Assembly: GCF_029761935.1 (NCBI RefSeq) | Contig: NZ_CP121699.1 | Location: 2,976,001 to 3,040,000, forward strand | Source: Microbacterium testaceum | GTDB taxonomy: Bacteria; Actinomycetota; Actinomycetes; Actinomycetales; Microbacteriaceae | DNA: 64,000 bases | Reading direction: 5' to 3' | Shown here: one piece after another, positions 1-64,000 of the stretch | Layout of the letters: each line of letters starts with the position of its first letter | Position numbering within the stretch: the stretch's first letter is position 1 | Translations under genes and position numbers: made by a program | Notes under the pieces: generated by a model | The model's database searches: none | What the model was told of the DNA's origin: nothing | Seen by the model: the letters and a program-made list of their open reading frames with translations, nothing else

Positions 1-1
1 G

Positions 2-373
2 GCCATCTTCCTGCTGCACAACTTCATCGCGGAGATCCCGGCCGAGGTCATCGAGGCCGCTCGTGTCGACGGGGCCGGTCACGGACAGATCTTCTTCCGC
101 CTGATCCTGCCGCTCGCGGCCCCCGCGCTCGCCTCGTTCGCGGTGCTCGAGTTCATCTGGGTGTGGAACGACCTGCTGGTGGCGACGATCTTCGCGCCAT
201 CGTCATCGTTGCCGTTGACCCAATCGCTCAACTCGCTGTCGGGCACCTGGGGCGACCAGTGGTTCCTCCAGTCGGCGGGAACGTTCATCTCGATCCTGGT
301 TCCGCTGATCGTGTTCTTCCTCCTGCAGCGCTTCTTCGTGCGCGGCCTGCTGGCGGGTGCCACGAAGGGCTGA
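2..373 (+). CDS. Carbohydrate ABC transporter permease (MalG-type), 5' end missing
   Basis: C-terminal part of a sugar ABC transporter inner-membrane permease; the gene begins before the window. The readable 123 residues start inside the cytoplasmic EAA loop: the segment EIPAEVIEAARVDGAG followed by a Phe-Phe-Arg-Leu-Ile-Leu-Pro-Leu stretch is the conserved site that contacts the ATPase in MalG-like permeases. Two further hydrophobic segments follow, and the protein ends with the short basic/Gly tail RGLLAGATKG typical of MalG homologues. Partner permease and binding protein would lie upstream, outside the window. Substrate cannot be deduced. A strong hairpin at 389-422 follows directly, so this is the last gene of its operon. 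Confidence 0.9.
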   Translation, partial: AIFLLHNFIAEIPAEVIEAARVDGAGHGQIFFRLILPLAAPALASFAVLEFIWVWNDLLVATIFAPSSSLPLTQSLNSLSGTWGDQWFLQSAGTFISILVPLIVFFLLQRFFVRGLLAGATKG

Positions 374-388
374 GCCCGTCACGACCCG

Positions 389-422
389 AGGGGCGCGGCA
401 TCCGGAAGGGTGCCGCGCCCCT
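389..422 (+). terminator. Hairpin terminator after the sugar permease
   Basis: Inverted repeat with 15-nt arms (389-403 and 408-422; one G-U pair in RNA) and a GGAA loop, 15 bases after the permease stop codon. It contains the genome-typical GGCATCC heptamer in one arm. No long U tract follows, as usual in high-GC actinobacteria. Confidence 0.7.
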
Positions 423-489
423 TCAGCGTGCGCAGACGGGCGGATGCCGAGGGCACGCGGTGACGGCGATGCCGGGCCGCGAGAAACGG

Positions 490-541
490 CATCCGTGACG
501 AGACACGGCGCGGCGCCGCGTGTCTCGCAAGATGTGGCGTT
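490..541. repeat. Palindromic repeat, copy A
   Basis: First of two related ~50-nt elements in the 341-base intergenic space between the sugar permease and the DUF305 gene. Core is GAGACACG ... CGTGTCTC (500-526) around a GC-rich centre; it is preceded by CGTGAC and followed by CGCAAG and a GGCGTTT box. Copy B at 618-668 shares core and flanks. The spacer between the copies holds a short run of GGGGCT units (about 549-570). No gene was seen in 374-714. Confidence 0.7.
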
Positions 542-617
542 TATCGCCTGGGGCTGGGGCTGGGGCTGGGGCCGGGACCCGGTCGGGGCGGGGGTGGGTG
601 ACCTGGTGGGAGACGAC

Positions 618-668
618 ATTCGTGACGAGACACGCGGTGAGAGCGCGTGTCTCGCGCGTAAGGGCGTT
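618..668. repeat. Palindromic repeat, copy B
   Basis: Second copy of the element at 490-541. Arms GAGACACGCG (627-636) and CGCGTGTCTC (644-653) pair perfectly over 10 bp with a 7-nt loop. Shared flanks are CGTGAC before and CGC...GGCGTTT after. Most likely a REP-type extragenic palindrome; a role as transcription terminator for the minus-strand DUF305 gene is also possible. Confidence 0.7.
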
Positions 669-714
669 TCTTGCGTCGAGGGGCTCGCGAGCGGGGGGAG
701 CAGCGTCGCCCGCG

Positions 715-1386
715 TCAGGCGCTGCAGGACAGGCGCGACTGGATGTCGCGCATGGCGTCGAGCTCGGCCGACTGGCCGGTCACGATCGCGCCGGCGACCT
801 CTCTCACACGCGCGTCGGAGCCGAGCTCGATGACGGCCTGAGCCATGGGGATGGCGCCCTGGTGGTGGCGGATCATCAGCTCGAGGAACAGGCAGTCCGC
901 GGGGCGCCCCTGATCGCTGCGCAACTCGTCGAGCTGGGCGTCGGTGGCCATGCCCATCTCGGAGAGCAGCTGCTCCTGCGTGAGCGCCGCGGTGTCTCCG
1001 TGGCTGTGCTCGCCGGACTTCTCCATCCACGTCATGAGCGGCTGGCTCGAGGACTGGGGGAGGCCCCACTGCACGAGCCATCCGTACATCTCGCCGCGCT
1101 GGCCCGATTGGGCGGTGGCGATGTCGTACGAGAGCGTGCGGAGCTCGTCGTCGTCGGTCTTGCGGTAGATCTCCATCGCCATGAGCACGGCCTGCGTGTG
1201 GTGCACCTGCATGTCGCGGGCGAAGCCGGCTTCGGCCGAGTTCTCGCCCGGGTGCGCGGGCGCCGCCGTCGCGCCGAACGCCGTGAAGCGTCCGATCGCG
1301 AAGGCGACGGCGATCACGGCGACCGCGACGAGGGCGACGACGACCCAGCGGACCGCGGGACGCGCGACTGGGGCGTCGTCGCTCAT
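715..1386 (-). CDS. DUF305 family membrane-anchored protein
   Basis: 223 residues: an N-terminal hydrophobic anchor (about residues 14-36) followed by an extracytoplasmic DUF305 domain. DUF305 proteins are four-helix ferritin-like bundles rich in His and Met; here the hallmarks are the VHHTQAVLMA segment and the IRHHQGAI segment with its paired histidines, both expected to face a metal site. Function in the family is poorly known, with metal (often copper) handling suggested. The start is the ATG at 1386, which shares its A with the stop of the upstream DUF3105 gene (TGATG), so the two are translationally coupled. The same pairing is common in actinobacteria. Confidence 0.88.
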   Translation of the reverse strand: MSDDAPVARPAVRWVVVALVAVAVIAVAFAIGRFTAFGATAAPAHPGENSAEAGFARDMQVHHTQAVLMAMEIYRKTDDDELRTLSYDIATAQSGQRGEMYGWLVQWGLPQSSSQPLMTWMEKSGEHSHGDTAALTQEQLLSEMGMATDAQLDELRSDQGRPADCLFLELMIRHHQGAIPMAQAVIELGSDARVREVAGAIVTGQSAELDAMRDIQSRLSCSA

Positions 1387-2093
1387 CAGGCCTTGCCCGG
1401 ACCGTCGATGGCGCCCGAGCACGCGGCGTTCGGCTCGGGGGCGTTCTGGCTGCGCCAGTACTCCGTGAAGAACTCCGCGATGCGCGGGTCGTTCGGGTCG
1501 TCGAGTGTGAGCTGGTGGTTCCACGCGCTCACCGCGATGGGGGTGTCCATGTCGGGGTAGGGCGAGAGCAGGGCGTAGCTCGAGGGCATGACCGCCTTGA
1601 GGGCGTCGATGCCGGCCTGGTCGACCCGCGCGGGGTCGTAGGTGATCCACACGGCGCCGTGCTCCATCGAGTGCACCGCGTTCTCGTTCTGCTGGGGCTG
1701 CGTGTAGACGCCGCAGTTGAGCCAGATCGGGTTGTGCGGTCCGCCGGCGGGCGGGTTCTGCTCGTACGTCACCGCGCCCTGCACGTGGTCGGAGCGGTTC
1801 TGGAACGTCTCGACGCCGCTGATCTCGCGGCCGGTGCTGTTGCCGGCCTGGTAGCTCGTGGGGGGAGCGGGGGCGAAGGCGAACGAGGCGATGACGAGGC
1901 CGATCACCGCGACGGCGGCCGTGGAACCCACGACCCACCACACAAGCTTGCCGCGCTTACGCTTCGCGACCTGCTTCTGGTACTCGGCCAGCTTCTCCTG
2001 GCGCTTCTGCTCACGCTGCTGCTTGACCGTGAGGTCGATCTGGGCCTGCTTGGCCGGGTTGCCACTGGCTCGTTTGTCGGAGGGGGAGGTCAT
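1386..2093 (-). CDS. DUF3105 family membrane protein
   Basis: About 235 residues. The N-terminus is highly charged (Lys/Arg/Gln-rich, likely coiled, residues 10-50), followed by one membrane helix (VVGSTAAVAVIGLVIASF) and an extracytoplasmic DUF3105 domain with NPPAGGPHNPIWLNCGVY and HSMEHGAVWITYDP; the His, Met and Cys residues in these motifs are conserved in the family. Function unknown; it forms a two-gene operon with the DUF305 gene, which suggests a shared role at the cell surface. I chose the ATG at 2093; an upstream in-frame ATG at 2135 would add a 14-residue basic extension and has no better ribosome binding site. Confidence 0.87.
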   Translation of the reverse strand: MTSPSDKRASGNPAKQAQIDLTVKQQREQKRQEKLAEYQKQVAKRKRGKLVWWVVGSTAAVAVIGLVIASFAFAPAPPTSYQAGNSTGREISGVETFQNRSDHVQGAVTYEQNPPAGGPHNPIWLNCGVYTQPQQNENAVHSMEHGAVWITYDPARVDQAGIDALKAVMPSSYALLSPYPDMDTPIAVSAWNHQLTLDDPNDPRIAEFFTEYWRSQNAPEPNAACSGAIDGPGKA

Positions 2094-2238
2094 GCGCTGT
2101 GTTCTGTCTCTCTTCGGGGCGGGACACATCGGCATCCGCCGACGCCCCCAGCCTATGCGGGTGAATGGGCCGATGGCCTGGGAGGAACCCGCGAGCCCGG
2201 GATGGTGGGGTGCGGGTGGTCACGGTAGTATGACGATG

Positions 2239-2252
2239 TCGAATCGATTCGA
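2239..2252. promoter_or_regulatory. Perfect 14-bp palindrome, candidate operator
   Basis: TCGAATCGATTCGA is a perfect palindrome between the divergent DUF3105 and drug-exporter genes, 49 bases before the exporter start and followed by a further half-like AGTTCGAC. Such sites are typical of TetR or MarR repressors that control exporters, but no such regulator gene is adjacent. Inferred only from symmetry and position. Confidence 0.4.
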
Positions 2253-2276
2253 AGTTCGACGATCCCCCTCTTTTCT

Positions 2277-2297
2277 CAGCCCGATTCCGTCGGGCTG
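2277..2297 (+). promoter_or_regulatory. Short hairpin at the exporter start
   Basis: CAGCCCGA (2277-2284) pairs perfectly with TCGGGCTG (2290-2297) over a 5-nt loop, ending three bases before the assigned GTG start at 2301. It would lie exactly where a ribosome binding site is expected. It could control translation or indicate that the real start lies further downstream. Confidence 0.4.
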
Positions 2298-2300
2298 TCC

Positions 2301-3662
2301 GTGTTGCGAAACGAAACCAGACGCGTGCTCGATACTGCCTCCCACCCCGTCATCCCCTCGTCGTCCCGCCCCCCGCAGACGAACACCGGCGCGATCCGCG
2401 CGATCGGCAAGAACCCCGCCACGGCGCCGATCGTGCTGCACCCGGGCGACGCCATCCCGGCATCGCGGCGCTTCCTGTACATCCTGGTGCTCGGCGCGCT
2501 CACCGCTCTGGGCCCGTTCACGATCGACCTGTACCTGCCCGCGTTCCCCGTGCTCGAGGCCGACTTCCAGACGACGGCGGCCGCGATCCAGCTCACGCTG
2601 ACCGGCACGATGATCGGCTTCGCGCTGGGGCAGCTCATCGTGGGACCGCTCAGCGACAAGGTCGGCCGCCGCCTGCCGTTGCTCTCGGTCACGGCGCTGC
2701 ACGTGGCCGCGAGCATCTTCGCGGCCTCGGCGCCCACTCTCGAGACCCTCTCGATCGCCCGCGTGCTGATGGGCGCGGGCGCGGCCGCCGGTGGAGTCGT
2801 TGCCGCCGCGATCATCCGCGACCTGTTCGGTGGCCGCCGCCTCGTGGTCATGCTGTCGCGCATGGCGATGGTGTCGGGGGTGGCGCCCGTGCTCGCACCG
2901 CTCGCCGGCTCGGCCCTTCTGCTCGTCATGAACTGGCGCGGCATCTTCGTGGTGCTGGCCGTGTACGGCGCCGTCATGCTCGTCTCGGCGATCCTGTTCG
3001 TGCCCGAGACGCTCCCTCCCGCCCGCCGCGGGGGTCCCGGCGCCACCACCGTTTGGCAGCGCTACGCGAGCGTCTTCCGCGACCGCGTCTTCATCGGCGT
3101 GCTCATCATCGGTGCGATGACCTTCAGCGGGCTGTTCTCGTACCTGTCGGCATCCTCGTTCCTCTTCCAGGTGACCTATCAGTTCAGCGCGCAGGGATAC
3201 GGCGTACTGTTCGCGGCCAACTCGATCGGCGTCGTCGTGGGTGTGCAGGTGGCGTCGCGCCTCGCCGCCCGCTTCGGGCCGCAGTGGGTGCTCGCCGTGT
3301 CGACGGCGGTCCTCGTGCTCGCCGGCGGCGCGATCGTGCTGACCGACCAGCTCGGCCTCGGGCTGTGGGGAACCATCGTGCCCCTGTTCTTCTTCATGAC
3401 CGCGTGCGGTTTCACCTTCCCGTGCGCTCAGGTGCTCGCGCTCGATCGCCACGGCAAGGCCGCGGGGACCGCGCAGTCGATCATCGGCGCGGCGAACTTC
3501 GGTGTGGCCGGCATCATCTCTCCGCTGGTGGGTCTGCTCGCCACCGGTTCGGGCATCACGGCCACGACCATGGCCTCGGTGATGCTGGGATGCGCCCTCA
3601 TCGGCGTGCTGTCGCTGTGGATCCTGGTGCGTCCGCGCACGGTCGAGCGTCTCGCGCCCTGA
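2301..3662 (+). CDS. MFS drug exporter, Bcr/CflA family
   Basis: 453 residues with twelve hydrophobic segments. The start of the first helix (ALTALGPFTIDLYLPAFP) is the Bcr/CflA signature, and the loop between helices 2 and 3 carries the MFS motif GPLSDKVGRR. Members are proton-coupled exporters of drugs or small metabolites (bicyclomycin, sulfonamides, cysteine). Residues 1-50 are a non-conserved cytoplasmic leader, longer than usual; the GTG at 2301 is the most upstream usable start but has no clear ribosome binding site and abuts a hairpin, so translation may begin later (GTG at 2325 or 2428). Transcribed alone, with a GC-rich hairpin after the stop. Substrate unknown. Confidence 0.88.
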   Translation: MLRNETRRVLDTASHPVIPSSSRPPQTNTGAIRAIGKNPATAPIVLHPGDAIPASRRFLYILVLGALTALGPFTIDLYLPAFPVLEADFQTTAAAIQLTLTGTMIGFALGQLIVGPLSDKVGRRLPLLSVTALHVAASIFAASAPTLETLSIARVLMGAGAAAGGVVAAAIIRDLFGGRRLVVMLSRMAMVSGVAPVLAPLAGSALLLVMNWRGIFVVLAVYGAVMLVSAILFVPETLPPARRGGPGATTVWQRYASVFRDRVFIGVLIIGAMTFSGLFSYLSASSFLFQVTYQFSAQGYGVLFAANSIGVVVGVQVASRLAARFGPQWVLAVSTAVLVLAGGAIVLTDQLGLGLWGTIVPLFFFMTACGFTFPCAQVLALDRHGKAAGTAQSIIGAANFGVAGIISPLVGLLATGSGITATTMASVMLGCALIGVLSLWILVRPRTVERLAP

Positions 3663-3671
3663 TCGCCGCCG

Positions 3672-3704
3672 CGGCCCGGCCGGGTCCGCGGACCGGCCGG
3701 GGCG
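3672..3704 (+). terminator. GC-rich hairpin after the exporter gene
   Basis: Nearly symmetrical run built of CCCGGCCGG and GGACCGGCCGGGG with central GTCCGCGGAC, starting about ten bases after the exporter stop codon. Likely an intrinsic terminator. No U tract. Confidence 0.5.
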
Positions 3705-3868
3705 GCATCAGCAGCCGGGAGGGATCGCGATCGCCGCAGAGCGGAATGGCGCCGACGCGGTGGCCGTTGCCGGGCTCGCGAGGCGCACACAGTAGCAGAG
3801 CCATCCCCGGGGGACGCGCGCGGCGTCCACCCATTCCGTCGTCGTCGCGGAGACGGCATCATGAGGCG

Positions 3869-4567
3869 ATGGACGCCTCCGCGATCGACGACGTGCTCGA
3901 CACGCGCCCGCAGCGCTTCCGCGCGACGGTGGGCGTGGTGCTCATCGCCCTCGCGTGCGCGCTGGGCGCGTGGGTGTTCTTCCGCGGGCCCAGTCCCTTC
4001 GCGATCGACGTGTGGTGGAACCAGCTCTTCGCGTCCACGCCGTCTCAGCCCCTGCTGGTCTTCGCGATCGCGATGGACGCCGTCGGAGGCCACCTCACCG
4101 CGGTGCTGATCGTGCCCGTCCTCGGTGCGCTGGCGCTGTACCTGTCGCGCCGACGCTGGTCGGCGCTGTACTTCCTGACCGCTTCGGTGGGAAGCGCCCT
4201 GCTCGTGCAGGTGGTCAAGCACACCTTCGGCCGCGCGCGGCCGGAGGACATCCTCATCGTCAGCGATTACGGATCATTCCCCTCGGGGCATACGGCGAAC
4301 GCGGCGACGATCGCGGTCGTCGCGGTCGTGCTCTTCCCGCACCTCTGGGTGCGGATCGTCGGTGTCGCCTGGGTCGTGCTCATGGCCTTCAGCCGCACCT
4401 ACCTGCACGCGCACTGGCTCTCGGACACCGCGGGCGGCGCGCTGATCGGCGCGGGTGCGGCGCTGATCCTGGCGGCGGCGTTCTCGCGACTTCGAGCGCG
4501 GGATGAAGACCGGCTCGCGATGCGGCGGGCGCGCAAGGCGGATGCCGGGGCGGCGGCCGCGTCGTAG
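3869..4567 (+). CDS. PAP2-superfamily membrane phosphatase
   Basis: 232-residue integral membrane protein of the type 2 phosphatidic acid phosphatase superfamily, which hydrolyses lipid phosphates (phosphatidate, undecaprenyl pyrophosphate) at the outer face of the membrane. All three catalytic motifs are visible in order: KHTFGRARP (KX6RP-type), the PSGH motif in SFPSGHTANA, and SRTYLHAHWLSD (SRX5HXXXD). About six hydrophobic helices. Start is the ATG at 3869, preceded by a weak GAGGCG. The C-terminal tail is Arg/Ala-rich and cytoplasmic. The next gene starts only ten bases after the stop, so the two may be cotranscribed although their roles look unrelated. A role in undecaprenyl-phosphate recycling is possible but not shown. 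Confidence 0.9.
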   Translation: MDASAIDDVLDTRPQRFRATVGVVLIALACALGAWVFFRGPSPFAIDVWWNQLFASTPSQPLLVFAIAMDAVGGHLTAVLIVPVLGALALYLSRRRWSALYFLTASVGSALLVQVVKHTFGRARPEDILIVSDYGSFPSGHTANAATIAVVAVVLFPHLWVRIVGVAWVVLMAFSRTYLHAHWLSDTAGGALIGAGAALILAAAFSRLRARDEDRLAMRRARKADAGAAAAS

Positions 4568-4577
4568 GCTGTCGCGC

Positions 4578-6587
4578 ATGAGCGAGCCCGGCGACGTGCC
4601 CTCCGTATCCTCCGACGAGTCCACGACGGCCGATGCCGAGGTCGCGCGGCTACGCGCCGAGGCGGAGGCGGCCGAGGCCGAACTGCGACTCGCGCGGGCG
4701 CGAGCCGACCTCGCGGCGGCGGAGGCCACCGCGGCGGCGGCGCGGGCTCGAGCGGCCGGGGGTCCGGCGCCGGTGGTGCCGCCGGAGGAGCGCGATGCCC
4801 CGGCCCCGGCTCCGCCGCGCGAAGCGCAGGCGGCGGCTCCTGCCGCGCCCGTTGCCTCGCCCGCTGCGGCACCCGTGAGCGCCGCCGAGCCCCCCGCCCC
4901 GGCCCCGCCCGAAGCCCCGGCGTCCACCGAAGCCTCGACCTCCGCAGACCCTGCCGAGGGCCCGCTCTCCGCCGCCCAGGTCGACAAGATCGCCGCGGGG
5001 TACGCCGCCACCGGAGCCGCCCTCGACTTAGGCGTGCTCGTAAACGGCGGGCCGGTGGCATCCGTCCCCGTCCGCATCCCCCTCGCGATGACCAATCGGC
5101 ACGGGCTCGTCGCCGGGGCGACGGGCACCGGAAAGACGCGCACGCTGCAACTGCTCGCCGAGCAGCTGTCGGAGAACGGGGTCCCGGTGTTCGCCGCCGA
5201 CATCAAGGGCGACCTGTCGGGTCTCGCGGCCGAGGGCACCCCGAGCGAGAAGCTCCTCGCGCGTACCTCCGCGCTCGGTCAGGACTGGTCGGCGCGGTCG
5301 TTCCCGACCGAGTTCTTCGCCCTCGGCGACGACGTCGGTTCGGGGATTCCGGTGCGGGCGACCGTGTCGGGGTTCGGTCCGCTGCTGCTCAGCCGCGTGC
5401 TCGGGCTGAACGCGACGCAGGAGTCCAGCCTGGGTCTCGTCTTCCATTACGCCGACGAGAAGGGGCTGGCGCTCGTCGACCTCTCGGACCTGCGCGCGGT
5501 GCTCACCTACCTCACGAGCGACGAGGGCAAGGCCGAGCTCAAGGGGATCGGCGGGCTGTCGGCGGCGACCGCGGGTGTGATCCTGCGCGAGCTTGTCGCC
5601 TTCGCGGCCGTGGGCGCCGACAGCTTCTTCGGCGAGCCCGAGCTCGACGTCTCGGTGTTCCTGCGGACGGATGCCGCGGGGGCGGGCATCGTGAGCCTGC
5701 TCGAGGTGCCGAACGTGGCGGCGCGGCCCGAGCTGTATTCCACCTTCCTCATGTATCTGCTCGCGGAGCTCTACGAGGCGCTGCCGGAGGTCGGCGACGT
5801 CGACAAGCCCAAGCTCGTGTTCTTCTTCGACGAGGCGCACCTGCTGTTCCGCGACGCGTCGAAGGCGTTCCTCGAGGCGATCACGCAGACCGTGCGGTTG
5901 ATCCGGTCGAAGGGCGTGGGCGTGTTCTTCGTCACGCAGACGCCCAAGGACGTGCCCGGAGACGTCCTCGCCCAGCTCGGCTCGCGCGTGCAGCACGCCC
6001 TGCGCGCGTTCACCCCCGACGACGCCACGGCGCTGCGCGCGTCCGTCCGCACGTACCCGGACTCGGGATACGACCTCGAGCGCGTGCTGCAGGAACTCGG
6101 GACCGGCGAGGCGATCATCACGGTCATGAGCGAACGGGGAGCCCCCACGCCCGTGGCGTGGACGCGCATCTTCGCCCCGCGCGCCTCGATGTCGCCCATC
6201 CCCGCCGCGGCCATGGCGGCGGCGGTGTCGGCATCCCCCCTCTTCTCCACCTACGGCACCCCGATCGACCGTGAGTCGGCGCGCGAGATCCTCGGCGCCC
6301 GCATGCAGGCGGCGGCCGAAGCCGAGGCTGCCGCTGAACGCGCGAAGAAGGAGGCCGCCGACGCCGCAGAGTACGCGAAGCAGAAGGCCGCGATCGATAA
6401 GGCGAACGCCGAGGCGCAGAAGAAGGCGCAACGCGAGTACGACCGCATCCTGAGGTCGACCGCCGCCCCGCGCAGCCGGACGAGCGCCCCCACCGTGGGC
6501 CTCGACGGTCTGCTCGGACGCGGGGCGACCAAGAGCATCGTGAACGGCGTCATCCGCGGACTGTTCGGCAACGGCCGACGCCGCTGA
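4578..6587 (+). CDS. DUF853 / HerA-like ATPase
   Basis: 669 residues. Residues about 13-60 form an Ala/Glu/Arg-rich coiled coil, 60-140 are a disordered Pro/Ala linker, then comes the DUF853 (helicase HerA-like C-terminal) ATPase core with Walker A GATGTGKTRT and Walker B-like LVFFFDEAHLLF, followed by the VTQTPKDVPGDVLAQLGSRVQHALRAF block cut here to its key idea: a sensor/arginine-finger region conserved in HerA/FtsK relatives. A second Ala/Lys-rich coiled coil (residues about 575-625) precedes a short C-terminal tail. The family forms hexameric ring ATPases thought to pump DNA or act on DNA ends, but bacterial DUF853 proteins lack an assigned substrate. No NurA-like nuclease gene is adjacent. 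Confidence 0.88.
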   Translation: MSEPGDVPSVSSDESTTADAEVARLRAEAEAAEAELRLARARADLAAAEATAAAARARAAGGPAPVVPPEERDAPAPAPPREAQAAAPAAPVASPAAAPVSAAEPPAPAPPEAPASTEASTSADPAEGPLSAAQVDKIAAGYAATGAALDLGVLVNGGPVASVPVRIPLAMTNRHGLVAGATGTGKTRTLQLLAEQLSENGVPVFAADIKGDLSGLAAEGTPSEKLLARTSALGQDWSARSFPTEFFALGDDVGSGIPVRATVSGFGPLLLSRVLGLNATQESSLGLVFHYADEKGLALVDLSDLRAVLTYLTSDEGKAELKGIGGLSAATAGVILRELVAFAAVGADSFFGEPELDVSVFLRTDAAGAGIVSLLEVPNVAARPELYSTFLMYLLAELYEALPEVGDVDKPKLVFFFDEAHLLFRDASKAFLEAITQTVRLIRSKGVGVFFVTQTPKDVPGDVLAQLGSRVQHALRAFTPDDATALRASVRTYPDSGYDLERVLQELGTGEAIITVMSERGAPTPVAWTRIFAPRASMSPIPAAAMAAAVSASPLFSTYGTPIDRESAREILGARMQAAAEAEAAAERAKKEAADAAEYAKQKAAIDKANAEAQKKAQREYDRILRSTAAPRSRTSAPTVGLDGLLGRGATKSIVNGVIRGLFGNGRRR

Positions 6588-6600
6588 ATTCCGGAGGACC

Positions 6601-6644
6601 GGAACGGGACGGGATGCCGATCACCCGGCATCCCGTCCCGTTCC
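6601..6644. terminator. Bidirectional terminator hairpin
   Basis: Perfect 19-bp inverted repeat (6601-6619 and 6626-6644) with a 6-nt loop, located exactly between the convergent DUF853 and MHS-transporter genes. Each arm contains a GGATGCC/GGCATCC heptamer, as in several other terminators of this window. Confidence 0.85.
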
Positions 6645-6656
6645 CGTCGTCGGCGG

Positions 6657-8132
6657 TTACGGCCGGTTCAGCTCGAGGGGCATGGTGGACGTGTCGATCA
6701 GCGGATCGTCGTCCTGACGGGCGACGAGCGCCTTCGCCTCGGCCGGGGTCTCGACCGTGGGCACGGAACCGAGCAGGGGGCGCTTGGCCGTCTCGGGCAT
6801 GGCCAGGAGCGCGACCAGCCCCATCGCGGCGAAGAACATGATGTAGAACGCCGGCATGAGCGTGTTGCCCGTCCAATCGATCAGCGCCTGGCTGAACAAC
6901 GGGGTCGTGCCGCCGAACAACGACACCGACACGTTGTACGCGATCGCCATCGCCCCGAAGCGCGAGGCGGTGGGGAAGAGCGCGGGCAGAGTGGATGCCG
7001 CGATGCTCGCGTAGAAGGCCACCGGCACCGCCGCGAGCACCAGGGCGATCATGACGGCCCACAGCTCGCCGATCTGCATGATCAGGAAGGCCGGAACCAG
7101 CAGGACCAGAGCGGACCCGGCGGCCGCGACGTAGATGGGTTTGCGGCCCACCCGGTCGCTGAGTCGGCCGAAGATGGGCAGCATGGCCGACATCAGCAGA
7201 AGAACGGGGATGGTCGCGACGGCCGAGCCCACGTTCGAGATGCCGACTTCTTTCTCGAGGTAGACCGGCATGTAGCTGGTGAGGGCGTATCCCGCGGTGT
7301 TGGTCGCCGCGACGAGGGCGATCGCAATCAGCAGGGGCTTCCAGTGGTGGCGCACGATCCCGACGAGGCCCTGGCGGGACATCGGGTCGTCCGTGTCGAT
7401 CTCGTTCTCGGCCGCGTGCGTCTGCTCGAAGGAGGGGGTCTCGGGGATCTTCAGGCGGAACCAGATCGCGACGATGCCGAGGGGGATGGCGAGCAGGAAC
7501 GGGATGCGCCATCCGTACTCGGTCATCGCGTCGGGGCCCGAGACGTTCGTGACGATGGCCGTGGTGATGGCCACCGCTCCGGCACCGGCGGCGAACCCGA
7601 CGTAGGAGCCCACGTCGAGCCACGACGACCAGAAGCCGCGCCGCTTGTCGGGGGAGAACTCCGACACGTAGGTGGTCGCTCCGGCGTACTCCCCACCGGT
7701 GGAGAAGCCCTGGATCATCTTCAGCAGGTAAAGGGGGACGATCGCCCAGAGCCCGATCTGCGCCGAGGTGGGCAGGATGCCGATGAGCGCGGTGGCCGAG
7801 GCCATCATCGCCATCGTGAGGAAGAGCACCTTCTGCCGACCGATCCGGTCGCCGAGGGGGCCGAGGACGAAACCGCCGAAGGGGCGGACGAGGAAGGAGA
7901 TCGCGAAGCCGAGCAGCGTGACGAGCAGACCCCACGGGTCGGGCAGGTCGGAGGCGAAGACGGCGGTGAGCGTGACGGCGAGGTAGCCGTAGATGCCGAA
8001 GTCGAACCACTCCATGAAGTTGCCGACGACGGTGCCGCCGATGGCGGTGCGCACGCGCTTCTTGTCGACGACGATGACGTCGTCGACTTCGAGCCGGGGG
8101 GCTTCGGATGCCGAGGGGGATTTCTCGTTCAT
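6657..8132 (-). CDS. MHS-family MFS transporter (ProP/metabolite:H+ symporter type)
   Basis: 491 residues, twelve hydrophobic helices. The N-terminal GNFMEWFDFGIYGYLA segment is the signature of the metabolite:H+ symporter family (ProP, KgtP, ShiA), and GPLGDRIGRQKVL and GRLSDRVGRKP are the two MFS A-motifs after helices 2 and 8. ProP-type members import proline/betaine, KgtP alpha-ketoglutarate; the C-terminal coiled coil of E. coli ProP is not seen here, so osmosensing is uncertain. Start ATG at 8132 gives MNEKSPSAS and a 30-residue cytoplasmic head. Monocistronic, convergent to the DUF853 gene and separated from it by a strong terminator. Confidence 0.9.
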   Translation of the reverse strand: MNEKSPSASEAPRLEVDDVIVVDKKRVRTAIGGTVVGNFMEWFDFGIYGYLAVTLTAVFASDLPDPWGLLVTLLGFAISFLVRPFGGFVLGPLGDRIGRQKVLFLTMAMMASATALIGILPTSAQIGLWAIVPLYLLKMIQGFSTGGEYAGATTYVSEFSPDKRRGFWSSWLDVGSYVGFAAGAGAVAITTAIVTNVSGPDAMTEYGWRIPFLLAIPLGIVAIWFRLKIPETPSFEQTHAAENEIDTDDPMSRQGLVGIVRHHWKPLLIAIALVAATNTAGYALTSYMPVYLEKEVGISNVGSAVATIPVLLLMSAMLPIFGRLSDRVGRKPIYVAAAGSALVLLVPAFLIMQIGELWAVMIALVLAAVPVAFYASIAASTLPALFPTASRFGAMAIAYNVSVSLFGGTTPLFSQALIDWTGNTLMPAFYIMFFAAMGLVALLAMPETAKRPLLGSVPTVETPAEAKALVARQDDDPLIDTSTMPLELNRP

Positions 8133-8262
8133 CCTTCTAGCGTCACCCGATCCGCGTTTCGTTTCCAGTCCGGGGCGTGCGCGGGGCGATCGTGCTAACA
8201 ATGCGTCGTGGACGGGCGTCAAGCCCCCGGTGATGTCGCACGTCCGGCGTACGGTGTCGGGC

Positions 8263-9876
8263 ATGACCGAGCTCTCCGCCCCCACCGGCCGCGAACCCGC
8301 GCTCGTCGCCCAGCCCCGCGCCGACGGGACGGCACCGAGGGCTCTGGTGCTCGGCGCCACCGGCTACCTGGGCGGCAGACTCGTTCCCCGCCTGCTGTCG
8401 GCGGGGTACCGCGTGCGCGTGCTCGCCCGCGATCCGCGACGGGTCGAGGCCTTCCCCTGGGGCGACGAGGTCGAGACCGCTGCGGGCGACGCGACCGACG
8501 CCGAGGCCGTCCGTGCGGCGGTCGAGGGCGTCGACGTGCTCTACTACCTCATCCACTCCATGGGCAGCGCCCGCGACTTCGAGGCCACCGACCGCGTGGC
8601 CGCGCAGACCGTCGCCGACGCGGCGTCCGCGGCATCCGTCTCGCGCATCGTCTACCTCGGGGGCCTGCACCCCGATGACGCCACGCTCTCGGCCCACCTG
8701 CGATCGCGCGTCGAAGTGGGGCAGATACTCCTGCAAAGCGGTGTGCCGACCCTCGTGCTGCAGGCGGGCGTCGTCATCGGGTCGGGCTCGGCGTCCTTCG
8801 AGATGGTGCGCCACCTCACCGACGTGCTGCCGTACATGCCCGCGCCCAAGTGGGTGCGCAACCACATCCAGCCGATCGCCGTGCGCGACGTGCTGCACTA
8901 CCTGCTCGGCGCCGCGCGCGTGGCCCCCAACGTCAACCGGGCGGTCGACATCGGCGGGCCCGACGTGCTGCGCTACGGCCAGATGATGAACGGCTACGCG
9001 ATGGAGGCCGGATTGCCCCAGCGCGCGATCGCCTCGCTGCCGGTGCTCACGCCCCGCCTCGCCTCGCACTGGGTCAACCTTGTCACCCCGATTCCCAAGT
9101 CCATCGCGCGGCCGCTCGTGGAGTCCCTGCAGAACGACTGCGTGGTCAAAGACCGCGCCATCGACGACCTCGTGCCCCGCCCCGAGGGCGGGCTCATGCC
9201 GTACCGCGAGGCCGTGCGCCGAGCGCTGGGGCGCGTGAACGACGACGCGATCGAGACCAGTTGGCAAGACGCCGAGGTCTCGGGCGCCCCGAGCGATCCG
9301 CTGCCCAGCGACCCCGAGTGGGCGGGTCGACTCGTCTACACCGACATCCGCACCATGACGACGAAAGCGAGCGCCGCCCAACTGTGGTCGGTGATCGAGG
9401 GGATCGGCGGAGAGAACGGCTGGTACTCCTCGCCGCTGCTCTGGGCGATCCGCGGCTGGATGGACCGCCTGGTCGGCGGGGTGGGCCTCGCCCGTGGCCG
9501 CCGCAGCCGGTCGGTGGTCACCGTGGGCGACGCCCTGGACTTCTGGCGCGTCGAGGCCATCGAACCGGGGCACCTGCTGCGCCTGCGCGCCGAGATGAAG
9601 GTGCCGGGAGGCGCGTGGCTCGAGCTGCGGGCCACGCCCGAGGGCGACGGTGCACGGTTCGACCAGCGGGCCCTCTTCTTCCCGACCGGGCTCGCCGGGC
9701 GGCTCTATTGGCTGTCGGTGCTGCCGTTCCACGGGCTGATTTTCAGCGGCATGGCCCGGCGCATCACCGCCGCCGCCGAACACGTGCAGCGCGAGGATCT
9801 CGAGCCGAAGGCGAAGGCCGGACGCATCGCCCCCGAGATCGCCGAGGTCGAGACGACCGCGGCGCCGTCGGCCTAG
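8263..9876 (+). CDS. Two-domain SDR-type NAD(P)-binding protein with DUF2867 C-terminus
   Basis: 537 residues. Residues about 28-340 are an atypical short-chain dehydrogenase/NmrA-like domain with the glycine-rich dinucleotide motif LGATGYLGGRLVPRLL and ARDPRRV after the second strand; it lacks an obvious YxxxK catalytic pair. Residues about 365-515 match the DUF2867 (SRPBCC-like) domain seen fused to such proteins (YTDIRTMTTKAS, GGENGWYSSPLLW, FDQRALFFPTGLAG). The architecture is common in actinobacteria and cyanobacteria; the reaction is unknown. Start chosen at ATG 8263; an in-frame ATG at 8233 would add ten residues. Stands alone between the divergent MHS transporter and the molybdenum cofactor locus. 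Confidence 0.85.
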   Translation: MTELSAPTGREPALVAQPRADGTAPRALVLGATGYLGGRLVPRLLSAGYRVRVLARDPRRVEAFPWGDEVETAAGDATDAEAVRAAVEGVDVLYYLIHSMGSARDFEATDRVAAQTVADAASAASVSRIVYLGGLHPDDATLSAHLRSRVEVGQILLQSGVPTLVLQAGVVIGSGSASFEMVRHLTDVLPYMPAPKWVRNHIQPIAVRDVLHYLLGAARVAPNVNRAVDIGGPDVLRYGQMMNGYAMEAGLPQRAIASLPVLTPRLASHWVNLVTPIPKSIARPLVESLQNDCVVKDRAIDDLVPRPEGGLMPYREAVRRALGRVNDDAIETSWQDAEVSGAPSDPLPSDPEWAGRLVYTDIRTMTTKASAAQLWSVIEGIGGENGWYSSPLLWAIRGWMDRLVGGVGLARGRRSRSVVTVGDALDFWRVEAIEPGHLLRLRAEMKVPGGAWLELRATPEGDGARFDQRALFFPTGLAGRLYWLSVLPFHGLIFSGMARRITAAAEHVQREDLEPKAKAGRIAPEIAEVETTAAPSA

Positions 9877-9934
9877 GACATTCGCGTCCCGAGACCGGGC
9901 CCACGCCATCGATCGCGCCCGTAGGCTGAGCCGC

Positions 9935-10417
9935 GTGCCCCATCACGCTCGCGTCCTGACCGTGTCCGATCGCTCGGCGGCGGGCCTCCGCGAAGACCGC
10001 GGAGGACCGCTCGCAGTGTCGTTGCTGCGCGAGGCGGGATTCGACTGCGCCGACCCTGTCATCGTCGCCGACGGAGCCGACAGCGTCGAGACCGCGCTGC
10101 GCGCCCTCCTCGCCGAGGGGCCGGGCCTCATCGTCACGACCGGTGGCACCGGCATTGCCCCCACCGACCGCACGCCCGAGGGCACGACGCGCGTGCTCGA
10201 CCGCGAGATCCCCGGCATCGCCGAGGAACTGCGGCGCCGCGGGCTCGCCGACACCCCGATGGCCGTCATCTCGCGCGGCCTCGCGGGCATCGCCGACCCG
10301 GGAACCCTGATCGTCAACCTTCCCGGGTCGACCCGTGCCGTGGCATCCGGGATCGCCGTCATCGCCGAGCTCGCCCCGCACGTGCTCGACCAGCTCTCCG
10401 GAGGAGATCACGCATGA
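9935..10417 (+). CDS. mog: Molybdopterin adenylyltransferase, MogA/MoaB family
   Basis: 160 residues, GTG start. MogA/MoaB-fold protein that adenylates molybdopterin before molybdenum insertion. Visible motifs are VLTVSDRSAAG at the N-terminus, the TTGGTGIAPTDRTPE motif (residues about 69-83) that binds the pterin and Mg-ATP, and LPGSTRAV near the C-terminus. It begins the rightward half of a molybdenum cofactor locus and overlaps moaE by four bases (ATGA), so both are translated as a coupled pair. In actinobacteria single-domain proteins of this kind usually serve the adenylation step, with MoeA doing the metal insertion; here moeA is encoded 1.2 kb away. Confidence 0.93.
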   Translation: MPHHARVLTVSDRSAAGLREDRGGPLAVSLLREAGFDCADPVIVADGADSVETALRALLAEGPGLIVTTGGTGIAPTDRTPEGTTRVLDREIPGIAEELRRRGLADTPMAVISRGLAGIADPGTLIVNLPGSTRAVASGIAVIAELAPHVLDQLSGGDHA

Positions 10418-10842
10418 GCGCCGTCCGCATCGCCCGCCTGTCCGAGACGCCCCTCGACCTCGACGCCCACCTCGACGCCGTGGAGGACTCGTCGTCGGGG
10501 GCGGTCACCACCTTCGTCGGGCGCGTGCGTGACATCGACCCCGACGCCTCGGGCGCGGTCGTGGCGCTCGAGTACAGCGCGCACCCCGACGCCGAGCAGA
10601 CCCTGCACCGCATCGCCGAGAGCGCGGCCGAGGGCACCGACGCGATCGTCGCGGTCAGTCACCGCGTGGGCCGGCTGGGCGTGGGCGAGGCGGCGGTCGT
10701 GATCGCCGTGGCATCCGGTCACCGCGCCGAGGCTTTCGAGGTGTGCCGCACGGTGATCGAGACGATCAAGACCGACCTGCCCGTCTGGAAGCGTCAGGTC
10801 GAGGCCGACGGGACGACGGAGTGGAAGGGCCTGGGCGGCTAG
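10414..10842 (+). CDS. moaE: Molybdopterin synthase catalytic subunit MoaE
   Basis: 142 residues, normal for MoaE. MoaE transfers sulfur from the MoaD thiocarboxylate to cyclic pyranopterin monophosphate to make molybdopterin. Conserved segments seen are SSGAVTTFVGRVRD near the N-terminus, LEYSAHPDAEQ in the middle, VSHRVGRLGVGEAAV, and the C-terminal lysine-containing IKTDLPVWKRQVEADG where the catalytic Lys and the MoaD-contacting residues lie. ATGA overlap with mog upstream. It is convergent with moaD, whose stop lies 25 bases away on the other strand. Confidence 0.95.
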   Translation: MSAVRIARLSETPLDLDAHLDAVEDSSSGAVTTFVGRVRDIDPDASGAVVALEYSAHPDAEQTLHRIAESAAEGTDAIVAVSHRVGRLGVGEAAVVIAVASGHRAEAFEVCRTVIETIKTDLPVWKRQVEADGTTEWKGLGG

Positions 10843-10867
10843 GAGCCTCCGACGACTCAGGCGGGGC

Positions 10868-11104
10868 TCAGCCCCCGGCGAAGGGCGGGAGCACGTCGAC
10901 GTGCGCGACGCCCACCAGCGAGGCGTCGTCATCGTGGCGCGTGCCGTCGACGAGCACGGCGCAGCGATCCAGGATCTCGCCCAGAGCGGGGTGGTCGGCG
11001 ACGGCGGCCGCGCGCAGCGCCGTCAGAGACTGTTCGGCGCGGTCTTCGGCATCCGTCCCCGCCGCCTCCGCCGCGGCCGCGAAGTAGCGCACGCGGACGC
11101 TCAT
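10868..11104 (-). CDS. moaD: Molybdopterin synthase sulfur-carrier subunit MoaD
   Basis: 78-residue ubiquitin-like protein ending in the diagnostic Gly-Gly (PFAGG), which is adenylated by MoeB and converted to a thiocarboxylate. The N-terminal strand VRVRYFAAAAEAAG is typical. Last gene of the leftward moaA-moeB-moeA-moaC-moaD operon; its ATG overlaps the stop of moaC (ATGA). Confidence 0.93.
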   Translation of the reverse strand: MSVRVRYFAAAAEAAGTDAEDRAEQSLTALRAAAVADHPALGEILDRCAVLVDGTRHDDDASLVGVAHVDVLPPFAGG

Positions 11105-11637
11105 GCGGATACCCCCTCGGCGGCCGGCGCGGAGCCGGAAGCGGCCGCCGACGGTTCGACGACGGGCTCGCCCGGCCGCACCCAGTCGCCGGACTTGCCG
11201 CCGGTCTTCGACACGATGCGCACGTTCTCGATCGAGGTGCCCTTGTCCATGCCCTTCACCATGTCGACGATCGCGAGGGCCGCGATCGAGACGCTCGTGA
11301 GGGCTTCCATCTCGACGCCCGTGCGATCGGCGGTGCCGACGGTGGCTTCGATCTCGACGCCCTCGTCGGTGATCTCGAGGTCGACCGAGGCGCGGTGCAC
11401 CCCGATCACGTGCGCGAGCGGGAGAAGGGCGGGAGTGGACTTCGCGGCCTGGATGCCGGCGATCCGGGCCACCGCGAGCACATCACCCTTGGGGGCCGTG
11501 CCATCGCGGAGGGCGGCGACCACCTCGGGGGCGCAGCGCACGAAACCCCGCGCCGACGCGGTGCGGACGGTGGGCTGCTTGAGGGTGACATCGACCATGC
11601 GAGCGTGGCCCGCGGCATCCAGGTGGGTGAAGGTCAT
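11101..11637 (-). CDS. moaC: Cyclic pyranopterin monophosphate synthase MoaC
   Basis: 178 residues. MoaC converts the MoaA product into cyclic pyranopterin monophosphate, the first stable intermediate of molybdenum cofactor synthesis. Hallmarks visible: MVDVTLKQPTVRTASARG, the KGDVLAVARIAGIQAAK helix, LPLAHVIG with the active-site His, and GVEMEALTSVSIAALAIVDMVK followed by the catalytic Lys-Gly-Met-Asp-Lys segment. A Pro/Ala/Ser-rich tail of about 20 residues extends beyond the usual end. ATGA overlaps on both sides with moeA (upstream) and moaD (downstream). Confidence 0.95.
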   Translation of the reverse strand: MTFTHLDAAGHARMVDVTLKQPTVRTASARGFVRCAPEVVAALRDGTAPKGDVLAVARIAGIQAAKSTPALLPLAHVIGVHRASVDLEITDEGVEIEATVGTADRTGVEMEALTSVSIAALAIVDMVKGMDKGTSIENVRIVSKTGGKSGDWVRPGEPVVEPSAAASGSAPAAEGVSA

Positions 11638-12857
11638 GGAATCAGCATGACATCGAGCGGGTCGCCCACCGACACGGTGGACACCTCGGCGGGGACGATC
11701 GCGAAGGCCTCGGCGCGCGCGAGGGAGGCGGCCAGGTGCGAGCCCGATCCGCCTGCCGTGGCGGGGCGCACGGTGCCGGCGACGAGGTCGATCGCCGCCG
11801 GAAGGTACTGGCGACGGCCGGGCGGGGTCGTCCAGGTCTCGGATGCCGTGAGCCGGGCGATCCGCCGGTCGATCGCGGTGCGGCCCTGCAGGGCGAGGAG
11901 GGCGGGGCGCACGAACACCTCGAACGACACCGCCACGCTCACCGGGTTGCCGGGCAGACCGAAGACGAGCCGGCCGTCGTCGAGCGCTCCGAAGGCCTGG
12001 GGTTTGCCGGGCTGCATCGCGACCTTCTCGAAGGTGATGCGCCCCTCGAGGGCCTGGCGCACGGGCTCGTAGGCTCCGGCGCTCACGCCCCCGCTGAAGA
12101 CGACGACGTCGACGTCGGCCGCATGATCGAGCAGGGCGTGGATCGCGCTCGCGTCGTCTCGTAGCGACGAGATGACGGTCACGTCGGCGTTGGTACCGGA
12201 AACCAAAGACGCCAGCAGCGTCGAGTTCGAGTCGGGGGTCTGACCTCGCCCCGGCGCCACACCGGGGGCGACGAGCTCGCTGCCGGTCGACACGACGGCG
12301 ACCCGCGGGCGGCGGCGCACCTCGAGCTCGGCCACGCCCGCCGCGGCGGCCGCGGCCAGCGCGAACGGCCCCAGGTGCTCGCCGGCCGATAGGACGACCT
12401 CGCCCGCGCGGGTGTCGCCGCCACGGCGGCGGATGAAAGCTCCGGATGCCGCGGGCGCCCGCCGCACCTCGACGGTGCCCAGCGAGTCGGCGAGGCCTCC
12501 CGCGGTGTCTTCGAACGGCACGATCGCGTCGGCGTCGGTGGGCACGGGCGCGCCCGTCATGATGCGCACCGCCTCGCCGGCGCCGAACGACGGGTCGTCG
12601 GACGACCCCGCAGGCAGATCGGCGACGACGCGCACGGCCACCGGGTTCTCGTCATCCGCCCCCTCGACGTCGGCGAGTCGCACTGCGAATCCGTCCATCG
12701 AGGAGTTGTCGAAGCCGGGCAGGTCGTGAGCGGCGCGCACGGGGGCGGCGAGCGTGCGGCCGGCCGCCTCGGCGAGGCGCACGGTCTCGACGGGCAGGAG
12801 CGTGACGGCGTCGAGCACGCGGGCGCGGTGCTCCTCGACGGTGAGCAGCGGGGTCAT
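11634..12857 (-). CDS. moeA: Molybdopterin molybdenumtransferase MoeA
   Basis: 407 residues, standard length. MoeA inserts molybdate into adenylated molybdopterin. Motifs in order: LPGFDNSSMDGFAVR (substrate loop), the MTGAPVPTDADAIVPFED segment, VSTGSELV of the MPT-binding domain, FSGGVSAGAYEPVRQ containing the catalytic Asp-equivalent region, GLPGNPVSVAVSF, and a C-terminal beta domain. Start ATG at 12857, 15 bases after the moeB stop. Overlaps moaC by four bases. Member of the leftward Moco biosynthesis operon. Confidence 0.95.
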   Translation of the reverse strand: MTPLLTVEEHRARVLDAVTLLPVETVRLAEAAGRTLAAPVRAAHDLPGFDNSSMDGFAVRLADVEGADDENPVAVRVVADLPAGSSDDPSFGAGEAVRIMTGAPVPTDADAIVPFEDTAGGLADSLGTVEVRRAPAASGAFIRRRGGDTRAGEVVLSAGEHLGPFALAAAAAAGVAELEVRRRPRVAVVSTGSELVAPGVAPGRGQTPDSNSTLLASLVSGTNADVTVISSLRDDASAIHALLDHAADVDVVVFSGGVSAGAYEPVRQALEGRITFEKVAMQPGKPQAFGALDDGRLVFGLPGNPVSVAVSFEVFVRPALLALQGRTAIDRRIARLTASETWTTPPGRRQYLPAAIDLVAGTVRPATAGGSGSHLAASLARAEAFAIVPAEVSTVSVGDPLDVMLIP

Positions 12858-12871
12858 CGGGGCCTCCGGGG

Positions 12872-13654
12872 TCAGGACGAAACGGCGGGGCGGGCGGCGG
12901 GCGAGAGTGGGATCACGTCGTGACGGGCGCGCAGGGCGTCGATCACGACGAGCCGGCCGAGCACAGGCTCTCCCGCGCCGGTGACGAGCTTGATCGCTTC
13001 GGTGGCCAGCATCCCCCCGACCTGCACGCACAGCGATCCGAGCACGCCGACCTGCGCGCACGTGGGCGGCTCTCCAGCGGAACCGGTGGGGAAGAGGTCG
13101 CCGAGCACGACGGGCGCGTGCCCCTCGGGCGGAGCCGACCAGAACACGGTCACCTGGGCGGCCCACTCCTGCACGGCTCCCCAGACGAGGGGGATGCCGA
13201 GACCCTCGGTCGCGGCGGCGACGGCCTCGCGCGTGTCGAAGGTGTCGCTGCCGTCGATGACGAGGTGCGCCCCTGCGAAGAGCTCGGCAGCATTGTCGGA
13301 GGTCAGTCGTACCGTTCGTTCATGGACGACGGTGAGGGGCGACAGATCGCGCACGGCGCGAGCGGCGGATGCCGTCTTGGCGGTGCCGATGTCGGCGATG
13401 CGGTGGGCCAGCTGGCGCTGCAGGTTGGTGCGCTCGACGGTGTCGTCGTCGATGACGACGAGCTCGCCGACCCCGGCCGCGGCCAGCGCGAGCAGCACGG
13501 GCGAGCCGAGGCCGCCGGCTCCGACGACCGCGATGCGCGCTGCGGCCAGGCGGCGCTGGCCCTCCTCGCCGATTGCGGCGAGCACGGCGTGACGGGCGGT
13601 GCGGATGAGTTCTTCGGGGGCGAGCGAGGCCACCGGTTCGACGAGCGGCTTCAT
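12872..13654 (-). CDS. moeB: MoeB/ThiF-family sulfur-carrier adenylyltransferase
   Basis: 260 residues of the E1-like ThiF/MoeB fold: ATP-binding VVGAGGLGSPVLLALAAAGVG, the DDDTVERTNLQRQ block with the conserved Asp, Arg, Asn and Gln residues, and DGSDTFDTREAV. It adenylates the C-terminal glycine of MoaD. The paired CxxC zinc ligands of E. coli MoeB are not present and the C-terminal rhodanese domain found in some actinobacterial homologues is missing, so sulfur must come from a separate enzyme. Start ATG at 13654 overlaps the moaA stop (ATGA). Operon context makes the Moco role more likely than thiamine synthesis. Confidence 0.9.
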   Translation of the reverse strand: MKPLVEPVASLAPEELIRTARHAVLAAIGEEGQRRLAAARIAVVGAGGLGSPVLLALAAAGVGELVVIDDDTVERTNLQRQLAHRIADIGTAKTASAARAVRDLSPLTVVHERTVRLTSDNAAELFAGAHLVIDGSDTFDTREAVAAATEGLGIPLVWGAVQEWAAQVTVFWSAPPEGHAPVVLGDLFPTGSAGEPPTCAQVGVLGSLCVQVGGMLATEAIKLVTGAGEPVLGRLVVIDALRARHDVIPLSPAARPAVSS

Positions 13655-14832
13655 CCGCCGATCGCGCTCATCGTGCGCTCGGGCTGCACGAAGTCGGGGC
13701 GCGCGAGCCCTCCGCGGTCGGAGCCGTGGGCACGGGGCTTCGTCCACATGGCCTCCCGCCAGACCTGCGCGATGCCGGCGTCGTCGGCTCCCGCGCGCAG
13801 GGTCGAGAGAAGGTCGGTCTCTTCGTGCGAGAACAAGCATGAGCGCACCTTGCCGTCGGCGGTGACGCGGGTGCGCGTGCACGCGGCGCAGAAGGGCTCG
13901 GTGACCGAGGAGATGATGCCGATGTGTCCGGCGACGGCCGTTTCACCGGGGCGGCGGACCTCCCACCGCTCGGCGGGGGCGGCGCCGCGTCCGCGCGGAT
14001 CAGGGGTGAGAGAGAACGCCGTCTCGATCTCGGCGCGGATGTCGCGCGCGGCGATGACGTTCGTGGCCACCCACGATCGGTCTCCGTCGAGGGGCATGTC
14101 TTCGATGAAGCGCATCTCGAACCCGTTGGTCACGGCCCAATCGACGAGCGAGACGATCTCGGAGTCGTTGATGCCGCGCAGCAGGACCGCGTTGATCTTG
14201 ATGGGTCCGAGGCCCGCGGCGCGCGCGGCCTGGAGGCCCGCGAGCACCTTGTCGAGGTGGGGGCGGCGGGTGAGCTCGGCGAAGGTCTCGGGGTGCAGGG
14301 TGTCGAGCGAGACGTTGAGGCGGGTGAGACCCGCGTCCTTCAGCGCCTGGGCGCGGCGATCGAGACCCACGGCGTTCGTGGTCATCGAGATGGGCAGGTC
14401 GGGGTTGTCCTCGCGGATGCCGGCGATGATGAACTCGAGGTCCTTGCGCACGAGGGGCTCGCCGCCGGTGATCCGCAGCTCCTCCGCACCGAGGGACTGC
14501 ACGGCGACCCGGACGATGCGGCGGATCTCGTCGGTCGACATCAACTGCGTCTGCGGCAGCCATGGCATCCCGTCGGCCGGCATGCAGTACGTGCAACGCA
14601 GGTTGCACTTGTCGATGACCGAGACGCGCAGGTCGGTCGCGACGCGGCCGAAGCGGTCGAGCAGGCCACCGGACTGCGGGGCTCCGGTCGAGGCCAGGGC
14701 GGTGGCGCCGGGTGCCGTGGAGGGCGAGGGGGCGCCGGTCGCCGGGAGGGCCGTCGCGCCGGACGACGTCACGGTCGCGCCGAGGGCCACGGCCACCGGC
14801 CGTCGCGTCGGGCTCGCGTGCTCGGCATCCAT
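13651..14832 (-). CDS. moaA: GTP 3',8-cyclase MoaA
   Basis: 393 residues. Radical SAM enzyme that, with MoaC, turns GTP into the pyranopterin precursor. The N-terminal cluster motif CNLRCTYC (after DLRVSVIDK), RITGGEPLVRKDL, the TTNAVGLDRRAQ segment and the C-terminal second 4Fe-4S motif CAACTRTRVTADGKVRSC are all present, and the protein ends in the essential Gly-Gly (SAIGG). The first 50 residues are an Ala/Thr/Pro-rich extension absent from most homologues; an alternative downstream start cannot be excluded. First gene of the leftward Moco operon; 74 bases separate it from the divergent HTH-TOBE gene. Confidence 0.95.
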   Translation of the reverse strand: MDAEHASPTRRPVAVALGATVTSSGATALPATGAPSPSTAPGATALASTGAPQSGGLLDRFGRVATDLRVSVIDKCNLRCTYCMPADGMPWLPQTQLMSTDEIRRIVRVAVQSLGAEELRITGGEPLVRKDLEFIIAGIREDNPDLPISMTTNAVGLDRRAQALKDAGLTRLNVSLDTLHPETFAELTRRPHLDKVLAGLQAARAAGLGPIKINAVLLRGINDSEIVSLVDWAVTNGFEMRFIEDMPLDGDRSWVATNVIAARDIRAEIETAFSLTPDPRGRGAAPAERWEVRRPGETAVAGHIGIISSVTEPFCAACTRTRVTADGKVRSCLFSHEETDLLSTLRAGADDAGIAQVWREAMWTKPRAHGSDRGGLARPDFVQPERTMSAIGG

Positions 14833-14906
14833 GGGTCGAGCCTAGGTCAGCGCGGGGAGGGGAAGGGCGACAAGCCCGTGTTTCACGGGAGGGGTACGGT
14901 CGGGGG

Positions 14907-15302
14907 ATGCCGAACACCTTCCGCATCGCGCAGGCCGCGCGCCTGCTCGGAGTCAGCGACGACACCGTGCGCCGGTGGATCGACCATGGTGCGCTGCCGA
15001 CGACCGGGGCGTCGCCGACGGAGATCCCCGGGGCGGCGCTGGCCGAGCGGGCGGTGGCGCTCGCGGCCGAGCCCGATGACCCGACCGCGATCGCCTCGAG
15101 CGCCCGCAACCGCTTCGTGGGGATCGTCACCCGCGTGCAGATCGACGGGGTCATGGCCCAGGTCGACCTGCAGTGCGGACCTCACCGGGTGGTGTCGCTG
15201 ATGTCGGCCGAGGCCGCCGAAGAGCTCGCGCTCGAGCCGGGGTCGCTGGCCGTCGCGTCGGTGAAGGCGACGGTCGTCACGGTCGAGGCCCCGCGCGGCT
15301 GA
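14907..15302 (+). CDS. HTH-TOBE (Mop) molybdate-responsive DNA-binding protein
   Basis: 131 residues in two parts. Residues 1-50 are a MerR/excisionase-type helix-turn-helix (RIAQAARLLGVSDDTVRRWIDHGALP) and residues about 65-130 a single TOBE/Mop domain (SARNRFVGIVTRVQIDGVMAQVDLQCG ... followed by SLAVASVKATVV), the fold that binds molybdate or tungstate. The combination is widespread in actinobacteria next to Moco and mod genes and is a candidate functional analogue of ModE. Divergent from moaA, with a small perfect hairpin (CCCGTG TTT CACGGG, 14875-14889) between the two genes. The likely target is the modA promoter or its own, but this is inference from context. Confidence 0.87.
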   Translation: MPNTFRIAQAARLLGVSDDTVRRWIDHGALPTTGASPTEIPGAALAERAVALAAEPDDPTAIASSARNRFVGIVTRVQIDGVMAQVDLQCGPHRVVSLMSAEAAEELALEPGSLAVASVKATVVTVEAPRG

Positions 15303-15326
15303 GACGCCGGATCGCCTCGGGGCGGC

Positions 15327-16238
15327 TCACTCGTCGAAGCGCGGGCCGATCGCGCCGACGGTGAGCTCCCACAGGCGGCGGGCATCTCCCGCGTCGCGGA
15401 ACGGCGCCCACAGGTCCGCGGGCCGCGCCGGGCCGCCGATGAGCCGCGACGGACCGAAGAAGAGGCCGTCCGCGGGCGGTGCGATGGCTGCGAGAACGGC
15501 CGGCTCGGCGGCGGATGCCACGGAGCCGGTGATGTGCAGACGCGAGAGCACGCGGATGACTCGACGGGCGAAGAGTTCGCGGTCACGGCCCGCGCCGGGC
15601 TGCGCCGCCAGCAGGTTGGTGGGCGAGACGCCGGGGTGCGCGAGGGCGCTGGAGAGATTCCACCCCTCGGTCTGACTGCGTCGCTGCAGCTCTTCGGCGA
15701 AGAGGCCGATGGCGACCTTGGACTGCACGTACGACGCCATCGCGTTGTAGGTCGGAGCGTCGATGGTGCCCTCGTCGAGTCTGCCGCGACGGGCGGCGAT
15801 GCTCGTCTGGTGCACGACGCGCGCTCGGCCTTCCCGCAGGAGCGGTAGCAAGCCCAGCGTGAGGGCCGCATGGCCGAGGTGGTTCGTCCCCCACTGCAGC
15901 TCGAAGCCGTCCGCGGTCTCCTTTCGCTGCGGCGGGGTCATGACGCCGGCGTTGTTGACCAGGAGGTGGACGGGCCGGCCCTCGGAGCGGAGCCCGTCGA
16001 CGAGGGCGTGAACGGAGTCCAGGCTCGCCAGATCCAGGGCGCGAGTGGATGCCACGGCATCCGGAACCTCCCGGCGGAGGGTCTCGAGGGCACGGCGTCC
16101 CTTCTCGGGGGAGCGGACAGGAAGGACGACTTCGGCGCCGAGGGCGGCGAGACGGGTGGCGATCACGGTGCCGATGCCGTCGCTGGCGCCGGTGACGACC
16201 GCGAGGCGGCCGCGGAGGGGGGAGAGGGTGGGGGACAT
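15327..16238 (-). CDS. Short-chain dehydrogenase/reductase
   Basis: 303 residues of the classical/extended SDR fold: cofactor motif TGASDGIGTVIA, NNAGV motif, and the catalytic YVQSK (YxxxK) with an upstream Ser in VVHQTSIAARRG. The layout resembles retinol-dehydrogenase/WW-domain oxidoreductase-like SDRs. Substrate unknown. It lies 90 bases downstream of an XRE regulator on the same strand and is probably controlled by it, a pairing often seen in actinobacteria. Start ATG at 16238 gives MSPTLSPLRGRLAVVTG. The pair splits the molybdenum region and looks like an independent insertion there. Confidence 0.9.
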   Translation of the reverse strand: MSPTLSPLRGRLAVVTGASDGIGTVIATRLAALGAEVVLPVRSPEKGRRALETLRREVPDAVASTRALDLASLDSVHALVDGLRSEGRPVHLLVNNAGVMTPPQRKETADGFELQWGTNHLGHAALTLGLLPLLREGRARVVHQTSIAARRGRLDEGTIDAPTYNAMASYVQSKVAIGLFAEELQRRSQTEGWNLSSALAHPGVSPTNLLAAQPGAGRDRELFARRVIRVLSRLHITGSVASAAEPAVLAAIAPPADGLFFGPSRLIGGPARPADLWAPFRDAGDARRLWELTVGAIGPRFDE

Positions 16239-16328
16239 GGTCGGTCCTTTCGCGTCGGTGGTCCGATGCTTCCGCGCCCTCATCGACCGGACCAGTGCCC
16301 GCTCAGCCGCTGATCGGCGATCCACCCC

Positions 16329-17174
16329 TCAGCGCGGGGCGACCGAGGAAGAACCGATGACGGCGAGCAGGCGCAGCTTCTCGGCGCTCTCGCTCCCGGG
16401 TTGAGCGGTGTAGACGAGCAGACGGTGCGAGCGGTCGGGGTCGAGCAGGGTCTGGCACGAGAGATCCAGGTACCCCACCTCGGGGTGGTGGAACCTCTTC
16501 ACGTCCGGCGGGCGGGCGCCGACCTCGTGGGCGTCCCACAGGGAGGCGAACTCGTGGCTGCGCCCCCGCAGATCGTCGGCGAGCTCTGCCGCGCGCGAGT
16601 GCGGACCGCGAGCGGCGACGAGCTCGCGCAGGCCCGCCGCGTAGAGCCGGGAGAGGGCCGCGATCTCGGCCGGCGGGTAGGCGGCGCGCGCGGCCGCATC
16701 GGTGAACCAGCGGTAGCCGACGCTCCGCGCCGGCCCCGAGCGCAGCGACGCATCGCCGAGCAGGGCGATGCCGAGTCGGCTCTGGCGTAGCGTCTCGCCC
16801 AGCTCCGTGACGATCTCGGCGGGGGTGTCGTCCAGACGGTCGAGCACGCGGAGCATTCCGGGGCTGACATGCTCGGTCCCCGAATGTCGTGACGGCGGTG
16901 GGTGCCCCGCGAGACGGAAGAGGTGGTCGCGCTCGGCGAGGCTCAGGTGCAGGCCCTGCGCAAGCGAGGTCAGCATCTGCTCGGAGGGCGTCGGGCCGGT
17001 GCCCCGTTCGAGGCGTGCGTAGTAGTCCGTCGACATGTGGCTGAGCAGGGCCACCTCTTCGCGTCGGAGCCCCGCCGTCCGCCGCCTCACGCCGCGCGCG
17101 AGCCCGACGTCCTCGGGTTGAAGGGCCTCGCGGCGGCGCTGAAGGAAATCGCCGAGGCTCGGCAGATCGCTCAC
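16329..17174 (-). CDS. XRE-type regulator with MmyB-like ligand-binding domain
   Basis: 281 residues. N-terminal helix-turn-helix of the XRE family with the characteristic VRRRTAGLRREEVALLSHMSTDYYARLERG pattern in key residues (R-R-T-x-G-L-R-R-E-E-V-A, then Y-Y-x-R-L-E-R-G), and a C-terminal MmyB-like ligand-binding domain (GYRWFTDAAARAAYPP, RSHEFASLWDAHEV, FHHPEVGYLDLSCQTL) related to PAS folds and thought to sense fatty acids or other small molecules. Upstream of the SDR gene on the same strand, so it probably regulates that gene. Start ATG at 17174. Confidence 0.9.
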   Translation of the reverse strand: MSDLPSLGDFLQRRREALQPEDVGLARGVRRRTAGLRREEVALLSHMSTDYYARLERGTGPTPSEQMLTSLAQGLHLSLAERDHLFRLAGHPPPSRHSGTEHVSPGMLRVLDRLDDTPAEIVTELGETLRQSRLGIALLGDASLRSGPARSVGYRWFTDAAARAAYPPAEIAALSRLYAAGLRELVAARGPHSRAAELADDLRGRSHEFASLWDAHEVGARPPDVKRFHHPEVGYLDLSCQTLLDPDRSHRLLVYTAQPGSESAEKLRLLAVIGSSSVAPR

Positions 17175-17365
17175 GGTGTTCCTCCCATCTCCCGTTCCTA
17201 TCGCGTCGACGGCCGCGATGCCAGGACTCGCCGGTCCACCCCTGAGAGGTGCTCTCGGTGCGAGCCGCGCGAGACGGCATGTCGCTGACGCGTGGGTGTC
17301 GTCGTGCGGCGAATAGGGCAGCGTGACGACTTTTTCGCGGTGTTCGCGGATGATGTGACCTTCGC

Positions 17366-17383
17366 AATCCGCAGATGCGGAAT
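17366..17383. promoter_or_regulatory. Inverted repeat upstream of modA, candidate molybdate operator
   Basis: Near-perfect palindrome built of ATCCGCA and TGCGGAA around a central GA, 43 bases before the modA start, in the 251-base gap between the divergent XRE gene and modA. Position suits a molybdate-responsive operator bound by the HTH-TOBE protein at 14.9 kb. Not a match to the E. coli ModE site. Confidence 0.4.
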
Positions 17384-17425
17384 ACTGGAGCGATAGCGAG
17401 CCGCCGGCGCGCCGAAAGGACCGTC

Positions 17426-18184
17426 ATGAGCCGCCCCCTCCGTCTTGCCGCCGTCGTCGCCGCCGCGGCCCTGCTCGCCGGGTGCGCGAGCTCCGCGCCC
17501 GCGCCCGCGGCATCCGAGGACTCCCTCTCCGGAACGGTGGAGGTGTACGCCGCCGCCTCGCTGCAGCGGTCGTTCGACGAGATCGCCACCGCGTTCGAGG
17601 CCGCCCACCCCGGGGTCACGGTCAGCGCGGTGTACGACGGATCGAGCACCCTCGCGACGCAGATCGGTGAGGGCGCGCCGGCCGACGTGTTCGCCTCGGC
17701 CGACGAGAAGAACATGGCGAAGGTGAAGGAGCAGGCACCCGACCCGCAGCTCTTCGCCGGCAACACCCTCGTGATCGCCGTGCCGAAGGGCAATCCCGGT
17801 GCCGTGACCATCCTCGCGGACCTGGCCCGGGTGACGACGGTGCTGTGCGCTCCCGAGGTCCCGTGCGGCGCGGCGTCGCAGACGCTTCTGTCGAACGCCG
17901 GCGTTGCCGTCACGCCCGCCAGCTCCGAGCAGAACGTCACCGCCGTGCTCACCAAGGTCGCCGCCTCCGAGGCCGACGCGGGTCTCGTCTACGCCACCGA
18001 CGTCAACGGTCGCGACGACGTCGAGGCGATCGTGCCGGCCGGTGCCGACGCCGTCGTCAACCGCTACCCGATCGCCGCCCTGACCGGTGCCCCGAACCCC
18101 GAGGCCGCGGCCGCGTTCGTGGCGTTCGTGCTCGGGCAGGGCGGGCAACGCGTGCTCGCCGACGCGGGCTTCCGCGCTCCGTGA
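17426..18184 (+). CDS. modA: Molybdate ABC transporter substrate-binding lipoprotein ModA
   Basis: 252 residues. N-terminal lipoprotein signal with lipobox LLAGC (Cys at about residue 21), then the ModA fold: VYAAASLQRSFDEIATAFE, YDGSSTLATQIGEGAPADVFASAD (the Ser and Ala residues that bind the oxyanion), LVIAVPKGNPG, and DAGLVYATDV near the end. It captures molybdate or tungstate outside the cell. Good ribosome binding site GAAAGGA six bases before ATG 17426. First gene of modABC; its stop overlaps the GTG start of modB. Confidence 0.95.
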   Translation: MSRPLRLAAVVAAAALLAGCASSAPAPAASEDSLSGTVEVYAAASLQRSFDEIATAFEAAHPGVTVSAVYDGSSTLATQIGEGAPADVFASADEKNMAKVKEQAPDPQLFAGNTLVIAVPKGNPGAVTILADLARVTTVLCAPEVPCGAASQTLLSNAGVAVTPASSEQNVTAVLTKVAASEADAGLVYATDVNGRDDVEAIVPAGADAVVNRYPIAALTGAPNPEAAAAFVAFVLGQGGQRVLADAGFRAP

Positions 18185-18960
18185 GAGATGCGGGATACAT
18201 CCCCCGCTGGCTGATCGTGCCGGCGGTGCTCGGCCTGCTCTTCCTGCTGGTTCCGCTCACCGCCCTCATCGCTCGGGTGGAGTGGGCGACGCTCTGGAGC
18301 GACGTGACGTCGGAGGCCGCCCTCTCGGCTCTGGCGTTGTCGCTGGGAACGGGGGCCGTGGCCACCGCGGTGTGCGCGGTGGTCGGCATCCCTCTCGCCC
18401 TTCTCATCGCCCGCAGTCCCGCGCGGACCGCGGCTCTGCTGCGCGCGGTCGTCACCGTGCCGCTCGTGCTGCCGCCGATGGTCGGCGGCGTCGCCCTGCT
18501 GTATCTGTTCGGGCGCAACGGCTGGTTCGGCTTTCTCGCCCTGCCGTTCACCACCACCGCTGTCGTGCTGGCCCAGGTGTTCGTCGCCCTTCCGTTCCTC
18601 GTCCTCGCGGTCGAGGGGGCGCTGCGCAGCACCGGGGTCGAGTTCGAACGCGCGGCCGCCTCGCTCGGGGCGTCGCGCGCGACGATCCTCCGGCGCGTCA
18701 CCCTGCCGTTGGCCGCTCCCGGCATCATCGCCGGAGTGGTGCTGTGCTTCGCCCGAGCGATCGGGGAGTTCGGGGCGACCGCGCTGTTCGCGGGAAACCG
18801 TCCCGGTGTCACGCAGACGATGCCGCTGGCGATCTACACCGCCTTCAACGGGGCGGGGGTGTCCCAGGGCACCGCGGTGGCCCTGTCGCTGCTGCTGCTG
18901 GTCACCGCCGTCGCCGTGCTGCTGCTCGTGCGCGGATGGCGACCGGGGGTGGGCAGATGA
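18181..18960 (+). CDS. modB: Molybdate ABC transporter permease ModB
   Basis: 259 residues, GTG start overlapping the modA stop (GTGA). About six membrane helices; the cytoplasmic EAA loop is visible as FERAAASLGASRATILRRV followed by TLPLAAPGI, and the GEFGATALFAGNRPG segment is characteristic of ModB/CysT permeases. Forms the membrane channel of the molybdate importer with ModC. Overlaps modC by four bases. Confidence 0.94.
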   Translation: MRDAGYIPRWLIVPAVLGLLFLLVPLTALIARVEWATLWSDVTSEAALSALALSLGTGAVATAVCAVVGIPLALLIARSPARTAALLRAVVTVPLVLPPMVGGVALLYLFGRNGWFGFLALPFTTTAVVLAQVFVALPFLVLAVEGALRSTGVEFERAAASLGASRATILRRVTLPLAAPGIIAGVVLCFARAIGEFGATALFAGNRPGVTQTMPLAIYTAFNGAGVSQGTAVALSLLLLVTAVAVLLLVRGWRPGVGR

Positions 18961-20000
18961 CGATTCCGGATGCCGCTGCGCTCCGCGCCCGCATCCGCGT
19001 GCGCCGCCGTGACTTCGTCGTCGACGCCACGCTCGACGTCGCCCCGGGCGAGACCGTCGCCGTGATGGGCCGGAGCGGCGCGGGGAAGTCGACGCTGCTC
19101 GGCGCGCTCGCCGGGCTCACGCCGCTCGACGAGGGGGAGATCTCGGTCGACGGGCGGGTCCTCGACCGCCCGCCGCGCACGCGGACCGCCCCGATGCACC
19201 GGGGGATCGTTCTGCTCGGGCAGGAGGCGCGCCTCTTTCCGCACCTTCCCGTGCGCGAGAACGTCGCCTTCGGTCCGCGGGCGGCCGGGGTGCCGGCATC
19301 CGTCGCCCGCGACGCCGCCGAGGAGTGGCTGGCCCGCGTCGGATTGCCGGGCACGGGCGATCGGCGCCCCGCACAGTTGTCGGGCGGGGAGCAGCAACGC
19401 GTCGCGGTCGCCCGGGCTCTGGCGGCCGAGCCGCGGGTCGTCCTGCTCGACGAACCCCTCGTCGCGCTCGATGCGGTCACGGCCTCGGAGATCCGCGCGA
19501 TGCTGCGGGAGCGGCTCGCGGGCGTGACGACCGTCGCCGTCACCCACGACGCGATCGATGCGGCCGCCCTGGCCGACCGCCTCGTGATCGTGGAGCGCGG
19601 GCGGGTGACGCAGGAGGGGCCCGTTCGCGACGTTCTTTCGACCCCGCTCACCGACGTCGCCGCGCGGATCGCCGGTCTGGAGCGGGTCGTCGGCGAAGCC
19701 CGCGGCGGGGCGTTCGTACGGGGCGCGCTCCGGCTCGCGTCGGCGGATCCGGCCTCCCGTGCGCTCGCCGCGACCGACGGTGCCACTCTCGCGGCGGTCT
19801 ACCGTGCGATCGACGCGCGACTCGGAGAGGGGACTCCGGTCCGCGTGGTCTCCGTGGAGCCCACGCCCACGGGCGTGCGCGTCGTCACCGCCGAGGGCTC
19901 CGCCGAGGTAGCGCCGATCGAGGCGGCATCCATCCGGCCCGGCGACACGGTGCTGTGGAGCGTGCCGCCGGAGCGCGTCCGCTTCGTCGCGTCACGCTGA
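18957..20000 (+). CDS. modC: Molybdate ABC transporter ATPase ModC
   Basis: 347 residues. ABC ATPase with Walker A GRSGAGKST, Q-loop LLGQEARLFPHL, signature LSGGEQQRVAVARAL, Walker B RVVLLDEPL and H-loop VAVTHD. The C-terminal third carries a TOBE/Mop domain (TPTGVRVVTAEGSAEV ... RPGDTVLWSVPPERVRF) that senses bound molybdate and can inhibit transport, as known for ModC. ATGA overlap with modB. The stop codon lies one base from the convergent cydC stop. Confidence 0.95.
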   Translation: MTIPDAAALRARIRVRRRDFVVDATLDVAPGETVAVMGRSGAGKSTLLGALAGLTPLDEGEISVDGRVLDRPPRTRTAPMHRGIVLLGQEARLFPHLPVRENVAFGPRAAGVPASVARDAAEEWLARVGLPGTGDRRPAQLSGGEQQRVAVARALAAEPRVVLLDEPLVALDAVTASEIRAMLRERLAGVTTVAVTHDAIDAAALADRLVIVERGRVTQEGPVRDVLSTPLTDVAARIAGLERVVGEARGGAFVRGALRLASADPASRALAATDGATLAAVYRAIDARLGEGTPVRVVSVEPTPTGVRVVTAEGSAEVAPIEAASIRPGDTVLWSVPPERVRFVASR

Positions 20001-20001
20001 C

Positions 20002-21687
20002 TCAGGCCGCCGCCACGCGCCCGTTCTCGAGCCGCACCTCGCGGTCGACCAGCCCCTCCGGCACCTCGACGTGTGAGACCAGCACGACGGCCCGGTCCCG
20101 TCCGATCGCACCGAGCAGGTCGACGAGCAGAGCGTCGGATGCCGCGGGATCGACGCCCGCGGTGGGCTCGTCGAGCACGAGCACCGGGAAGTCGCGCAGC
20201 ACCGCCCGCGCGAGCGCGAGACGCTGAGCCTGCCCGCCGGACACCAGCCCACCCCGGTCGCCGACTCGGGCGTCGAGGCCGCCGCGCTCGCGGACCCAGG
20301 GGTCGAGCCCGACGCGCTCGAGCACCGTCCACAATTCGTCGTCGGTGGCGCCCTCGCGCGCGAAGAGGAGGTTCTGGCGCACGGACTCGTCGAACAGGTA
20401 CGGCGACTGCTCGATGATCCCGACGGTGCGGCGCAGATCGTCGCCCGAGATGTCGCGGGCCTCGATGCCGCCGACCCGGTACGAGCCCTCGTAGTCGAGG
20501 AAGCGCGTGAGCACGTGCGCCAGCGTGGTCTTGCCCGCTCCGCTCGGGCCCGTGACGAGGACGCGCTCGCCCGGCCCCAGGCGCAGGGCGATGTCGTCGA
20601 GGCGGCCGGCGTCGCCGTCGACTCCACCGCGTGCCGGCCAGTGCGCGCGAACGCCGGTCAGCTCGAGGCCCGCGCCGAGGATCGGTGCCGCACCGGTTGC
20701 GGCGGGCTCGTCGCGGGGGAGTCCGTCGGGGACGGCTTCGGGCACGGCGTCGGCGATGCGTTGCGCCGCGGAGCGCACCTGGCGCCAGGAGGCCAGGGCG
20801 AGGGGCACCGGCCCGAACACCTCGAACACGGCCATCGGCACCAGCACGACGACGGCGAGCCCCGGGCCCGACAGGGATCCACCGGCGAGCGACGGGGCGG
20901 CGACGAGCAGGGCGGCGAGCGAGGCGACCCCGGCGAGCACCGAGACGGCCCCCGAGGTGAGCCCCTGCGCCCCGCCGCGTCGGACGACGGCTCGGCGCAG
21001 AGCGGCGTCGGCGCGGCGGACGCGCTCGGTCGCGGCATCCAGGGCTCCGTACGCCGTCAGCACGTCGAGGTTCGCGAGCAGGTCGTGCACCGCGTCGGCG
21101 ACGGCGGCGCGGAGGGGGGCGATGGAGCGCTCGGCGCGGGCACCGGCGGCCCCGCCCACGACGACCGCCAGGGCGAACGCGACCGTCAGGCAGACGAACA
21201 GCACGACGGCCGCGGGCCACGAGACGATCGCGGTGAACACCACGGCGGCGAGCGAGGTGAAGACGGCGACCGCGAGGGGGAGCACCACCCGCAGGGGGAG
21301 GTTCTGCAGTTCGTCGACGTCGTCGACGACGCTCGAGAGCAGCCCCCCGCGCCGCGAGCGCGCGAGTCCGTCGGGAGCGAGGGGGACGAGGTCGCGCACG
21401 AGATCGGCGCGTACTCCGGCGAGCTGTTCCAGGGCGGCGTCGTGCCCGGTGAGGCGCTCGAGGTAGCGGAACACTCCCCGCGACAGGGCGAACGCGCGCA
21501 CCCCGACCACCGCCATCGACAGGTACATCACGAGGGGCTGTTCGGCGGCCCGCGCGATGAGCCACGCACTCGCCGCGAGGAGTGCGATCGAGCTCGCCGC
21601 GGTGCCGAAACCCGACAGCACCGCGGGCGCGAAGCGTCGCCGCGAGGGCATCGCCGAGCGCAGGATGCCGCGTATACGCGCGTTCAC
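20002..21687 (-). CDS. cydC: Thiol reductant ABC exporter subunit CydC
   Basis: 561 residues: six-helix ABC transmembrane domain followed by an ATPase domain with Walker A GPSGAGKTT, signature VSGGQAQRLALARA and Walker B VLVLDEPTAGVD. CydCD exports glutathione/cysteine and is required for assembling heme into cytochrome bd. GTG start at 21687 overlapping the cydD stop (GTGA). Last gene of the cydABDC operon. Convergent with modC with one intergenic base, so transcription from both sides meets here without an obvious terminator. Confidence 0.93.
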   Translation of the reverse strand: MNARIRGILRSAMPSRRRFAPAVLSGFGTAASSIALLAASAWLIARAAEQPLVMYLSMAVVGVRAFALSRGVFRYLERLTGHDAALEQLAGVRADLVRDLVPLAPDGLARSRRGGLLSSVVDDVDELQNLPLRVVLPLAVAVFTSLAAVVFTAIVSWPAAVVLFVCLTVAFALAVVVGGAAGARAERSIAPLRAAVADAVHDLLANLDVLTAYGALDAATERVRRADAALRRAVVRRGGAQGLTSGAVSVLAGVASLAALLVAAPSLAGGSLSGPGLAVVVLVPMAVFEVFGPVPLALASWRQVRSAAQRIADAVPEAVPDGLPRDEPAATGAAPILGAGLELTGVRAHWPARGGVDGDAGRLDDIALRLGPGERVLVTGPSGAGKTTLAHVLTRFLDYEGSYRVGGIEARDISGDDLRRTVGIIEQSPYLFDESVRQNLLFAREGATDDELWTVLERVGLDPWVRERGGLDARVGDRGGLVSGGQAQRLALARAVLRDFPVLVLDEPTAGVDPAASDALLVDLLGAIGRDRAVVLVSHVEVPEGLVDREVRLENGRVAAA

Positions 21688-23381
21688 GACCGCACCTCCT
21701 GCACCCCGCGTGAGTCGCCAGGATTTGTCGCTTCAGGCGCCGCCGAAGCGACAAATCCTGGCGACTCGCGCGGGGGCGTGAGCTCGACCACCTCGTCGGC
21801 GATCGCGCGGGCGGAGCGGCGGTGCGAGACGAGGAGCACGCCGCGGCCGGCGTCGGCCTCGCGGCGGAGGGTCTTCCACAGGTGGGCCTCGGTGTCGGCA
21901 TCCAGGGCGCTAGAGGGCTCGTCGAGCACGAGCACCGGCACCGCGCCGACTCGCGCGCGGTACAGGGCCCGCGCGACCGCGACGCGTTGCGCCTGGCCGC
22001 CCGAGAGGCCCGCTCCTCCCGCACCGAGCACGATCCCGGGGTCGATGTCTGATGCGCCGGCGTCGGCCAGGGCAACGGAGATGCGCCCGGAGTCGAGGGG
22101 GGACCCGAGCACCACGTTCTCGGCGACCGTGCCCGACACCAGCCCCGGCCGCTGGCCCGCCCAGGCGACCGCGTCGCGGGCGTGCGGGACGGCGACGCCG
22201 TCGACGCGCACCTCGCCGTCGTGCTCGGCGTACCCGAGGAGAGCGGCGATCAGCGACGACTTCCCGACGCCGCTCGGGCCGGTCACGAGCACCACCCTTC
22301 CGGGACCTACCGACAGCGATACGCGGGGCAGCGCGTGTCCCTCGCGGTGCACCCGGACCTGCTCGAGCGTCACCGTCGATCCGAGCGTCGAGGTCGTGGC
22401 ATCCGGAATCCGCCCTTCTCGAGCGGAGCGCGCGGCGTCGAGCGTGTCGAAGATCTCGTCGGTCGCCGCGACCCCCTCGGACGCGGCGTGGAACTGCACG
22501 CCCACCTGGCGCAGGGGCAGGTACGCCTCGGGGGCGAGCAGCAGCACGAACAGACCGACGAGCAGGCTCAGATCGCCCGAGAGCAGGCGGAAGCCGATGG
22601 TGACCGCCACGATCGCGACCGAGATCGATGCCAGGAACTCCAGCGCGAACCCCGAGAGGAACGACACGCGCAGCACTGTCATCGTCTCGCGCTTGTAGTC
22701 GCGCGTGATCGTCTCAATCGTGTCCGCCGCGCGATGCTGCCGGCCGAAGGCCTTGAGGGTCCCCAGGCCCTCGACGGTGTCGGCGAAGCGCGCCGCCAGG
22801 CGGCCGAGGGTGCGGTACTGCTTCTGCTGCACGCCGCGGGTCGCCCAGCCGATCAGCACCATGAACAGGGGGATCAGGGGGATCGTGAGGACAACGATCA
22901 GGCCCGACAGTGGGTCGGCGAGCGCGATCGCCCCGATGAGGATCGGCATCGTGATGGCGGTGGCGACCAGCTGCGGCAGATACCGGCCGAAGTAGGCGTC
23001 GAGCGCCTCGAGACCGTGGCCCGCCGTGACCGCCAGCGAGGCGGCGTTACGGCGAGCGAGCCAGGCGGGGCCGAGGCGTCCAACCGCGCCGATTACGGCC
23101 GCCCGCAGCTGCAGCGACGCCGCGGCCGCCCCCCGGGCCGACACGCGCTCCGAGGCCGCCCCGAGGAGCCCGCGGAGCAGGACGAGGGATGCCGCGACCC
23201 CCACGAACCCCCACAGCTCGCCGACCGGTCGGCCCGTGATCACGCCGACCAGGGCGCTGGTGAGCGCCCAGGCGAATCCGATGATCGTGCCCGTCTGGGC
23301 GAGGACGATCGCCGCGGTCACCGCGAAGAAGCCGCGGGAGGTGGTGGCGTAGCGGAGCAGCCGGGGGTCGACGGGTTTCAT
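21684..23381 (-). CDS. cydD: Thiol reductant ABC exporter subunit CydD, with palindromic insert at C-terminus
   Basis: 565 residues: ABC transmembrane domain (residues about 15-300) and ATPase domain with Walker A GPSGVGKSS, signature LSGGQAQRVAVARALY, Walker B VLVLDEPSSALD and H-loop VSHRR. Partner of CydC in thiol export and cytochrome bd maturation. The last 29 residues are unusual: PRESPGFVAS...EATNPGDSRG (about 537-559) is encoded by a palindromic element (21709-21770) whose near-identical relative sits in the helicase gene at 43.2 kb. The true protein end has therefore been replaced or extended by the element, keeping the stop that overlaps cydC. Seven bases downstream of cydB. Confidence 0.93.
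   Translation of the reverse strand: MKPVDPRLLRYATTSRGFFAVTAAIVLAQTGTIIGFAWALTSALVGVITGRPVGELWGFVGVAASLVLLRGLLGAASERVSARGAAAASLQLRAAVIGAVGRLGPAWLARRNAASLAVTAGHGLEALDAYFGRYLPQLVATAITMPILIGAIALADPLSGLIVVLTIPLIPLFMVLIGWATRGVQQKQYRTLGRLAARFADTVEGLGTLKAFGRQHRAADTIETITRDYKRETMTVLRVSFLSGFALEFLASISVAIVAVTIGFRLLSGDLSLLVGLFVLLLAPEAYLPLRQVGVQFHAASEGVAATDEIFDTLDAARSAREGRIPDATTSTLGSTVTLEQVRVHREGHALPRVSLSVGPGRVVLVTGPSGVGKSSLIAALLGYAEHDGEVRVDGVAVPHARDAVAWAGQRPGLVSGTVAENVVLGSPLDSGRISVALADAGASDIDPGIVLGAGGAGLSGGQAQRVAVARALYRARVGAVPVLVLDEPSSALDADTEAHLWKTLRREADAGRGVLLVSHRRSARAIADEVVELTPPRESPGFVASAAPEATNPGDSRGVQEVRS
21709..21770. repeat. In-frame palindromic element within cydD
   Basis: Inverted repeat with 23-bp perfect arms (21712-21734 and 21745-21767, extended further by a G-T and two more pairs) and a 10-nt GC-rich loop. 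Core is GAGTCGCCAGGATTTGTCGC and its complement. It lies in the last codons of cydD and is read as PRESPGFVAS...EATNPGDSRG. The related element at 43160-43221 is inserted in a different gene in the same reading phase. Confidence 0.85.
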
Positions 23382-23388
23382 GACGGTC

Positions 23389-24420
23389 TCAGTGGGCGAC
23401 GAGCGCGGCCTTCTCGATGCGGGCGCGGGTGACGCGCTTGCGGAACACCCAGTACGTCCAGCCCTGGTACGCCAGGATCAGCGGCAGGAAGATCAGCGCC
23501 GCCCAGCTCATGATCGTGAGCGTGTAGTCGGTGCTCGAGGCGTTGTCGATCGTGAGGCTCGAGCCCGCGGCGAGCGTCGAGGGCATGACGTTCGGGAACA
23601 GGGCGAAGAACAGGGCTGCGACGGCGGCGACGATCGTCACGGCTCCGAGGGTGAAGGCGGTGCCTTCGCGATCACGGAGGTTCGCGACCCACGACCCGAT
23701 GAGGGTCAGGGCGGCGACACCGGCCAGGGCGACGACACCGAGGAGCAGGGGCGCCTCCGCATTCGCGGCGTTCACGATCGTCCAGCCGAGGAACAGGGCG
23801 GCCAGCGCGATGGTCAGCACTCCCGCCTTCTTCGCGAGCGAGCGGGCGTCGGCGCGCACCTGGCCGTCGGTCTTGAGGGCCACGAAGTACACCCCGTGCA
23901 CGAAGAACAGGGTGAGGGTCGTGAGCCCGCCCAGGATGCCGTAGGGGTTGAGCAGCGTCAGCACGGTGCCGACGTACTCGTGGTCGGCGTCGAGGGGGAC
24001 GCCCTGCACGATGTTGGCGAAGGCGACGCCCCACAGGAACGCCGGGGCGGCCGAGCCGAAGAAGATCATCCGGTCGAACGCGCGCTTCCACTTCAGCGAG
24101 TCGCGCTGGTGGCGGTACTCGAACGAGACGCCGCGGGCGATCAGGGCGATGAGGATCGCGAGCAGCGGCAGGTAGAACCCGCTGAACAGGGTCGCGTACC
24201 ACTCGGGGAACGAGGCGAACAGGGCGGCGCCGGCGACGATCACCCAGGTCTCGTTGAGGTCCCACACGGGGCCGATCGTGTTGATGATCTGCCGGCGGGC
24301 GATGTCGTCCTTGCCGAGGAACGGGATCGACATGCCGACGCCGAAGTCGAAACCGTCGAGCACGAAGTAGCCGACGAAGAGGAAGGCGACGATCCAGAAC
24401 CAGAGGTATGCGAGGTCCAT
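23389..24420 (-). CDS. cydB: Cytochrome bd ubiquinol oxidase subunit II
   Basis: 343 residues, eight to nine hydrophobic helices. Starts MDLAYLWFWIVAFLFVGYFVLDGFDFGVG, the CydB hallmark whose GFDFGVG loop is in the first helix pair; TIGPVWDLNETWV is another conserved stretch with the Trp-Asp needed near heme. Forms the terminal oxidase with CydA, reducing O2 with quinol electrons under low oxygen or stress. Ribosome binding site AGGAGC before ATG 24420. Ten bases downstream of cydA. Confidence 0.96.
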   Translation of the reverse strand: MDLAYLWFWIVAFLFVGYFVLDGFDFGVGMSIPFLGKDDIARRQIINTIGPVWDLNETWVIVAGAALFASFPEWYATLFSGFYLPLLAILIALIARGVSFEYRHQRDSLKWKRAFDRMIFFGSAAPAFLWGVAFANIVQGVPLDADHEYVGTVLTLLNPYGILGGLTTLTLFFVHGVYFVALKTDGQVRADARSLAKKAGVLTIALAALFLGWTIVNAANAEAPLLLGVVALAGVAALTLIGSWVANLRDREGTAFTLGAVTIVAAVAALFFALFPNVMPSTLAAGSSLTIDNASSTDYTLTIMSWAALIFLPLILAYQGWTYWVFRKRVTRARIEKAALVAH

Positions 24421-24429
24421 GAGGGGCTC

Positions 24430-25869
24430 CTAGTAGACCGTGGTCGGGGTGTTCTCGACCGAGTCGTCGTGTTCGGCATCGGGGTCGGGCAGCGGCTCGG
24501 GGCCCCTCTGCGCGAACTTCACGATGAGACCGAACTCGACGATCGCGAGGGTGAGGTAGACGAGGGTGAAGGCGACGAGCGAGATCAGCACGCTCCAGCC
24601 GGGCACGCTCGGCGAGACGCCGTCCTGCGTGAGCATCAGGCCGAACACGATCCAGGGCTGACGGCCCATCTCGGTGAACACCCACCCGACGAGGCTCGCG
24701 AGCATCGGCAGGGGAGCGGCCCAGATCGCGATGCGCCACATCCAGCCGGCGACGGGGCGCGTGGCCTTCTTGCGGGTGACCCACAGGCCCACGACGCTGA
24801 CGAGCGCCGCGATGCCGCCGAGGGCGATCATCCAGCGGAATGCCCAGTAGGTGACCCACAGCACGGGGGCGAAGTTGCCGTCGACCTGGTCGGCGAACTG
24901 GGGGAACATCTGCTGGCTGTACAGGGTGTTGAGGTCGTTGATGCCCTCGACGCAGCCGTCGAGCGAGTGCGTCGACAGGATGCTGAGCAGGAACGGCACG
25001 CGGATGCTGAACAGTTCGCTCGTTCCGTCGGGCGTGCCGAGCGTGAAGATCGAGAACGAGGCATCCTGCCCGCAGACGGTGTTGAAGGTCGCTTCGGCTG
25101 CCGCCATCTTCATCGGCTGGGTCGCGACCATCACGAGGCTCAGCTGGTCGCCGACGATCGCGACGAGGACGAACGACACCACCGTCGACCACAGTCCGAA
25201 GCGGAGCGTCTTTCGCATCATCTCGGTGTTGCGCCCGCGTGCCATGTGCCAGGCCGAGACGGCGACGATGACCATGGCCGCGAACATCCAGCCCGCGAAG
25301 ATCGTGTGGGGGAAGGCCGCGAGGGCCACGGGGTTGGTGAGCATGGCCCAGAAGTCGACGAGCTCGGCGCGGTGACCGTCCGCCGACATCTGGTACCCGA
25401 CCGGGTTCTGCATGAAGGCGTTGGCGGCGATGATGAAGTACGCCGACAGGGTGGCGCCGATCGACGCCATCCAGATGCTCGCGAGGTGTGCGAGGCGGGG
25501 GAGCTTGTCCCACCCGAAGATCCAGAGGCCGATGAAGGTGGCCTCGAGGAAGAAGGCGAGCAGACCCTCGAAGGCGAGCGGGGCGCCGAAGACGTCGCCG
25601 ACGAAGCGGGAGTAGGCCGACCAGTTCATGCCGAACTGGAACTCCTGGACGATGCCGGTGACCACGCCCATCGCGAAGTTGATCAGGAAGACCTTCCCGA
25701 AGAAGCGCGTGATGTGCAGCCACCGCACGTCCCCCGTGCGGTACCAGACCGTCTGGAAGATCGCCACGGCGAGCGACATCCCGAGGGTCAGGGGCACGAA
25801 GAGGAAGTGGTACAGCGTCGTCAACCCGAACTGCCAGCGGGCGAGGGCGAGGGGGTCGAGCCACTCCAT
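24430..25869 (-). CDS. cydA: Cytochrome bd ubiquinol oxidase subunit I
   Basis: 479 residues. Carries hemes b558, b595 and d of the bd oxidase. Visible features: the N-terminal WQFGLTTLYHFLFVP segment with the heme b595 His, the NPVALAAFPHTIFAGWM helix with the b558 His ligand, and the GRQPWIVFGLMLT motif shared by all CydA. The quinol-binding Q-loop is of the short type, as usual in Gram-positive bacteria. Start ATG at 25869 with a strong GGAGG six bases away, preferred over an in-frame ATG at 25911. A GntR/FadR-type palindrome sits 27 bases upstream of the start and the PadR gene is divergent. Confidence 0.96.
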   Translation of the reverse strand: MEWLDPLALARWQFGLTTLYHFLFVPLTLGMSLAVAIFQTVWYRTGDVRWLHITRFFGKVFLINFAMGVVTGIVQEFQFGMNWSAYSRFVGDVFGAPLAFEGLLAFFLEATFIGLWIFGWDKLPRLAHLASIWMASIGATLSAYFIIAANAFMQNPVGYQMSADGHRAELVDFWAMLTNPVALAAFPHTIFAGWMFAAMVIVAVSAWHMARGRNTEMMRKTLRFGLWSTVVSFVLVAIVGDQLSLVMVATQPMKMAAAEATFNTVCGQDASFSIFTLGTPDGTSELFSIRVPFLLSILSTHSLDGCVEGINDLNTLYSQQMFPQFADQVDGNFAPVLWVTYWAFRWMIALGGIAALVSVVGLWVTRKKATRPVAGWMWRIAIWAAPLPMLASLVGWVFTEMGRQPWIVFGLMLTQDGVSPSVPGWSVLISLVAFTLVYLTLAIVEFGLIVKFAQRGPEPLPDPDAEHDDSVENTPTTVY

Positions 25870-25895
25870 CAGGAGCCTCCGATCGAACCAGATTG

Positions 25896-25910
25896 TGTGG
25901 TCAGACCACA
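25896..25910. promoter_or_regulatory. GntR/FadR-type operator in the cydA-padR intergenic region
   Basis: TGTGGTCAGACCACA is a perfect 15-bp palindrome containing TGGTCNGACCA, the consensus bound by FadR-subfamily GntR regulators. It sits in the 131-base region between the divergent cydA and padR genes, close to the cydA ribosome binding site, so binding would block cydABDC transcription or early elongation. No GntR gene is present in the window. Confidence 0.6.
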
Positions 25911-26000
25911 TGCTACGCCGGGGGTCTGCGGCGCGTCGGGGGATCCCTCGGCGTCGAACGATATACTCGGCAAGTCATTTCAGACCCGCCAGGAGGCGTC

Positions 26001-26546
26001 GTGTCCGTTCGTCTGAGCCTGCTCGCGATCCTCGATCGCGGCGCCTGCTACGGCTCGCAGCTGCGCGCGGAGTACGAACGGCGCACGGGGGCCCGGGTCA
26101 ACGTCGGGCAGGTGTACACCACCCTCGAACGCCTCGAGCGCGACGGTCTGGTCCAGGGGGCCGGCATCGACGACGAGGCGCGAGTGCTCTGGGACCTGAC
26201 GGACGACGGCCGGGGCGAGGCGCGAGCCTGGTTGTCCGGTGCCTCGCTGGTCGAGGGTCGCGACGACGTCGCCCTCAAGATCGCGCTGGCGGTGACGCTC
26301 CCCGGGGCCGATGTCCCCGGCATCCTGTCGGTGCAACGCGACGCGACCCGCGCGGCGCTCGCCGAGGTCGACGAGGAGCTGCCGGATGCCGTGCCCGCGG
26401 CGATCGTGCGCGCAGCGCGCCGCGAGAGGCTCGAGGCAGACCTGCGCTGGCTCGACGAGGTCGAGGAGCTCGCCGCCGGAGCGGAGTCCTTCGACCTGTC
26501 CGAGGACCGTCCGCGCCGCGGACGACCCGCGCGCAGCGCCGTCTGA
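26001..26546 (+). CDS. PadR-family transcriptional regulator
   Basis: 181 residues. N-terminal PadR winged helix: RLSLLAILDRGACYGSQLRAEYERR, then the wing helix VNVGQVYTTLERLERDGLV and the strand ending in LWDLTDDGRGEARAWL; the C-terminal half (residues about 90-165) is an acidic helical dimerisation domain. PadR repressors usually control transport or stress genes and themselves. GTG start at 26001 with AGGAGG five bases upstream; a TATACT box at 25962-25967 could be its -10 element. Divergent from cydA; whether it controls the oxidase operon is unknown. Confidence 0.9.
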   Translation: MSVRLSLLAILDRGACYGSQLRAEYERRTGARVNVGQVYTTLERLERDGLVQGAGIDDEARVLWDLTDDGRGEARAWLSGASLVEGRDDVALKIALAVTLPGADVPGILSVQRDATRAALAEVDEELPDAVPAAIVRAARRERLEADLRWLDEVEELAAGAESFDLSEDRPRRGRPARSAV

Positions 26547-26646
26547 CCGGGCGTATCGCCGTTTCGCCATCCCGTCAAGGGAGGAGCGGATCAGGGGTCG
26601 ACAGCGCACTGTGAGAACACCCCGGTACGACCCAAGGAGTTCTCGC

Positions 26647-26940
26647 ATGGTCATGGAAGCACCCCTCAGTCGACCGGGATTGTCGAAGGCTGCCCGCGCG
26701 GCGGCGAAGGCCGGGGCGACACCGCTCGCGGCCCCGCCCGCTCTTACCGAGATCCCGTGGACGCGCATCGACCTCGACCTGTACGAGGTCGCCCGCGAGG
26801 GGTACATCGTCGGGTACGTCGAGGTCGTCGGTGCCGTCTTCGTGGCGCTTGGCGGCCCGCGCTACGACCGCGCCGTCGAGGTGTCGCAGCACATGACCTT
26901 CCACGCGGCGGTCGACGCCCTGGTGCGTCACGTCCTCTGA
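26647..26940 (+). CDS. Conserved small hypothetical protein
   Basis: 97 residues, no recognised family. The first 45 residues are Ala/Pro-rich and basic, the rest (DLYEVAREGYIVGYVEVVGAVFVALGG...) looks like a compact alpha/beta domain with a conserved-looking Tyr-Glu-Val-Ala pattern. Clear ribosome binding site AAGGAG eight bases before ATG 26647, which supports that the gene is real. Follows the PadR gene by 100 bases on the same strand and may be cotranscribed with it. Confidence 0.7.
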   Translation: MVMEAPLSRPGLSKAARAAAKAGATPLAAPPALTEIPWTRIDLDLYEVAREGYIVGYVEVVGAVFVALGGPRYDRAVEVSQHMTFHAAVDALVRHVL

Positions 26941-26981
26941 GTCCGCCTGCGTGGTGACGCCGGTCGTCGGTGCGTCCTCGG

Positions 26982-27323
26982 TCAGCGGATGAGCGTGTAG
27001 CCCGCTTCGTCGATCGCGGCGCTCAGGGCGGTCTCGTCGGCCGCGCCCGTCGAGGTGATGCGCACGAGCGACGCGTCATCCGCGCGCAGGTCGATGTCGA
27101 CGACCTCCACGCCGTCGAGGGCGTTGAGCTCTTCGGTCACCGCGCGCACGCAGTGGTCGCAGGTCATCCCTTCGACGCGGAGGACCGTCGACGCCCCCGC
27201 GTCCGCGCGGGAGGGGGAGGCGGGGGATGCCGCGGCCCCGTGGCCGCACCCGCATCCGTCGCCGCAGCCGCCGCCGGAGGAGCGGGGCGAGGTGAGGCCG
27301 AGGTCGAGGCGCTGTTCGGTCAT
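26982..27323 (-). CDS. Heavy-metal-associated (CopZ-like) copper chaperone domain protein
   Basis: 113 residues. C-terminal ~65 residues are an HMA ferredoxin-like domain with the metal-binding motif GMTCDHC. The N-terminal ~45 residues are unusual: a Gly/Cys/His-rich stretch (SGGGCGDGCGCGHG) that could bind additional metal ions. Probably a copper(I) chaperone delivering copper to an exporter encoded elsewhere. Encoded nine bases after csoR on the same strand and therefore expected to be induced by copper through CsoR. Confidence 0.88.
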   Translation of the reverse strand: MTEQRLDLGLTSPRSSGGGCGDGCGCGHGAAASPASPSRADAGASTVLRVEGMTCDHCVRAVTEELNALDGVEVVDIDLRADDASLVRITSTGAADETALSAAIDEAGYTLIR

Positions 27324-27332
27324 GGGTTCTCC

Positions 27333-27614
27333 TTACGAGCGGACCAGCCGGGCGATGGCCTGGTTGGCTTCTTTGAGCTTCTCTTCCGCGACGGGGCCGC
27401 CCTGCGCGGCGGCTTCGGCGACGCAGTGGGACAGGTGATCGTCGAGCAGGGAGAGGGCGACATTCTCGAGCGCCTTCGTCACCGCCGAGACCTGGGTGAG
27501 GATGTCGATGCAGTACTGGTCGTCGTCGACCATGCGCGCGATGCCGCGCACCTGGCCCTCGGCCCGTCGCAGGCGCTTGAGGAGGTCGTCCTTGTGGCCC
27601 TCGTATCCGTGCAT
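27333..27614 (-). CDS. csoR: Copper-sensing transcriptional repressor CsoR
   Basis: 93 residues, all-helical CsoR/RcnR family. The Cu(I) ligands are visible as Cys35 (QYCIDI), His60 and Cys64 (DDHLSHC), the same spacing as Cys36-His61-Cys65 of Mycobacterium tuberculosis CsoR. The protein represses copper-resistance genes and releases DNA when Cu(I) binds. A canonical CsoR operator lies ten bases upstream of its ATG, so autoregulation is nearly certain. Forms an operon with the HMA chaperone. Confidence 0.93.
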   Translation of the reverse strand: MHGYEGHKDDLLKRLRRAEGQVRGIARMVDDDQYCIDILTQVSAVTKALENVALSLLDDHLSHCVAEAAAQGGPVAEEKLKEANQAIARLVRS

Positions 27615-27623
27615 GCCCCGATG

Positions 27624-27640
27624 ATACCCCCGTGGGGTAT
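27624..27640. promoter_or_regulatory. CsoR operator
   Basis: ATACCCC CGT GGGGTAT, a perfect 7-3-7 palindrome matching the known CsoR operator (TACCCC...GGGGTA), immediately upstream of csoR on the minus strand. Confidence 0.85.
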
Positions 27641-27695
27641 GCCTAGCACCGTCCCCGGTCCTGTCAACCCCCTCGGAATCCTCGGCTCGCGGGCG

Positions 27696-27757
27696 GATGG
27701 TCGAACCATCAGGAGGTCGACATGTTCTCTCGTCGCACCGGTGGTGGTCAGCGATGA
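27696..27757 (+). other. Inverted repeat, strong ribosome binding site and 11-codon leader ORF
   Basis: GATGGT CGA ACCATC (27696-27710) is followed directly by AGGAGG (27711-27716) and an ATG at 27722 that opens an 11-codon frame (MFSRRTGGGQR) ending at 27757, with its TGA overlapping an ATG at 27754. The arrangement resembles a regulated leader or attenuator ahead of the zinc-ribbon gene at 27845. No known leader-peptide family recognised. Confidence 0.35.
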
Positions 27758-27844
27758 CCGCCGATCCCTTCCCCACCGGCCCCCATCGCCCCGTGCGCAT
27801 CCCGCACCTGCCCCCGCTGCGCTCGCAGCGGCGAGAATCGAAGG

Positions 27845-28207
27845 ATGACGCGAACACTGGCAGCGCTTCCGGGCGCCGCCCGGAGGCTGTGCCTCAGCCG
27901 AAGAAACGGCGAGATCTGCACCCGTGAGGACGGCCACCGCGGCCTTCACCACCGCACCGGCGGACGCCTGCTGTGGAACGACCTGCAGGCGGACCCGCCG
28001 GAGTGCGCCGCGGCCGGGACCCCCGCCGAGCCCGCCCCGGTCCTCGACGACGGGTTCCCCGGAGGGCGCGCGCTGTGCCCCGTCTGCTGGGCGTTCGTGA
28101 CCCGCGACGGCGAGGGCCTCTTGGAGCCGCACGACTCCTGGCGCGGTGACGAGTCGCGCACCGAGGCCGATCGCCGTCGCGCGTGGTTCAACGCCTACGG
28201 CTGGTGA
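27845..28207 (+). CDS. Conserved hypothetical protein with zinc-ribbon-like cysteines
   Basis: 120 residues. The pattern CLSRRNGEICTREDGHRGLHH (Cys...Cys...His...His) and a later ALCPVCWAF (CxxC) suggest a small zinc-binding fold; similar C/H-patterned short proteins are found in other actinobacteria, often without known function. ATG 27845 with AAGG upstream. Its last 20 bases overlap convergently the end of the ABC ATPase gene on the opposite strand. A strong ribosome binding site and leader ORF lie just upstream (27711-27757). Confidence 0.7.
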   Translation: MTRTLAALPGAARRLCLSRRNGEICTREDGHRGLHHRTGGRLLWNDLQADPPECAAAGTPAEPAPVLDDGFPGGRALCPVCWAFVTRDGEGLLEPHDSWRGDESRTEADRRRAWFNAYGW

Positions 28208-28883
28208 CCAGGGCTGCCCGCCCGTCGACGACCTCGACCATCTCGTCGAGGGCCTCGGCGTGCACCAGATCGTGCGTCACCAGAAGGGTCGCCGTCTCGC
28301 GCTCGCGTGTCAGTCGCGACAGCAATGCCATGATCTCGGCGCCGCGGGCGCTGTCGAGGGCGCTCGTCGGCTCGTCCACCAGCAGCACTCGCGGCTCATG
28401 CACGAGGGCACGGGCGATCGCCACGCGTTGGCGCTGGCCCCCCGAGAGCTGGGCGGGACGACGGTCCCCGACGGCGCCGAGTCCGACGGCCTCCAACAGG
28501 TCGTCGACCCGCGAGCGCACGAGAGCGCGGCGCTCGCGCCGGCCGGGGCCCCCGAGCTCCGCCATCACCCGCAGCTGCTCGCGGGCGGTGAGGGCGGGCA
28601 GCAGCTGCGGCTGCTGGAACACGATCCCGATGCGGTCCCCTCGCAGCGCCGCCGCTCCTGAAGCGCTGAGCCTCGTGGCATCCGTCCCGTCGACTATCAC
28701 CCGCCCCGAGTCGGGACGGATCAGGGTGGCGGCGAGGGCCAACAGGCTGGATTTGCCCGATCCCGAGGGACCGGTGATGCCGGTGACGATGCCCGGCCGT
28801 CCCTCCAGCGTGACGCGGTCGACGGCGGTGACGCGGGCGTCTCCGTCGGGGTAGGTCAGGGTGACGTCGTCGAGGAGGATCAT
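28188..28883 (-). CDS. ABC transporter ATPase, MacB/LolD type
   Basis: 231 residues, a stand-alone ABC ATPase: Walker A GPSGSGKSS, Q-loop FQQPQLLPAL, signature LSGGQRQRVAIARALV, Walker B RVLLVDEPTSALD, H-loop LVTHD. The sequence type is that of LolD/MacB exporters, which pair with FtsX-type permeases; the adjacent upstream gene is exactly that. ATG at 28883 overlaps the permease stop (ATGA). Possible roles are export of peptides, lipids or antibiotics. The system is divergent from a two-component system that probably controls it. Confidence 0.92.
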   Translation of the reverse strand: MILLDDVTLTYPDGDARVTAVDRVTLEGRPGIVTGITGPSGSGKSSLLALAATLIRPDSGRVIVDGTDATRLSASGAAALRGDRIGIVFQQPQLLPALTAREQLRVMAELGGPGRRERRALVRSRVDDLLEAVGLGAVGDRRPAQLSGGQRQRVAIARALVHEPRVLLVDEPTSALDSARGAEIMALLSRLTRERETATLLVTHDLVHAEALDEMVEVVDGRAALVTSRRR

Positions 28884-29941
28884 CGGGTGCTCCCGAGGGC
28901 GGTGAGAGGGTCGGACGAAGTGACGGTGCGCAGGGAGACGGCCGCGCCGAGCAGGCCGAGCGCGATCATGACCGCCGCGGGCGCGAGGGTCGTCAGCGGA
29001 CTGAGGACGAAGGGCAGGGAGCCGGCGGCGACGGCTCCGAGCAGGGCGGTCAGACCGATCCCCACCCCGACCCCGATGGCGAGGACCACCGACGCCTGAC
29101 CGAGGGCATCGCGCACGAGGGCGGGGGTGCTCGCGCCGAGGGCCTTGAGGACGGCGATGTCGGCCGAGCGCTGCATCGTCCACACGGTGAAGAAGGCTCC
29201 GACCACGAGGGCCGAGACGCCGAAGAGCATCGCGATCATCAGCGCGAGCGAACCGATCTCGGAACGGAACGTCGACAGCGCCGTGAGACTCGCCAAGGGG
29301 GTGGATGCCGTGGTGCCGGTGTCGGCGGCCACGGAATCCCACGCGGGGGAGCCGGTGACGGCGAGCACCGTCGGCTGCCCCGTCCCACCCAGACGCTGGG
29401 CGAGGGTCGTCCAGGCCGCCGTGCTGAGCGCGACGACGGGCGTGTGGCTGTACCACTCGTCACCTTGGATCGCGGCCACGCGGTACGACGAGCCCGCGAT
29501 CGACACGTCGTCGCCGACCGCCGCCCCGAGCGCCTTCGCGGCGCCCGCCGACAGGTCGACCTCGTCGTCGCGGCGCGGGGCGCCGAAGGCCGTACCCGCG
29601 TCGAGGCCGAAAAGGGCGACGGCGGTCGAGGCGCCGGGACCCTCGGCCCGGATCTGCGTGATGCCGACGGGGGTGACCGTGTCGACTCCGGGCGCCGCGC
29701 GCCAGGCGGCGACGGTGTCGGCCTCGATGGCCGAGTCCGCGAAGGTCGCGCTCGCGCCGTCGACCGGGTGCAGCACCAGCCGGTCCCCGGGGAGGGCGAG
29801 CACGCCCGAGACGTTCTGAGCGGCGAGGCCGCCCGTCAGCCCCGAGAGGAAGCCGACGAGCAGGGTGATGAGGGCGACGACCGCCCCGATGAGGGCGAAT
29901 CGCCCGCGGGCGAACCGCAGATCGCGCCATGCGACGTACAC
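28880..29941 (-). CDS. ABC transporter permease, FtsX/MacB type
   Basis: 353 residues. One N-terminal helix (FALIGAVVALITLLVGFLSG), a ~200-residue extracytoplasmic domain, and three C-terminal helices with the FtsX-like signature around VWTMQRSADIAVLKALGASTP cut by a short loop. Such permeases do mechanotransmission rather than channel transport. I chose the GTG at 29941 because AAGGAGG lies four bases upstream; an in-frame ATG at 30010 would add 23 residues. Operon with the ATPase gene downstream. The intergenic 146 bases to the divergent histidine kinase hold a small palindrome CGGATGATCCG (30043-30053). Confidence 0.88.
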   Translation of the reverse strand: MYVAWRDLRFARGRFALIGAVVALITLLVGFLSGLTGGLAAQNVSGVLALPGDRLVLHPVDGASATFADSAIEADTVAAWRAAPGVDTVTPVGITQIRAEGPGASTAVALFGLDAGTAFGAPRRDDEVDLSAGAAKALGAAVGDDVSIAGSSYRVAAIQGDEWYSHTPVVALSTAAWTTLAQRLGGTGQPTVLAVTGSPAWDSVAADTGTTASTPLASLTALSTFRSEIGSLALMIAMLFGVSALVVGAFFTVWTMQRSADIAVLKALGASTPALVRDALGQASVVLAIGVGVGIGLTALLGAVAAGSLPFVLSPLTTLAPAAVMIALGLLGAAVSLRTVTSSDPLTALGSTR

Positions 29942-30087
29942 GTCGCCTCCTTCCGCCGACGACTCTCGCCGGCACCGTTCCAGCCTCGCCAGGGGCGCGC
30001 TCGCGGTCATCAGCGGGGTGGGCGAACTCTCTCTCCACCTTTCGGATGATCCGCCTGAGTCCGGGCATCCGTAGCCTGGAGCGTGAC

Positions 30088-31251
30088 ATGAGCCATCGAC
30101 CCCTCGCCCCCGTCTTCACGGGGCTGCGCGTGGGCCTGCACGCCCTCTTCGGGGGCCTGCTCGCCCTCGTCGTCGCGCGCGTCCTGCTGACGAACGGATC
30201 GCTGCTCGCCCTCGTGCTCGCCGGCGTGCTGGGGGTCGTGTACCTCGCGGGGCTCTGGGTCGCGCGTTCGGGGCGCTCGCGGCGCAGCGTCGTGTGGGTG
30301 GTGGCGCTCACGGTGGTGTGGGCGGCGCTGGTGTGGCTCGTGCCCGAAGCGGCGTACCTCGTGTTCCCCCTGTTCTTCCTGTACCTGCACGTCCTGAAGG
30401 GGGCGGCCGGACCGCTCGCCGTCGTCGGCACCACGGCCCTCACGATCGCCGCTTTCGCCGTGCACGGGGGGCTCACCGTGGGCGGGGTCGTCGGTCCGGT
30501 CGTCGGGGCGGGGGTGGCGCTGTTGATCGGCCTGGGCTACGGGGCTCTGGAGAGGCGGGCCGCGGAGCGCGAGGCGCTCATGTCCGAACTGATCGCCACG
30601 CGCGGTCGGCTCGCCGCCGCCGAGCGCGAGCAGGGGACGCTCGCCGAACGCGCGCGACTCGCCCGCGAACTGCACGACACCGTCGCCCAGGGGCTGTCGA
30701 GCATTCAGATGCTGTTGCACGCGGCGGAGCGGGCCGACGCCGACGGCCCCGGGATCGCGCACGTGCGCCTCGCACGCCAGACGGCCGCCGACGGTCTCGC
30801 CGAGACGCGTCGGTTTATCCGCGAGCTCGCTCCGCCGAGCCTCGATCGCGGCCTGGGCTCCGCCCTCGAGCGTCTCGCCGCCGGCTGGGGCACTCGCGAG
30901 CGCATCGACGTGGAGGTGGAGGTGGATGCCGCGGTCTCGCTGCCGATGGACGCCCAGACCGCCCTGCTCCGCATCGCGCAAGGGGCCCTCGCCAACGTGG
31001 CCCAGCACGCGCGGGCGCGCTGCGTGCGCATCCGACTCGTCCCGCAGGCAGGAGGAGCACGGTTGACCATCAGCGACGACGGCGTCGGGTTCGACGCGAG
31101 CGGCGCCGAGCAGGCGGCATCCGGGACGGACTCCTTCGGGCTGCGCGCCATGCGCGAGCGCGTCGACCAGCTCGACGGCGTGCTCGATGTGGACAGCGCG
31201 CCCGGCGAGGGATCGACCATCACCGTCGTCCTTCCGGGAGGGGCGGCATGA
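30088..31251 (+). CDS. Sensor histidine kinase, NarL-partner (HisKA_3) type
   Basis: 387 residues. Five to six N-terminal membrane helices (residues about 15-155), a short coiled coil, the HisKA_3 phosphoacceptor motif [14 protein letters not shown] with His196, and a HATPase_c domain ([12 protein letters not shown]-box, SDDGVGFD G1 box, GSTITVVLP end). Related to DesK/LiaS-type kinases that sense membrane or envelope stress. ATG at 30088. Overlaps the response regulator gene by four bases and is divergent from the ABC exporter operon at 28.2-29.9 kb, the likely target. Confidence 0.92.
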
Positions 31252-31868
31252 TCCGCGTCGTGATCGCCGACGACCACCCGGTGGTGCGGGCGGGTGTGCG
31301 CGCTCTGCTCGACGCCGAAGCCGACATCGAGGTGGTGGGCGAGGCGGCCACCGCCGACGAGGCCGTCGCCCTCGCCGCGTCGCTCGCGCCGGAGCTCGTG
31401 CTGATGGACCTGCAGTTCGGCGAGCGGGCGGCGGGAGCCGAGGCCACCCGACGGGTGCGGGCGCTCGCTGCGCCGCCGTACGTGCTCGTGTTGACGAACT
31501 ACGACACCGACGGCGACATCCTCGGCGCCGTCGAGGCGGGAGCCAGCGGGTACTTGCTCAAGGACGCCCCGCCGCACGAGCTCCTCGCCGGCGTCCGTGC
31601 CGCTGCGGCCGGCCAGAGCGCTCTGGCCCCGGCGATCGCGGGGCGCCTCCTCGCCCGTCTGCGCGAGCCGCGGGTGACCCTGTCGGTGCGCGAGATCGAG
31701 GTGGTGCGTCTCGTCGCGCGAGGCGCCTCGAACGCCGAGGTGGCCGCGCGCCTGCACATCACCGACGCGACGGTGAAGTCGCACCTCGCGCACGTGTTCT
31801 CCAAGCTCGGCGTCTCTTCTCGCACCGCCGCCGTCTCGGCGGCTCGAGCCCTCGGCATCCTGCGCTGA
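31248..31868 (+). CDS. Response regulator, NarL/LuxR family
   Basis: 206 residues. Receiver domain with ADD acidic pocket (VVIADDHPV), phosphoacceptor Asp54 (LVLMDLQFG) and Lys in LLKDAPPHE, then a LuxR-type helix-turn-helix ([35 protein letters not shown] cut to its core S-x-R-E...N-x-E-V-A...T-V-K-S-H). Translationally coupled to the kinase (ATGA). Confidence 0.95.
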
Positions 31869-31905
31869 TCCTTCACGCGGGTGCGCGGGCCTTTACGATG
31901 GCCCC

Positions 31906-32409
31906 ATGATCAGGGTGCGCGTCGTCGGGGTCGCGCTCGATCCCGCGCAACAGCACGTCATCCTGTTGAAGTCCGTCGACACCGCGATCGAAGGCGACCG
32001 GGTGCTGCCGGTGTGGATCGGACCGCAGGAGGCGATGTCGATCCTCGTCGCGATCGAGGGCACGGGATCGCCGCGCCCCCTCGCGCACGATCTCATGACC
32101 GCGATGCTCGGCGAGCTGTCCGCGTCGGTCGACCGGGTGGAGATCACCCATCTCGACGAGGGGACCTTCCACGCGCGCGTGTTGCTGAACACCCCGGTCG
32201 GGCCCCGCACGTTCGACTCCCGCCCCTCGGATGCCATCGCCCTCGCCGCCCGTGCCGATGCGCCGATCCTCGTAGCGGATGCCGTCTTCGACGAGGCCGG
32301 AGTCCCCGACGACGCCGTGGAGCTCGACGGGGACGGGGCCGACGAGGACCGCGTGGAGGAATTCCGCAGGTTCCTCGACCACGTCGATCCCGACGATTTC
32401 CAGGGCTAG
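31906..32409 (+). CDS. Bifunctional nuclease domain (DUF151) protein
   Basis: 167 residues. DUF151/BFN family: LPVWIGPQEAMSILVAIEG and RPLAHDLMTAMLGEL, and SRPSDAIALAARADAPILVADAVFDEAG are the family's defining segments; the Arg-Pro-Ser-Asp-Ala-Ile-Ala-Leu-Ala block is the best conserved. Plant and archaeal relatives have DNase and RNase activity; in actinobacteria the gene is a conserved single copy of unproved role. The C-terminus is acidic. ATG at 31906 after a 37-base gap from the response regulator. Confidence 0.9.
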   Translation: MIRVRVVGVALDPAQQHVILLKSVDTAIEGDRVLPVWIGPQEAMSILVAIEGTGSPRPLAHDLMTAMLGELSASVDRVEITHLDEGTFHARVLLNTPVGPRTFDSRPSDAIALAARADAPILVADAVFDEAGVPDDAVELDGDGADEDRVEEFRRFLDHVDPDDFQG

Positions 32410-32495
32410 CACCGATCCCGGGTGCCTCCGCACGCTCCTAGACTCGCGGAAGGGCCGCGTGCCGCGGTCCGTGATCCACGACGAACGGGGAACCA

Positions 32496-33557
32496 ATGCA
32501 ACTCGCCATGGTCGGACTCGGACGAATGGGCGCCAACATCGTCCGCAGACTCATGAGAGACGGTCACGACTGCGTCGTGTTCGACGTGAATCAGGATGCC
32601 GTGGCCTCCCTGGTCGCGGAGGGGGCGACCGGGGCGACGAGCATCGCGGACCTCGCATCAAAGCTGCAGAAGCCCCGCGCCGTCTGGCTCATGATCCCCG
32701 CCGGTCTCACCGGAAAGGTCGTCGACGAGGTCGCCGAGGTGCTCGAGCCGGGCGACATCATCATCGACGGCGGCAACTCGAACTACCGTGACGACGTGCG
32801 CCGGGCGAAGAAGCTCGACGACAGCGGCATCCACTACGTCGACGTGGGCACCAGCGGTGGCGTGTTCGGTCTCGAGCGCGGGTACTGCCTGATGGTCGGC
32901 GGCCATGACGAAGCCGTCGCGCATCTCGAACCCGTCCTGCGCACGATCGCGCCCGGACCGGGGGAGGTCGAGCGCACGCCCGGGCGCACCGGCGACTACA
33001 CGACCGAGGAGCGCGGCTACCTGCACTGCGGCCCCTCCGGCAGCGGTCACTTCGTGAAGATGGTTCACAACGGCATCGAGTACGGGATCATGGCCGCTCT
33101 CGCCGAGGGGCTCAACGTGCTGAACAACGCCGACGCGGGGCTGCACCAGGGCGAGCACTCCGCCGAGGTCGCGCCGCTCGAAGAGCCGGAGTTCTACCAG
33201 TTCGACATCGACACCGCCCGGGTCACGGAGCTCTGGCGCCGCGGCTCGGTCATCTCGTCGTGGCTGCTCGACCTCACCGCCGCCGCGCTCGCGCAGAACC
33301 CGACGCTCGACGGCCTCGCCGGACGGGTGTCCGACTCGGGAGAGGGTCGCTGGACGGTCAAGGCGGCGGTCGACACGGGCGTGCCCGTGCCGGTGCTGGC
33401 GGCGTCGCTGTTCGAGCGCTTCGCCTCGCGCGGCGAGGACCACTTCGCCAATCAGGTGCTCTCGGCGATGCGTCTGCAGTTCGGCGGGCACCAGGAGCTG
33501 CCCGCCGGCGACGTGCTCGAGGCCGGTCAGAAGAAGGCCGAGAGCGGCCGCGACTGA
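32496..33557 (+). CDS. gnd: 6-phosphogluconate dehydrogenase, decarboxylating (short NAD-type)
   Basis: 353 residues, the short class (YqeC/GndA-like, about 300-350 residues) rather than the 470-residue NADP enzyme. N-terminal Rossmann motif [16 protein letters not shown] with Asp in VVFDVNQ (favours NAD), [33 protein letters not shown] substrate site, and the catalytic Lys-x-x-x-Asn in [16 protein letters not shown]. Oxidatively decarboxylates 6-phosphogluconate to ribulose 5-phosphate. Preceded by a GAACGGGGAACC leader with weak ribosome binding site. Confidence 0.93.
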
Positions 33558-33570
33558 CGTGGACGCCCTC

Positions 33571-33609
33571 GCCCCCGTCGCCGGTCGATCGGACCGTCGG
33601 CGGGGGCGT
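33571..33609 (+). terminator. Hairpin terminator after gnd
   Basis: Arms CGCCCCCGTCGCCG and CGTCGGCGGGGGCG (two weak positions) around an 11-nt loop, 13 bases after the gnd stop. Confidence 0.6.
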
Positions 33610-33647
33610 CGTCGTTCGTGCGCGGCGCTCCGGGGGAGACTAGAGGG

Positions 33648-34214
33648 ATGAGCAGTACCGAGTCGCCCGCGTCCTCCGACCGCTACGTCGTCGCCACAGA
33701 CGGCGCGTGCAAGGGCAACCCCGGCCCCGCCGGGTGGGCCTGGGTCGGCGAAGACGGACACTGGGCGGCAGGGTCCATCCCCGAGGGCACCAACAACATC
33801 GGCGAGCTGCTCGGTCTGCTGTACGCCATCACAGATCACTCCGACGTGCGCGAGCTCGTCGTGCAGGCCGACTCGAAGTACGCGATCGACACGTACACGA
33901 AGTGGATGGACGGCCACCGCCGTCGCGGCTGGGTCACGAGCGCGAAGAAGCCGGTCGCCAACCAGGGCATCCTCGAGGCGCTGATCGCGGCGCGCGATGC
34001 GCGGCGGGCCGCGGGGCTCCCCGACGTCGTGCTCGAGCACGTGCGCGGACACTCGGGTCACGTACTCAACTCGTGGGCCGACGAGCGCGCGGTGCGGGCG
34101 TCTCAGCACGCCGCCAAGGGCGAGGAGCTCATCTGGACCTCGCTGCGCGGTCTCGACAAGCTCGAGGTCTCGTCGGCACCTCCCCGCTCCGCAGCCGACC
34201 GCAACGGGCGCTAG
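33648..34214 (+). CDS. RNase H family protein
   Basis: 188 residues. RNase H fold with the catalytic acids visible: Asp in VATDGACKGNPGPAG, Glu in NNIGELLGLL, Asp in LVVQADSKYAID, and the last carboxylate in LNSWADERAVRA. Cleaves RNA in RNA-DNA hybrids. The C-terminal ~35 residues are extra and of unknown role. The ATG at 33648 is used. Its TAG and the TAG of the convergent epimerase gene share the palindrome CTAG at 34211-34214. Confidence 0.9.
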   Translation: MSSTESPASSDRYVVATDGACKGNPGPAGWAWVGEDGHWAAGSIPEGTNNIGELLGLLYAITDHSDVRELVVQADSKYAIDTYTKWMDGHRRRGWVTSAKKPVANQGILEALIAARDARRAAGLPDVVLEHVRGHSGHVLNSWADERAVRASQHAAKGEELIWTSLRGLDKLEVSSAPPRSAADRNGR

Positions 34215-35182
34215 GCGCTGAGGACCTCGGCCTCTTCGGCGGGGGTGAGTCCCGCTCGGCGGGGGCGGTCCAGTCCGCGTTCGCGCTCGTCGTCGAGCGT
34301 GCGGCGCATCGTCTCGGCGAGAGAGCGGCGACGCCCTCCGGATGCCACGAAGGTAGCGTCACTGCGGCGCGCGAAACCTCCCGCGTTCTCGGGTAGCCAC
34401 AGGGGCAGCGAGCGCGGCCCGGCCCAGTAGGCGACGCCCCGCGCGGTGAGAATGTCGTCGTCGAGCGTGACGGTCTCGGTCGGCGTTCCCGGTGTGTCGT
34501 GAGCGGCCGCGTCGCGGGCCGCCGCGAGCACCGCGGCGAGGGGGAGCTCCTCGCCGACCGCGTTGACCGGACCCGTGATGCCCGTGCGGCCGGCGAGGTC
34601 GATCCACGCGGCGAGGTCGTCCACGTCGATCGCTTGGACGTGACGACCTGTCGACTCGGGCGCGAGGACCCGCCCGCCGCGGGCGTAGCGTGCGGGCCAG
34701 TAGCCGAAGCGATCGGTGGGGTCGCCCGGCCCCACGATGAGTCCGGCCCGCGCCAGGAGCGCCTGGTCCCCGCGCCGGGCCGAGGTGATCCGTTCGGCGT
34801 GCACCTTGGCATCCGCGTACCGTCCGAGATCGGTCGGCTCCACGAGCTCCGCCGTCTCGTCGGCGAAGGGTATGTCGGAGCGGGAATACACCGAGACGCT
34901 TGAGACGAGGGTCCAGTGCGCCGCCCGATCGGCCAGGGCGTCGAGGGCGGATGCCACGAACCCCGGGTCCCACGAGAGCTCGACGACCTGGTCCCACTCG
35001 TGTCGGACCTCGTCGTAGGCGCCGGGCTGTGCCCGGTCGGCGCGGACCAGCCGGGAGCCGCGTGCGGCGTCGCCGGATTCGCCGCGGGCGAGGCAGGTGA
35101 CCTCGGCACCCTGTGCGACGGCGTGCGTCGCGATGGCGCGGCCGAGCCACGCGGTCCCGCCGAGGATGAGGATGCGTCCCAT
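34211..35182 (-). CDS. NAD-dependent epimerase/dehydratase family protein
   Basis: 323 residues, extended-SDR fold: ILGGTAWLGRAIATHAV dinucleotide motif (a GGTxxLG variant), TLVSSVSVYS with catalytic Ser, then YADAKVHAE (YxxxK) and GPGDPTDRFGYWPAR. Resembles the reductase/epimerase proteins that follow RNA-binding CSP41-type families. Substrate unknown. Convergent with the RNase H gene with shared CTAG stops. Confidence 0.87.
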   Translation of the reverse strand: MGRILILGGTAWLGRAIATHAVAQGAEVTCLARGESGDAARGSRLVRADRAQPGAYDEVRHEWDQVVELSWDPGFVASALDALADRAAHWTLVSSVSVYSRSDIPFADETAELVEPTDLGRYADAKVHAERITSARRGDQALLARAGLIVGPGDPTDRFGYWPARYARGGRVLAPESTGRHVQAIDVDDLAAWIDLAGRTGITGPVNAVGEELPLAAVLAAARDAAAHDTPGTPTETVTLDDDILTARGVAYWAGPRSLPLWLPENAGGFARRSDATFVASGGRRRSLAETMRRTLDDERERGLDRPRRAGLTPAEEAEVLSA

Positions 35183-35275
35183 GCGGGTCAGCCAATCACC
35201 CGAGGTGGGGGAGAGGCGACGGTGTTCGCGCTCGGCGGAGGGAGCGGCGTCGGCTGGCGGAGGGCGCGAACGTGC

Positions 35276-36589
35276 TCAGAACGGCGGGGGGTCGGGGTCG
35301 GGGTGAGGATCGAGGTCGGGCGCGAAGGCGACCCGACGTTCGGGCGGGTCGGTGGTGCGGCGCCCGAGCGGGCTCGTCCACACGATGCTGCCGTCCGGCT
35401 GCTGGGCGGCCGTCCAGGGGGTCTCGGTCTTGAGGACGTGGTGACGCTTGCACAGGCACGCGAGGTTGCAGAGCCTCGTCCGACCGCCCTTCGCATGATC
35501 GTGGTTGTGGTCGATCTCGCAGCGGCGGGCGGGCTGACGGCATCCGGGAAAGCGGCAGTGCACGTCGCGGAGGCGCACGAAGCGACGCATCGCCGGAGTC
35601 GGACGGTAACGGTCGACCCCGAGGACCACGCCCGTGACCGGGTCGGTGAGCAAGCGCTCCCACCCCGGTGCTTCGGCGAGGAGGTGGCGCGCCGTATCGG
35701 CGTCGACGGGGGTGCACCCGTCGAGCATCGCGCCGCGCTCGCTGGCGCCGACGGCGGTCAACACCGGGATGACCACCGAGACCTCCGCCCGGATCGCTCC
35801 CAACCCTCCCGGGAGGTGCGCGTGCGTCGGGTCGATGACCGGTCGACCGCCGAGCACGAGGTCGCACAGCAGGTCGGCGCGCGTCTGCTCGATCGACCGG
35901 GTGTCGGTGACGCCGATCTCTCCGCCGCCCGCATCGACGACCCGGCGCACGGCGCGCGCCTGTCGCGTGAGTCGGTCGAACATCGCCCGGATCTTCGCCG
36001 CGCTGTCGATCACGCCGAGCTGCGCCATCCCGTCGATGTCGTCGTCGACCCAGACGCGACGTGTGTCCACCGCGTCGTGGTGGCGCTCCGTGATCGAGCG
36101 AGGTTCCAGCTCTTCGGCGACCGCCCGGGCGAAGGCGCGAGTGCCGGCGACCGTGTCGCGCTCTGCGCGAGTCAGGACGCGGCGCTCGAACTCCCGGCGG
36201 CTCTCCGGTTCGAGCAGGGGTGCCCCGACCTCGCGGATCACCTCGGCGTGCCGCGCCGTGATCTTCGCCGCCTCGAGCGCGGTCACCGTCGTGGGGAAGT
36301 CCTCGACCAGTGCGCCGGCCTCGGTGATGCGGCGCTGCGCCGTGCGGTCGTGCCACCGCAGCGCGACGCCCACTTCGGCGGCGATCGACCGCAGGACGGT
36401 TTCGCGCTCCTGAACGGAGCGGGGTCGGTGAGCGCTTCGCCCCGCAGCGACGGCATGCGCGCGCGCCAGCTGTCGGAACCGTTCCGCCTCGAACGCGGAG
36501 ATCGCCGCCTCGATCCGAACGAGGGAGGTGACCACGTCGTCGAGCACCGCGTCGTCCGCCTCGTGCGGAGAAGCGGCGGGGTGGCTCAT
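35276..36589 (-). CDS. DUF222 / HNH endonuclease domain protein
   Basis: 437 residues. N-terminal DUF222 helical domain (residues about 15-330) and C-terminal HNH nuclease with zinc-ribbon cysteines: CRFPGCRQPARRCEIDHN, HAKGGRT, LCNLACLCKRHHVLK (the H-N-H triad lies in DHNHDHAKGG and the final CKRHH). Family members are very common and multi-copy in actinobacteria (13E12-repeat family in mycobacteria); function uncertain, possibly mobile or defence related. ATG at 36589, ending in a Pro/Asp-rich tail. Confidence 0.9.
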   Translation of the reverse strand: MSHPAASPHEADDAVLDDVVTSLVRIEAAISAFEAERFRQLARAHAVAAGRSAHRPRSVQERETVLRSIAAEVGVALRWHDRTAQRRITEAGALVEDFPTTVTALEAAKITARHAEVIREVGAPLLEPESRREFERRVLTRAERDTVAGTRAFARAVAEELEPRSITERHHDAVDTRRVWVDDDIDGMAQLGVIDSAAKIRAMFDRLTRQARAVRRVVDAGGGEIGVTDTRSIEQTRADLLCDLVLGGRPVIDPTHAHLPGGLGAIRAEVSVVIPVLTAVGASERGAMLDGCTPVDADTARHLLAEAPGWERLLTDPVTGVVLGVDRYRPTPAMRRFVRLRDVHCRFPGCRQPARRCEIDHNHDHAKGGRTRLCNLACLCKRHHVLKTETPWTAAQQPDGSIVWTSPLGRRTTDPPERRVAFAPDLDPHPDPDPPPF

Positions 36590-36795
36590 GTAGACATGCT
36601 TCCACCAACCTCCGACATTGCTCCCGCCCTCGCCCGGCGCCGGCGATGGGTAGGCGCGAGCTGGTCGCGAATCGGTCTGAGGAGGTCGATTCATCCACAG
36701 AACACGCCGCATGGCGTTTTCGGCATGAACCTTCCGCTAGCTTCTCCGCCACGGCATACGTCCCCGTCAGGGGACCCGACGAAGGGGTGGGAAAG

Positions 36796-37263
36796 ATGAC
36801 GGATATCCACACACAGCAGATGCTCGGCCGCCCGACCGGAGCGTTCGTGGGGGCCTCGTGGGTGGCGCTGGGGCTGGGTGCTTCGGTGTACTTCATCGGC
36901 CTGTACAACGCGCACATGACGCTCGCCGAGAAGGGCTTCTACCTCTCGGTGTTCCTCCTCGGGCTGTTCGCCGCCATCTCGGTGCAGAAGGCGGTGCGCG
37001 ACCGCGCCGAAGACATCCCGGTCACCGGCGCCTACCTCGGCGTCGCGTGGGGAATGCTGCTCGTCGCCCTCGCCCTCATGTCCGTCGGGCTCTGGAACGC
37101 CGAACTCCTCCTGTCGGAAAAGGGGTTCTATGGCATTGGATTTGCCATGAGCCTGTTCGCCGTCGTGGCGGTGCAGAAGAACGTGCGCGACCTCGCCGCG
37201 TTCCGCAACGTCCACCCCGACACCGCGCCCGTCGAGCCCACCGGCTACCCGACCATGGGGTGA
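36796..37263 (+). CDS. YiaA/YiaB family inner membrane protein
   Basis: 155 residues with two tandem copies of a two-helix unit: FVGASWVALGLGASVYFIGLY...LAEKGFYLSVFLLGLFAAISVQKAVRD and YLGVAWGMLLVALALMSVGLW...LSEKGFYGIGFAMSLFAVVAVQKNVRD, here quoted in pieces; the repeated EKGFY and VQKxVRD motifs are the YiaAB signature. Four membrane helices. Function unknown. ATG at 36796 after GGGAAAG. Confidence 0.88.
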   Translation: MTDIHTQQMLGRPTGAFVGASWVALGLGASVYFIGLYNAHMTLAEKGFYLSVFLLGLFAAISVQKAVRDRAEDIPVTGAYLGVAWGMLLVALALMSVGLWNAELLLSEKGFYGIGFAMSLFAVVAVQKNVRDLAAFRNVHPDTAPVEPTGYPTMG

Positions 37264-37267
37264 GGCG

Positions 37268-38434
37268 TCAGCCGACCGGCGTCCCCTGGTGGAACAGGCA
37301 CCGCGGTGCGGGGTCGCACCGCCAGAGGGACGACCGGCGGCTGACACGGTCCTCGAATCTCAGCAGATAGGTGAGCAGGACGGTGGTGGGTCCGAGCACC
37401 CGTGCGGCTCGCTCTTCGATGGCGGGCGAAGGGTCGGCCCCCGGTTCTTCTCGAAGTGCGGCGATGATCTCGTCCCGCGTCCATCGGCGACCGGACTGAC
37501 CGATCTCCACGAAGTCGGGATCGAGAAGCCGCTCGAGCTCTCCCGCATGCGCGCGCACGGCCGGGTGAAGCAGCATCTGTTCGGCGGCCCAGGCCGTGGC
37601 GATGAGGGCATCGGCATCCAGAGCCCTCCCGCGAATGACGGAGGAGCGCTGGATCCCCGCGGTCTCGCGTCCCCACGTGCTCGACGCGACACGGCGCTGG
37701 TGGGCGTCGAACGCAGCCTCGTCGATGAAGCGCTCCGACACCCGCCAGACGCCGTCGGTCTCGGTCGGGGTGACGTCGAATGAAAGGCACCCCGCCTCGG
37801 CGCGGGTGAGGGCGAGGTGTTCGTCGAGGTGGGCGCGCACGCGCTCGGCCTCGACGGCATCGGCGCAGCGCAGCTCGCCTGTGAGGGTTACTTCGGGCCC
37901 GCGCGGTACCGGTGTCGTAATCCCGCTCACCCAGTCGCGACGCAAGACGCTGTAGGCGACGGATGCCACGGGCTCACCGCCCTCGACGGGCCAGCCGTCG
38001 CGGTAGTACGCCTCCCGCACCCACCCGCAGCGTTCGAAGACGCGGCGCATCGCGACGTTGTCCTCGCGGGTCTGACCCTCGAGGCGGATGACGCGGGGGT
38101 GCTGGGCGAAGACGTGCTCGGTGACCATCCGAAGCGCGGCGGAACCGTGCCCGCGCCCCCGGGCCGCATCGGCGAGGCGCAGATCGACCATCGCGGTGGC
38201 GTCGTCGAGATCGTCGAGACGGAGCACGCCGATGCGGCCGTCCGTCTCGTCGTCGATCCAGAAGGTCTCGATGTCGTCGCCGTCCCACGAACCCGCGCGG
38301 ATGGCTTCCGTGACCTGCTCCGCGGTCGGACGCGTGCGCACGTGGAACGGGAACGTGTTCGAGATGAGGAATGCCGTCAGCGCGGCCCGGTCGTCCGGCT
38401 CGGACAGGGCGGCGCGCGTCAGAGAGATACCCAC
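37268..38434 (-). CDS. Three-domain fusion: GNAT acetyltransferase, monooxygenase-like (ABM) and DUF4440/SnoaL-like domain
   Basis: 388 residues. Residues about 1-165 are a GNAT acetyltransferase (RLADAARGRGHGSAALRMV is the acetyl-CoA pyrophosphate loop; NVAMRRVFERCGW the usual end). Residues about 180-265 look like an antibiotic-biosynthesis-monooxygenase domain (LALTRAEAGCLSFDVTPTE, VSERFIDEAAFDAHQ). Residues about 280-388 look like DUF4440/SnoaL (LERLLDPDFVEIGQSGRRWTRDEIIAAL is the usual start). Such a triple fusion is uncommon; it may join unrelated stress enzymes. GTG start at 38434 chosen because upstream codons are poor. Stop five bases from the convergent YiaA/B gene. Confidence 0.8.
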   Translation of the reverse strand: MGISLTRAALSEPDDRAALTAFLISNTFPFHVRTRPTAEQVTEAIRAGSWDGDDIETFWIDDETDGRIGVLRLDDLDDATAMVDLRLADAARGRGHGSAALRMVTEHVFAQHPRVIRLEGQTREDNVAMRRVFERCGWVREAYYRDGWPVEGGEPVASVAYSVLRRDWVSGITTPVPRGPEVTLTGELRCADAVEAERVRAHLDEHLALTRAEAGCLSFDVTPTETDGVWRVSERFIDEAAFDAHQRRVASSTWGRETAGIQRSSVIRGRALDADALIATAWAAEQMLLHPAVRAHAGELERLLDPDFVEIGQSGRRWTRDEIIAALREEPGADPSPAIEERAARVLGPTTVLLTYLLRFEDRVSRRSSLWRCDPAPRCLFHQGTPVG

Positions 38435-38510
38435 CCGCCCACCGTAGACACGAACGCCCGGCGGAGTCGTATCGCGGCGTGGGTACGCTGGAAACGCCGG
38501 GCGCGCGCCT

Positions 38511-38933
38511 TTGTTGACGGCGTCCCGTCCCTCCGGATTTTCCGCCCCTCTGAAGGAGCCTCCCATCGCCGCTTCGCCCTCCCCGACGAGGATCCGCACC
38601 CTTCGCACCGCTTCGCTCACGACCGCCGGTGTCGGCGCCGCGATCACCATGGGCGCGTTGGGGCCGTGGTTCACCCCCGTCATCCTCCTCGTCGCGACGG
38701 CGGGAGCGTTGCTGGTGATCTGGCGTACCTCCGCGGGTGTCATCGGCGCGCGGGCGATCGTGCCGGTCCTTGCTGTCGTCGTCGTGCTGACGATCGCGGC
38801 GCTGCTCGGGCTCGTCGGCATCCTGCCCTCCGCGTGGGTGTGGACCGCTCTCGGCGCGTACGCGGTGGCGTGGGGTGAGTACCTCGTGTCGCAGACGATC
38901 GCCCGCTCGCAGGGGCTGACGGGCTACCGGTGA
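38511..38933 (+). CDS. Small membrane protein, probable non-standard start
   Basis: About 122-140 residues with four hydrophobic helices (from AAITMGALGPWFTPVILLVATAG to GAYAVAWGEYLV), no family recognised. The TTG at 38511 is the only upstream standard-type start and has no ribosome binding site. A good AAGGAG lies at 38553-38558 and six bases later comes an in-frame ATC (38565), which suggests the real start codon is ATC or a mutated ATG; an ATG at 38647 would remove the first helix. Confidence 0.65.
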   Translation: MLTASRPSGFSAPLKEPPIAASPSPTRIRTLRTASLTTAGVGAAITMGALGPWFTPVILLVATAGALLVIWRTSAGVIGARAIVPVLAVVVVLTIAALLGLVGILPSAWVWTALGAYAVAWGEYLVSQTIARSQGLTGYR

Positions 38934-39008
38934 TCCCGGTCGCGCTCGACACGGTCGCCGACGCCGCGCGCTGACGAGCCCGACCGGCGGGTGCCTGCGC
39001 GGTTCACC

Positions 39009-39479
39009 TCACCGCAGCTCGAGGCACACGAGCCCCGGTCGCTCGTCCCACGACGGGACGACCCCGAAGCCCGCGGTGCGGTACATCCGCAGTGCGGGCT
39101 CGCGCCACTCCCACACCGAGAGGTGCACCGGCCGCGTCGCTCCGCGCAGCGCGGCCGTCAGCAGCGCCGACCCGACCCCGTGCCCGCGGGCGTCGGGGCT
39201 CACCCAGAACCGGGAGATCTCGGTCACGCTTTCGGAGGAACCGACCGCCAGCACTCCGTGATCGACGCCGTCGACCGCGGCGACCAGCACGCGGTGGTCG
39301 GCGAAGACAGTAGCGGGGTCGTCGATCTCACGGGTGTAACGGGCGGGCATCGCGGCGTGCGGATCGACGAGTCCGTGCTCCGCCTTCTCGGCCTCGGTCC
39401 GTCGCAGATAGTCGCCGACGAGCGCGGAGACCGATCCTGCGTCGCGGGGGAAGCTTGCAGTGCGGATGACGACGCTCAC
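39009..39479 (-). CDS. GNAT family N-acetyltransferase
   Basis: 156 residues. GNAT fold with ISRFWVSPDARGHGVGSALL (motif A, RGHGVG pyrophosphate loop) and the final EPALRMYRTAGFGVVPSW helix. GTG start at 39479. Substrate unknown; it follows the luciferase-like gene on the same strand but a strong hairpin separates them. Confidence 0.87.
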   Translation of the reverse strand: MSVVIRTASFPRDAGSVSALVGDYLRRTEAEKAEHGLVDPHAAMPARYTREIDDPATVFADHRVLVAAVDGVDHGVLAVGSSESVTEISRFWVSPDARGHGVGSALLTAALRGATRPVHLSVWEWREPALRMYRTAGFGVVPSWDERPGLVCLELR

Positions 39480-39547
39480 CCGCCTACCGTACGAGCCGCC
39501 GGCGGTGTCCCGCGCGTGACGACGACGGTCGCGTCTCCCCGAAACGC

Positions 39548-39592
39548 CGAACGGACCCGGATGCCGAGGCGATCGGCATCCGGGTCCGTTCG
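39548..39592. terminator. Strong hairpin terminator
   Basis: Perfect 19-bp arms (39548-39566 and 39574-39592) with a 7-nt loop, nine bases after the stop of the flavin oxidoreductase gene (minus strand) and before the GNAT gene. Again the arms contain GGATGCC/GGCATCC. Confidence 0.8.
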
Positions 39593-39600
39593 GGGTTCGC

Positions 39601-40635
39601 TCAGACCGTCGCGAGCGTCGACTGCCAGCCGAGGGCGGGAGCGACGTGCTTCGCGAAGTTCTCGACGAGGCGCAGGTTGAACTCCACACCCATCTGCGAG
39701 GGGATCGTGAGCATGAGCGTGTCGGCACTCATCACCGCGGCGTCGTTCTGCAGCTGCTCCACGAGCTTGTCGGGGGTGGCCGCGTACGTTTTGCCGAAGG
39801 TCGAGCGCATGCCGTCGATCACGCCGATCTGGTCGCTGCCAGCCGAGCCGCCGAAGTACATCTCGTCTTCGGCCGTCACGATCGGGAAGATGCTGCGGCT
39901 GACCGAGGTGCGCGGTTCGCCCTCGTGACCCGCCTCGCGCCACGCGGCGCGGAAGGCGTCGAGCTGCTGGGCCTGCAGCAGGTCGAAGGGCGTGCCGTCG
40001 GCCTCGGTGAGCAGGGTCGACGACATGAGGTTCACGCCGAGGCGTCCGGCCCATTCGGCGGTCGCCGTGGTGCCGGCGCCCCACCAGATGCGCGTGCGGA
40101 GGCCCGGGGAGTGCGGCTCGATGCGCTGAAGACCTGTGCCTCCACCGAAGGGGCTCAGGGGGTCGCGCTCGGCGAGCCCTTCGCCGTCGATCGCGCGGAG
40201 GAACAGGTCGAAGTGCTCGCGGGCGATGTCGCCGCCGCGCGGGTCTTCGGAGCCGGTGTATCCGAACGCTTCGTAGCCACGGACGACCGTCTCGGGTGAC
40301 CCACGGCTCACGCCGAGGGCGAGTCGGTTGCCGCTGATGAGGTCGACGGATGCCGCCTCTTCGGCGAGCATGAGCGGGTTCTCGTACCGCATGTCAATGA
40401 CGCCGGTGCCGACCTCGATGCGCGAGGTACGGGCGGCGATGGCGGCGAGCAGAGGCATGGGGGCCGCCTGCTGGCGAGCGAAATGGTGCACGCGGAACGA
40501 GACGCCGTTGACCCCGAGGTCGTCCATGCCCTGGGCGAGATCGATCGCCTGGAGCATCGAGTCGCCGGCGGTGAGCTGGCGGCCGCCGCCGAGGGGGCCG
40601 TAGTGGCCGAAGGAGAGTGTGCCGAAGGAGCGCAT
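39601..40635 (-). CDS. LLM-class (luciferase-like) flavin-dependent oxidoreductase
   Basis: 344 residues, bacterial-luciferase-like TIM barrel. Features: HHFARQQAAPMPLLAAIAARTSRIEVGTG in its key parts (the GVSFRVHHF start and IEVGTGV strand), RLALGVSRGSPETVVRGYEAFGY, and IWWGAGTTATAEWAGRLGVNLM. FMN or F420 cofactor; substrate unknown. ATG at 40635. Divergent from the next gene with 90 bases between. Confidence 0.9.
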   Translation of the reverse strand: MRSFGTLSFGHYGPLGGGRQLTAGDSMLQAIDLAQGMDDLGVNGVSFRVHHFARQQAAPMPLLAAIAARTSRIEVGTGVIDMRYENPLMLAEEAASVDLISGNRLALGVSRGSPETVVRGYEAFGYTGSEDPRGGDIAREHFDLFLRAIDGEGLAERDPLSPFGGGTGLQRIEPHSPGLRTRIWWGAGTTATAEWAGRLGVNLMSSTLLTEADGTPFDLLQAQQLDAFRAAWREAGHEGEPRTSVSRSIFPIVTAEDEMYFGGSAGSDQIGVIDGMRSTFGKTYAATPDKLVEQLQNDAAVMSADTLMLTIPSQMGVEFNLRLVENFAKHVAPALGWQSTLATV

Positions 40636-40725
40636 ATCGGGTGCAACGCGACAGAGCGCGATCTATTCCCACGCATACACCGCGCACGACCCCGGACGCC
40701 GTGCAGGTGTGGAACCATTCAGGAC

Positions 40726-41502
40726 ATGGACGATGACGTGCGCGAGGAGCTGCGACTGCTCCGCGCGAGAGCGTACGGTCCCCACGCCGACATCGCCGAC
40801 GACGCGACCGCCGTCGCGCGGCTGCGCGAGCTCGAGGATCTCGAACGGCAGGATCGCCTGCCACCCGCGCCGCGCGTGCCGTTGACCTCCGCGGCCGCCG
40901 CCGCGGGCTCACGGGCCGCTCTCGTCGCCCCCGACGGCGAGAGCGACGGCGACGAGGAAGAGGACGAGGGCGGCGACGACGGCCCGCGGGTGCGCCCCGC
41001 CCTCGTGGGGTCGAAACGCCGGCTCTGGGTCTGGGCGGCCTCCCTCGCGGTGGTGGCCGCCCTCGCCAGCGCAGCGACGGCCGCGAGCCTGACTCTCGTC
41101 CCGGTGAGCGCGGCGGCGGGCGCTCCGCAGGTCGACACCCTCGTGCCCGCCCCCGACGCCGCGGTGCCGCCGGTGTTCGGCCAGCGCACCGGCGCGGAGC
41201 GCGCCTACGAGAACTACTACGGCATCGCCGCGTTCACGGGTCGGTCTCCGACCGACGCGACCGAGAATCGCATTCCCTGCCTCTACCTGCTGGACGCCGA
41301 CGAGATGGGTAAAGACGACACCCGCGCATTCCGCGGCAACTTCGTCTACGGCGGGTGCGGGGCCGGGGTGTTCCCGGCGACCGTGCAGTTCGTCGTCGCC
41401 GACGGCATGCCCGATGCGTTCATCCAGCGGTTCCCGATCGGCACGAGCATGCAGTTCGTGTTCGACGGCGAGAACGTCGGCGTCTTCAGCGACCGCGGCT
41501 GA
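40726..41502 (+). CDS. Conserved hypothetical membrane-anchored protein
   Basis: 258 residues, no named family. The first 30 residues resemble a helical MDDDVREELRLLRARAYG start seen in other Microbacteriaceae proteins, residues about 60-85 are acidic and low complexity, one membrane helix follows (VWAASLAVVAALASAATAASL), then a ~140-residue extracytoplasmic domain with two Cys (RIPCLYLLDADE ... YGGCGAGVFP). Its final bases and stop codon recur in a degenerate duplication just downstream (41489-41600). Confidence 0.75.
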   Translation: MDDDVREELRLLRARAYGPHADIADDATAVARLRELEDLERQDRLPPAPRVPLTSAAAAAGSRAALVAPDGESDGDEEEDEGGDDGPRVRPALVGSKRRLWVWAASLAVVAALASAATAASLTLVPVSAAAGAPQVDTLVPAPDAAVPPVFGQRTGAERAYENYYGIAAFTGRSPTDATENRIPCLYLLDADEMGKDDTRAFRGNFVYGGCGAGVFPATVQFVVADGMPDAFIQRFPIGTSMQFVFDGENVGVFSDRG

Positions 41503-41600
41503 CGCGACCGCGACTGCGGAGGCGACCGCGACTGCGGCGGCGCCCGCGGCTGACGCGATCGCGACTGCGGCGCGCGGCTGCTGCACCCGCGACTGCGGCG
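41489..41600. repeat. Degenerate GC-rich tandem repeat before the helicase gene
   Basis: Units close to GCGACCGCGACTGCGG occur at about 41504, 41522, 41554 and 41585, and a longer unit CCGCGGCTGACGCGA recurs at 41494 and 41543, so the last codons and the stop of the preceding gene appear duplicated. Otherwise the 184-base gap holds no gene. Confidence 0.65.
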
Positions 41601-41686
41601 CCTCCCGCGACGACGACGGCAGCGTCCGCGAGAGGGGCGGCCCGTCCGCGGGTTCGCGGGCTCCCCGCGGATGAGAGGCTGGGGGA

Positions 41687-44278
41687 GTGACCCCCCTCCT
41701 CGAGCACGTTCCGGTCGGCGCCGATCCGGATGCCGCGTACCTGGGCTTCGTCGAGTGGGCGAACTCCCGCGGCCTCACGCTCTACCCCGCGCAGGACGAG
41801 GCGGTCATCGAGATCGTCTCGGGTGCGAACGTGATCCTGTCGACCCCGACCGGCACGGGCAAGTCGCTCGTCGCGGTGGCCGCGCACGCGGCATCCCTCT
41901 CCCGGGGTGGACGCACGTACTACACCGCACCGATCAAGGCCCTGGTGAGCGAGAAGTTCTTCGCCCTCGTCGACGTCTTCGGCGCCGAGAACGTCGGCAT
42001 GGTCACGGGCGATTCGTCGGTCAACTCCGACGCCCCGATCATCTGCTGCACCGCCGAGATCCTCGCGAACCTCGCCCTGCGGCAGGGGGCCGACGCCGAC
42101 GTCGACCAGGTCGTCATGGACGAGTTCCACTACTACGGCGAGGCCGACCGCGGCTGGGCGTGGCAGGTGCCGCTGCTGCTGCTGACCCGCGCGCAGTTCA
42201 TCCTCATGTCGGCGACCCTGGGAGATGTCACCGACATCGCCGACGACCTCTCGCGTCGCACCGGTCGGCCCACGGCGCGGGTGACCGGCGTCGAGCGCCC
42301 CGTGCCGCTGCACTTCGAGTACGCGCGCACGCCCGTGCACGAGACGGTGCAGGAGTTGCTCGACACGAAGCAGGCGCCGATCTACGTCGTGCACTTCTCG
42401 CAGGCCGCGGCCATGGAGCGCGCGCAGGCGCTGTCGTCGATCCGGATCATCGGCCGCGAGCAGCGCGACGAGATCGCCGAGGCGATCGGCGGCTTCCGCT
42501 TCACGACCGGCTTCGGCAAGACGCTGTCACGCTACGTGCGCGCGGGCATCGGCGTGCACCACGCCGGCATGTTGCCGCGCTACCGCCGCCTCGTCGAGAC
42601 GCTCGCGCAGCGCGGCCTGCTACGCGTCATCTGCGGCACCGACACCCTGGGTGTCGGCATCAACGTGCCGATCCGCACGGTGCTCATGACCGCGCTGACC
42701 AAGTACGACGGCACGCGCATGCGACAGCTCTCGGCGCGCGAGTTCCACCAGATCGCCGGGCGCGCGGGACGAGCCGGTTATGACACTGCGGGGACCGTCG
42801 TCGTCATGGCGCCCGATCACGAGATCGAGAACGCCGCGCAGATCCTCAAGGCCGGCGACGACCTCAAGAAGCAGAAGAAGATCGTGCGCAAGAAGGCGCC
42901 GCAGGGCTTCGTCAACTGGACCGAGCAGAGCTACGATCGCCTCGTCGCCGCCGAGCCCGAGCCGCTCGTGCCGCAGATGAAGCTGTCGGCCGCGATGCTC
43001 ATCAACGTCATCGCGCGCGGCGGAGACGTGTTCGGCAACGTCCGCTCGCTCGTCTTCGACAACCACGAGCCCCGCGCCCGCCAGTACGAGCTCGCCCGCC
43101 GCGCGATCGCGATCTTCCGCACGCTCGTGCAGGCCGGGGTGGTGGAGGTCCTGCCCCCGCGCGAGTCGCCAGAATCTGTCGCTTCCGACGGTGCGGAAGC
43201 GACGATTCCTGGCGACTCGCGCATTCGGTTGACCGTCGATCTGCAGCCGAACTTCGCGCTCAATCAGCCGCTGTCGCCGTTCGCGCTCGCCGCGATCGAG
43301 ATGCTCGACCCCGAGGTCGAGCTCGGGAGAGGACCGGATGCCGTGCCCCCGGCGTCCTCGGTCGGCACCGGGCACTACGCGCTCGACGTCGTCAGCGTCA
43401 TCGAGTCGACCCTCGACGACCCGCGCCCGATCCTGTCGCAGCAGCAATTCCGCGCGCGCGGCGAAGCCGTCGCGGCGATGAAGCGCGACGGCATCGAGTA
43501 CGACGAGCGCATGGAACTGCTCGAAGAGATCACCTGGCCGAAGCCCCTCGACGAGCTGCTCGCGCAGGCGTACGAGGTGTTCGCCTCGAGCCAGCCGTGG
43601 ATCCGCGATTTCGAGCTGTCGCCGAAGTCGGTCGTGCGCGACATGTACGAGCGCGCGTGCTCGTTCGGCGAGTACGTCTCGCTGTACCAGCTCGCGCGCA
43701 GCGAGGGCCTCGTGCTGCGCTACCTCAGCGACGCGTTCCGCGCGATCCGCCAGACCGTGCCGGTCGACGCGCAGACCCCCGACCTGCTCGATCTGATCGC
43801 GTGGCTCGGCGAGGTCGTGCGGCAGGTCGACTCGAGCCTCGTCGACGAGTGGGAGCAGCTCATCAACCCCGCGGACGACCCCACGGCCCCCGTGGTGCCT
43901 GCCGCTCCGCCGTCGATCCTCACCAACCGGCGCGCGTTCGGCGTGCTCGTGCGCAACGAGATGTTCCGCCGCGTGCAGCTCGCCGCCCTGCAGCGCGACG
44001 ACGAGCTCGTCGAGCTCGACCCCGACGTCGACTGGCCGAGCGCCCTCGACAGCTACTTCGACGAGCACGACGAGATCGGCACCGGGGGAGCGGCGCGTTC
44101 CTCCGCTCTCGTCGTCATCGACGAGTCGTCGGCCTCTGACGGCGTCTGGCGCGTCGAGCAGATCATCGACGACCCCGCCGGCGACCACGACTGGCGCATC
44201 CGCGCCGAGGTCGACCTCGCCGCCTCCGAGGAGGAGGGCACGGCGATCGTGCGCGTCACCGAGGTGCTGCGGCTCTGA
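41687..44278 (+). CDS. SKI2-like DEAD/DEAH-box helicase with DUF3516-type C-terminus
   Basis: 863 residues. Superfamily 2 helicase: motif I TPTGTGKSLV, Ia TAPIKALVSEKF, Ib-type STAEIL region, motif II MDEFHYYGE (DEFH), motif III MSATLGD, motif V CGTDTLGVGINVP and motif VI FHQIAGRAGRAGYD. The C-terminal third matches the DUF3516 extension of actinobacterial SKI2-like helicases, thought to act on RNA. GTG start at 41687. Residues about 491-512 (PRESPESVAS...EATIPGDSRI) are encoded by a palindromic element inserted in frame in a loop between the helicase core and the C-terminal region. Confidence 0.92.
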   Translation: MTPLLEHVPVGADPDAAYLGFVEWANSRGLTLYPAQDEAVIEIVSGANVILSTPTGTGKSLVAVAAHAASLSRGGRTYYTAPIKALVSEKFFALVDVFGAENVGMVTGDSSVNSDAPIICCTAEILANLALRQGADADVDQVVMDEFHYYGEADRGWAWQVPLLLLTRAQFILMSATLGDVTDIADDLSRRTGRPTARVTGVERPVPLHFEYARTPVHETVQELLDTKQAPIYVVHFSQAAAMERAQALSSIRIIGREQRDEIAEAIGGFRFTTGFGKTLSRYVRAGIGVHHAGMLPRYRRLVETLAQRGLLRVICGTDTLGVGINVPIRTVLMTALTKYDGTRMRQLSAREFHQIAGRAGRAGYDTAGTVVVMAPDHEIENAAQILKAGDDLKKQKKIVRKKAPQGFVNWTEQSYDRLVAAEPEPLVPQMKLSAAMLINVIARGGDVFGNVRSLVFDNHEPRARQYELARRAIAIFRTLVQAGVVEVLPPRESPESVASDGAEATIPGDSRIRLTVDLQPNFALNQPLSPFALAAIEMLDPEVELGRGPDAVPPASSVGTGHYALDVVSVIESTLDDPRPILSQQQFRARGEAVAAMKRDGIEYDERMELLEEITWPKPLDELLAQAYEVFASSQPWIRDFELSPKSVVRDMYERACSFGEYVSLYQLARSEGLVLRYLSDAFRAIRQTVPVDAQTPDLLDLIAWLGEVVRQVDSSLVDEWEQLINPADDPTAPVVPAAPPSILTNRRAFGVLVRNEMFRRVQLAALQRDDELVELDPDVDWPSALDSYFDEHDEIGTGGAARSSALVVIDESSASDGVWRVEQIIDDPAGDHDWRIRAEVDLAASEEEGTAIVRVTEVLRL
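43160..43221. repeat. In-frame palindromic element within the helicase gene
   Basis: Arms CGCGAGTCGCCAG...CGCTTCC (43160-43186) and the complementary right arm (43195-43221) with four mismatches near the middle and an 8-nt loop. Homologous to the element in cydD, preceded in both genes by CCCCCGCGCGAG and translated in the same phase. Confidence 0.85.
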
Positions 44279-44320
44279 CGCCCTGGCCGCCCCTGTCGGA
44301 ACCGGGGGACCGCGAACGAC

Positions 44321-44350
44321 GGATGCCGAGGCCCTGAGGCCCCGGCATCC
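44321..44350. terminator. Bidirectional hairpin terminator
   Basis: Arms GGATGCCGAGGCC (44321-44333) and GGCCCCGGCATCC (44338-44350) between the convergent helicase and dps genes. Confidence 0.75.
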
Positions 44351-44368
44351 GGTGTCGTCGTCGCGTCG

Positions 44369-44929
44369 TCAGGACGTGCGGGCGACGCGGTTCTCGGCGC
44401 TGACCATCCACGACAGCTGCTCGAGGCGCTCGAGCACGCCGTGCAGGATGTCGGCGCTCGTGGGGTCTTCGTCGTCGACGTCGTCGTGCACGTCGCGCAC
44501 CGTGCCGACAGTGACGTCGAGGCGCTCGGTGATGAGGTCGATGACCTCGGCGGTGTCGACCTCGCCCTGGGGGAACTCGGGCAGTGTCGTGGTCTCGGCG
44601 ACGGTGTCGCTGCGGCCGTCGGGCAGAGCGTGCAGGGCACGCATGCGCTCGGCGATCTCGTCGCCGAATTCACGGGCGGCGTCGATGATCTCGTCGAGCT
44701 GCAGGTGGGTGTCGCGGAAGTTCTTGCCGACGACGTTCCAGTGGGCCTGCTTGCCCTGGATCGACAGCTCGATGAGGTCGACCAGCACGGCCTGGAGCGC
44801 GTCGGTCAGCTTCTCCGACGCCTGGAAGCCCTGTTCGGCGTTCTGCTCGTCGGTGGTCTCGGGACCGCTGCCTCCGCGCGCGGGGCGGCGACGGTTCTTG
44901 GTGGGGGCGTCCTTGGTGGTGGTGGACAT
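44369..44929 (-). CDS. dps: Dps family DNA-binding ferritin-like protein
   Basis: 186 residues. Four-helix Dps/miniferritin: the dinuclear ferroxidase site residues lie in KQAHWNVVGKNFRDTHLQLDEI (His and Asp/Glu) with AREFGDEIAERMRALHALPDG next. Binds DNA and oxidises Fe(II) with H2O2, protecting in starvation and oxidative stress. The N-terminal ~28 residues are Lys/Arg-rich and disordered, suiting DNA binding. ATG at 44929. Transcribed leftward from the 206-base gap before the surface-protein operon. Confidence 0.93.
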   Translation of the reverse strand: MSTTTKDAPTKNRRRPARGGSGPETTDEQNAEQGFQASEKLTDALQAVLVDLIELSIQGKQAHWNVVGKNFRDTHLQLDEIIDAAREFGDEIAERMRALHALPDGRSDTVAETTTLPEFPQGEVDTAEVIDLITERLDVTVGTVRDVHDDVDDEDPTSADILHGVLERLEQLSWMVSAENRVARTS

Positions 44930-45135
44930 GCGCGTTCCTTTCGCTGGCGGTCGATAGCGACGTTAGGCGCGGCATCAAAGGGGCGTCGGGGGGTTGCGAG
45001 GTCCGCGGGGGCGCGGTAACCGGATAAATCGCCGTCACCGAAAGTGGGTAATCCGCCGTTCTGGCGGGTGTTCGTTGGGCGGGGCCATCAGGTTCGGAGA
45101 GGGAACGTTCAGGTGCGTTCTGTCGAGAGGATCCG

Positions 45136-45753
45136 ATGCGCTCCGTTACTGCTTTCCGTTCGCTGTCCGTGATGATGGCGCTGCTGGTCGCCGTGGTGGT
45201 GGGGCCGGTGGTGGCGACGGCGATGGCGTCGCCGGCTCACGCGTCCGCGTCGGCGGATGCTGATCGCGACACCATTCCCGATGCTGTCGAGCGTGTGGTG
45301 TGCGGGTCGGCGACGTGCGCCACGGGGGTGGAGGATCGCGATGGTGACGGGATCCCGGATGCCACGGAGGTTCCGGCCTGCGGTGACACCACGTGCGCCT
45401 CGCCGACTTCCGACAGAGACGACGACGGCATCCCCGATTATGCGGAGCGGCTCGTCTGCGGCTCCGACACCTGCTCGAACGCCACGGAGGACGCCGACGG
45501 CGATCGGATCGGGGATTGGGTCGAGTTCGTCATCTGCGGCACGCGCACGTGCGCTGACGGGACGGAGGATTACGACGCCAACGGTGTCTCGGATGCCGCA
45601 GAGCTGGCCGCCTGTGTGAAGCGCGTGAACGATCTCGCCGTGACGGGCGGCGCCGTGGCGCTGTGGGTCGCCGTCGCCGCAGCGATCGCTCTGGCTGTGG
45701 GGGTCGCGCTGCGCACGCGTCGCCGCCGGGCGGGCACGGGGACGAGCGCGTGA
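45136..45753 (+). CDS. Secreted protein with Ca-loop-like repeats and LAXTG sorting signal
   Basis: 205 residues. Signal peptide (about 1-37, cleaved near PAHASA), then five copies of an acidic loop of the type DxDxDxIPDxxE (for example DRDGDGIPDATE, DRDDDGIPDYAE, DADGDRIGDWVE) similar to thrombospondin type 3 / dockerin calcium loops. Between them a CGxxTC unit recurs four times (VCGSATC, ACGDTTC, VCGSDTC, ICGTRTC), probably disulfide-bonded. The C-terminus is LAVTG (167-171), a hydrophobic helix and RTRRRR: a sorting signal of the LAXTG type used by class E sortases of actinobacteria. Its stop overlaps the GTG of the RHS gene, so the two products are probably made together on the cell wall. 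No sortase gene in the window. Confidence 0.82.
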   Translation: MRSVTAFRSLSVMMALLVAVVVGPVVATAMASPAHASASADADRDTIPDAVERVVCGSATCATGVEDRDGDGIPDATEVPACGDTTCASPTSDRDDDGIPDYAERLVCGSDTCSNATEDADGDRIGDWVEFVICGTRTCADGTEDYDANGVSDAAELAACVKRVNDLAVTGGAVALWVAVAAAIALAVGVALRTRRRRAGTGTSA

Positions 45754-48700
45754 TCCGTCGCGCTGTAGCGGCCGTCGTCACGGCCGCGGTGGTCTTCGGT
45801 GGCGGCGCTGTCGCGGAGCCGCCCGCCACCGCGGCGGAGCTCGCGGCCGTGGCGCGGGCTGAAGTGCTGGAGCGCGTGCGCCAGGCGGCGTCGCCCGACG
45901 CGTCCTATGGGGCATCCGTGGCGGGCGTTGAGGAGCCGCGTTCGGAGGCGCCGGCGCCGGCGGGTTCGGCAACCCTGGACCCCGGTGCCGCGTCCACCCT
46001 GCGTGCCGACCGGCTCGGTGTGAGTGCGGTCTTCTCCGGACACGAGGTCGACCGCCGCGTCACGCTCGAAGCCCGCCAACCTGCCGACGAGGCGATGGCT
46101 ATGCGCACCGCGGCGGCTGAGACGGCCGGCACTGTCGTGTCGGATGTGGTCGAGATCACGGCGACGGATGCCGACGGCGAGCGGCTCACCTCGTTCCCTG
46201 CGGAGTTGCACGAGGTCCCTGACGATGAGTCCGCAGACGGACCCCCGGTGTACGACGTCACCCCGGGTATCGCGCTGACCCTCGCGGTCGATGCGGCCCG
46301 GGTCGCCGAGGCGGGGGTTGATCCCGCGACGCTGCAGATCTACACCCGTTCCGACCCGGGTGAGCCGTGGTCGCTGTTGCCGTCGTACTTCGACGCCGAG
46401 ACGGGCACGGTGCGGGGCGAGTCGGATCACCTGTCGCAGTTCGTGGTGATCGGCATCCCGTTCGTCCCCGCTCCCGGACCTCGGATCGTGCTGGACCCCG
46501 ACAACGACGAGGGGTCGGTGCAGACGCCCGCGCCGGCGTCGGAGTTCCCCTACAACGGGGACCTCGTCGACCGCCTGCGCGGGATGCTCGAGGACCGGTG
46601 CCTCGCTCGGGTGACCGTGACGCGACCCGCGGGCGTGCGTTATGTCTCGCGCGACACCCGGGCACGGGTGGCCGAGGCGGCGAAGCCCGACGCGACCGTG
46701 GGCTTCGGTTTCAACACGTTCCGCGGATTCGCGTGGGGCACCGAGCGGGAGGGCGGGACGCTGGCGTTCTCGCGGGGACGCGGCGGCGACAACGCTCTGG
46801 CGCAGTCGTTCGTCGACCAGATGCCGGCGTACACCGGGCGTCCGGCGAAGCGGGCGGCATCCACTCGGAACTTCCCTTTCGCGGAGTACGCGAACCTGCC
46901 GGGCGCGTACGCGCACGTCGAGGCGCTGTACCTCGACCACAATTTCGACCGGCCGGTGATCGATCACGGGTTCGGCAGCATCGTGGACGGGGCGTTCCGC
47001 TCTCTCGGTGGTTACCTCGAAACGCAGGGGTTCGACTGCTCCGACCCGGCGACCGGGGGGTGGCCCTCTCCGCCCTCGCAGGCGGAGCTCGCCCGCTGGC
47101 GGAACCTCGGCTACCAGAATCACCAGATCTACGGCGCCGACCCGGTGTCGTTTTCGACCGGGAACCTGGTGGAGTCGTTCCCGTTGTTCTCGCTCAGCGG
47201 GCCGGGGGCGCAGGCGATCGAGGCGACCCTCGTCTTCAACGCGCAGGACGGTCGCCTTTCGCGGGTGGGGGCGGGGTGGTCATTCAGCCTCGGCGCACGG
47301 GCGCAACGCTTCTCCGACGGGTCCGTGCTGACCGTGCGCGGCGACGGCGCGTCGGACGTTTTCACCCCGGACGGGGCGGGCGGTTACACCTCGGCCGACG
47401 ATCCCGACCTGACCCTCGTCGAGGCGGGGGCGGGGCGTCTGCGCCTCGCCGACCGTGAGGGGGCGTCGTGGGTGTTCGATGCGGCCGATATCGAGGGCAT
47501 CGGAGAGCTTGTTAGCCACACCGACGCGTCCGGCGCCACGACCACCCTCACCTACGGCGCCGCCGACCCGAACGTGCACCAGTTCGTGCCCCTGACCTCG
47601 GTGACCGATGCCGCGGGGCAGACGGTGACGCTGGAGAGCGATGGCGTCGGGCGCGTCACGGCGTTCCGCCTTCCCGACGGGCGCACGTGGCGCCTCGCGT
47701 ACGACGGTGCAGGGAACCTCGCGTCGATCATCGACGCGACCGGCGGCACCCGCTCGTTCACGTACGACGCGGCGCATCGCATGCTCACCGCGACCGACGC
47801 TTCCGGTTCGACGTACCTCGTCAACGTGTACGACGACCAGGGCCGGGTGGTCTCTCAGCGCGACGCGGAGGGCACCGAGCGGCGCTTCGTCTACGAGGCG
47901 GGCCGCACGATCTACACCGACAACGAGGGCCGGCGGAGCGTCTTCGGCTTCGACGACCGGTACCGCATCACCAGCGTCGAGAACCCCGCCGGGCAGGTCC
48001 CGCGGTGGGAGTTCGACGCGCGCGGGGACGTCACCTCGCACACCGACGAGGCGGGACGCACCACGCGGTACGTCTACGACGCGGTGGGGAATCTGGCGAG
48101 CGAGACGGATGCCGCGGGCCACGAGACCCGGTACACCTCGACCCCGTCGGGTCAGGTGGCTTCCCGAATCGACGCGCTCGGACGCACCTGGGCGTACACC
48201 TACGACGCGCGTGGCCTCGTCACGGGCGAGGCCCGGCCGGATGGGACGTCTATGCGGTACGAGTACACCCCGGGCGGCGATCTGTCGGCGGCGATCGCAC
48301 CGTCGGGGGCGAGGACCCGGTACGAGTACGACGCCCGCGGCAACCTCACCGCGCTGACTGATCCGCTGGGGCACCGCACGACCTACGGGTACGACGCGAG
48401 CAACAGGCTGACAACCGTGACCGATCCGCTCGGCGCTGTCACCACATGGGAGTGGGACGCGGGCGACCGCATTGTCGCGACCGTCGATGCCACCGGTGCG
48501 CGGACGACGTTCACCTACGACCGGAACGACAACCTGACCTCGGCGACGGATGCCACCGGTGCCGTGACCCGGTACGAGTGGGACGCCCTGCTGCGCATGG
48601 TGAAAACCATCGCTCCCGACGGCGGTGAGACCGGGTACGCGTACGACCGCGAGGACAACCTCGTCTCGTCGACCGACCCCGAGGGCGCGACGACACACCT

Positions 48701-51700
48701 GCTGCTGGATACGGCGTACCGCGAGACCGGCGTCGTCGACCCGAACGGCGGCCGCTGGGAGCAGGAGGTCGATGCCACCGGCATCCCGACCGCCGTCACC
48801 GATGCCGCCGGGGCGGTGACCTCTCTTGCCCTCGATGAGCTCGGACGGACGGTGAAGACCACCGATCCGACCGGTGTCTCGACGAGTGTCACCTACGACG
48901 AGGTCGGACGAGTGGCGACCGAGACCGACGCCGCCGGCGGGGTGACGGCCTACGCGTACGACGCACTGGATCGGGTGACGAAGGTCACCGACCCCGCCGG
49001 ATATGCCAGCGAGTTCGTCTACGACGTCGACGGCAACCTCGTCGGCACGATCGACCGCCTCGGCAACCCGACGCTGTTCGAAGTCGACGCGGCGGGCCAG
49101 GTGGTGGCGATGACGGATGCCACCGGCGCCGTCGAACGCTATGAATATGACGCCGCCGGTCAGATCACTGCCGTCGTCGACGCCGACGGCGCGCGGACGA
49201 CGTTCACGTACGACGCGGGCGGTCGCACGACGAGCGTCACCGACCCGCTCGGGGCCGTGACCCGCACCACCTACGACGCGGTGGGGCGGGTCGTCGTCGA
49301 GACCGATCCGCTGGGGGCCGAGACCCGCGTCGAATACGACTCCGTCGGTCGGGTGGTGCGCACCGTCGATGCGCTCGGTGCTGAGCAGAGGCTCGCCTAC
49401 GACCGCGCCGGCCGCCGCACGAGCGCGACGAACGCGAACGGCGTCACGACCACATACGCGTACGACGCGGTCGGCAACCTGACGACCGTGATCGAAGCCG
49501 CGGATGCCGCAGCTCCCGCCGACAGCGACACCAATGTCACGACCACCTACACCTACAGCGCCACCGGACTCTTGACCGGGATGACGGGACCGACCGGCGC
49601 CACGACGGGGTGGGAGTACGACGCGGCCGGTCGCCCCGTCGTCGAGAGGGGGCCCGCGGGCGAGAGGACCGAAACGGCGTACGACGCCGCCGGGCGGGTG
49701 CAGCGGGAGTCGAACGGGGTCGGTCTGATCGCCGCGTACCGCTACGACGCGCGCGGCGATATCGCCACTCTCACCCGCACTGACGGGGATGTCACGTTCG
49801 AATACGACGCTGAGCAGCGGCCCATCGCGATGACCGACCCCGCCGGGGTGACCGGGTGGATCTACGACGAGGTCGGCCGCATGCGCGAGCAGCTCGACTC
49901 CAACGGGCAGAAGCTCACGCACGAGTACACCGCCACAGGTCTCACCGCGGCCACGACCCTGCCGGACGGGACGGTCACGCGGTTCGCGTACGACGCTGCG
50001 GGGCGCGCGACGACGCAGACCACTCCTTACGGTGAGGTCGACTACTCCTACGACGCGGTCGGGCGGCGCACGGGCATCGAGCGGCCGAACGGGGTGCACA
50101 CCAGCGTCGCCTACGACGCGATCGGAGACGTCACCCGTGTCGCCCACACCACCCCCCTGCCCACCGAGGGGACGACCGCGGCTGTGGCGAGCACCGTCTC
50201 GGCGTTGCGGACACAGGTCGACGGATGCCGCAACATCGACGACTATCTCGGCTCTCGGACGCTGCCGGTCGCGGGTGCGGCGAAGAAGGAGTGCGTCAAG
50301 ACCGCGGCCTACCTGGACCGGCGGACCCTGCCCGCGCCGGCACCCGCAGCGCCCGCGGGTGCGTCGCTGAGTTACGACTACACCTGGAACCCCGACGGGT
50401 CCCTCGCCACCAAAGCACGCACCATCACCGCCCCCGACGGGGCGGCGGACGCGGCGTCGCAGTCGTACGGGTACGACGACCTCGCCCGCCTCATCGAATC
50501 CGCAACGAACTCAGGGGAGACCACCCGATACGGGTACGACGCGGCCGGCAACCGCACCAGCGCCACCACCGGGGGCCGCACCGTCACCTCCACCCTCGAT
50601 GCCGCCGGACGGGTGACCTCCACCTCCGACGGGGCACGCTACGAGTACGACGCTGCCGGTTCGCGCTCCTCGGCAACGGAGAGTGGAGAGCGGACCACCT
50701 ACACCCACGACCCCGCCGGACGACTTACCGGCACCGCGGGCGAGGGGCGGAAGACGTCCTACGTCTACGACGGTCTCGACCGGCGCGTCCGCTCGAGCGA
50801 CACCGAAGCGTACGGAACCGACCGCGCGACCAGCGCGTGGGACGGGCTCCTCCCCACGGCGGGTGGTAGCTCCCGTCACGGGGCGTCCAGCGTTCTCCGA
50901 GATGCGGGTGGGGACGCGCTGGTGCAGTCCGGTCCCGCGGGGGTGTCTTGGCTCCTGGGCGATGCCCGTGATGTCACCGCCACCGCCACCAACGGAGGAA
51001 TGCTCGACGACCTCGTCGCCTACGGCGACTTCGGGAACACGTCCTACGCCACCACCGGGTGGAAGGGTGCCGTCGGCTACGACGGGCAACCGAGTGATGC
51101 CACCCTCGGGACGAGCGACTACTACGCCAGAAACTACGACCCCTCCCTCGGGTCCTGGCTGCAAGCCGACACCTGGCGCGGCCAGCAAGACGACCCGCAA
51201 TCCCTCAACAGATACGCCTACGTCAAGAACTCGCGCGTCACCTACGCAGACGCGTTCGGGTTCGTGCATATGCGCGCCAGCGAAGGCACCCGGTCAGTCC
51301 GTCCCGCCTCTTTCGCCAGTCAGGCGCAGAGGAACAACGTGGGCTTCCTCAACCTCGCGAACCGGCGAAACTCGTCGGTCGGGAGCTTCTCGATCCCAGC
51401 GCTCGCGTCTGCTCACAAGGGGTTGCGGGGGCCCGCCGCGAAGTCAACGATTCGAAAGCCCGCATCCCGCTCAGCACAGACGACCGCGCTTCGCCACGTC
51501 GCATCCATGACAGGGTGCACAGCTTCGGACTGGTCGTGTCGCAGCGGGTGTGTCTTTTCCTACACAACGTGCGACACGAAGCCCAGCCCCGCCGTCAAAG
51601 CGACGCCGCCGCCGACCATCGCTTGCGGCAGAGACATGAAGGTGGGTACGAGCCCGGGCCAGGTCGCCATCAACGAGGCCTGCGGACGAGCATACGCCGA

Positions 51701-52145
51701 AGCGAACATCCGCAAACAAGACCAGTGGGTCCAAAATCTCTGGGACTGGACTCAAGGCGTCGACCGAGCCATCAGGCCAGCGGTTCCCTTGATCGCTGTA
51801 GGGGCGGCCGCCGCGCGAGGTGCCGCTCGAGCGCCCGACGTTGTTGTGCCGCCGAAGGTTCCGCTGGTATCGCGAGAGACCCTGCTGGAGACCTGGAGCA
51901 AGCTCGATGCCGGCAAGCAACCAAACGTGCGGCAAGTTTCCACAGAGGATGAGCTGTTGAGAATTTATGAAAACTGGACTGCTGGCGCGTCACCCGTTGC
52001 GAACCCGGGGAATGGCGGCAGCGCTTTTCTGCTCGCGGACGGCACGCGCATCGGTTGGCGCCCTACCTCCAAGTCGGTCGGCCCCACCATCGACATAAAA
52101 ATTGCGGGAGAGGGTAAGCAGTTGAAGATTCACATAGGCGGGTAA
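45750..52145 (+). CDS. Secreted RHS/YD-repeat polymorphic toxin
   Basis: 2131 residues. Signal peptide (about 1-30); residues 30-240 hold a Ser/Thr-rich region and a ZU5-like beta domain ending ESDHLSQFVVIG. About 246-430 resemble the N-acetylmuramoyl-L-alanine amidase (Amidase_3) fold, but with catalytic residues changed. From about residue 630 some forty YD repeats (consensus YDAxGNLTSxTDAxGxxT) form the RHS shell; it closes with the core motif YYARNYDPSLGSWLQADTWRG and LNRYAYVKN (about 1790-1820). The last ~300 residues are the variable tip; about 2040-2131 end in DGTRIGWRPTSKSVGPTIDI...KIHIGG, a pattern suggesting a nuclease-type toxin. GTG start overlaps the LAXTG gene. Codon use and AT content change at the tip. 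Likely contact-dependent toxin against neighbouring bacteria. Confidence 0.88.
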   Translation: MIRRAVAAVVTAAVVFGGGAVAEPPATAAELAAVARAEVLERVRQAASPDASYGASVAGVEEPRSEAPAPAGSATLDPGAASTLRADRLGVSAVFSGHEVDRRVTLEARQPADEAMAMRTAAAETAGTVVSDVVEITATDADGERLTSFPAELHEVPDDESADGPPVYDVTPGIALTLAVDAARVAEAGVDPATLQIYTRSDPGEPWSLLPSYFDAETGTVRGESDHLSQFVVIGIPFVPAPGPRIVLDPDNDEGSVQTPAPASEFPYNGDLVDRLRGMLEDRCLARVTVTRPAGVRYVSRDTRARVAEAAKPDATVGFGFNTFRGFAWGTEREGGTLAFSRGRGGDNALAQSFVDQMPAYTGRPAKRAASTRNFPFAEYANLPGAYAHVEALYLDHNFDRPVIDHGFGSIVDGAFRSLGGYLETQGFDCSDPATGGWPSPPSQAELARWRNLGYQNHQIYGADPVSFSTGNLVESFPLFSLSGPGAQAIEATLVFNAQDGRLSRVGAGWSFSLGARAQRFSDGSVLTVRGDGASDVFTPDGAGGYTSADDPDLTLVEAGAGRLRLADREGASWVFDAADIEGIGELVSHTDASGATTTLTYGAADPNVHQFVPLTSVTDAAGQTVTLESDGVGRVTAFRLPDGRTWRLAYDGAGNLASIIDATGGTRSFTYDAAHRMLTATDASGSTYLVNVYDDQGRVVSQRDAEGTERRFVYEAGRTIYTDNEGRRSVFGFDDRYRITSVENPAGQVPRWEFDARGDVTSHTDEAGRTTRYVYDAVGNLASETDAAGHETRYTSTPSGQVASRIDALGRTWAYTYDARGLVTGEARPDGTSMRYEYTPGGDLSAAIAPSGARTRYEYDARGNLTALTDPLGHRTTYGYDASNRLTTVTDPLGAVTTWEWDAGDRIVATVDATGARTTFTYDRNDNLTSATDATGAVTRYEWDALLRMVKTIAPDGGETGYAYDREDNLVSSTDPEGATTHLLLDTAYRETGVVDPNGGRWEQEVDATGIPTAVTDAAGAVTSLALDELGRTVKTTDPTGVSTSVTYDEVGRVATETDAAGGVTAYAYDALDRVTKVTDPAGYASEFVYDVDGNLVGTIDRLGNPTLFEVDAAGQVVAMTDATGAVERYEYDAAGQITAVVDADGARTTFTYDAGGRTTSVTDPLGAVTRTTYDAVGRVVVETDPLGAETRVEYDSVGRVVRTVDALGAEQRLAYDRAGRRTSATNANGVTTTYAYDAVGNLTTVIEAADAAAPADSDTNVTTTYTYSATGLLTGMTGPTGATTGWEYDAAGRPVVERGPAGERTETAYDAAGRVQRESNGVGLIAAYRYDARGDIATLTRTDGDVTFEYDAEQRPIAMTDPAGVTGWIYDEVGRMREQLDSNGQKLTHEYTATGLTAATTLPDGTVTRFAYDAAGRATTQTTPYGEVDYSYDAVGRRTGIERPNGVHTSVAYDAIGDVTRVAHTTPLPTEGTTAAVASTVSALRTQVDGCRNIDDYLGSRTLPVAGAAKKECVKTAAYLDRRTLPAPAPAAPAGASLSYDYTWNPDGSLATKARTITAPDGAADAASQSYGYDDLARLIESATNSGETTRYGYDAAGNRTSATTGGRTVTSTLDAAGRVTSTSDGARYEYDAAGSRSSATESGERTTYTHDPAGRLTGTAGEGRKTSYVYDGLDRRVRSSDTEAYGTDRATSAWDGLLPTAGGSSRHGASSVLRDAGGDALVQSGPAGVSWLLGDARDVTATATNGGMLDDLVAYGDFGNTSYATTGWKGAVGYDGQPSDATLGTSDYYARNYDPSLGSWLQADTWRGQQDDPQSLNRYAYVKNSRVTYADAFGFVHMRASEGTRSVRPASFASQAQRNNVGFLNLANRRNSSVGSFSIPALASAHKGLRGPAAKSTIRKPASRSAQTTALRHVASMTGCTASDWSCRSGCVFSYTTCDTKPSPAVKATPPPTIACGRDMKVGTSPGQVAINEACGRAYAEANIRKQDQWVQNLWDWTQGVDRAIRPAVPLIAVGAAAARGAARAPDVVVPPKVPLVSRETLLETWSKLDAGKQPNVRQVSTEDELLRIYENWTAGASPVANPGNGGSAFLLADGTRIGWRPTSKSVGPTIDIKIAGEGKQLKIHIGG

Positions 52146-52243
52146 GTCTAGGACGGTGATCGCGTTCTTCCAGACGCCCCTACTTCGCAAGATGGCGCAA
52201 CTTAAAACTGAGACGAGCTGAGCGATGATTGGAGCAAAAGAGC

Positions 52244-52753
52244 ATGGCCGAGAGACTGCGCTACTTAGGCGGCAGTGAAATGCTGTTCCCGCGCGGAGAT
52301 TATCGTTGGGTCGATGTGCGGAGGTTTGAGGTGGTTGAGCCGGCAGCTGCTGTTGAGGTGTTGGCCAGCCTTATCGCAAGCCCCTGGTACGACCACGGAT
52401 ATGACGTCCCTAGATCGGACGCCGCTGATCCTGGTGGGCGAGTTCATGGGCCATACAAACTAGACGCGATACGCGCCTCCAAATTCAATCCGATCGATAG
52501 GGACCGGGTTTTGACACGGCTAAGAATGTGGGCGGATTTGCATGGGCCGCAGCCGGAGTCGTTCTCGTCAGACTTGGAAGCGTTCGTTGAGAGCGTCGTT
52601 CCCGTTGGCTTCGATGTATGGGAGCTTCCTTTGCTAGGCACGTTGGCGAGACGTGAGTGGGGGGACGTGGTCGGGGTTGACGGGTTCCATGAGTTCGTTG
52701 CGATTTCCCCCGGCCGGAATCTCTTGAATCTTGTCGTCGCCGCGGACGACTGA
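52244..52753 (+). CDS. Probable immunity protein for the RHS toxin
   Basis: 169 residues, no family recognised; acidic/aromatic single-domain protein (MAERLRYLGGSEMLFPRGDYRW...). It follows the toxin tip by 98 bases on the same strand, in the position where immunity genes of polymorphic toxins sit, and shares the more AT-rich composition of the tip. ATG at 52244 with GGAG nine bases upstream; a TTG at 52229 would add five residues. Assignment rests on position, not on similarity. Confidence 0.65.
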   Translation: MAERLRYLGGSEMLFPRGDYRWVDVRRFEVVEPAAAVEVLASLIASPWYDHGYDVPRSDAADPGGRVHGPYKLDAIRASKFNPIDRDRVLTRLRMWADLHGPQPESFSSDLEAFVESVVPVGFDVWELPLLGTLARREWGDVVGVDGFHEFVAISPGRNLLNLVVAADD

Positions 52754-52991
52754 TTGCAGCGAGGTGCTCACATCGCCAGCGGTCAACTGTGTCCCCCTCG
52801 ACCTAGAGAGTCTTACGGAGCGGCGGGTGGCACGTCGACGCCGACTGCAATCATTTCGAATAATGGGCGGGTGGGGTGCGGTTCGTTTGGGGTCTATTAC
52901 ATAGGAGCCGCGGGAGTTTCGCAGGCACTCACCGGGAACGCCGGATGTCTGAACTATTTCGAACTCGAAGCTGGATTGAAGGAGGGGAACT

Positions 52992-53495
52992 ATGACCAAA
53001 TTTGTCGAAAGAAACGAAATGCTTCGTAATGGGATGCGCGTGTTGGCGTCGCTCGTTGCAATTGCCAGTCTGGGAAGTACCCTAACCTCTTGTCTATGGA
53101 GCTCGAACAATGCTTTCCCAATTTTTGCGACAGAGGGTAGAGGCGGGCTGGAGTTTGTGTGGTGCGGGCCTGAAATTGGGCCTTACAGATATATTTGAGT
53201 CCACCATCGCAGCAGTTTGTCGGAGGACGGGGAAGATGAGGTCGTGTCCGCTTACGGAAGTTTTTCTTTGCACAATCGTGAAGCCTTTTCCCTTCGAACG
53301 GGTCCAAGTGGGCTGGATTTTCAAGGCAAAGAACTCGAGATGGGCGACGGCAGTCTGATTTTTATCTACTTCGGAGATTCCGCAAGCGAGTTGACGGGGC
53401 CGAACCCGCAGTTCTCAGTGTCATCCAAGGCGCAGATATCGAACGGAAACTGGCTGTCTCCCACTGGTGTTGTGACACAGGCACCTTGCTCGTGA
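52992..53495 (+). pseudogene. Small lipoprotein gene interrupted by an in-frame TGA
   Basis: Strong ribosome binding site AAGGAGGGG before ATG 52992. The frame encodes a lipoprotein signal (lipobox LTSC at about residues 31-34) and continues as GLEFVWCGPEIGPYRYI, then TGA (53196-53198), then the same frame goes on for 99 codons (VHHRSSLSEDGEDEVVSAYG... to QAPCS). Reading the TGA as TGG gives a continuous ~167-residue protein, so one G-to-A change most simply explains the break. Family unknown. Confidence 0.6.
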
Positions 53496-53535
53496 CCTTG
53501 AGCGGACCCTTTGCGCCCCTCAAGGAGACTTTGGT

Positions 53536-53721
53536 GTGGACGGTGGGCCGGTTGGGGTGCGGTTCGATCCGAAATTTAGAACAGATGTGGGTGTTGAGGA
53601 ATTCATGGATAACTTTAAGAAGTATTTAGACCGAGAAGAAGCAAACAGTTGGGATGGTTGGAGCGTCGACTTCACGTCGAAATCAGGACAGCTTGTGAAA
53701 ATCGTATTGCCGGGAGAGTGA
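53536..53721 (+). CDS. Small hypothetical protein in the toxin tail region
   Basis: 61 residues, GTG start with AAGGAG eight bases upstream. Sequence VDGGPVGVRFDPKFRTDVGVE...WDGWSVDFTSKSGQLVKIVLPGE has the look of a small alpha-beta protein or the displaced C-terminal remnant of a toxin. It stops two bases before the next gene's ATG, so the two form an operon. AT-rich. Confidence 0.5.
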   Translation: MDGGPVGVRFDPKFRTDVGVEEFMDNFKKYLDREEANSWDGWSVDFTSKSGQLVKIVLPGE

Positions 53722-53723
53722 CC

Positions 53724-54326
53724 ATGGGTGATCAAGTGATCTTCGCCCACAGCCAGGATGAATTTGACGCCATGCGCGCTCGGATGACAGACCTATGTGA
53801 CGTGAACTCGGTGCTGCCCGCTTGGCCCTTTCGTGGCGGCGGGTACGTTTATACATATGACTTCTTGACGATTCTGTCACGCGGATTTGGGTCAGTTTTG
53901 CAATATATTGCGTCAGAGTGTGGAGATGCCGGGATAGAGATAATGGGTTGGGGGCGCGGCGAGGCGCTCGACTACTTCGGCGTTTACCCCGCTTTCGCCA
54001 TTGGCGCAGAGAGCATCAAACGATCGTATGAATTGGCGCTGAGCGCCGATCGAGTGAATCCTCTCAATAGGTATAACGTTCCGGAAGATATGTTCGAAGG
54101 CATGGTTATCGTCGGCGACTCGGAGTCGTGGTGCCTCTATGGCGACCGCGATTGGGACGTAGTGCTCATCTGGTCGAGGTTCCCGCTTGACCTCGAACCT
54201 CAGGTCCACAAGCCGATGACTTTCGAGGACTTTCTTAGCCCGCTTCGCCCGAGCGGCCCTGGCAACGATCATTCGATCTGGCGGCAACTGTATGCGAACG
54301 TGCGCGCGAACTCCTGGAACGCTTGA
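53724..54326 (+). CDS. Hypothetical protein, candidate orphan immunity protein
   Basis: 200 residues, no family recognised; many aromatic and acidic residues (GGGYVYTYDFLTILSRGF, DYFGVYPAFAIGAESIKRSYEL, SESWCLYGDRDWDVVLIWSRF). Length, composition and place two bases behind a small gene in the RHS tail suit a stored immunity protein, as often found behind RHS loci. ATG at 53724 with GGGAGAG upstream. Confidence 0.6.
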   Translation: MGDQVIFAHSQDEFDAMRARMTDLCDVNSVLPAWPFRGGGYVYTYDFLTILSRGFGSVLQYIASECGDAGIEIMGWGRGEALDYFGVYPAFAIGAESIKRSYELALSADRVNPLNRYNVPEDMFEGMVIVGDSESWCLYGDRDWDVVLIWSRFPLDLEPQVHKPMTFEDFLSPLRPSGPGNDHSIWRQLYANVRANSWNA

Positions 54327-54601
54327 GCTGACATTCACGCGAGGGTGTTCGAAAAGCTCGACGTCAGCCGCAGGTCCTAGCAAGCCAAACATTCAGTCCG
54401 AAGCTCCGCACAGCATCTCAGCACGGTGCGGGGCTGTGGGCCAATGAGCTGGGGCTGTCGAGGCACCTATGCCGGGGGAAGCCGGAACGCGGGTCAGGTC
54501 AGTGTGCGGGCTGTCGGGTGGGCGGTGGGTGGTCGCCGTCATCCAGTTTTTTACCTTGCGATGAGCTTCATGGTCATCCCACAAAACGGAGGGCGTCGAA
54601 A

Positions 54602-54928
54602 ATGAAGCAGTACCAGAAAGTGCTGATGGCGATCGCGAAAGGAGACCCTCAGTGGTCGAGTGCCCTCATGGCTCAAGCTGCCGCTGCGAAAGAGCTCAAC
54701 GAGTCGACGACGATGTTAGACCTGTATGTACCACGTTCCGCCCCGCGGCTGAGTGGATCAGATGGTCCATTGAGCATTCGCACCTTCGTGATCGATGGTT
54801 CCGGGGAGCGTGTCGGAGAGATCCTCGTGTGGATCGCTGGCGGGTACGTGACTTGTCTAGAACAGGCGTGGTACGTCGGAGATGCGCCACGGTCGTGGCC
54901 CGAGGTCGAACAGCTCGTAGCGACGTGA
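54602..54928 (+). CDS. Small hypothetical protein, candidate orphan immunity protein
   Basis: 108 residues (MKQYQKVLMAIAKGDPQWSS...), ribosome binding site GGAGGG ten bases before ATG 54602. The second half (FVIDGSGERVGEILVWIAGGYVTCLEQAWYVGD) looks like an antiparallel beta sheet that ends in a Trp-rich strand, common among small immunity proteins. Family not recognised. The 275 bases between the previous gene and this one hold no gene I can support. Confidence 0.55.
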   Translation: MKQYQKVLMAIAKGDPQWSSALMAQAAAAKELNESTTMLDLYVPRSAPRLSGSDGPLSIRTFVIDGSGERVGEILVWIAGGYVTCLEQAWYVGDAPRSWPEVEQLVAT

Positions 54929-55072
54929 ACAGGCCTGGCTGTGTCGAGGTTGTCGTCATTCGACGACATGTTCAGAATCTCGATGCGACTCAGGGATGAC
55001 GCGGCCGTAGCCGCTCGGCATCAGTCGGGCAACCCCGCCCCCGCTGCTCGGGGCCGTTCCTAGCGTGAAGAC

Positions 55073-56881
55073 GTGCCTCTCACTCCGCCCGCTCCGTCCC
55101 GCCCGCTGCGCGACTACGCCGCGATCGGCGACGGACGCACTGTTGCCCTTATCGGGCTCGACGGGGGAGTGGACTGGCTGCCGCTGCCGAACATCCACTC
55201 ACGTCCCGTGTTCGCGCGTCTCGTCGACGAGTCCGCGGGGGGCTGCATCCAGCTGGCTCCCGTCGAGGAGTACGAGGTCACCCGCCGGTACATCCCGCGC
55301 ACGAACGTCCTCGAGACCACCTTCACCACCGCCACCGGAGTCGCGAAAGTCACCGACGCGATGGTCACCGGGATCGCCGGGCGCCTGCCCTGGGCGGAGC
55401 TCGCGCGCCGCGTCGACGGCGTGAAGGGCGAGGTCGAATTCGCCTGGTGCGTGCAGCCGGGCACAATGCTGCGGTCGGCGGCGCCGTGGACCGAGCGCAT
55501 CGACGGCTTCTCGATCATGCGCATCGGGCACGTCTCGCTCGCGGTGACGGGCCACGAGCACGGTGTGCACGGAGAGCCGGATGCCGGGAACGAGAGCATC
55601 GACGGAGGCTTCACCGCCACGAAGGGCTCGCGGCACCTGCTCGTGATCGCGGCCACCGAGGGGGAGCCCCTGCGCATCCCCGACGCGAAGAACGTCGACC
55701 GCGGCATCGACCGCACCATCGGCGGGTGGGAGATGTGGTCCGACGAGTTCTCGTACGAGGGCCCCTGGGCCGACGACGTGCAGCGCAGCGCCCTCGCCCT
55801 GAAGCTCCTGCTCTTCAGCCCGACCGGCGCGATCGCGGCCGCGGCGACGACATCGCTGCCCGAGAACCCGCGCGGCGGCAAGAACTGGGACTACCGCTAT
55901 GCCTGGGTGCGCGACCTCGCCTATACCGCGCACGCGTGGGTCGGTTTCGGCCTGCGCGAGGAGACGCACGCCGCGATCTCGTGGCTGCTGCGCACGATCC
56001 GCAAGAACGGCCCCGAGGTGCAGGTCATGTACACCCTCGACGGCGACGCGGAGATCGGGCTCGAGAAGCACCAGGTGCCGGGGTGGAACGGCAACCAGCC
56101 GGTCGTCACCGGCAACCCCGCGCAGGGCCAACTGCAGTTGGGCGTTTACGGCGACCTCATCGCCCTCTGCCGCACCTACGTCGAGGCCGGCAACCGCCTC
56201 GACATCCAGACCGGGCGCCTGCTCGCCGACGTCGCCGACCGCACGTGTGATCTGTGGCGTCGCGAGGACTCCGGCATGTGGGAGCTCCCGGAGCTGCGGC
56301 ACTACACCTCGTCGAAGATGGGCTGCTGGAAGGCGCTCGACGATGCGCAGTGGCTGGCAGCGGGCGGGCACATCCCCGACAACGGCGACCGCTGGCGTGC
56401 CGAGCGCGACCGCATCCACCGCTGGGTCGACGAGCGGTGCTGGTCGGAAGACCTCCAGGCGTACACCCTCGCGCCCGGCAGCGAGGATCTCGATGCCTCG
56501 GTGCTGCTGCACGCGCCCACCGGGTTCGACCGCGGTGAGCGGATGTCGAGGACGGTGGATGCCATCACCGAGCGTCTCACCACGGAGAACCACCTCGTCT
56601 ACCGCTACACCGGTATGGACCAGGAGGAGCACACCTTCGTCGCGTGCGCCTTCTGGCGGGCGACCGCCCTGGCCTGCGTCGGCCGGCACGCCGAGGCCAT
56701 CGAGGCGATGGACGCTCTCGTCGCCCAGGGCAACGACGTCGGGATCTACTCCGAGATGATCGCCGAGGACGACGGGGCCTTCTGGGGCAATCTGCCTCAG
56801 GCGCTCAGCCACCTCGCCCTCATCAACGCCGCGCTCGTCATCCGCGAGGTCGTCGACGACGCCGAACTCGGCGACCGCTGA
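55073..56881 (+). CDS. Glycoside hydrolase family 15 protein (glucoamylase/trehalase-like)
   Basis: 602 residues. N-terminal beta-sandwich (about 1-230) and (alpha/alpha)6 barrel. GH15 signatures: NWDYRYAWVRDLAYTAHA, the catalytic acid in DSGMWELPEL (Glu), and the catalytic base in YSEMIAEDDGAFWGNLPQALSH. In actinobacteria related enzymes hydrolyse trehalose or maltodextrins; no signal peptide is seen, so it is cytoplasmic, which favours trehalase or glycogen/maltodextrin breakdown. GTG start at 55073. Confidence 0.92.
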   Translation: MPLTPPAPSRPLRDYAAIGDGRTVALIGLDGGVDWLPLPNIHSRPVFARLVDESAGGCIQLAPVEEYEVTRRYIPRTNVLETTFTTATGVAKVTDAMVTGIAGRLPWAELARRVDGVKGEVEFAWCVQPGTMLRSAAPWTERIDGFSIMRIGHVSLAVTGHEHGVHGEPDAGNESIDGGFTATKGSRHLLVIAATEGEPLRIPDAKNVDRGIDRTIGGWEMWSDEFSYEGPWADDVQRSALALKLLLFSPTGAIAAAATTSLPENPRGGKNWDYRYAWVRDLAYTAHAWVGFGLREETHAAISWLLRTIRKNGPEVQVMYTLDGDAEIGLEKHQVPGWNGNQPVVTGNPAQGQLQLGVYGDLIALCRTYVEAGNRLDIQTGRLLADVADRTCDLWRREDSGMWELPELRHYTSSKMGCWKALDDAQWLAAGGHIPDNGDRWRAERDRIHRWVDERCWSEDLQAYTLAPGSEDLDASVLLHAPTGFDRGERMSRTVDAITERLTTENHLVYRYTGMDQEEHTFVACAFWRATALACVGRHAEAIEAMDALVAQGNDVGIYSEMIAEDDGAFWGNLPQALSHLALINAALVIREVVDDAELGDR

Positions 56882-56934
56882 ACCTTCGCCGGGGCGCCTC
56901 GTCCCGGCATCCATCCCCCACGAAAGGACTCGCC

Positions 56935-57828
56935 ATGAGCACGCAGTACACGTTCACCGATCCGTCGAAGATGTACGCCGACATCGACCCGCAGTCGCAG
57001 GACCAGAAAGAGCCCGGCCTGGACGCCGAGCTGACCCCCAAGGCGAAGCTGGGCGAGGACACCTACGTCGGCACGGAGCGGCTGAAGGGGCGCAAGGCCC
57101 TCATCACCGGTGCCGACTCGGGCATCGGCGCCGCCACCGCGATCGCCTTCGCCCGTGAGGGCGCCTCGGTCGCCATGTCGTACCTGCCGCAGGAGAAGGA
57201 GGATGCCGATCGCATCGCCGGGATCCTCCGCGAGGCGGGCGCCACGGTCGTGCAGATCCCCGGCGACCTGCGCGAGCGCGAGTACGCCCGCACGCTGGTG
57301 AAGGAAGCGGTCGAGGGCCTCGGCGGCCTCGACATCGTCGTCAACAACGGCGGAAAGCAGATCTTCAACGAGGACGTCACAACCCTGACCGACGAGCAGT
57401 TCGACGACACGTTCAAGACGAACGTGTACGCGATGTTCTGGATCTGCAAGGAGGCGGTGCCGCACCTGAAGCCCGGCTCGACCATCATCAACACCACGTC
57501 GATCCAGGCGTACTCGCCCGCGCCCATCCTCGTCGACTACGCCTCGACGAAGGCGACCATCAACACCTTCACCAAGGCCCTCGGCCAGCAGCTCGCCCCG
57601 AAGGGCATCCGCGTGAACGCGGTGGCCCCCGGCCCGATCTGGACGCCGCTGCAGGTGACCGACGGCCAGCCCGACGAGAAGGTCGACGAGTTCGGCGAGG
57701 AGACCCCGCTGGGACGCATGGGTCAGCCGGCCGAGCTCGCGCCGGCGTACGTGTACCTCGCCTCGGCCGAGTCGAGCTACGTCATCGGCGAGACGCTGAA
57801 CGTCAACGGCGGCATGCCCACGCCGTAA
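56935..57828 (+). CDS. Short-chain dehydrogenase (general-stress YdaD/YhdF type)
   Basis: 297 residues. A 50-residue N-terminal extension (MSTQYTFTDPSKMYADIDPQ...) precedes the classical SDR domain with TGADSGIGAATA, the VNNGGKQ variant of NNAG, Ser in NTTSIQAYSP and the catalytic YASTKATI. This layout is that of general-stress proteins YdaD/YhxC/YhdF. Probably NADP-dependent reductase with a stress role. ATG at 56935 after GAAAGG. Follows the GH15 gene by 53 bases on the same strand. Confidence 0.9.
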   Translation: MSTQYTFTDPSKMYADIDPQSQDQKEPGLDAELTPKAKLGEDTYVGTERLKGRKALITGADSGIGAATAIAFAREGASVAMSYLPQEKEDADRIAGILREAGATVVQIPGDLREREYARTLVKEAVEGLGGLDIVVNNGGKQIFNEDVTTLTDEQFDDTFKTNVYAMFWICKEAVPHLKPGSTIINTTSIQAYSPAPILVDYASTKATINTFTKALGQQLAPKGIRVNAVAPGPIWTPLQVTDGQPDEKVDEFGEETPLGRMGQPAELAPAYVYLASAESSYVIGETLNVNGGMPTP

Positions 57829-57838
57829 GCCTCACCTC

Positions 57839-57878
57839 CGCGAAGGCCGTCGTCCCGATCGGGGCGGCGGCCTTCGCG
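57839..57878. terminator. Bidirectional hairpin terminator
   Basis: 19-nt arms (57839-57857 and 57860-57878; two G-U pairs) with a 2-nt loop between the convergent SDR and GNAT genes. Confidence 0.75.
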
Positions 57879-57894
57879 TCATCCGGCATCACCG

Positions 57895-58359
57895 TCAGTC
57901 GGTGAGCGACTTGCGGTAGAAGATCTCGCCGTCGGCGGTCTCTTCGGAGCGGTGGTAGCCCTCGCGCTCGTACAGGCGCTGGTTGGCCTCGCTCAGGCCG
58001 CCGGTGAACAGCTCGGCCTCGGTGGCTCCGGCCTCACGCCCCCGCTCCTCGACGGCGGCGAGGAGCAGGGTCCCGAGGCCTTCGCCCTGCTGATCCGGGG
58101 CGATGGCCAGGCGACCGATGAGCAACAGCTCACCGTCGCGGCGCGCGCGCACCGCTCCGACGATGCGGTGGTCCGTGACGGCGACGCACCCCAGGTTCTC
58201 GACCAGCTCGGCGCGCAACTCCTCGAGGGTCTGCGTGAGCGGGGGCATGTCGGGGTCGCCGTAGATGAGGGCTTCGCTCGCGAAGGCGGCGCGCTGGATC
58301 GTCAGCACCTCGCCGGCGTCGTCGGTGTCGATGGGGCGGATGGTGGGCGAGTCGGCCAT
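57895..58359 (-). CDS. GNAT family N-acetyltransferase
   Basis: 154 residues. Motif A is LAIAPDQQGEGLGTLLLAAV (QxxGxG loop), and the final NQRLYEREGYHRSEE helix/strand is typical. Substrate unknown. ATG at 58359, divergent from the AraC-type gene with a 42-base gap. Confidence 0.88.
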   Translation of the reverse strand: MADSPTIRPIDTDDAGEVLTIQRAAFASEALIYGDPDMPPLTQTLEELRAELVENLGCVAVTDHRIVGAVRARRDGELLLIGRLAIAPDQQGEGLGTLLLAAVEERGREAGATEAELFTGGLSEANQRLYEREGYHRSEETADGEIFYRKSLTD

Positions 58360-58401
58360 CGGGATCCTTTCGGGGTTTCTCAGAGGGTGGGGTTAACTAT
58401 C

Positions 58402-59376
58402 ATGGGCAGTGCTGCCGTGTCTTTCGGGCGTTCGGCCGCCCCGCACATGAACGACTTCTTCAACGAGCGCGTCCACACCGAGGACATCGCCGCCACCGAC
58501 GCCTGGCTGCGTTCGCAGTACGGTCACGTCGATCTGCAGGCCGACGATGCGGCGTACTCCGAGCACTCGGTCGGCGACGGGTCCTTCGCCTTGCGGCGCC
58601 TTGAGTGGCGAGCTCGGGTCGACGTCGCCCACGAGTCCGACCGGTTCTACATCTGCTCGTCCACGCCGGGGTACGCGTGGCGGATCGGGCAGGAGCAGGG
58701 GGAGTACAGCATCGAACCCGGCATCCTGCAGCCGGGTGACGACCTGACCGCCCGAGCCGACCATACCCGCGTGGACGTCGTGGCCTTCGACGCCGAGTGG
58801 CTCACCCGGACGGCGCGAACCGTCTACGGCGATGAGTCGCTGCGCGTCCGCTTCGCCGCGGCCGGTCCCGTCTCGCGGCGACTGCGCGACTACTGGCTGG
58901 CGACGCAGCAGTGGGCCCTCACGCAGATCCCCGTGATGTCGGAACCGCTCGTGCGCGCCCACCTCGGCCGAACGCTCGCGGTGGCCGCGCTGGAGGCGTT
59001 CGCGCTCGTGGGCGACCCGCGGGAGAGACGCGCGTCGGCCCTCGAGCAGGCGTTCATCTACTCGAGTGCCGCGGCGTGGATCGACGATCACGCCTCGCTC
59101 CCGGTCACGATCGACGATGCCGCGCGGGCGGCGGGAACGTCGGTGTGGGGACTGCGACGCGCCTTCGCCGCCAACGGCCAGATCTCGGCGACCCCCGAGG
59201 GCTACCTCGGGCTCGCGCGCCTCAGCGCCGCGCACGCCGACCTCGTCGAGGCCGACCCCGCGACGACCACCGTCGAGGCGACGGCCGCGCGATGGGGTTT
59301 CACCGACGCCGCGTCGTTCGTCGCCGCGTACCGGGCGGTGTACCGCACGGAGCCCGAGACGACGCTCCGCCGCTGA
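58402..59376 (+). CDS. AraC-family transcriptional regulator
   Basis: 324 residues. C-terminal AraC-type double helix-turn-helix (about 225-320): DDAARAAGTSVWGLRRAF and VEATAARWGFTDAASFVAAYRAVYRTEP, the second helix being the conserved one. The N-terminal ~200 residues are a non-cupin-like ligand domain (AraC-binding-like-2 type). ATG at 58402; a second ATG at 58447 (MNDFFNERV) is equally possible. Targets unknown. Confidence 0.88.
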   Translation: MGSAAVSFGRSAAPHMNDFFNERVHTEDIAATDAWLRSQYGHVDLQADDAAYSEHSVGDGSFALRRLEWRARVDVAHESDRFYICSSTPGYAWRIGQEQGEYSIEPGILQPGDDLTARADHTRVDVVAFDAEWLTRTARTVYGDESLRVRFAAAGPVSRRLRDYWLATQQWALTQIPVMSEPLVRAHLGRTLAVAALEAFALVGDPRERRASALEQAFIYSSAAAWIDDHASLPVTIDDAARAAGTSVWGLRRAFAANGQISATPEGYLGLARLSAAHADLVEADPATTTVEATAARWGFTDAASFVAAYRAVYRTEPETTLRR

Positions 59377-59380
59377 GGAC

Positions 59381-59653
59381 TCAGCGATCGCGGTCGGTGT
59401 ACTCGCCGGGGTCGTCGAGGTTCTCGCGCGACTCGTGCCCGCCGGGCTGCTCCACGTCGGTGTAGGCGCCGGCGTCGTCGGTGCGGGGCCGTGACGCGCT
59501 GCCGTCGACGTTCTCGCGGTCGACGTACTCGCCGGGGAGGTCGGCGCTTCCCCGATCGGCGGTGCCGTCCGGCAGCTGCACGTCGGTGTACTCGCCCTCA
59601 CCGGGACCGGTGCCGTGTCCTGAGTCGTGTCCGTTGACGTCGCGCTCGGTCAT
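59381..59653 (-). CDS. Small acidic repetitive protein
   Basis: 90 residues, disordered and very acidic, with recurring units GEYTDV, PGEYVDRENVDG, AYTDVEQPGG and PGEYTDRD. Similar tiny proteins occur in other Microbacterium genomes; function unknown. GGAGGCGG ribosome binding site before ATG 59653. Convergent with the AraC gene four bases away. Confidence 0.7.
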   Translation of the reverse strand: MTERDVNGHDSGHGTGPGEGEYTDVQLPDGTADRGSADLPGEYVDRENVDGSASRPRTDDAGAYTDVEQPGGHESRENLDDPGEYTDRDR

Positions 59654-59716
59654 TGCCGCCTCCTGAGATCGTTGGTGATCCCGACGCTAGACCCCGCGTG
59701 CCGAGCCCGCCGCGGT

Positions 59717-59756
59717 CTTGACACGCGGCATCCCGTCATCCGCTCTTCGTGTCAAG
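59717..59756. promoter_or_regulatory. Long-range inverted repeat upstream of the small membrane protein
   Basis: CTTGACACG (59717-59725) and CGTGTCAAG (59748-59756) form perfect 9-bp arms separated by 22 bases, before the gene at 59796. The left arm includes a -35-like TTGACA. Possible operator or promoter element. Confidence 0.4.
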
Positions 59757-59795
59757 GCGGCTGTGCGTTCTCACGGTCGCGCGGAGAGTGGAGTC

Positions 59796-59954
59796 ATGCC
59801 AGCTCTCGCCATCATCCTCGTCATCGTCGGCCTCGTGCTCCTCTTCCTCGGCGTCTTCGTCGAGGCCGTGAAGTTCCTGCTCTGGATCGGGATCGTCATC
59901 CTGATCATCGGCGTCATCGCCGCGCTCATGCGCTTCATCCGTCGACAGGTCTGA
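59796..59954 (+). CDS. Small two-helix membrane protein
   Basis: 52 residues, almost wholly hydrophobic: ALAIILVIVGLVLLFLGVFVEAVKFLLWIGIVILIIGVIAALMRF in two helices separated by EAVKF, ending RRQV. GGAGAGTGGAG upstream of ATG 59796. Similar short membrane proteins are common near stress genes in actinobacteria; function unknown. Confidence 0.7.
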   Translation: MPALAIILVIVGLVLLFLGVFVEAVKFLLWIGIVILIIGVIAALMRFIRRQV

Positions 59955-60056
59955 CCGCCGCTCCCACGTCATCGCGCCGCTCCGCGCGTCCCACCCCCGT
60001 GTGGACGCGTCGGGGTGGCGTCGTCGTTCCGCGGCGTCTCGACCCCGCCCCGCCGC

Positions 60057-61079
60057 TCAGGCGGAGAAGAGGTCGCGCGCCCGCGGCCGACGCGTCGCCG
60101 CGACGTCGTCGAGGGCGGCCCCCAGCTCGGGGAACGCGAAGGTGAAACCGGCGTCGGTGAGCACGCGGGGGACCGCCCACCGGCTCTTCAGCACCAGCTC
60201 GGGCTCGTTGCGCAGGATCGCCATCGCGGGGTCGAGCATCCACCGCCAGGCCGGCAGGCCCCACGGCATCCGGGCCACCCGGCGCAGTTCGCGCATGAGC
60301 GTGCGGTTGTCGCCGACCCCCGGCGCGGCGAGGTTCACCGGCCCCGAGAGCGTGTCGTGATCACGGAGGAAGCGGACGGATGCCACGACGTCGTCGATGT
60401 GGATCCAGCTGAAGCGCTGGCGACCGCGCGTGCGGTGCCACGACGACCACACGGGACCGGTGGGGTGGGCGCCGATCCCGCGGTAGCGGCGGTGCGGGAA
60501 CCACCAGCTGTCGATCTGCGGACCGCCGAGCCCGAGACGCGCGAGGGCGAACAGCATGCGGGTGGCGGGGCCGTCGCCGAGCACGATCGCCATGCGCAGG
60601 GCCACGCGCCGGGTCTCGGGAAGGTCGCCCGCGAAGAACGCGCGCTCCCAGCTCGTGGCGACGTCGACCGAGAACCCCTCGCCGATCACGCCGTCGATCT
60701 CGTCGTTGCCGCTCTCGGTCTCGTGCCGGTAGATCGTGGCGGTGGAGGCGTTCATCCAGACGCGCGGCGGTCGCTCTGCCGTCCGGACGGCGGTGTGGAG
60801 AGCCCGTGTGGTGTCGACACGGGAGCGCAGGATCTCGTCGCGGTTTGCGTCGGTGTACCGGCACGACACGATCTTGCCGGCGAGGTTGACGAGCACGTCG
60901 GCGCCGTCGACGAGACGCGCGATCCCGTCGGGATCGGCCCAGGTCGCGTCGCCGGAGCGGCCCACGGTGACGACGTCGAAGCCGTCCTGCGCGAACGCGC
61001 GGGTCAGCGCTCGCCCGACGAATCCGCTCGCGCCGGTGACGACGGCGCGGGGGTGCGCAGCAGGCGGGTGATCGGTCAC
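60057..61079 (-). CDS. TIGR01777-family epimerase (YfcH-like)
   Basis: 340 residues, extended SDR. VVTGASGFVGRALTRAF cofactor motif, LVNLAGKIVSCRYTD (the YfcH/TIGR01777 signature around NLAG), NASTATIYRH and the C-terminal DUF1731-like PELVLKSRWAVPRVLTDAGFTF. Substrate unknown. GTG start at 61079 with AGGAG six bases upstream. Confidence 0.9.
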   Translation of the reverse strand: MTDHPPAAHPRAVVTGASGFVGRALTRAFAQDGFDVVTVGRSGDATWADPDGIARLVDGADVLVNLAGKIVSCRYTDANRDEILRSRVDTTRALHTAVRTAERPPRVWMNASTATIYRHETESGNDEIDGVIGEGFSVDVATSWERAFFAGDLPETRRVALRMAIVLGDGPATRMLFALARLGLGGPQIDSWWFPHRRYRGIGAHPTGPVWSSWHRTRGRQRFSWIHIDDVVASVRFLRDHDTLSGPVNLAAPGVGDNRTLMRELRRVARMPWGLPAWRWMLDPAMAILRNEPELVLKSRWAVPRVLTDAGFTFAFPELGAALDDVAATRRPRARDLFSA

Positions 61080-61197
61080 GGGGACTCCTGTCGTCGCAGC
61101 CGATCGTAGCGAGCCGGTCGTCCTCGGGGGCGCGCGGTCGCTCGACATCGCGGAGATCCGGTCGGGCGTGTGCGCCGTGACTGACACAATGGAGGCC

Positions 61198-61800
61198 ATG
61201 CGACGACACGGCCGGGGCACGCGCGTCGCGCGGGGTGCCGCCGCCGCTGCCGTCGCGACCTTCGTCGCCCTGCTGTCGCACGTCTCCGGCGGCGGTGAGG
61301 TTCCCGGCATCCTGGGCATCGTCGTGCCGCTCTCGCTCTCGTTCGTCGCGTGCACCGCGCTGGCCGGCCGCCGCACCTCGGCGCTGCGGCTCGGCCTGGC
61401 GGTCGCGGTGAGCCAGGTGCTGTTCCACACCCTTTTCGTGCTGGGCAGCTATCGGCCGGGAGCCGAGGGACACGTCCACGGAGCCGTGCCCGCCGCCGTC
61501 ACCAGCGGCGCCATGCCGCACGTGATGACGACGGATGCCGGGATGTGGGCGTGGCACGCCGTCGCGGCCCTCGTCACCACCGTGGCCCTGCACCGCGGGG
61601 AACGCACGCTCGCGGCCCTGCGCGAGCTCGCGCAGCGCTCGATCGCCTGGGTCCGCGCGCGCGCCCGGATCATCGCGGCGACCTTCGGGCCGGCGCCGCT
61701 GCGCCGTGTCTCGGCCGAGGTGGTGGCCGTCGTGCGGCCCGTCTCGGCGCTCATCGTCGCATCCGTGAGGCGGCGCGGGCCACCGGCACGGACCGCGTGA
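61198..61800 (+). CDS. Membrane protein upstream of the copper-handling genes
   Basis: 200 residues with about four membrane helices. His- and Met-containing loops (EGHVHGAVPAAVTSGAMPHVMTTD in pieces; HALVTT-type helix after GMWAWHAV) hint at metal binding, and position ahead of copC and pcuAC fits copper handling, but no family is recognised. ATG at 61198 chosen; an ATG nine bases earlier is possible. A 252-base gap without genes separates it from copC. Confidence 0.7.
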   Translation: MRRHGRGTRVARGAAAAAVATFVALLSHVSGGGEVPGILGIVVPLSLSFVACTALAGRRTSALRLGLAVAVSQVLFHTLFVLGSYRPGAEGHVHGAVPAAVTSGAMPHVMTTDAGMWAWHAVAALVTTVALHRGERTLAALRELAQRSIAWVRARARIIAATFGPAPLRRVSAEVVAVVRPVSALIVASVRRRGPPARTA

Positions 61801-62052
61801 GTTCCGCCCCGTCGGCCTGAGTCGGCGACGGGGTGGTCGATCCCGACGGGGCCTCGTGCGCCCGGGCGGGGTCGTTCGACGTCGTCCGGACGTCTTCTCG
61901 TTCCCGTGCCCTCGTGCGCCGGCCACGGACGCCACGCCGAGGCCTCCCCGCATCGCCGCGCGTGCCGCGTCCGCCGTGCTCACGAGGCTGCGGCCCCGTG
62001 CCTCCGCACGGGCGCCGATGTACGGGTGCCGCGTGCACCCGGAGAGTGCCCC

Positions 62053-62607
62053 ATGTTCCGTTTCCGTGCCCTCGCGGGCGGGATCGCCGTCGCCGTCGCC
62101 GTCGTTCTGGCGTCGATCGTCCCGGCATCCGCCCACGATCAACTCCTGTCCAGTACACCCGCCGAGGGTGAGCGTCTGGCATCCGCCCCCGATGAGATCT
62201 CCCTGAGCTTCTCGGCCGACGTGCTCGACGTGGGCGCCGAGGTCGTCGTGGCCGACGCCGACGGCGTCGACTGGGCGGGCGCCGACCCCCTCCTCTCCGC
62301 GGGGGTGGTCACCGTGCCGTTGCGCGGTGAGCTGCCCGCCGCGGGGTACGAGGTGCGGTGGCGCGTCGTCTCGAGCGACGGTCATCCCATCTCGGGCGTC
62401 GTGCCCTTCACCGTCGGCGACGGCGCTCCCCTCGAGCGCGCCGCCGCGGTCCCCGCCGCCGAGGCGGCATCCGATCCGGTGCTCGACGATGCGGCCGGGA
62501 TCCCCCGCGTCGTGGTCGTCGCCGCCGCGGGAGCGGCCGTCGCCCTCGCGATCTTCGTCGTGTTCTTCTTCCTCCGCCGTCGCGCCGCGCGCGACGCACA
62601 GTCCTGA
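62053..62607 (+). CDS. copC: CopC-domain copper resistance protein
   Basis: 184 residues. Signal peptide cleaved at ASAH, leaving mature N-terminal His-Asp (HDQLLSSTPAEGERL), the copper-binding end of CopC-type proteins; the domain ends VSSDGHPISGVVPFTV, containing the second copper His. A C-terminal membrane helix follows (VVVVAAAGAAVALAIFVVFFFL). ATG at 62053 with GGAGAG upstream. Periplasm-side copper binding. Ten bases before pcuAC. Confidence 0.9.
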   Translation: MFRFRALAGGIAVAVAVVLASIVPASAHDQLLSSTPAEGERLASAPDEISLSFSADVLDVGAEVVVADADGVDWAGADPLLSAGVVTVPLRGELPAAGYEVRWRVVSSDGHPISGVVPFTVGDGAPLERAAAVPAAEAASDPVLDDAAGIPRVVVVAAAGAAVALAIFVVFFFLRRRAARDAQS

Positions 62608-62617
62608 AAGGCTTCTC

Positions 62618-63142
62618 ATGACCCTCCGTACCCTGCGCGTCAGCGCCCTCGCCGTCGCCGCCGTTCTCGCCCTCGCCGGCTGCTCCGCCCCGGCATCCAC
62701 CACCCCTGCCTCGTCGCAGGCCGACGCGTTCACCTCGACCGACGTGTGGGTCAAGGCCGCCGACAGCGGCATGACCGCCGGCTTCGGCCAGTTGCGCAAT
62801 GACGGCGACACCGATCTCACGGTCGTCTCGGCGACCGATGAGGCGACCTCCGCGATGGAACTGCACGAGACCGTGCCGAACGAGTCCGGTCAGATGGTGA
62901 TGCGCGAGGTCGAGGGCGGCTTCGTCATCCCCGCGGGCGGATCGATCGAGCTCGCGCCCGGCGGCAACCACCTCATGTTCATGGACGTCACCTCGCCGCT
63001 GCGCGCCGGCGAGGAGACGACCATCACGCTCACCTTCGCCGACGACTCGACGGCCGAGATCACCGCTCCCGTGAAGGAGTTCTCGGGCGCGAACGAGAAC
63101 TACGAGGGCGGCGACATGGGCGACATGGACATGGGTCACTGA
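62618..63142 (+). CDS. PCu(A)C copper chaperone lipoprotein
   Basis: 174 residues. Lipobox LALAGC (Cys about residue 21), then the PCu(A)C fold with its Cu ligands: MELHETVPN, GQMVM, then GGNHLMFM, matching the H(M)x10M...HxM pattern. Delivers Cu(I) to cuproenzymes such as cytochrome oxidase. The C-terminal tail is Met/Asp/Gly-rich (GGDMGDMDMGH), likely extra copper sites. Overlaps the DyP gene by one base (TGATG). Confidence 0.92.
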   Translation: MTLRTLRVSALAVAAVLALAGCSAPASTTPASSQADAFTSTDVWVKAADSGMTAGFGQLRNDGDTDLTVVSATDEATSAMELHETVPNESGQMVMREVEGGFVIPAGGSIELAPGGNHLMFMDVTSPLRAGEETTITLTFADDSTAEITAPVKEFSGANENYEGGDMGDMDMGH

Positions 63143-64000
63143 TGGCCCGCCGAGACAGAAGCCCCGCCGACAGCGGAGGTGCGACCAGACGCACCTTCCT
63201 GCTCGGCGGGGCGGTCGCGGGCGTCGGGGCGGCGGCGGCGATCGGGATCGATGCGGCCGTGTCCGCCCGCGCGCAGGATCCCGGGGCGTCCACGCCGCTG
63301 AACGGCGAGACGACCGTGCCGTTCTACGGGACGCATCAGGCAGGCGTCGACACCGACGCGCAGGCGCACGTCTCGCTCATCGCGTTGGACCTTCTCGCCG
63401 AGGTCGATCGCGACGGCATGCGACGGCTCATGCGCACCCTCACCGACGACGCCGCCCGGCTGACCCAGGGGCGCGGCGCCCTGGCCGACACCGAACCCGA
63501 GCTGGCCGTCGCCCCCGCGCGACTGACGGTGACGTTCGGGTTCGGACCGGCCTTCGTCGCGCGCGCGGGAGCGTCCGCCCCGGCCTGGCTGCAGCCGCTC
63601 CCGGCGTTCGGGATCGACCGCCTCCGGCCGGAGTACGGCGACGGCGACCTGCTGCTGCAGGTCGCGGCCGACGACCCCGTGACCGTCGCGCACGCGGCGC
63701 GCATGCTGCTCAAGGACGCGCGGGCGTTCGCCGCCGTGCGGTGGGTGCAGCAGGGCTTCCGTCGGGCGCACGGCACCGAGCGCCCCGGGACGACGATGCG
63801 CAATCTCTTCGGCCAGGTCGACGGCACCGCCAACCCGGTGCCCGGGACCACCGCCTTCGACGACATCGTCTGGGCGCGGGAGGGATGGCTCGCCGGGGGA
63901 ACCGGGATGGTGGTGCGGCGCATCGCGATGGACCTCGACAAGTGGGACCACCTCGACCGCCCCGGCCGCGACCAGGCCGTCGGGAGGTTCCAGTCCTCGG
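63142..64000 (+). CDS. Tat-exported DyP-type peroxidase (3' end missing)
   Basis: Start ATG at 63142 sharing its A with the stop of the PCu(A)C gene. Twin-arginine signal ATRRTFLLGGAVAGVG, then a DyP-type heme peroxidase domain with the diagnostic GxxDG motif GQVDGTANPVPGT and the distal Arg region; the last ~80 residues including the heme His region run off the window. EfeB/DtpA-like. In Streptomyces a comparable gene set (PCuAC, CopC, Sco, DtpA) is linked to copper-dependent development, so a copper link is likely here. Confidence 0.9.
   Translation, partial: MARRDRSPADSGGATRRTFLLGGAVAGVGAAAAIGIDAAVSARAQDPGASTPLNGETTVPFYGTHQAGVDTDAQAHVSLIALDLLAEVDRDGMRRLMRTLTDDAARLTQGRGALADTEPELAVAPARLTVTFGFGPAFVARAGASAPAWLQPLPAFGIDRLRPEYGDGDLLLQVAADDPVTVAHAARMLLKDARAFAAVRWVQQGFRRAHGTERPGTTMRNLFGQVDGTANPVPGTTAFDDIVWAREGWLAGGTGMVVRRIAMDLDKWDHLDRPGRDQAVGRFQSS

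Follow-up and report, generated by a model that had tools for sequence, protein, structure and literature searches.

A conserved two-gene module pairs an LAXTG sorting-signal protein with a secreted RHS toxin-type protein in Microbacterium testaceum and its relatives

The window analyzed here, a 64,000-nucleotide stretch of the single-contig, 3.38-Mb genome of Microbacterium testaceum, contains a gene for a small protein with an LAXTG sorting signal (the LAXTG protein), an overlapping gene for a very large secreted RHS protein, a short downstream gene (the follower) and remnants of displaced cassette DNA, all bounded by ordinary flanking genes (Table 1). The coordinates, protein lengths and GTGA overlap given in the initial annotation were all exact on re-reading, and the larger product is an RHS protein as claimed, matching Pfam RHS_repeat at E 9e-169 and NCBIfam Rhs_assc_core at 46.1 bits (cut-off, 32.5).

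Table 1 Features of the module and its surroundings, in window positions.
Feature	Position	Strand	Remarks
DEAD-box helicase with DUF3516	41687–44278	+	Ordinary flanking gene
Dps-like ferritin	44369–44929	−	Ordinary flanking gene
LAXTG protein gene	45136–45753	+	205 aa; signal-type N-terminus, calcium-type loops, CGxxTC units, LAVTG
GTGA overlap of LAXTG and RHS genes	45750–45753	+	
RHS protein gene	45750–52145	+	2131 aa; secreted; GTG start within the GTGA overlap
GAIN/ZU5-like domain of RHS protein	45945–46466	+	Residues 66–239
Invariant His227-Leu228-Ser229 of RHS protein	46428–46436	+	
Pseudo-amidase of RHS protein	46470–47033	+	Residues 241–428; Amidase_3 fold lacking both zinc histidines
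DUF6531, RHS repeats and RHS-associated core	47139–51260	+	Residues 464–1837
Variable toxin-type tip of RHS protein	51840–52145	+	Residues about 2031–2131
Follower gene	52244–52753	+	169 aa read from ATG; doubtful immunity candidate
Displaced 3' tail of older tip and next gene	52851–53539	+	96.8% DNA identity to L003 16776–17466
Two ORFs, split form of the gene after the L003 tip	52992–53198 and 53217–53495	+	
200-aa ORF, left-over cassette gene	53724–54326	+	70% identical relative behind the L003 RHS gene
Glycosyl hydrolase family 15	55073–56881	+	Ordinary flanking gene

In the LAXTG protein, LAVTG occupies residues 167–171 (45634–45648) and is followed by a hydrophobic stretch and RTRRRR. 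LAXTG is the motif of class E sortases, and one of the three sortase-domain loci in the genome was classified, as class E (235.8 bits; cut-off, 160); the motif, the hydrophobic stretch, the positive tail and the presence of this enzyme are together those of a class E sortase substrate. LAXTG is conserved in all 15 module members, 10 of which match NCBIfam NF058582 (LAVTG motif-containing sortase-dependent surface protein) at E 0.01, with the window protein scoring 27.2 bits against a cut-off of 27. The sorting signal had been recognized in the initial annotation, as had the CGxxTC units, of which there are exactly four (residues 56, 82, 108 and 134). The five DxDxDxxxD loops reported there reduce to four strict ones (residues 41, 67, 93 and 119), the fifth, DYDANGVSD, having N in place of the third D. 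Across 60 units, both cysteines are present in 56 and both lost in four, with no unit retaining a single one, and this pairwise loss or retention argues for a disulphide inside each repeat. The bacterial TSP3 repeat model (PF18884, TSP3_bac) scored 15.4 bits, under the Pfam gathering cut-off of 25, so the proposed binding of calcium by these loops rests on the loop pattern.

The first domain of the RHS head is predicted to adopt a GAIN/ZU5 fold. Cleavage in GAIN domains occurs at a His-Leu-Ser/Thr motif before the last strand, and HLS is found in every one of 121 aligned heads (the window and 120 listed of 151 matches), in a loop between strands 220–225 and 230–235; the head may cleave itself at this position. 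The CxH motif of Zhang et al. 2012 is absent from these heads, in which position 225 is Ser (107), Ile (8) or Leu (6). Residues 241–428 are predicted to adopt the Amidase_3 fold, with LytH–ActH (7tj4) and CwlD–GerS (7rag) among the fold matches. The Amidase_3 domains of these two complexes are peptidoglycan amidases, and the zinc site of the family consists of His, Glu and His. When the zinc-site positions were mapped on the 4rn7 alignment, both histidines were missing from the window head and from all 120 listed of 151 matches: the loop of the first reads LDPD(N/D)(D/N) and the position of the second is Gly or Ala throughout, with Glu265 kept in all 121. The head thus contains a catalytically dead amidase domain, or pseudo-amidase. 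In one distant relative (L094 4030–9003), which has neither a GAIN-like domain nor an LAXTG neighbour, the signal peptide runs directly into the pseudo-amidase. A search of open-access PMC literature returned no report of Amidase_3 joined to an RHS repeat, and none of an autoproteolytic GAIN domain combined with RHS in a bacterium, leaving this head architecture without a description in the literature covered.

Coupling of the two genes was assessed in 299 Microbacteriaceae genomes, drawn evenly, using profiles built from LAXTG-adjacent loci (A1 for the RHS head and A2 for the LAXTG protein; E 1e-10). Both proteins were found in the same 12 genomes (8 of 85 genera, own genome included) and neither in the other 287, a coincidence with a probability of ~1e-21 under independence, although this figure ignores shared ancestry and the derivation of A1 from LAXTG-adjacent loci. 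Fourteen complete head copies pair one to one with 14 LAXTG copies, adjacent and on the same strand with the LAXTG gene first, and the gap between the head and LAXTG matches is <250 bp in every pair. In these counts, a head in two pieces (G007) was taken once and an RHS gene with an interrupted frame (G024; 938-aa open frame) was retained, its LAXTG neighbour being present; two partial heads in G125 stand outside the 14, since their matches end at contig ends and the upstream gene is unreadable.

A separate scan of genome contigs recovered 47 loci. Thirteen are close relatives (L003–L015; 51–95% identity) from Microbacterium, Agromyces, Agreia, Leifsonia and one actinobacterial MAG, representing 10 genomes because L003/L014, L005/L012 and L011/L013 each share one; an RHS gene lies directly downstream on the same strand in all 13. 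The remaining 34 loci (no more than 46% identical, along part of their length), some with little downstream DNA, gave no RHS match. The nearest of the compared loci is that of M. testaceum StLB037 (L003), with a 95% identical LAXTG protein. A second copy of the module lies in the same genome (G000:C1:198104-205344; L002, or L117 1605–8845), where a 55% identical LAXTG protein at G000:C1:198131 is followed by its own RHS gene with a tip unlike that of the window. Overlap of the two genes is seen in each of the 15 modules inspected at nucleotide level; it measures 4 nt in 12 of them and 1 nt in the other three, taking the overlapping start codon as the RHS start. LAXTG proteins occurring mostly apart from RHS genes had been named at the outset as grounds for abandoning the module; with an RHS neighbour in every family copy and every close contig relative, the two genes form a conserved and strictly coupled module. 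Beyond the family, a survey of 297 genomes from the order found related heads with no LAXTG neighbour in four (G577, G447, G403 and G325), indicating that a head can work without the LAXTG protein and that the partner is restricted to this clade's version rather than shared by every relative of the head. A further LAXTG relative (G493) sits at a contig end, where its neighbour is unreadable.

Our best guess is that the LAXTG protein tethers or presents the RHS protein, which would fit its sorting signal, the class E sortase in the genome and the amidase-like head. Strict coupling and overlap would also fit any obligate helper, for example an extracytoplasmic aid to export and folding of the very large RHS protein, kept near the membrane by anchoring while the RHS protein binds the wall alone through its pseudo-amidase. 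In favour of this, an amidase fold could hold peptidoglycan unaided, and the loop part of the LAXTG protein varies less across 14 loci (mean distance, 0.37) than do the GAIN domain (0.86), pseudo-amidase (0.70) and core (0.82). However, a diffusible or membrane helper needs no wall-sorting signal, yet the signal is kept in 15 of 15 members, and we regard this explanation as unlikely. One-to-one linkage and a surface location would also be expected of a protein that shields the producer's own wall or keeps the RHS head from attaching to sister cells, thereby acting as an immunity-like factor at the delivery step. This seems improbable, as immunity genes usually follow the toxin gene and change with the tip, whereas the LAXTG gene lies ahead of the toxin gene and stays conserved while the tips vary.

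The C-terminal tips of the RHS proteins are polymorphic. Clustering of 104 of 134 sequences (30 without the core-end motif were left out) gave 34 clusters, of which 23 are single and the largest holds 47. This cluster comprises nearly half of the clustered tips, a size that may reflect a pre-tip segment or a tip common to many relatives. Of the 26 pairs whose heads are 90% or more identical, 11 have the same tip family in both members and 15 do not, so that exchangeable tips stand on similar backbones, as in RHS polymorphic toxins. Pfam families of toxin type among 120 listed of 151 relatives include PF15529, PF15535, PF15537, PF15542, PF15649, PF15657, PF14436 and PF00545. The window tip itself matched no toxin model of Pfam or NCBIfam. 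Its relatives include P0124, where the domain directly follows a HINT domain (39% over 84 columns), a Kitasatospora HINT toxin, proteins of two rhizobial plasmids, two members of the same RHS type (P0011 and P0109) and a Mycobacterium branderi plasmid protein (E 1.4e-12), with recurrent positions GKQ..VR, DGT, R, S.SGG.TIDI and K.H. In the M. branderi plasmid (L080 5055–5969, minus strand), the domain is carried by a quite different scaffold, ~0.6 kb from a homologue of the follower. The window tip belongs to a toxin-type family, apparently unnamed, that also occurs in other scaffolds; the initial view of it as a toxin-type domain gains from relatives that terminate polymorphic toxins, P0124 among them, and the tip is presumably toxic. 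An alternative is that the module serves development or adhesion at the cell surface instead of acting as a weapon, with the tips as recognition modules: the GAIN-like head and YD shell do resemble animal adhesion proteins such as teneurins, and no enzyme fold was assigned to the window tip. Given that named toxin domains occur among the tips of relatives, Ntox24 in P0111 being one, and that cassette displacement is seen at the locus, we see little likelihood of this.

The follower had been described as a small gene of no recognized family, which stands: it matched no Pfam or NCBIfam family, housekeeping or other, and its 10-member family matched no Pfam family at E 1. Homologues were found in Saccharothrix (P0126; 36%) and in 16 actinobacterial plasmid records, seven of which were examined; on a Herbiconiux plasmid, the homologue (45%) is the second gene after another RHS gene. 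The further proposal that tip and follower form a toxin–immunity pair fared less well. Of 364 genomes surveyed across the class, 14 carry the tip family and 10 the follower family; both are present in only two, namely the own genome and G609, where they lie on different contigs, and the window alone has them adjacent. Besides the own genome, the tip family thus has 13 other hosts, and in 10 of these the gene after the tip, judged by eye, encodes a different protein of ~120–160 aa with a DDW/LDW motif, mostly overlapping the tip gene; by the same inspection, that of L112 resembles a divergent eleventh member, and those of L113 and L114 differ. In L102–L111 and L075, the genes after the tip carry DDW/LDW near the N-terminus, encode about 113–157 aa and have no Pfam model. 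These proteins appear to be an immunity family that trails the same tip family in other actinobacteria. We therefore lean slightly towards a follower that is not cognate with the tip, being instead a cassette passenger or immunity to something else, a reading that also agrees with the L005 homologue (53%), which lies 2.3 kb downstream of an RHS gene whose tip is unrelated. Two observations pull the other way. One of the eight follower loci outside the window (L005 and L078–L084), that of M. branderi, has the tip domain nearby; and the DDW family was not found in the window (best E 2) or, in a search run without a positive control, in the own genome, leaving the follower as the only neighbour that might protect. 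On balance, an immunity role for the follower is doubtful.

Tip displacement can be read from the DNA behind the follower. In L003, the matching segment runs from the 3' terminus of the RHS tip across the following gene, and here it stands behind the present tip and follower, with that gene appearing as two ORFs; the present tip and follower thus replaced an L003-type tip, whose tail was left behind. The G+C content of 0.553 at 52001–54000, against 0.65–0.75 in the remaining 2-kb steps of the window, is what cassette DNA would be expected to show. A 108-aa ORF (54602–54928, plus strand) is perhaps another cassette gene; its relatives in L005 (55%) and L013 (37%) lie behind RHS genes there. In L003 itself, RHS-core fragments and a second, HExxH-type tip lie behind the main RHS gene (17403–20462), forming an orphan-tip array of a pattern described for Rhs/WapA loci (PMC12704120).

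We give about an even chance to an overall reading in which this locus encodes a Gram-positive RHS polymorphic toxin and, dedicated to it, a wall-anchored partner, the RHS protein being held on the producer surface by its head. Both proteins would be exported through their signal-type N-termini. The class E sortase would most likely fix the LAXTG protein to the wall, where its calcium-type repeats, stapled by disulphides, would form a short rod. The GAIN/ZU5-like domain and dead amidase of the head would bind this rod, peptidoglycan or both, with the RHS shell presenting the exchangeable tip; a break at His-Leu|Ser could then free the part comprising amidase, RHS and tip. The tools applied gave no sign of contact between the two proteins, and LAXTG loop distances followed those of the RHS head no more closely than those of the core (partial correlations, 0.03 and 0.15). 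A more specific version, in which a calcium rod, made from the same message and anchored by sortase, holds the dead-amidase/GAIN head like a spring catch until self-cleavage at His-Leu|Ser frees the RHS capsule on contact, is speculative and rather less than likely.

How RHS toxins are held and released at the surface of single-membrane bacteria is poorly known, and the locus suggests a new way of holding such a weapon there. While RHS polymorphic toxins are a known kind, the strictly coupled wall-anchored partner is new: in open-access PMC literature we found no description of a class E sortase LAXTG substrate coupled to an RHS toxin, or of a wall-anchored calcium-binding RHS partner. The combination of coupled sortase substrate, GAIN-like head and pseudo-amidase offers a concrete and testable presentation mechanism in actinobacteria, and the head is an example of an amidase fold retained with an altered pocket inside a toxin-type protein.

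Several described systems share parts of this arrangement. WapA/Rhs of Streptococcus suis (PMC12704120) is likewise a Gram-positive, secreted and wall-associated RHS polymorphic toxin, with dedicated upstream genes for surface delivery (cognate SecF-like and sortase B genes) and displaced older tips downstream; its N-terminus, however, has DNRLRE and LysM repeats and its neighbour is a sortase, whereas the present RHS gene adjoins that of a sortase substrate and encodes a GAIN-like head with a pseudo-amidase. The RHS toxins of Zhang et al. 2012 (PMC3482391) also have a ZU5-superfamily domain N-terminal to the RHS repeats, an autopeptidase proposed to cut the toxin at its base. These toxins are described with a CxH site and a link to SpvB and beta-propeller domains; in contrast, the site in the present heads is HLS, the place of the Cys being taken by Ser, Ile or Leu, and the heads continue into the pseudo-amidase and have a wall-anchored partner. 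LytH–ActH and CwlD–GerS similarly feature an Amidase_3 fold working with a dedicated partner protein, but in the RHS head, which belongs to a toxin-type protein, neither zinc histidine is present. Lastly, the LAXTG protein resembles known class E sortase substrates (Streptomyces SrtE1, PMC5148588) in its LAXTG motif, hydrophobic stretch, Arg-rich tail and a class E sortase in the genome.
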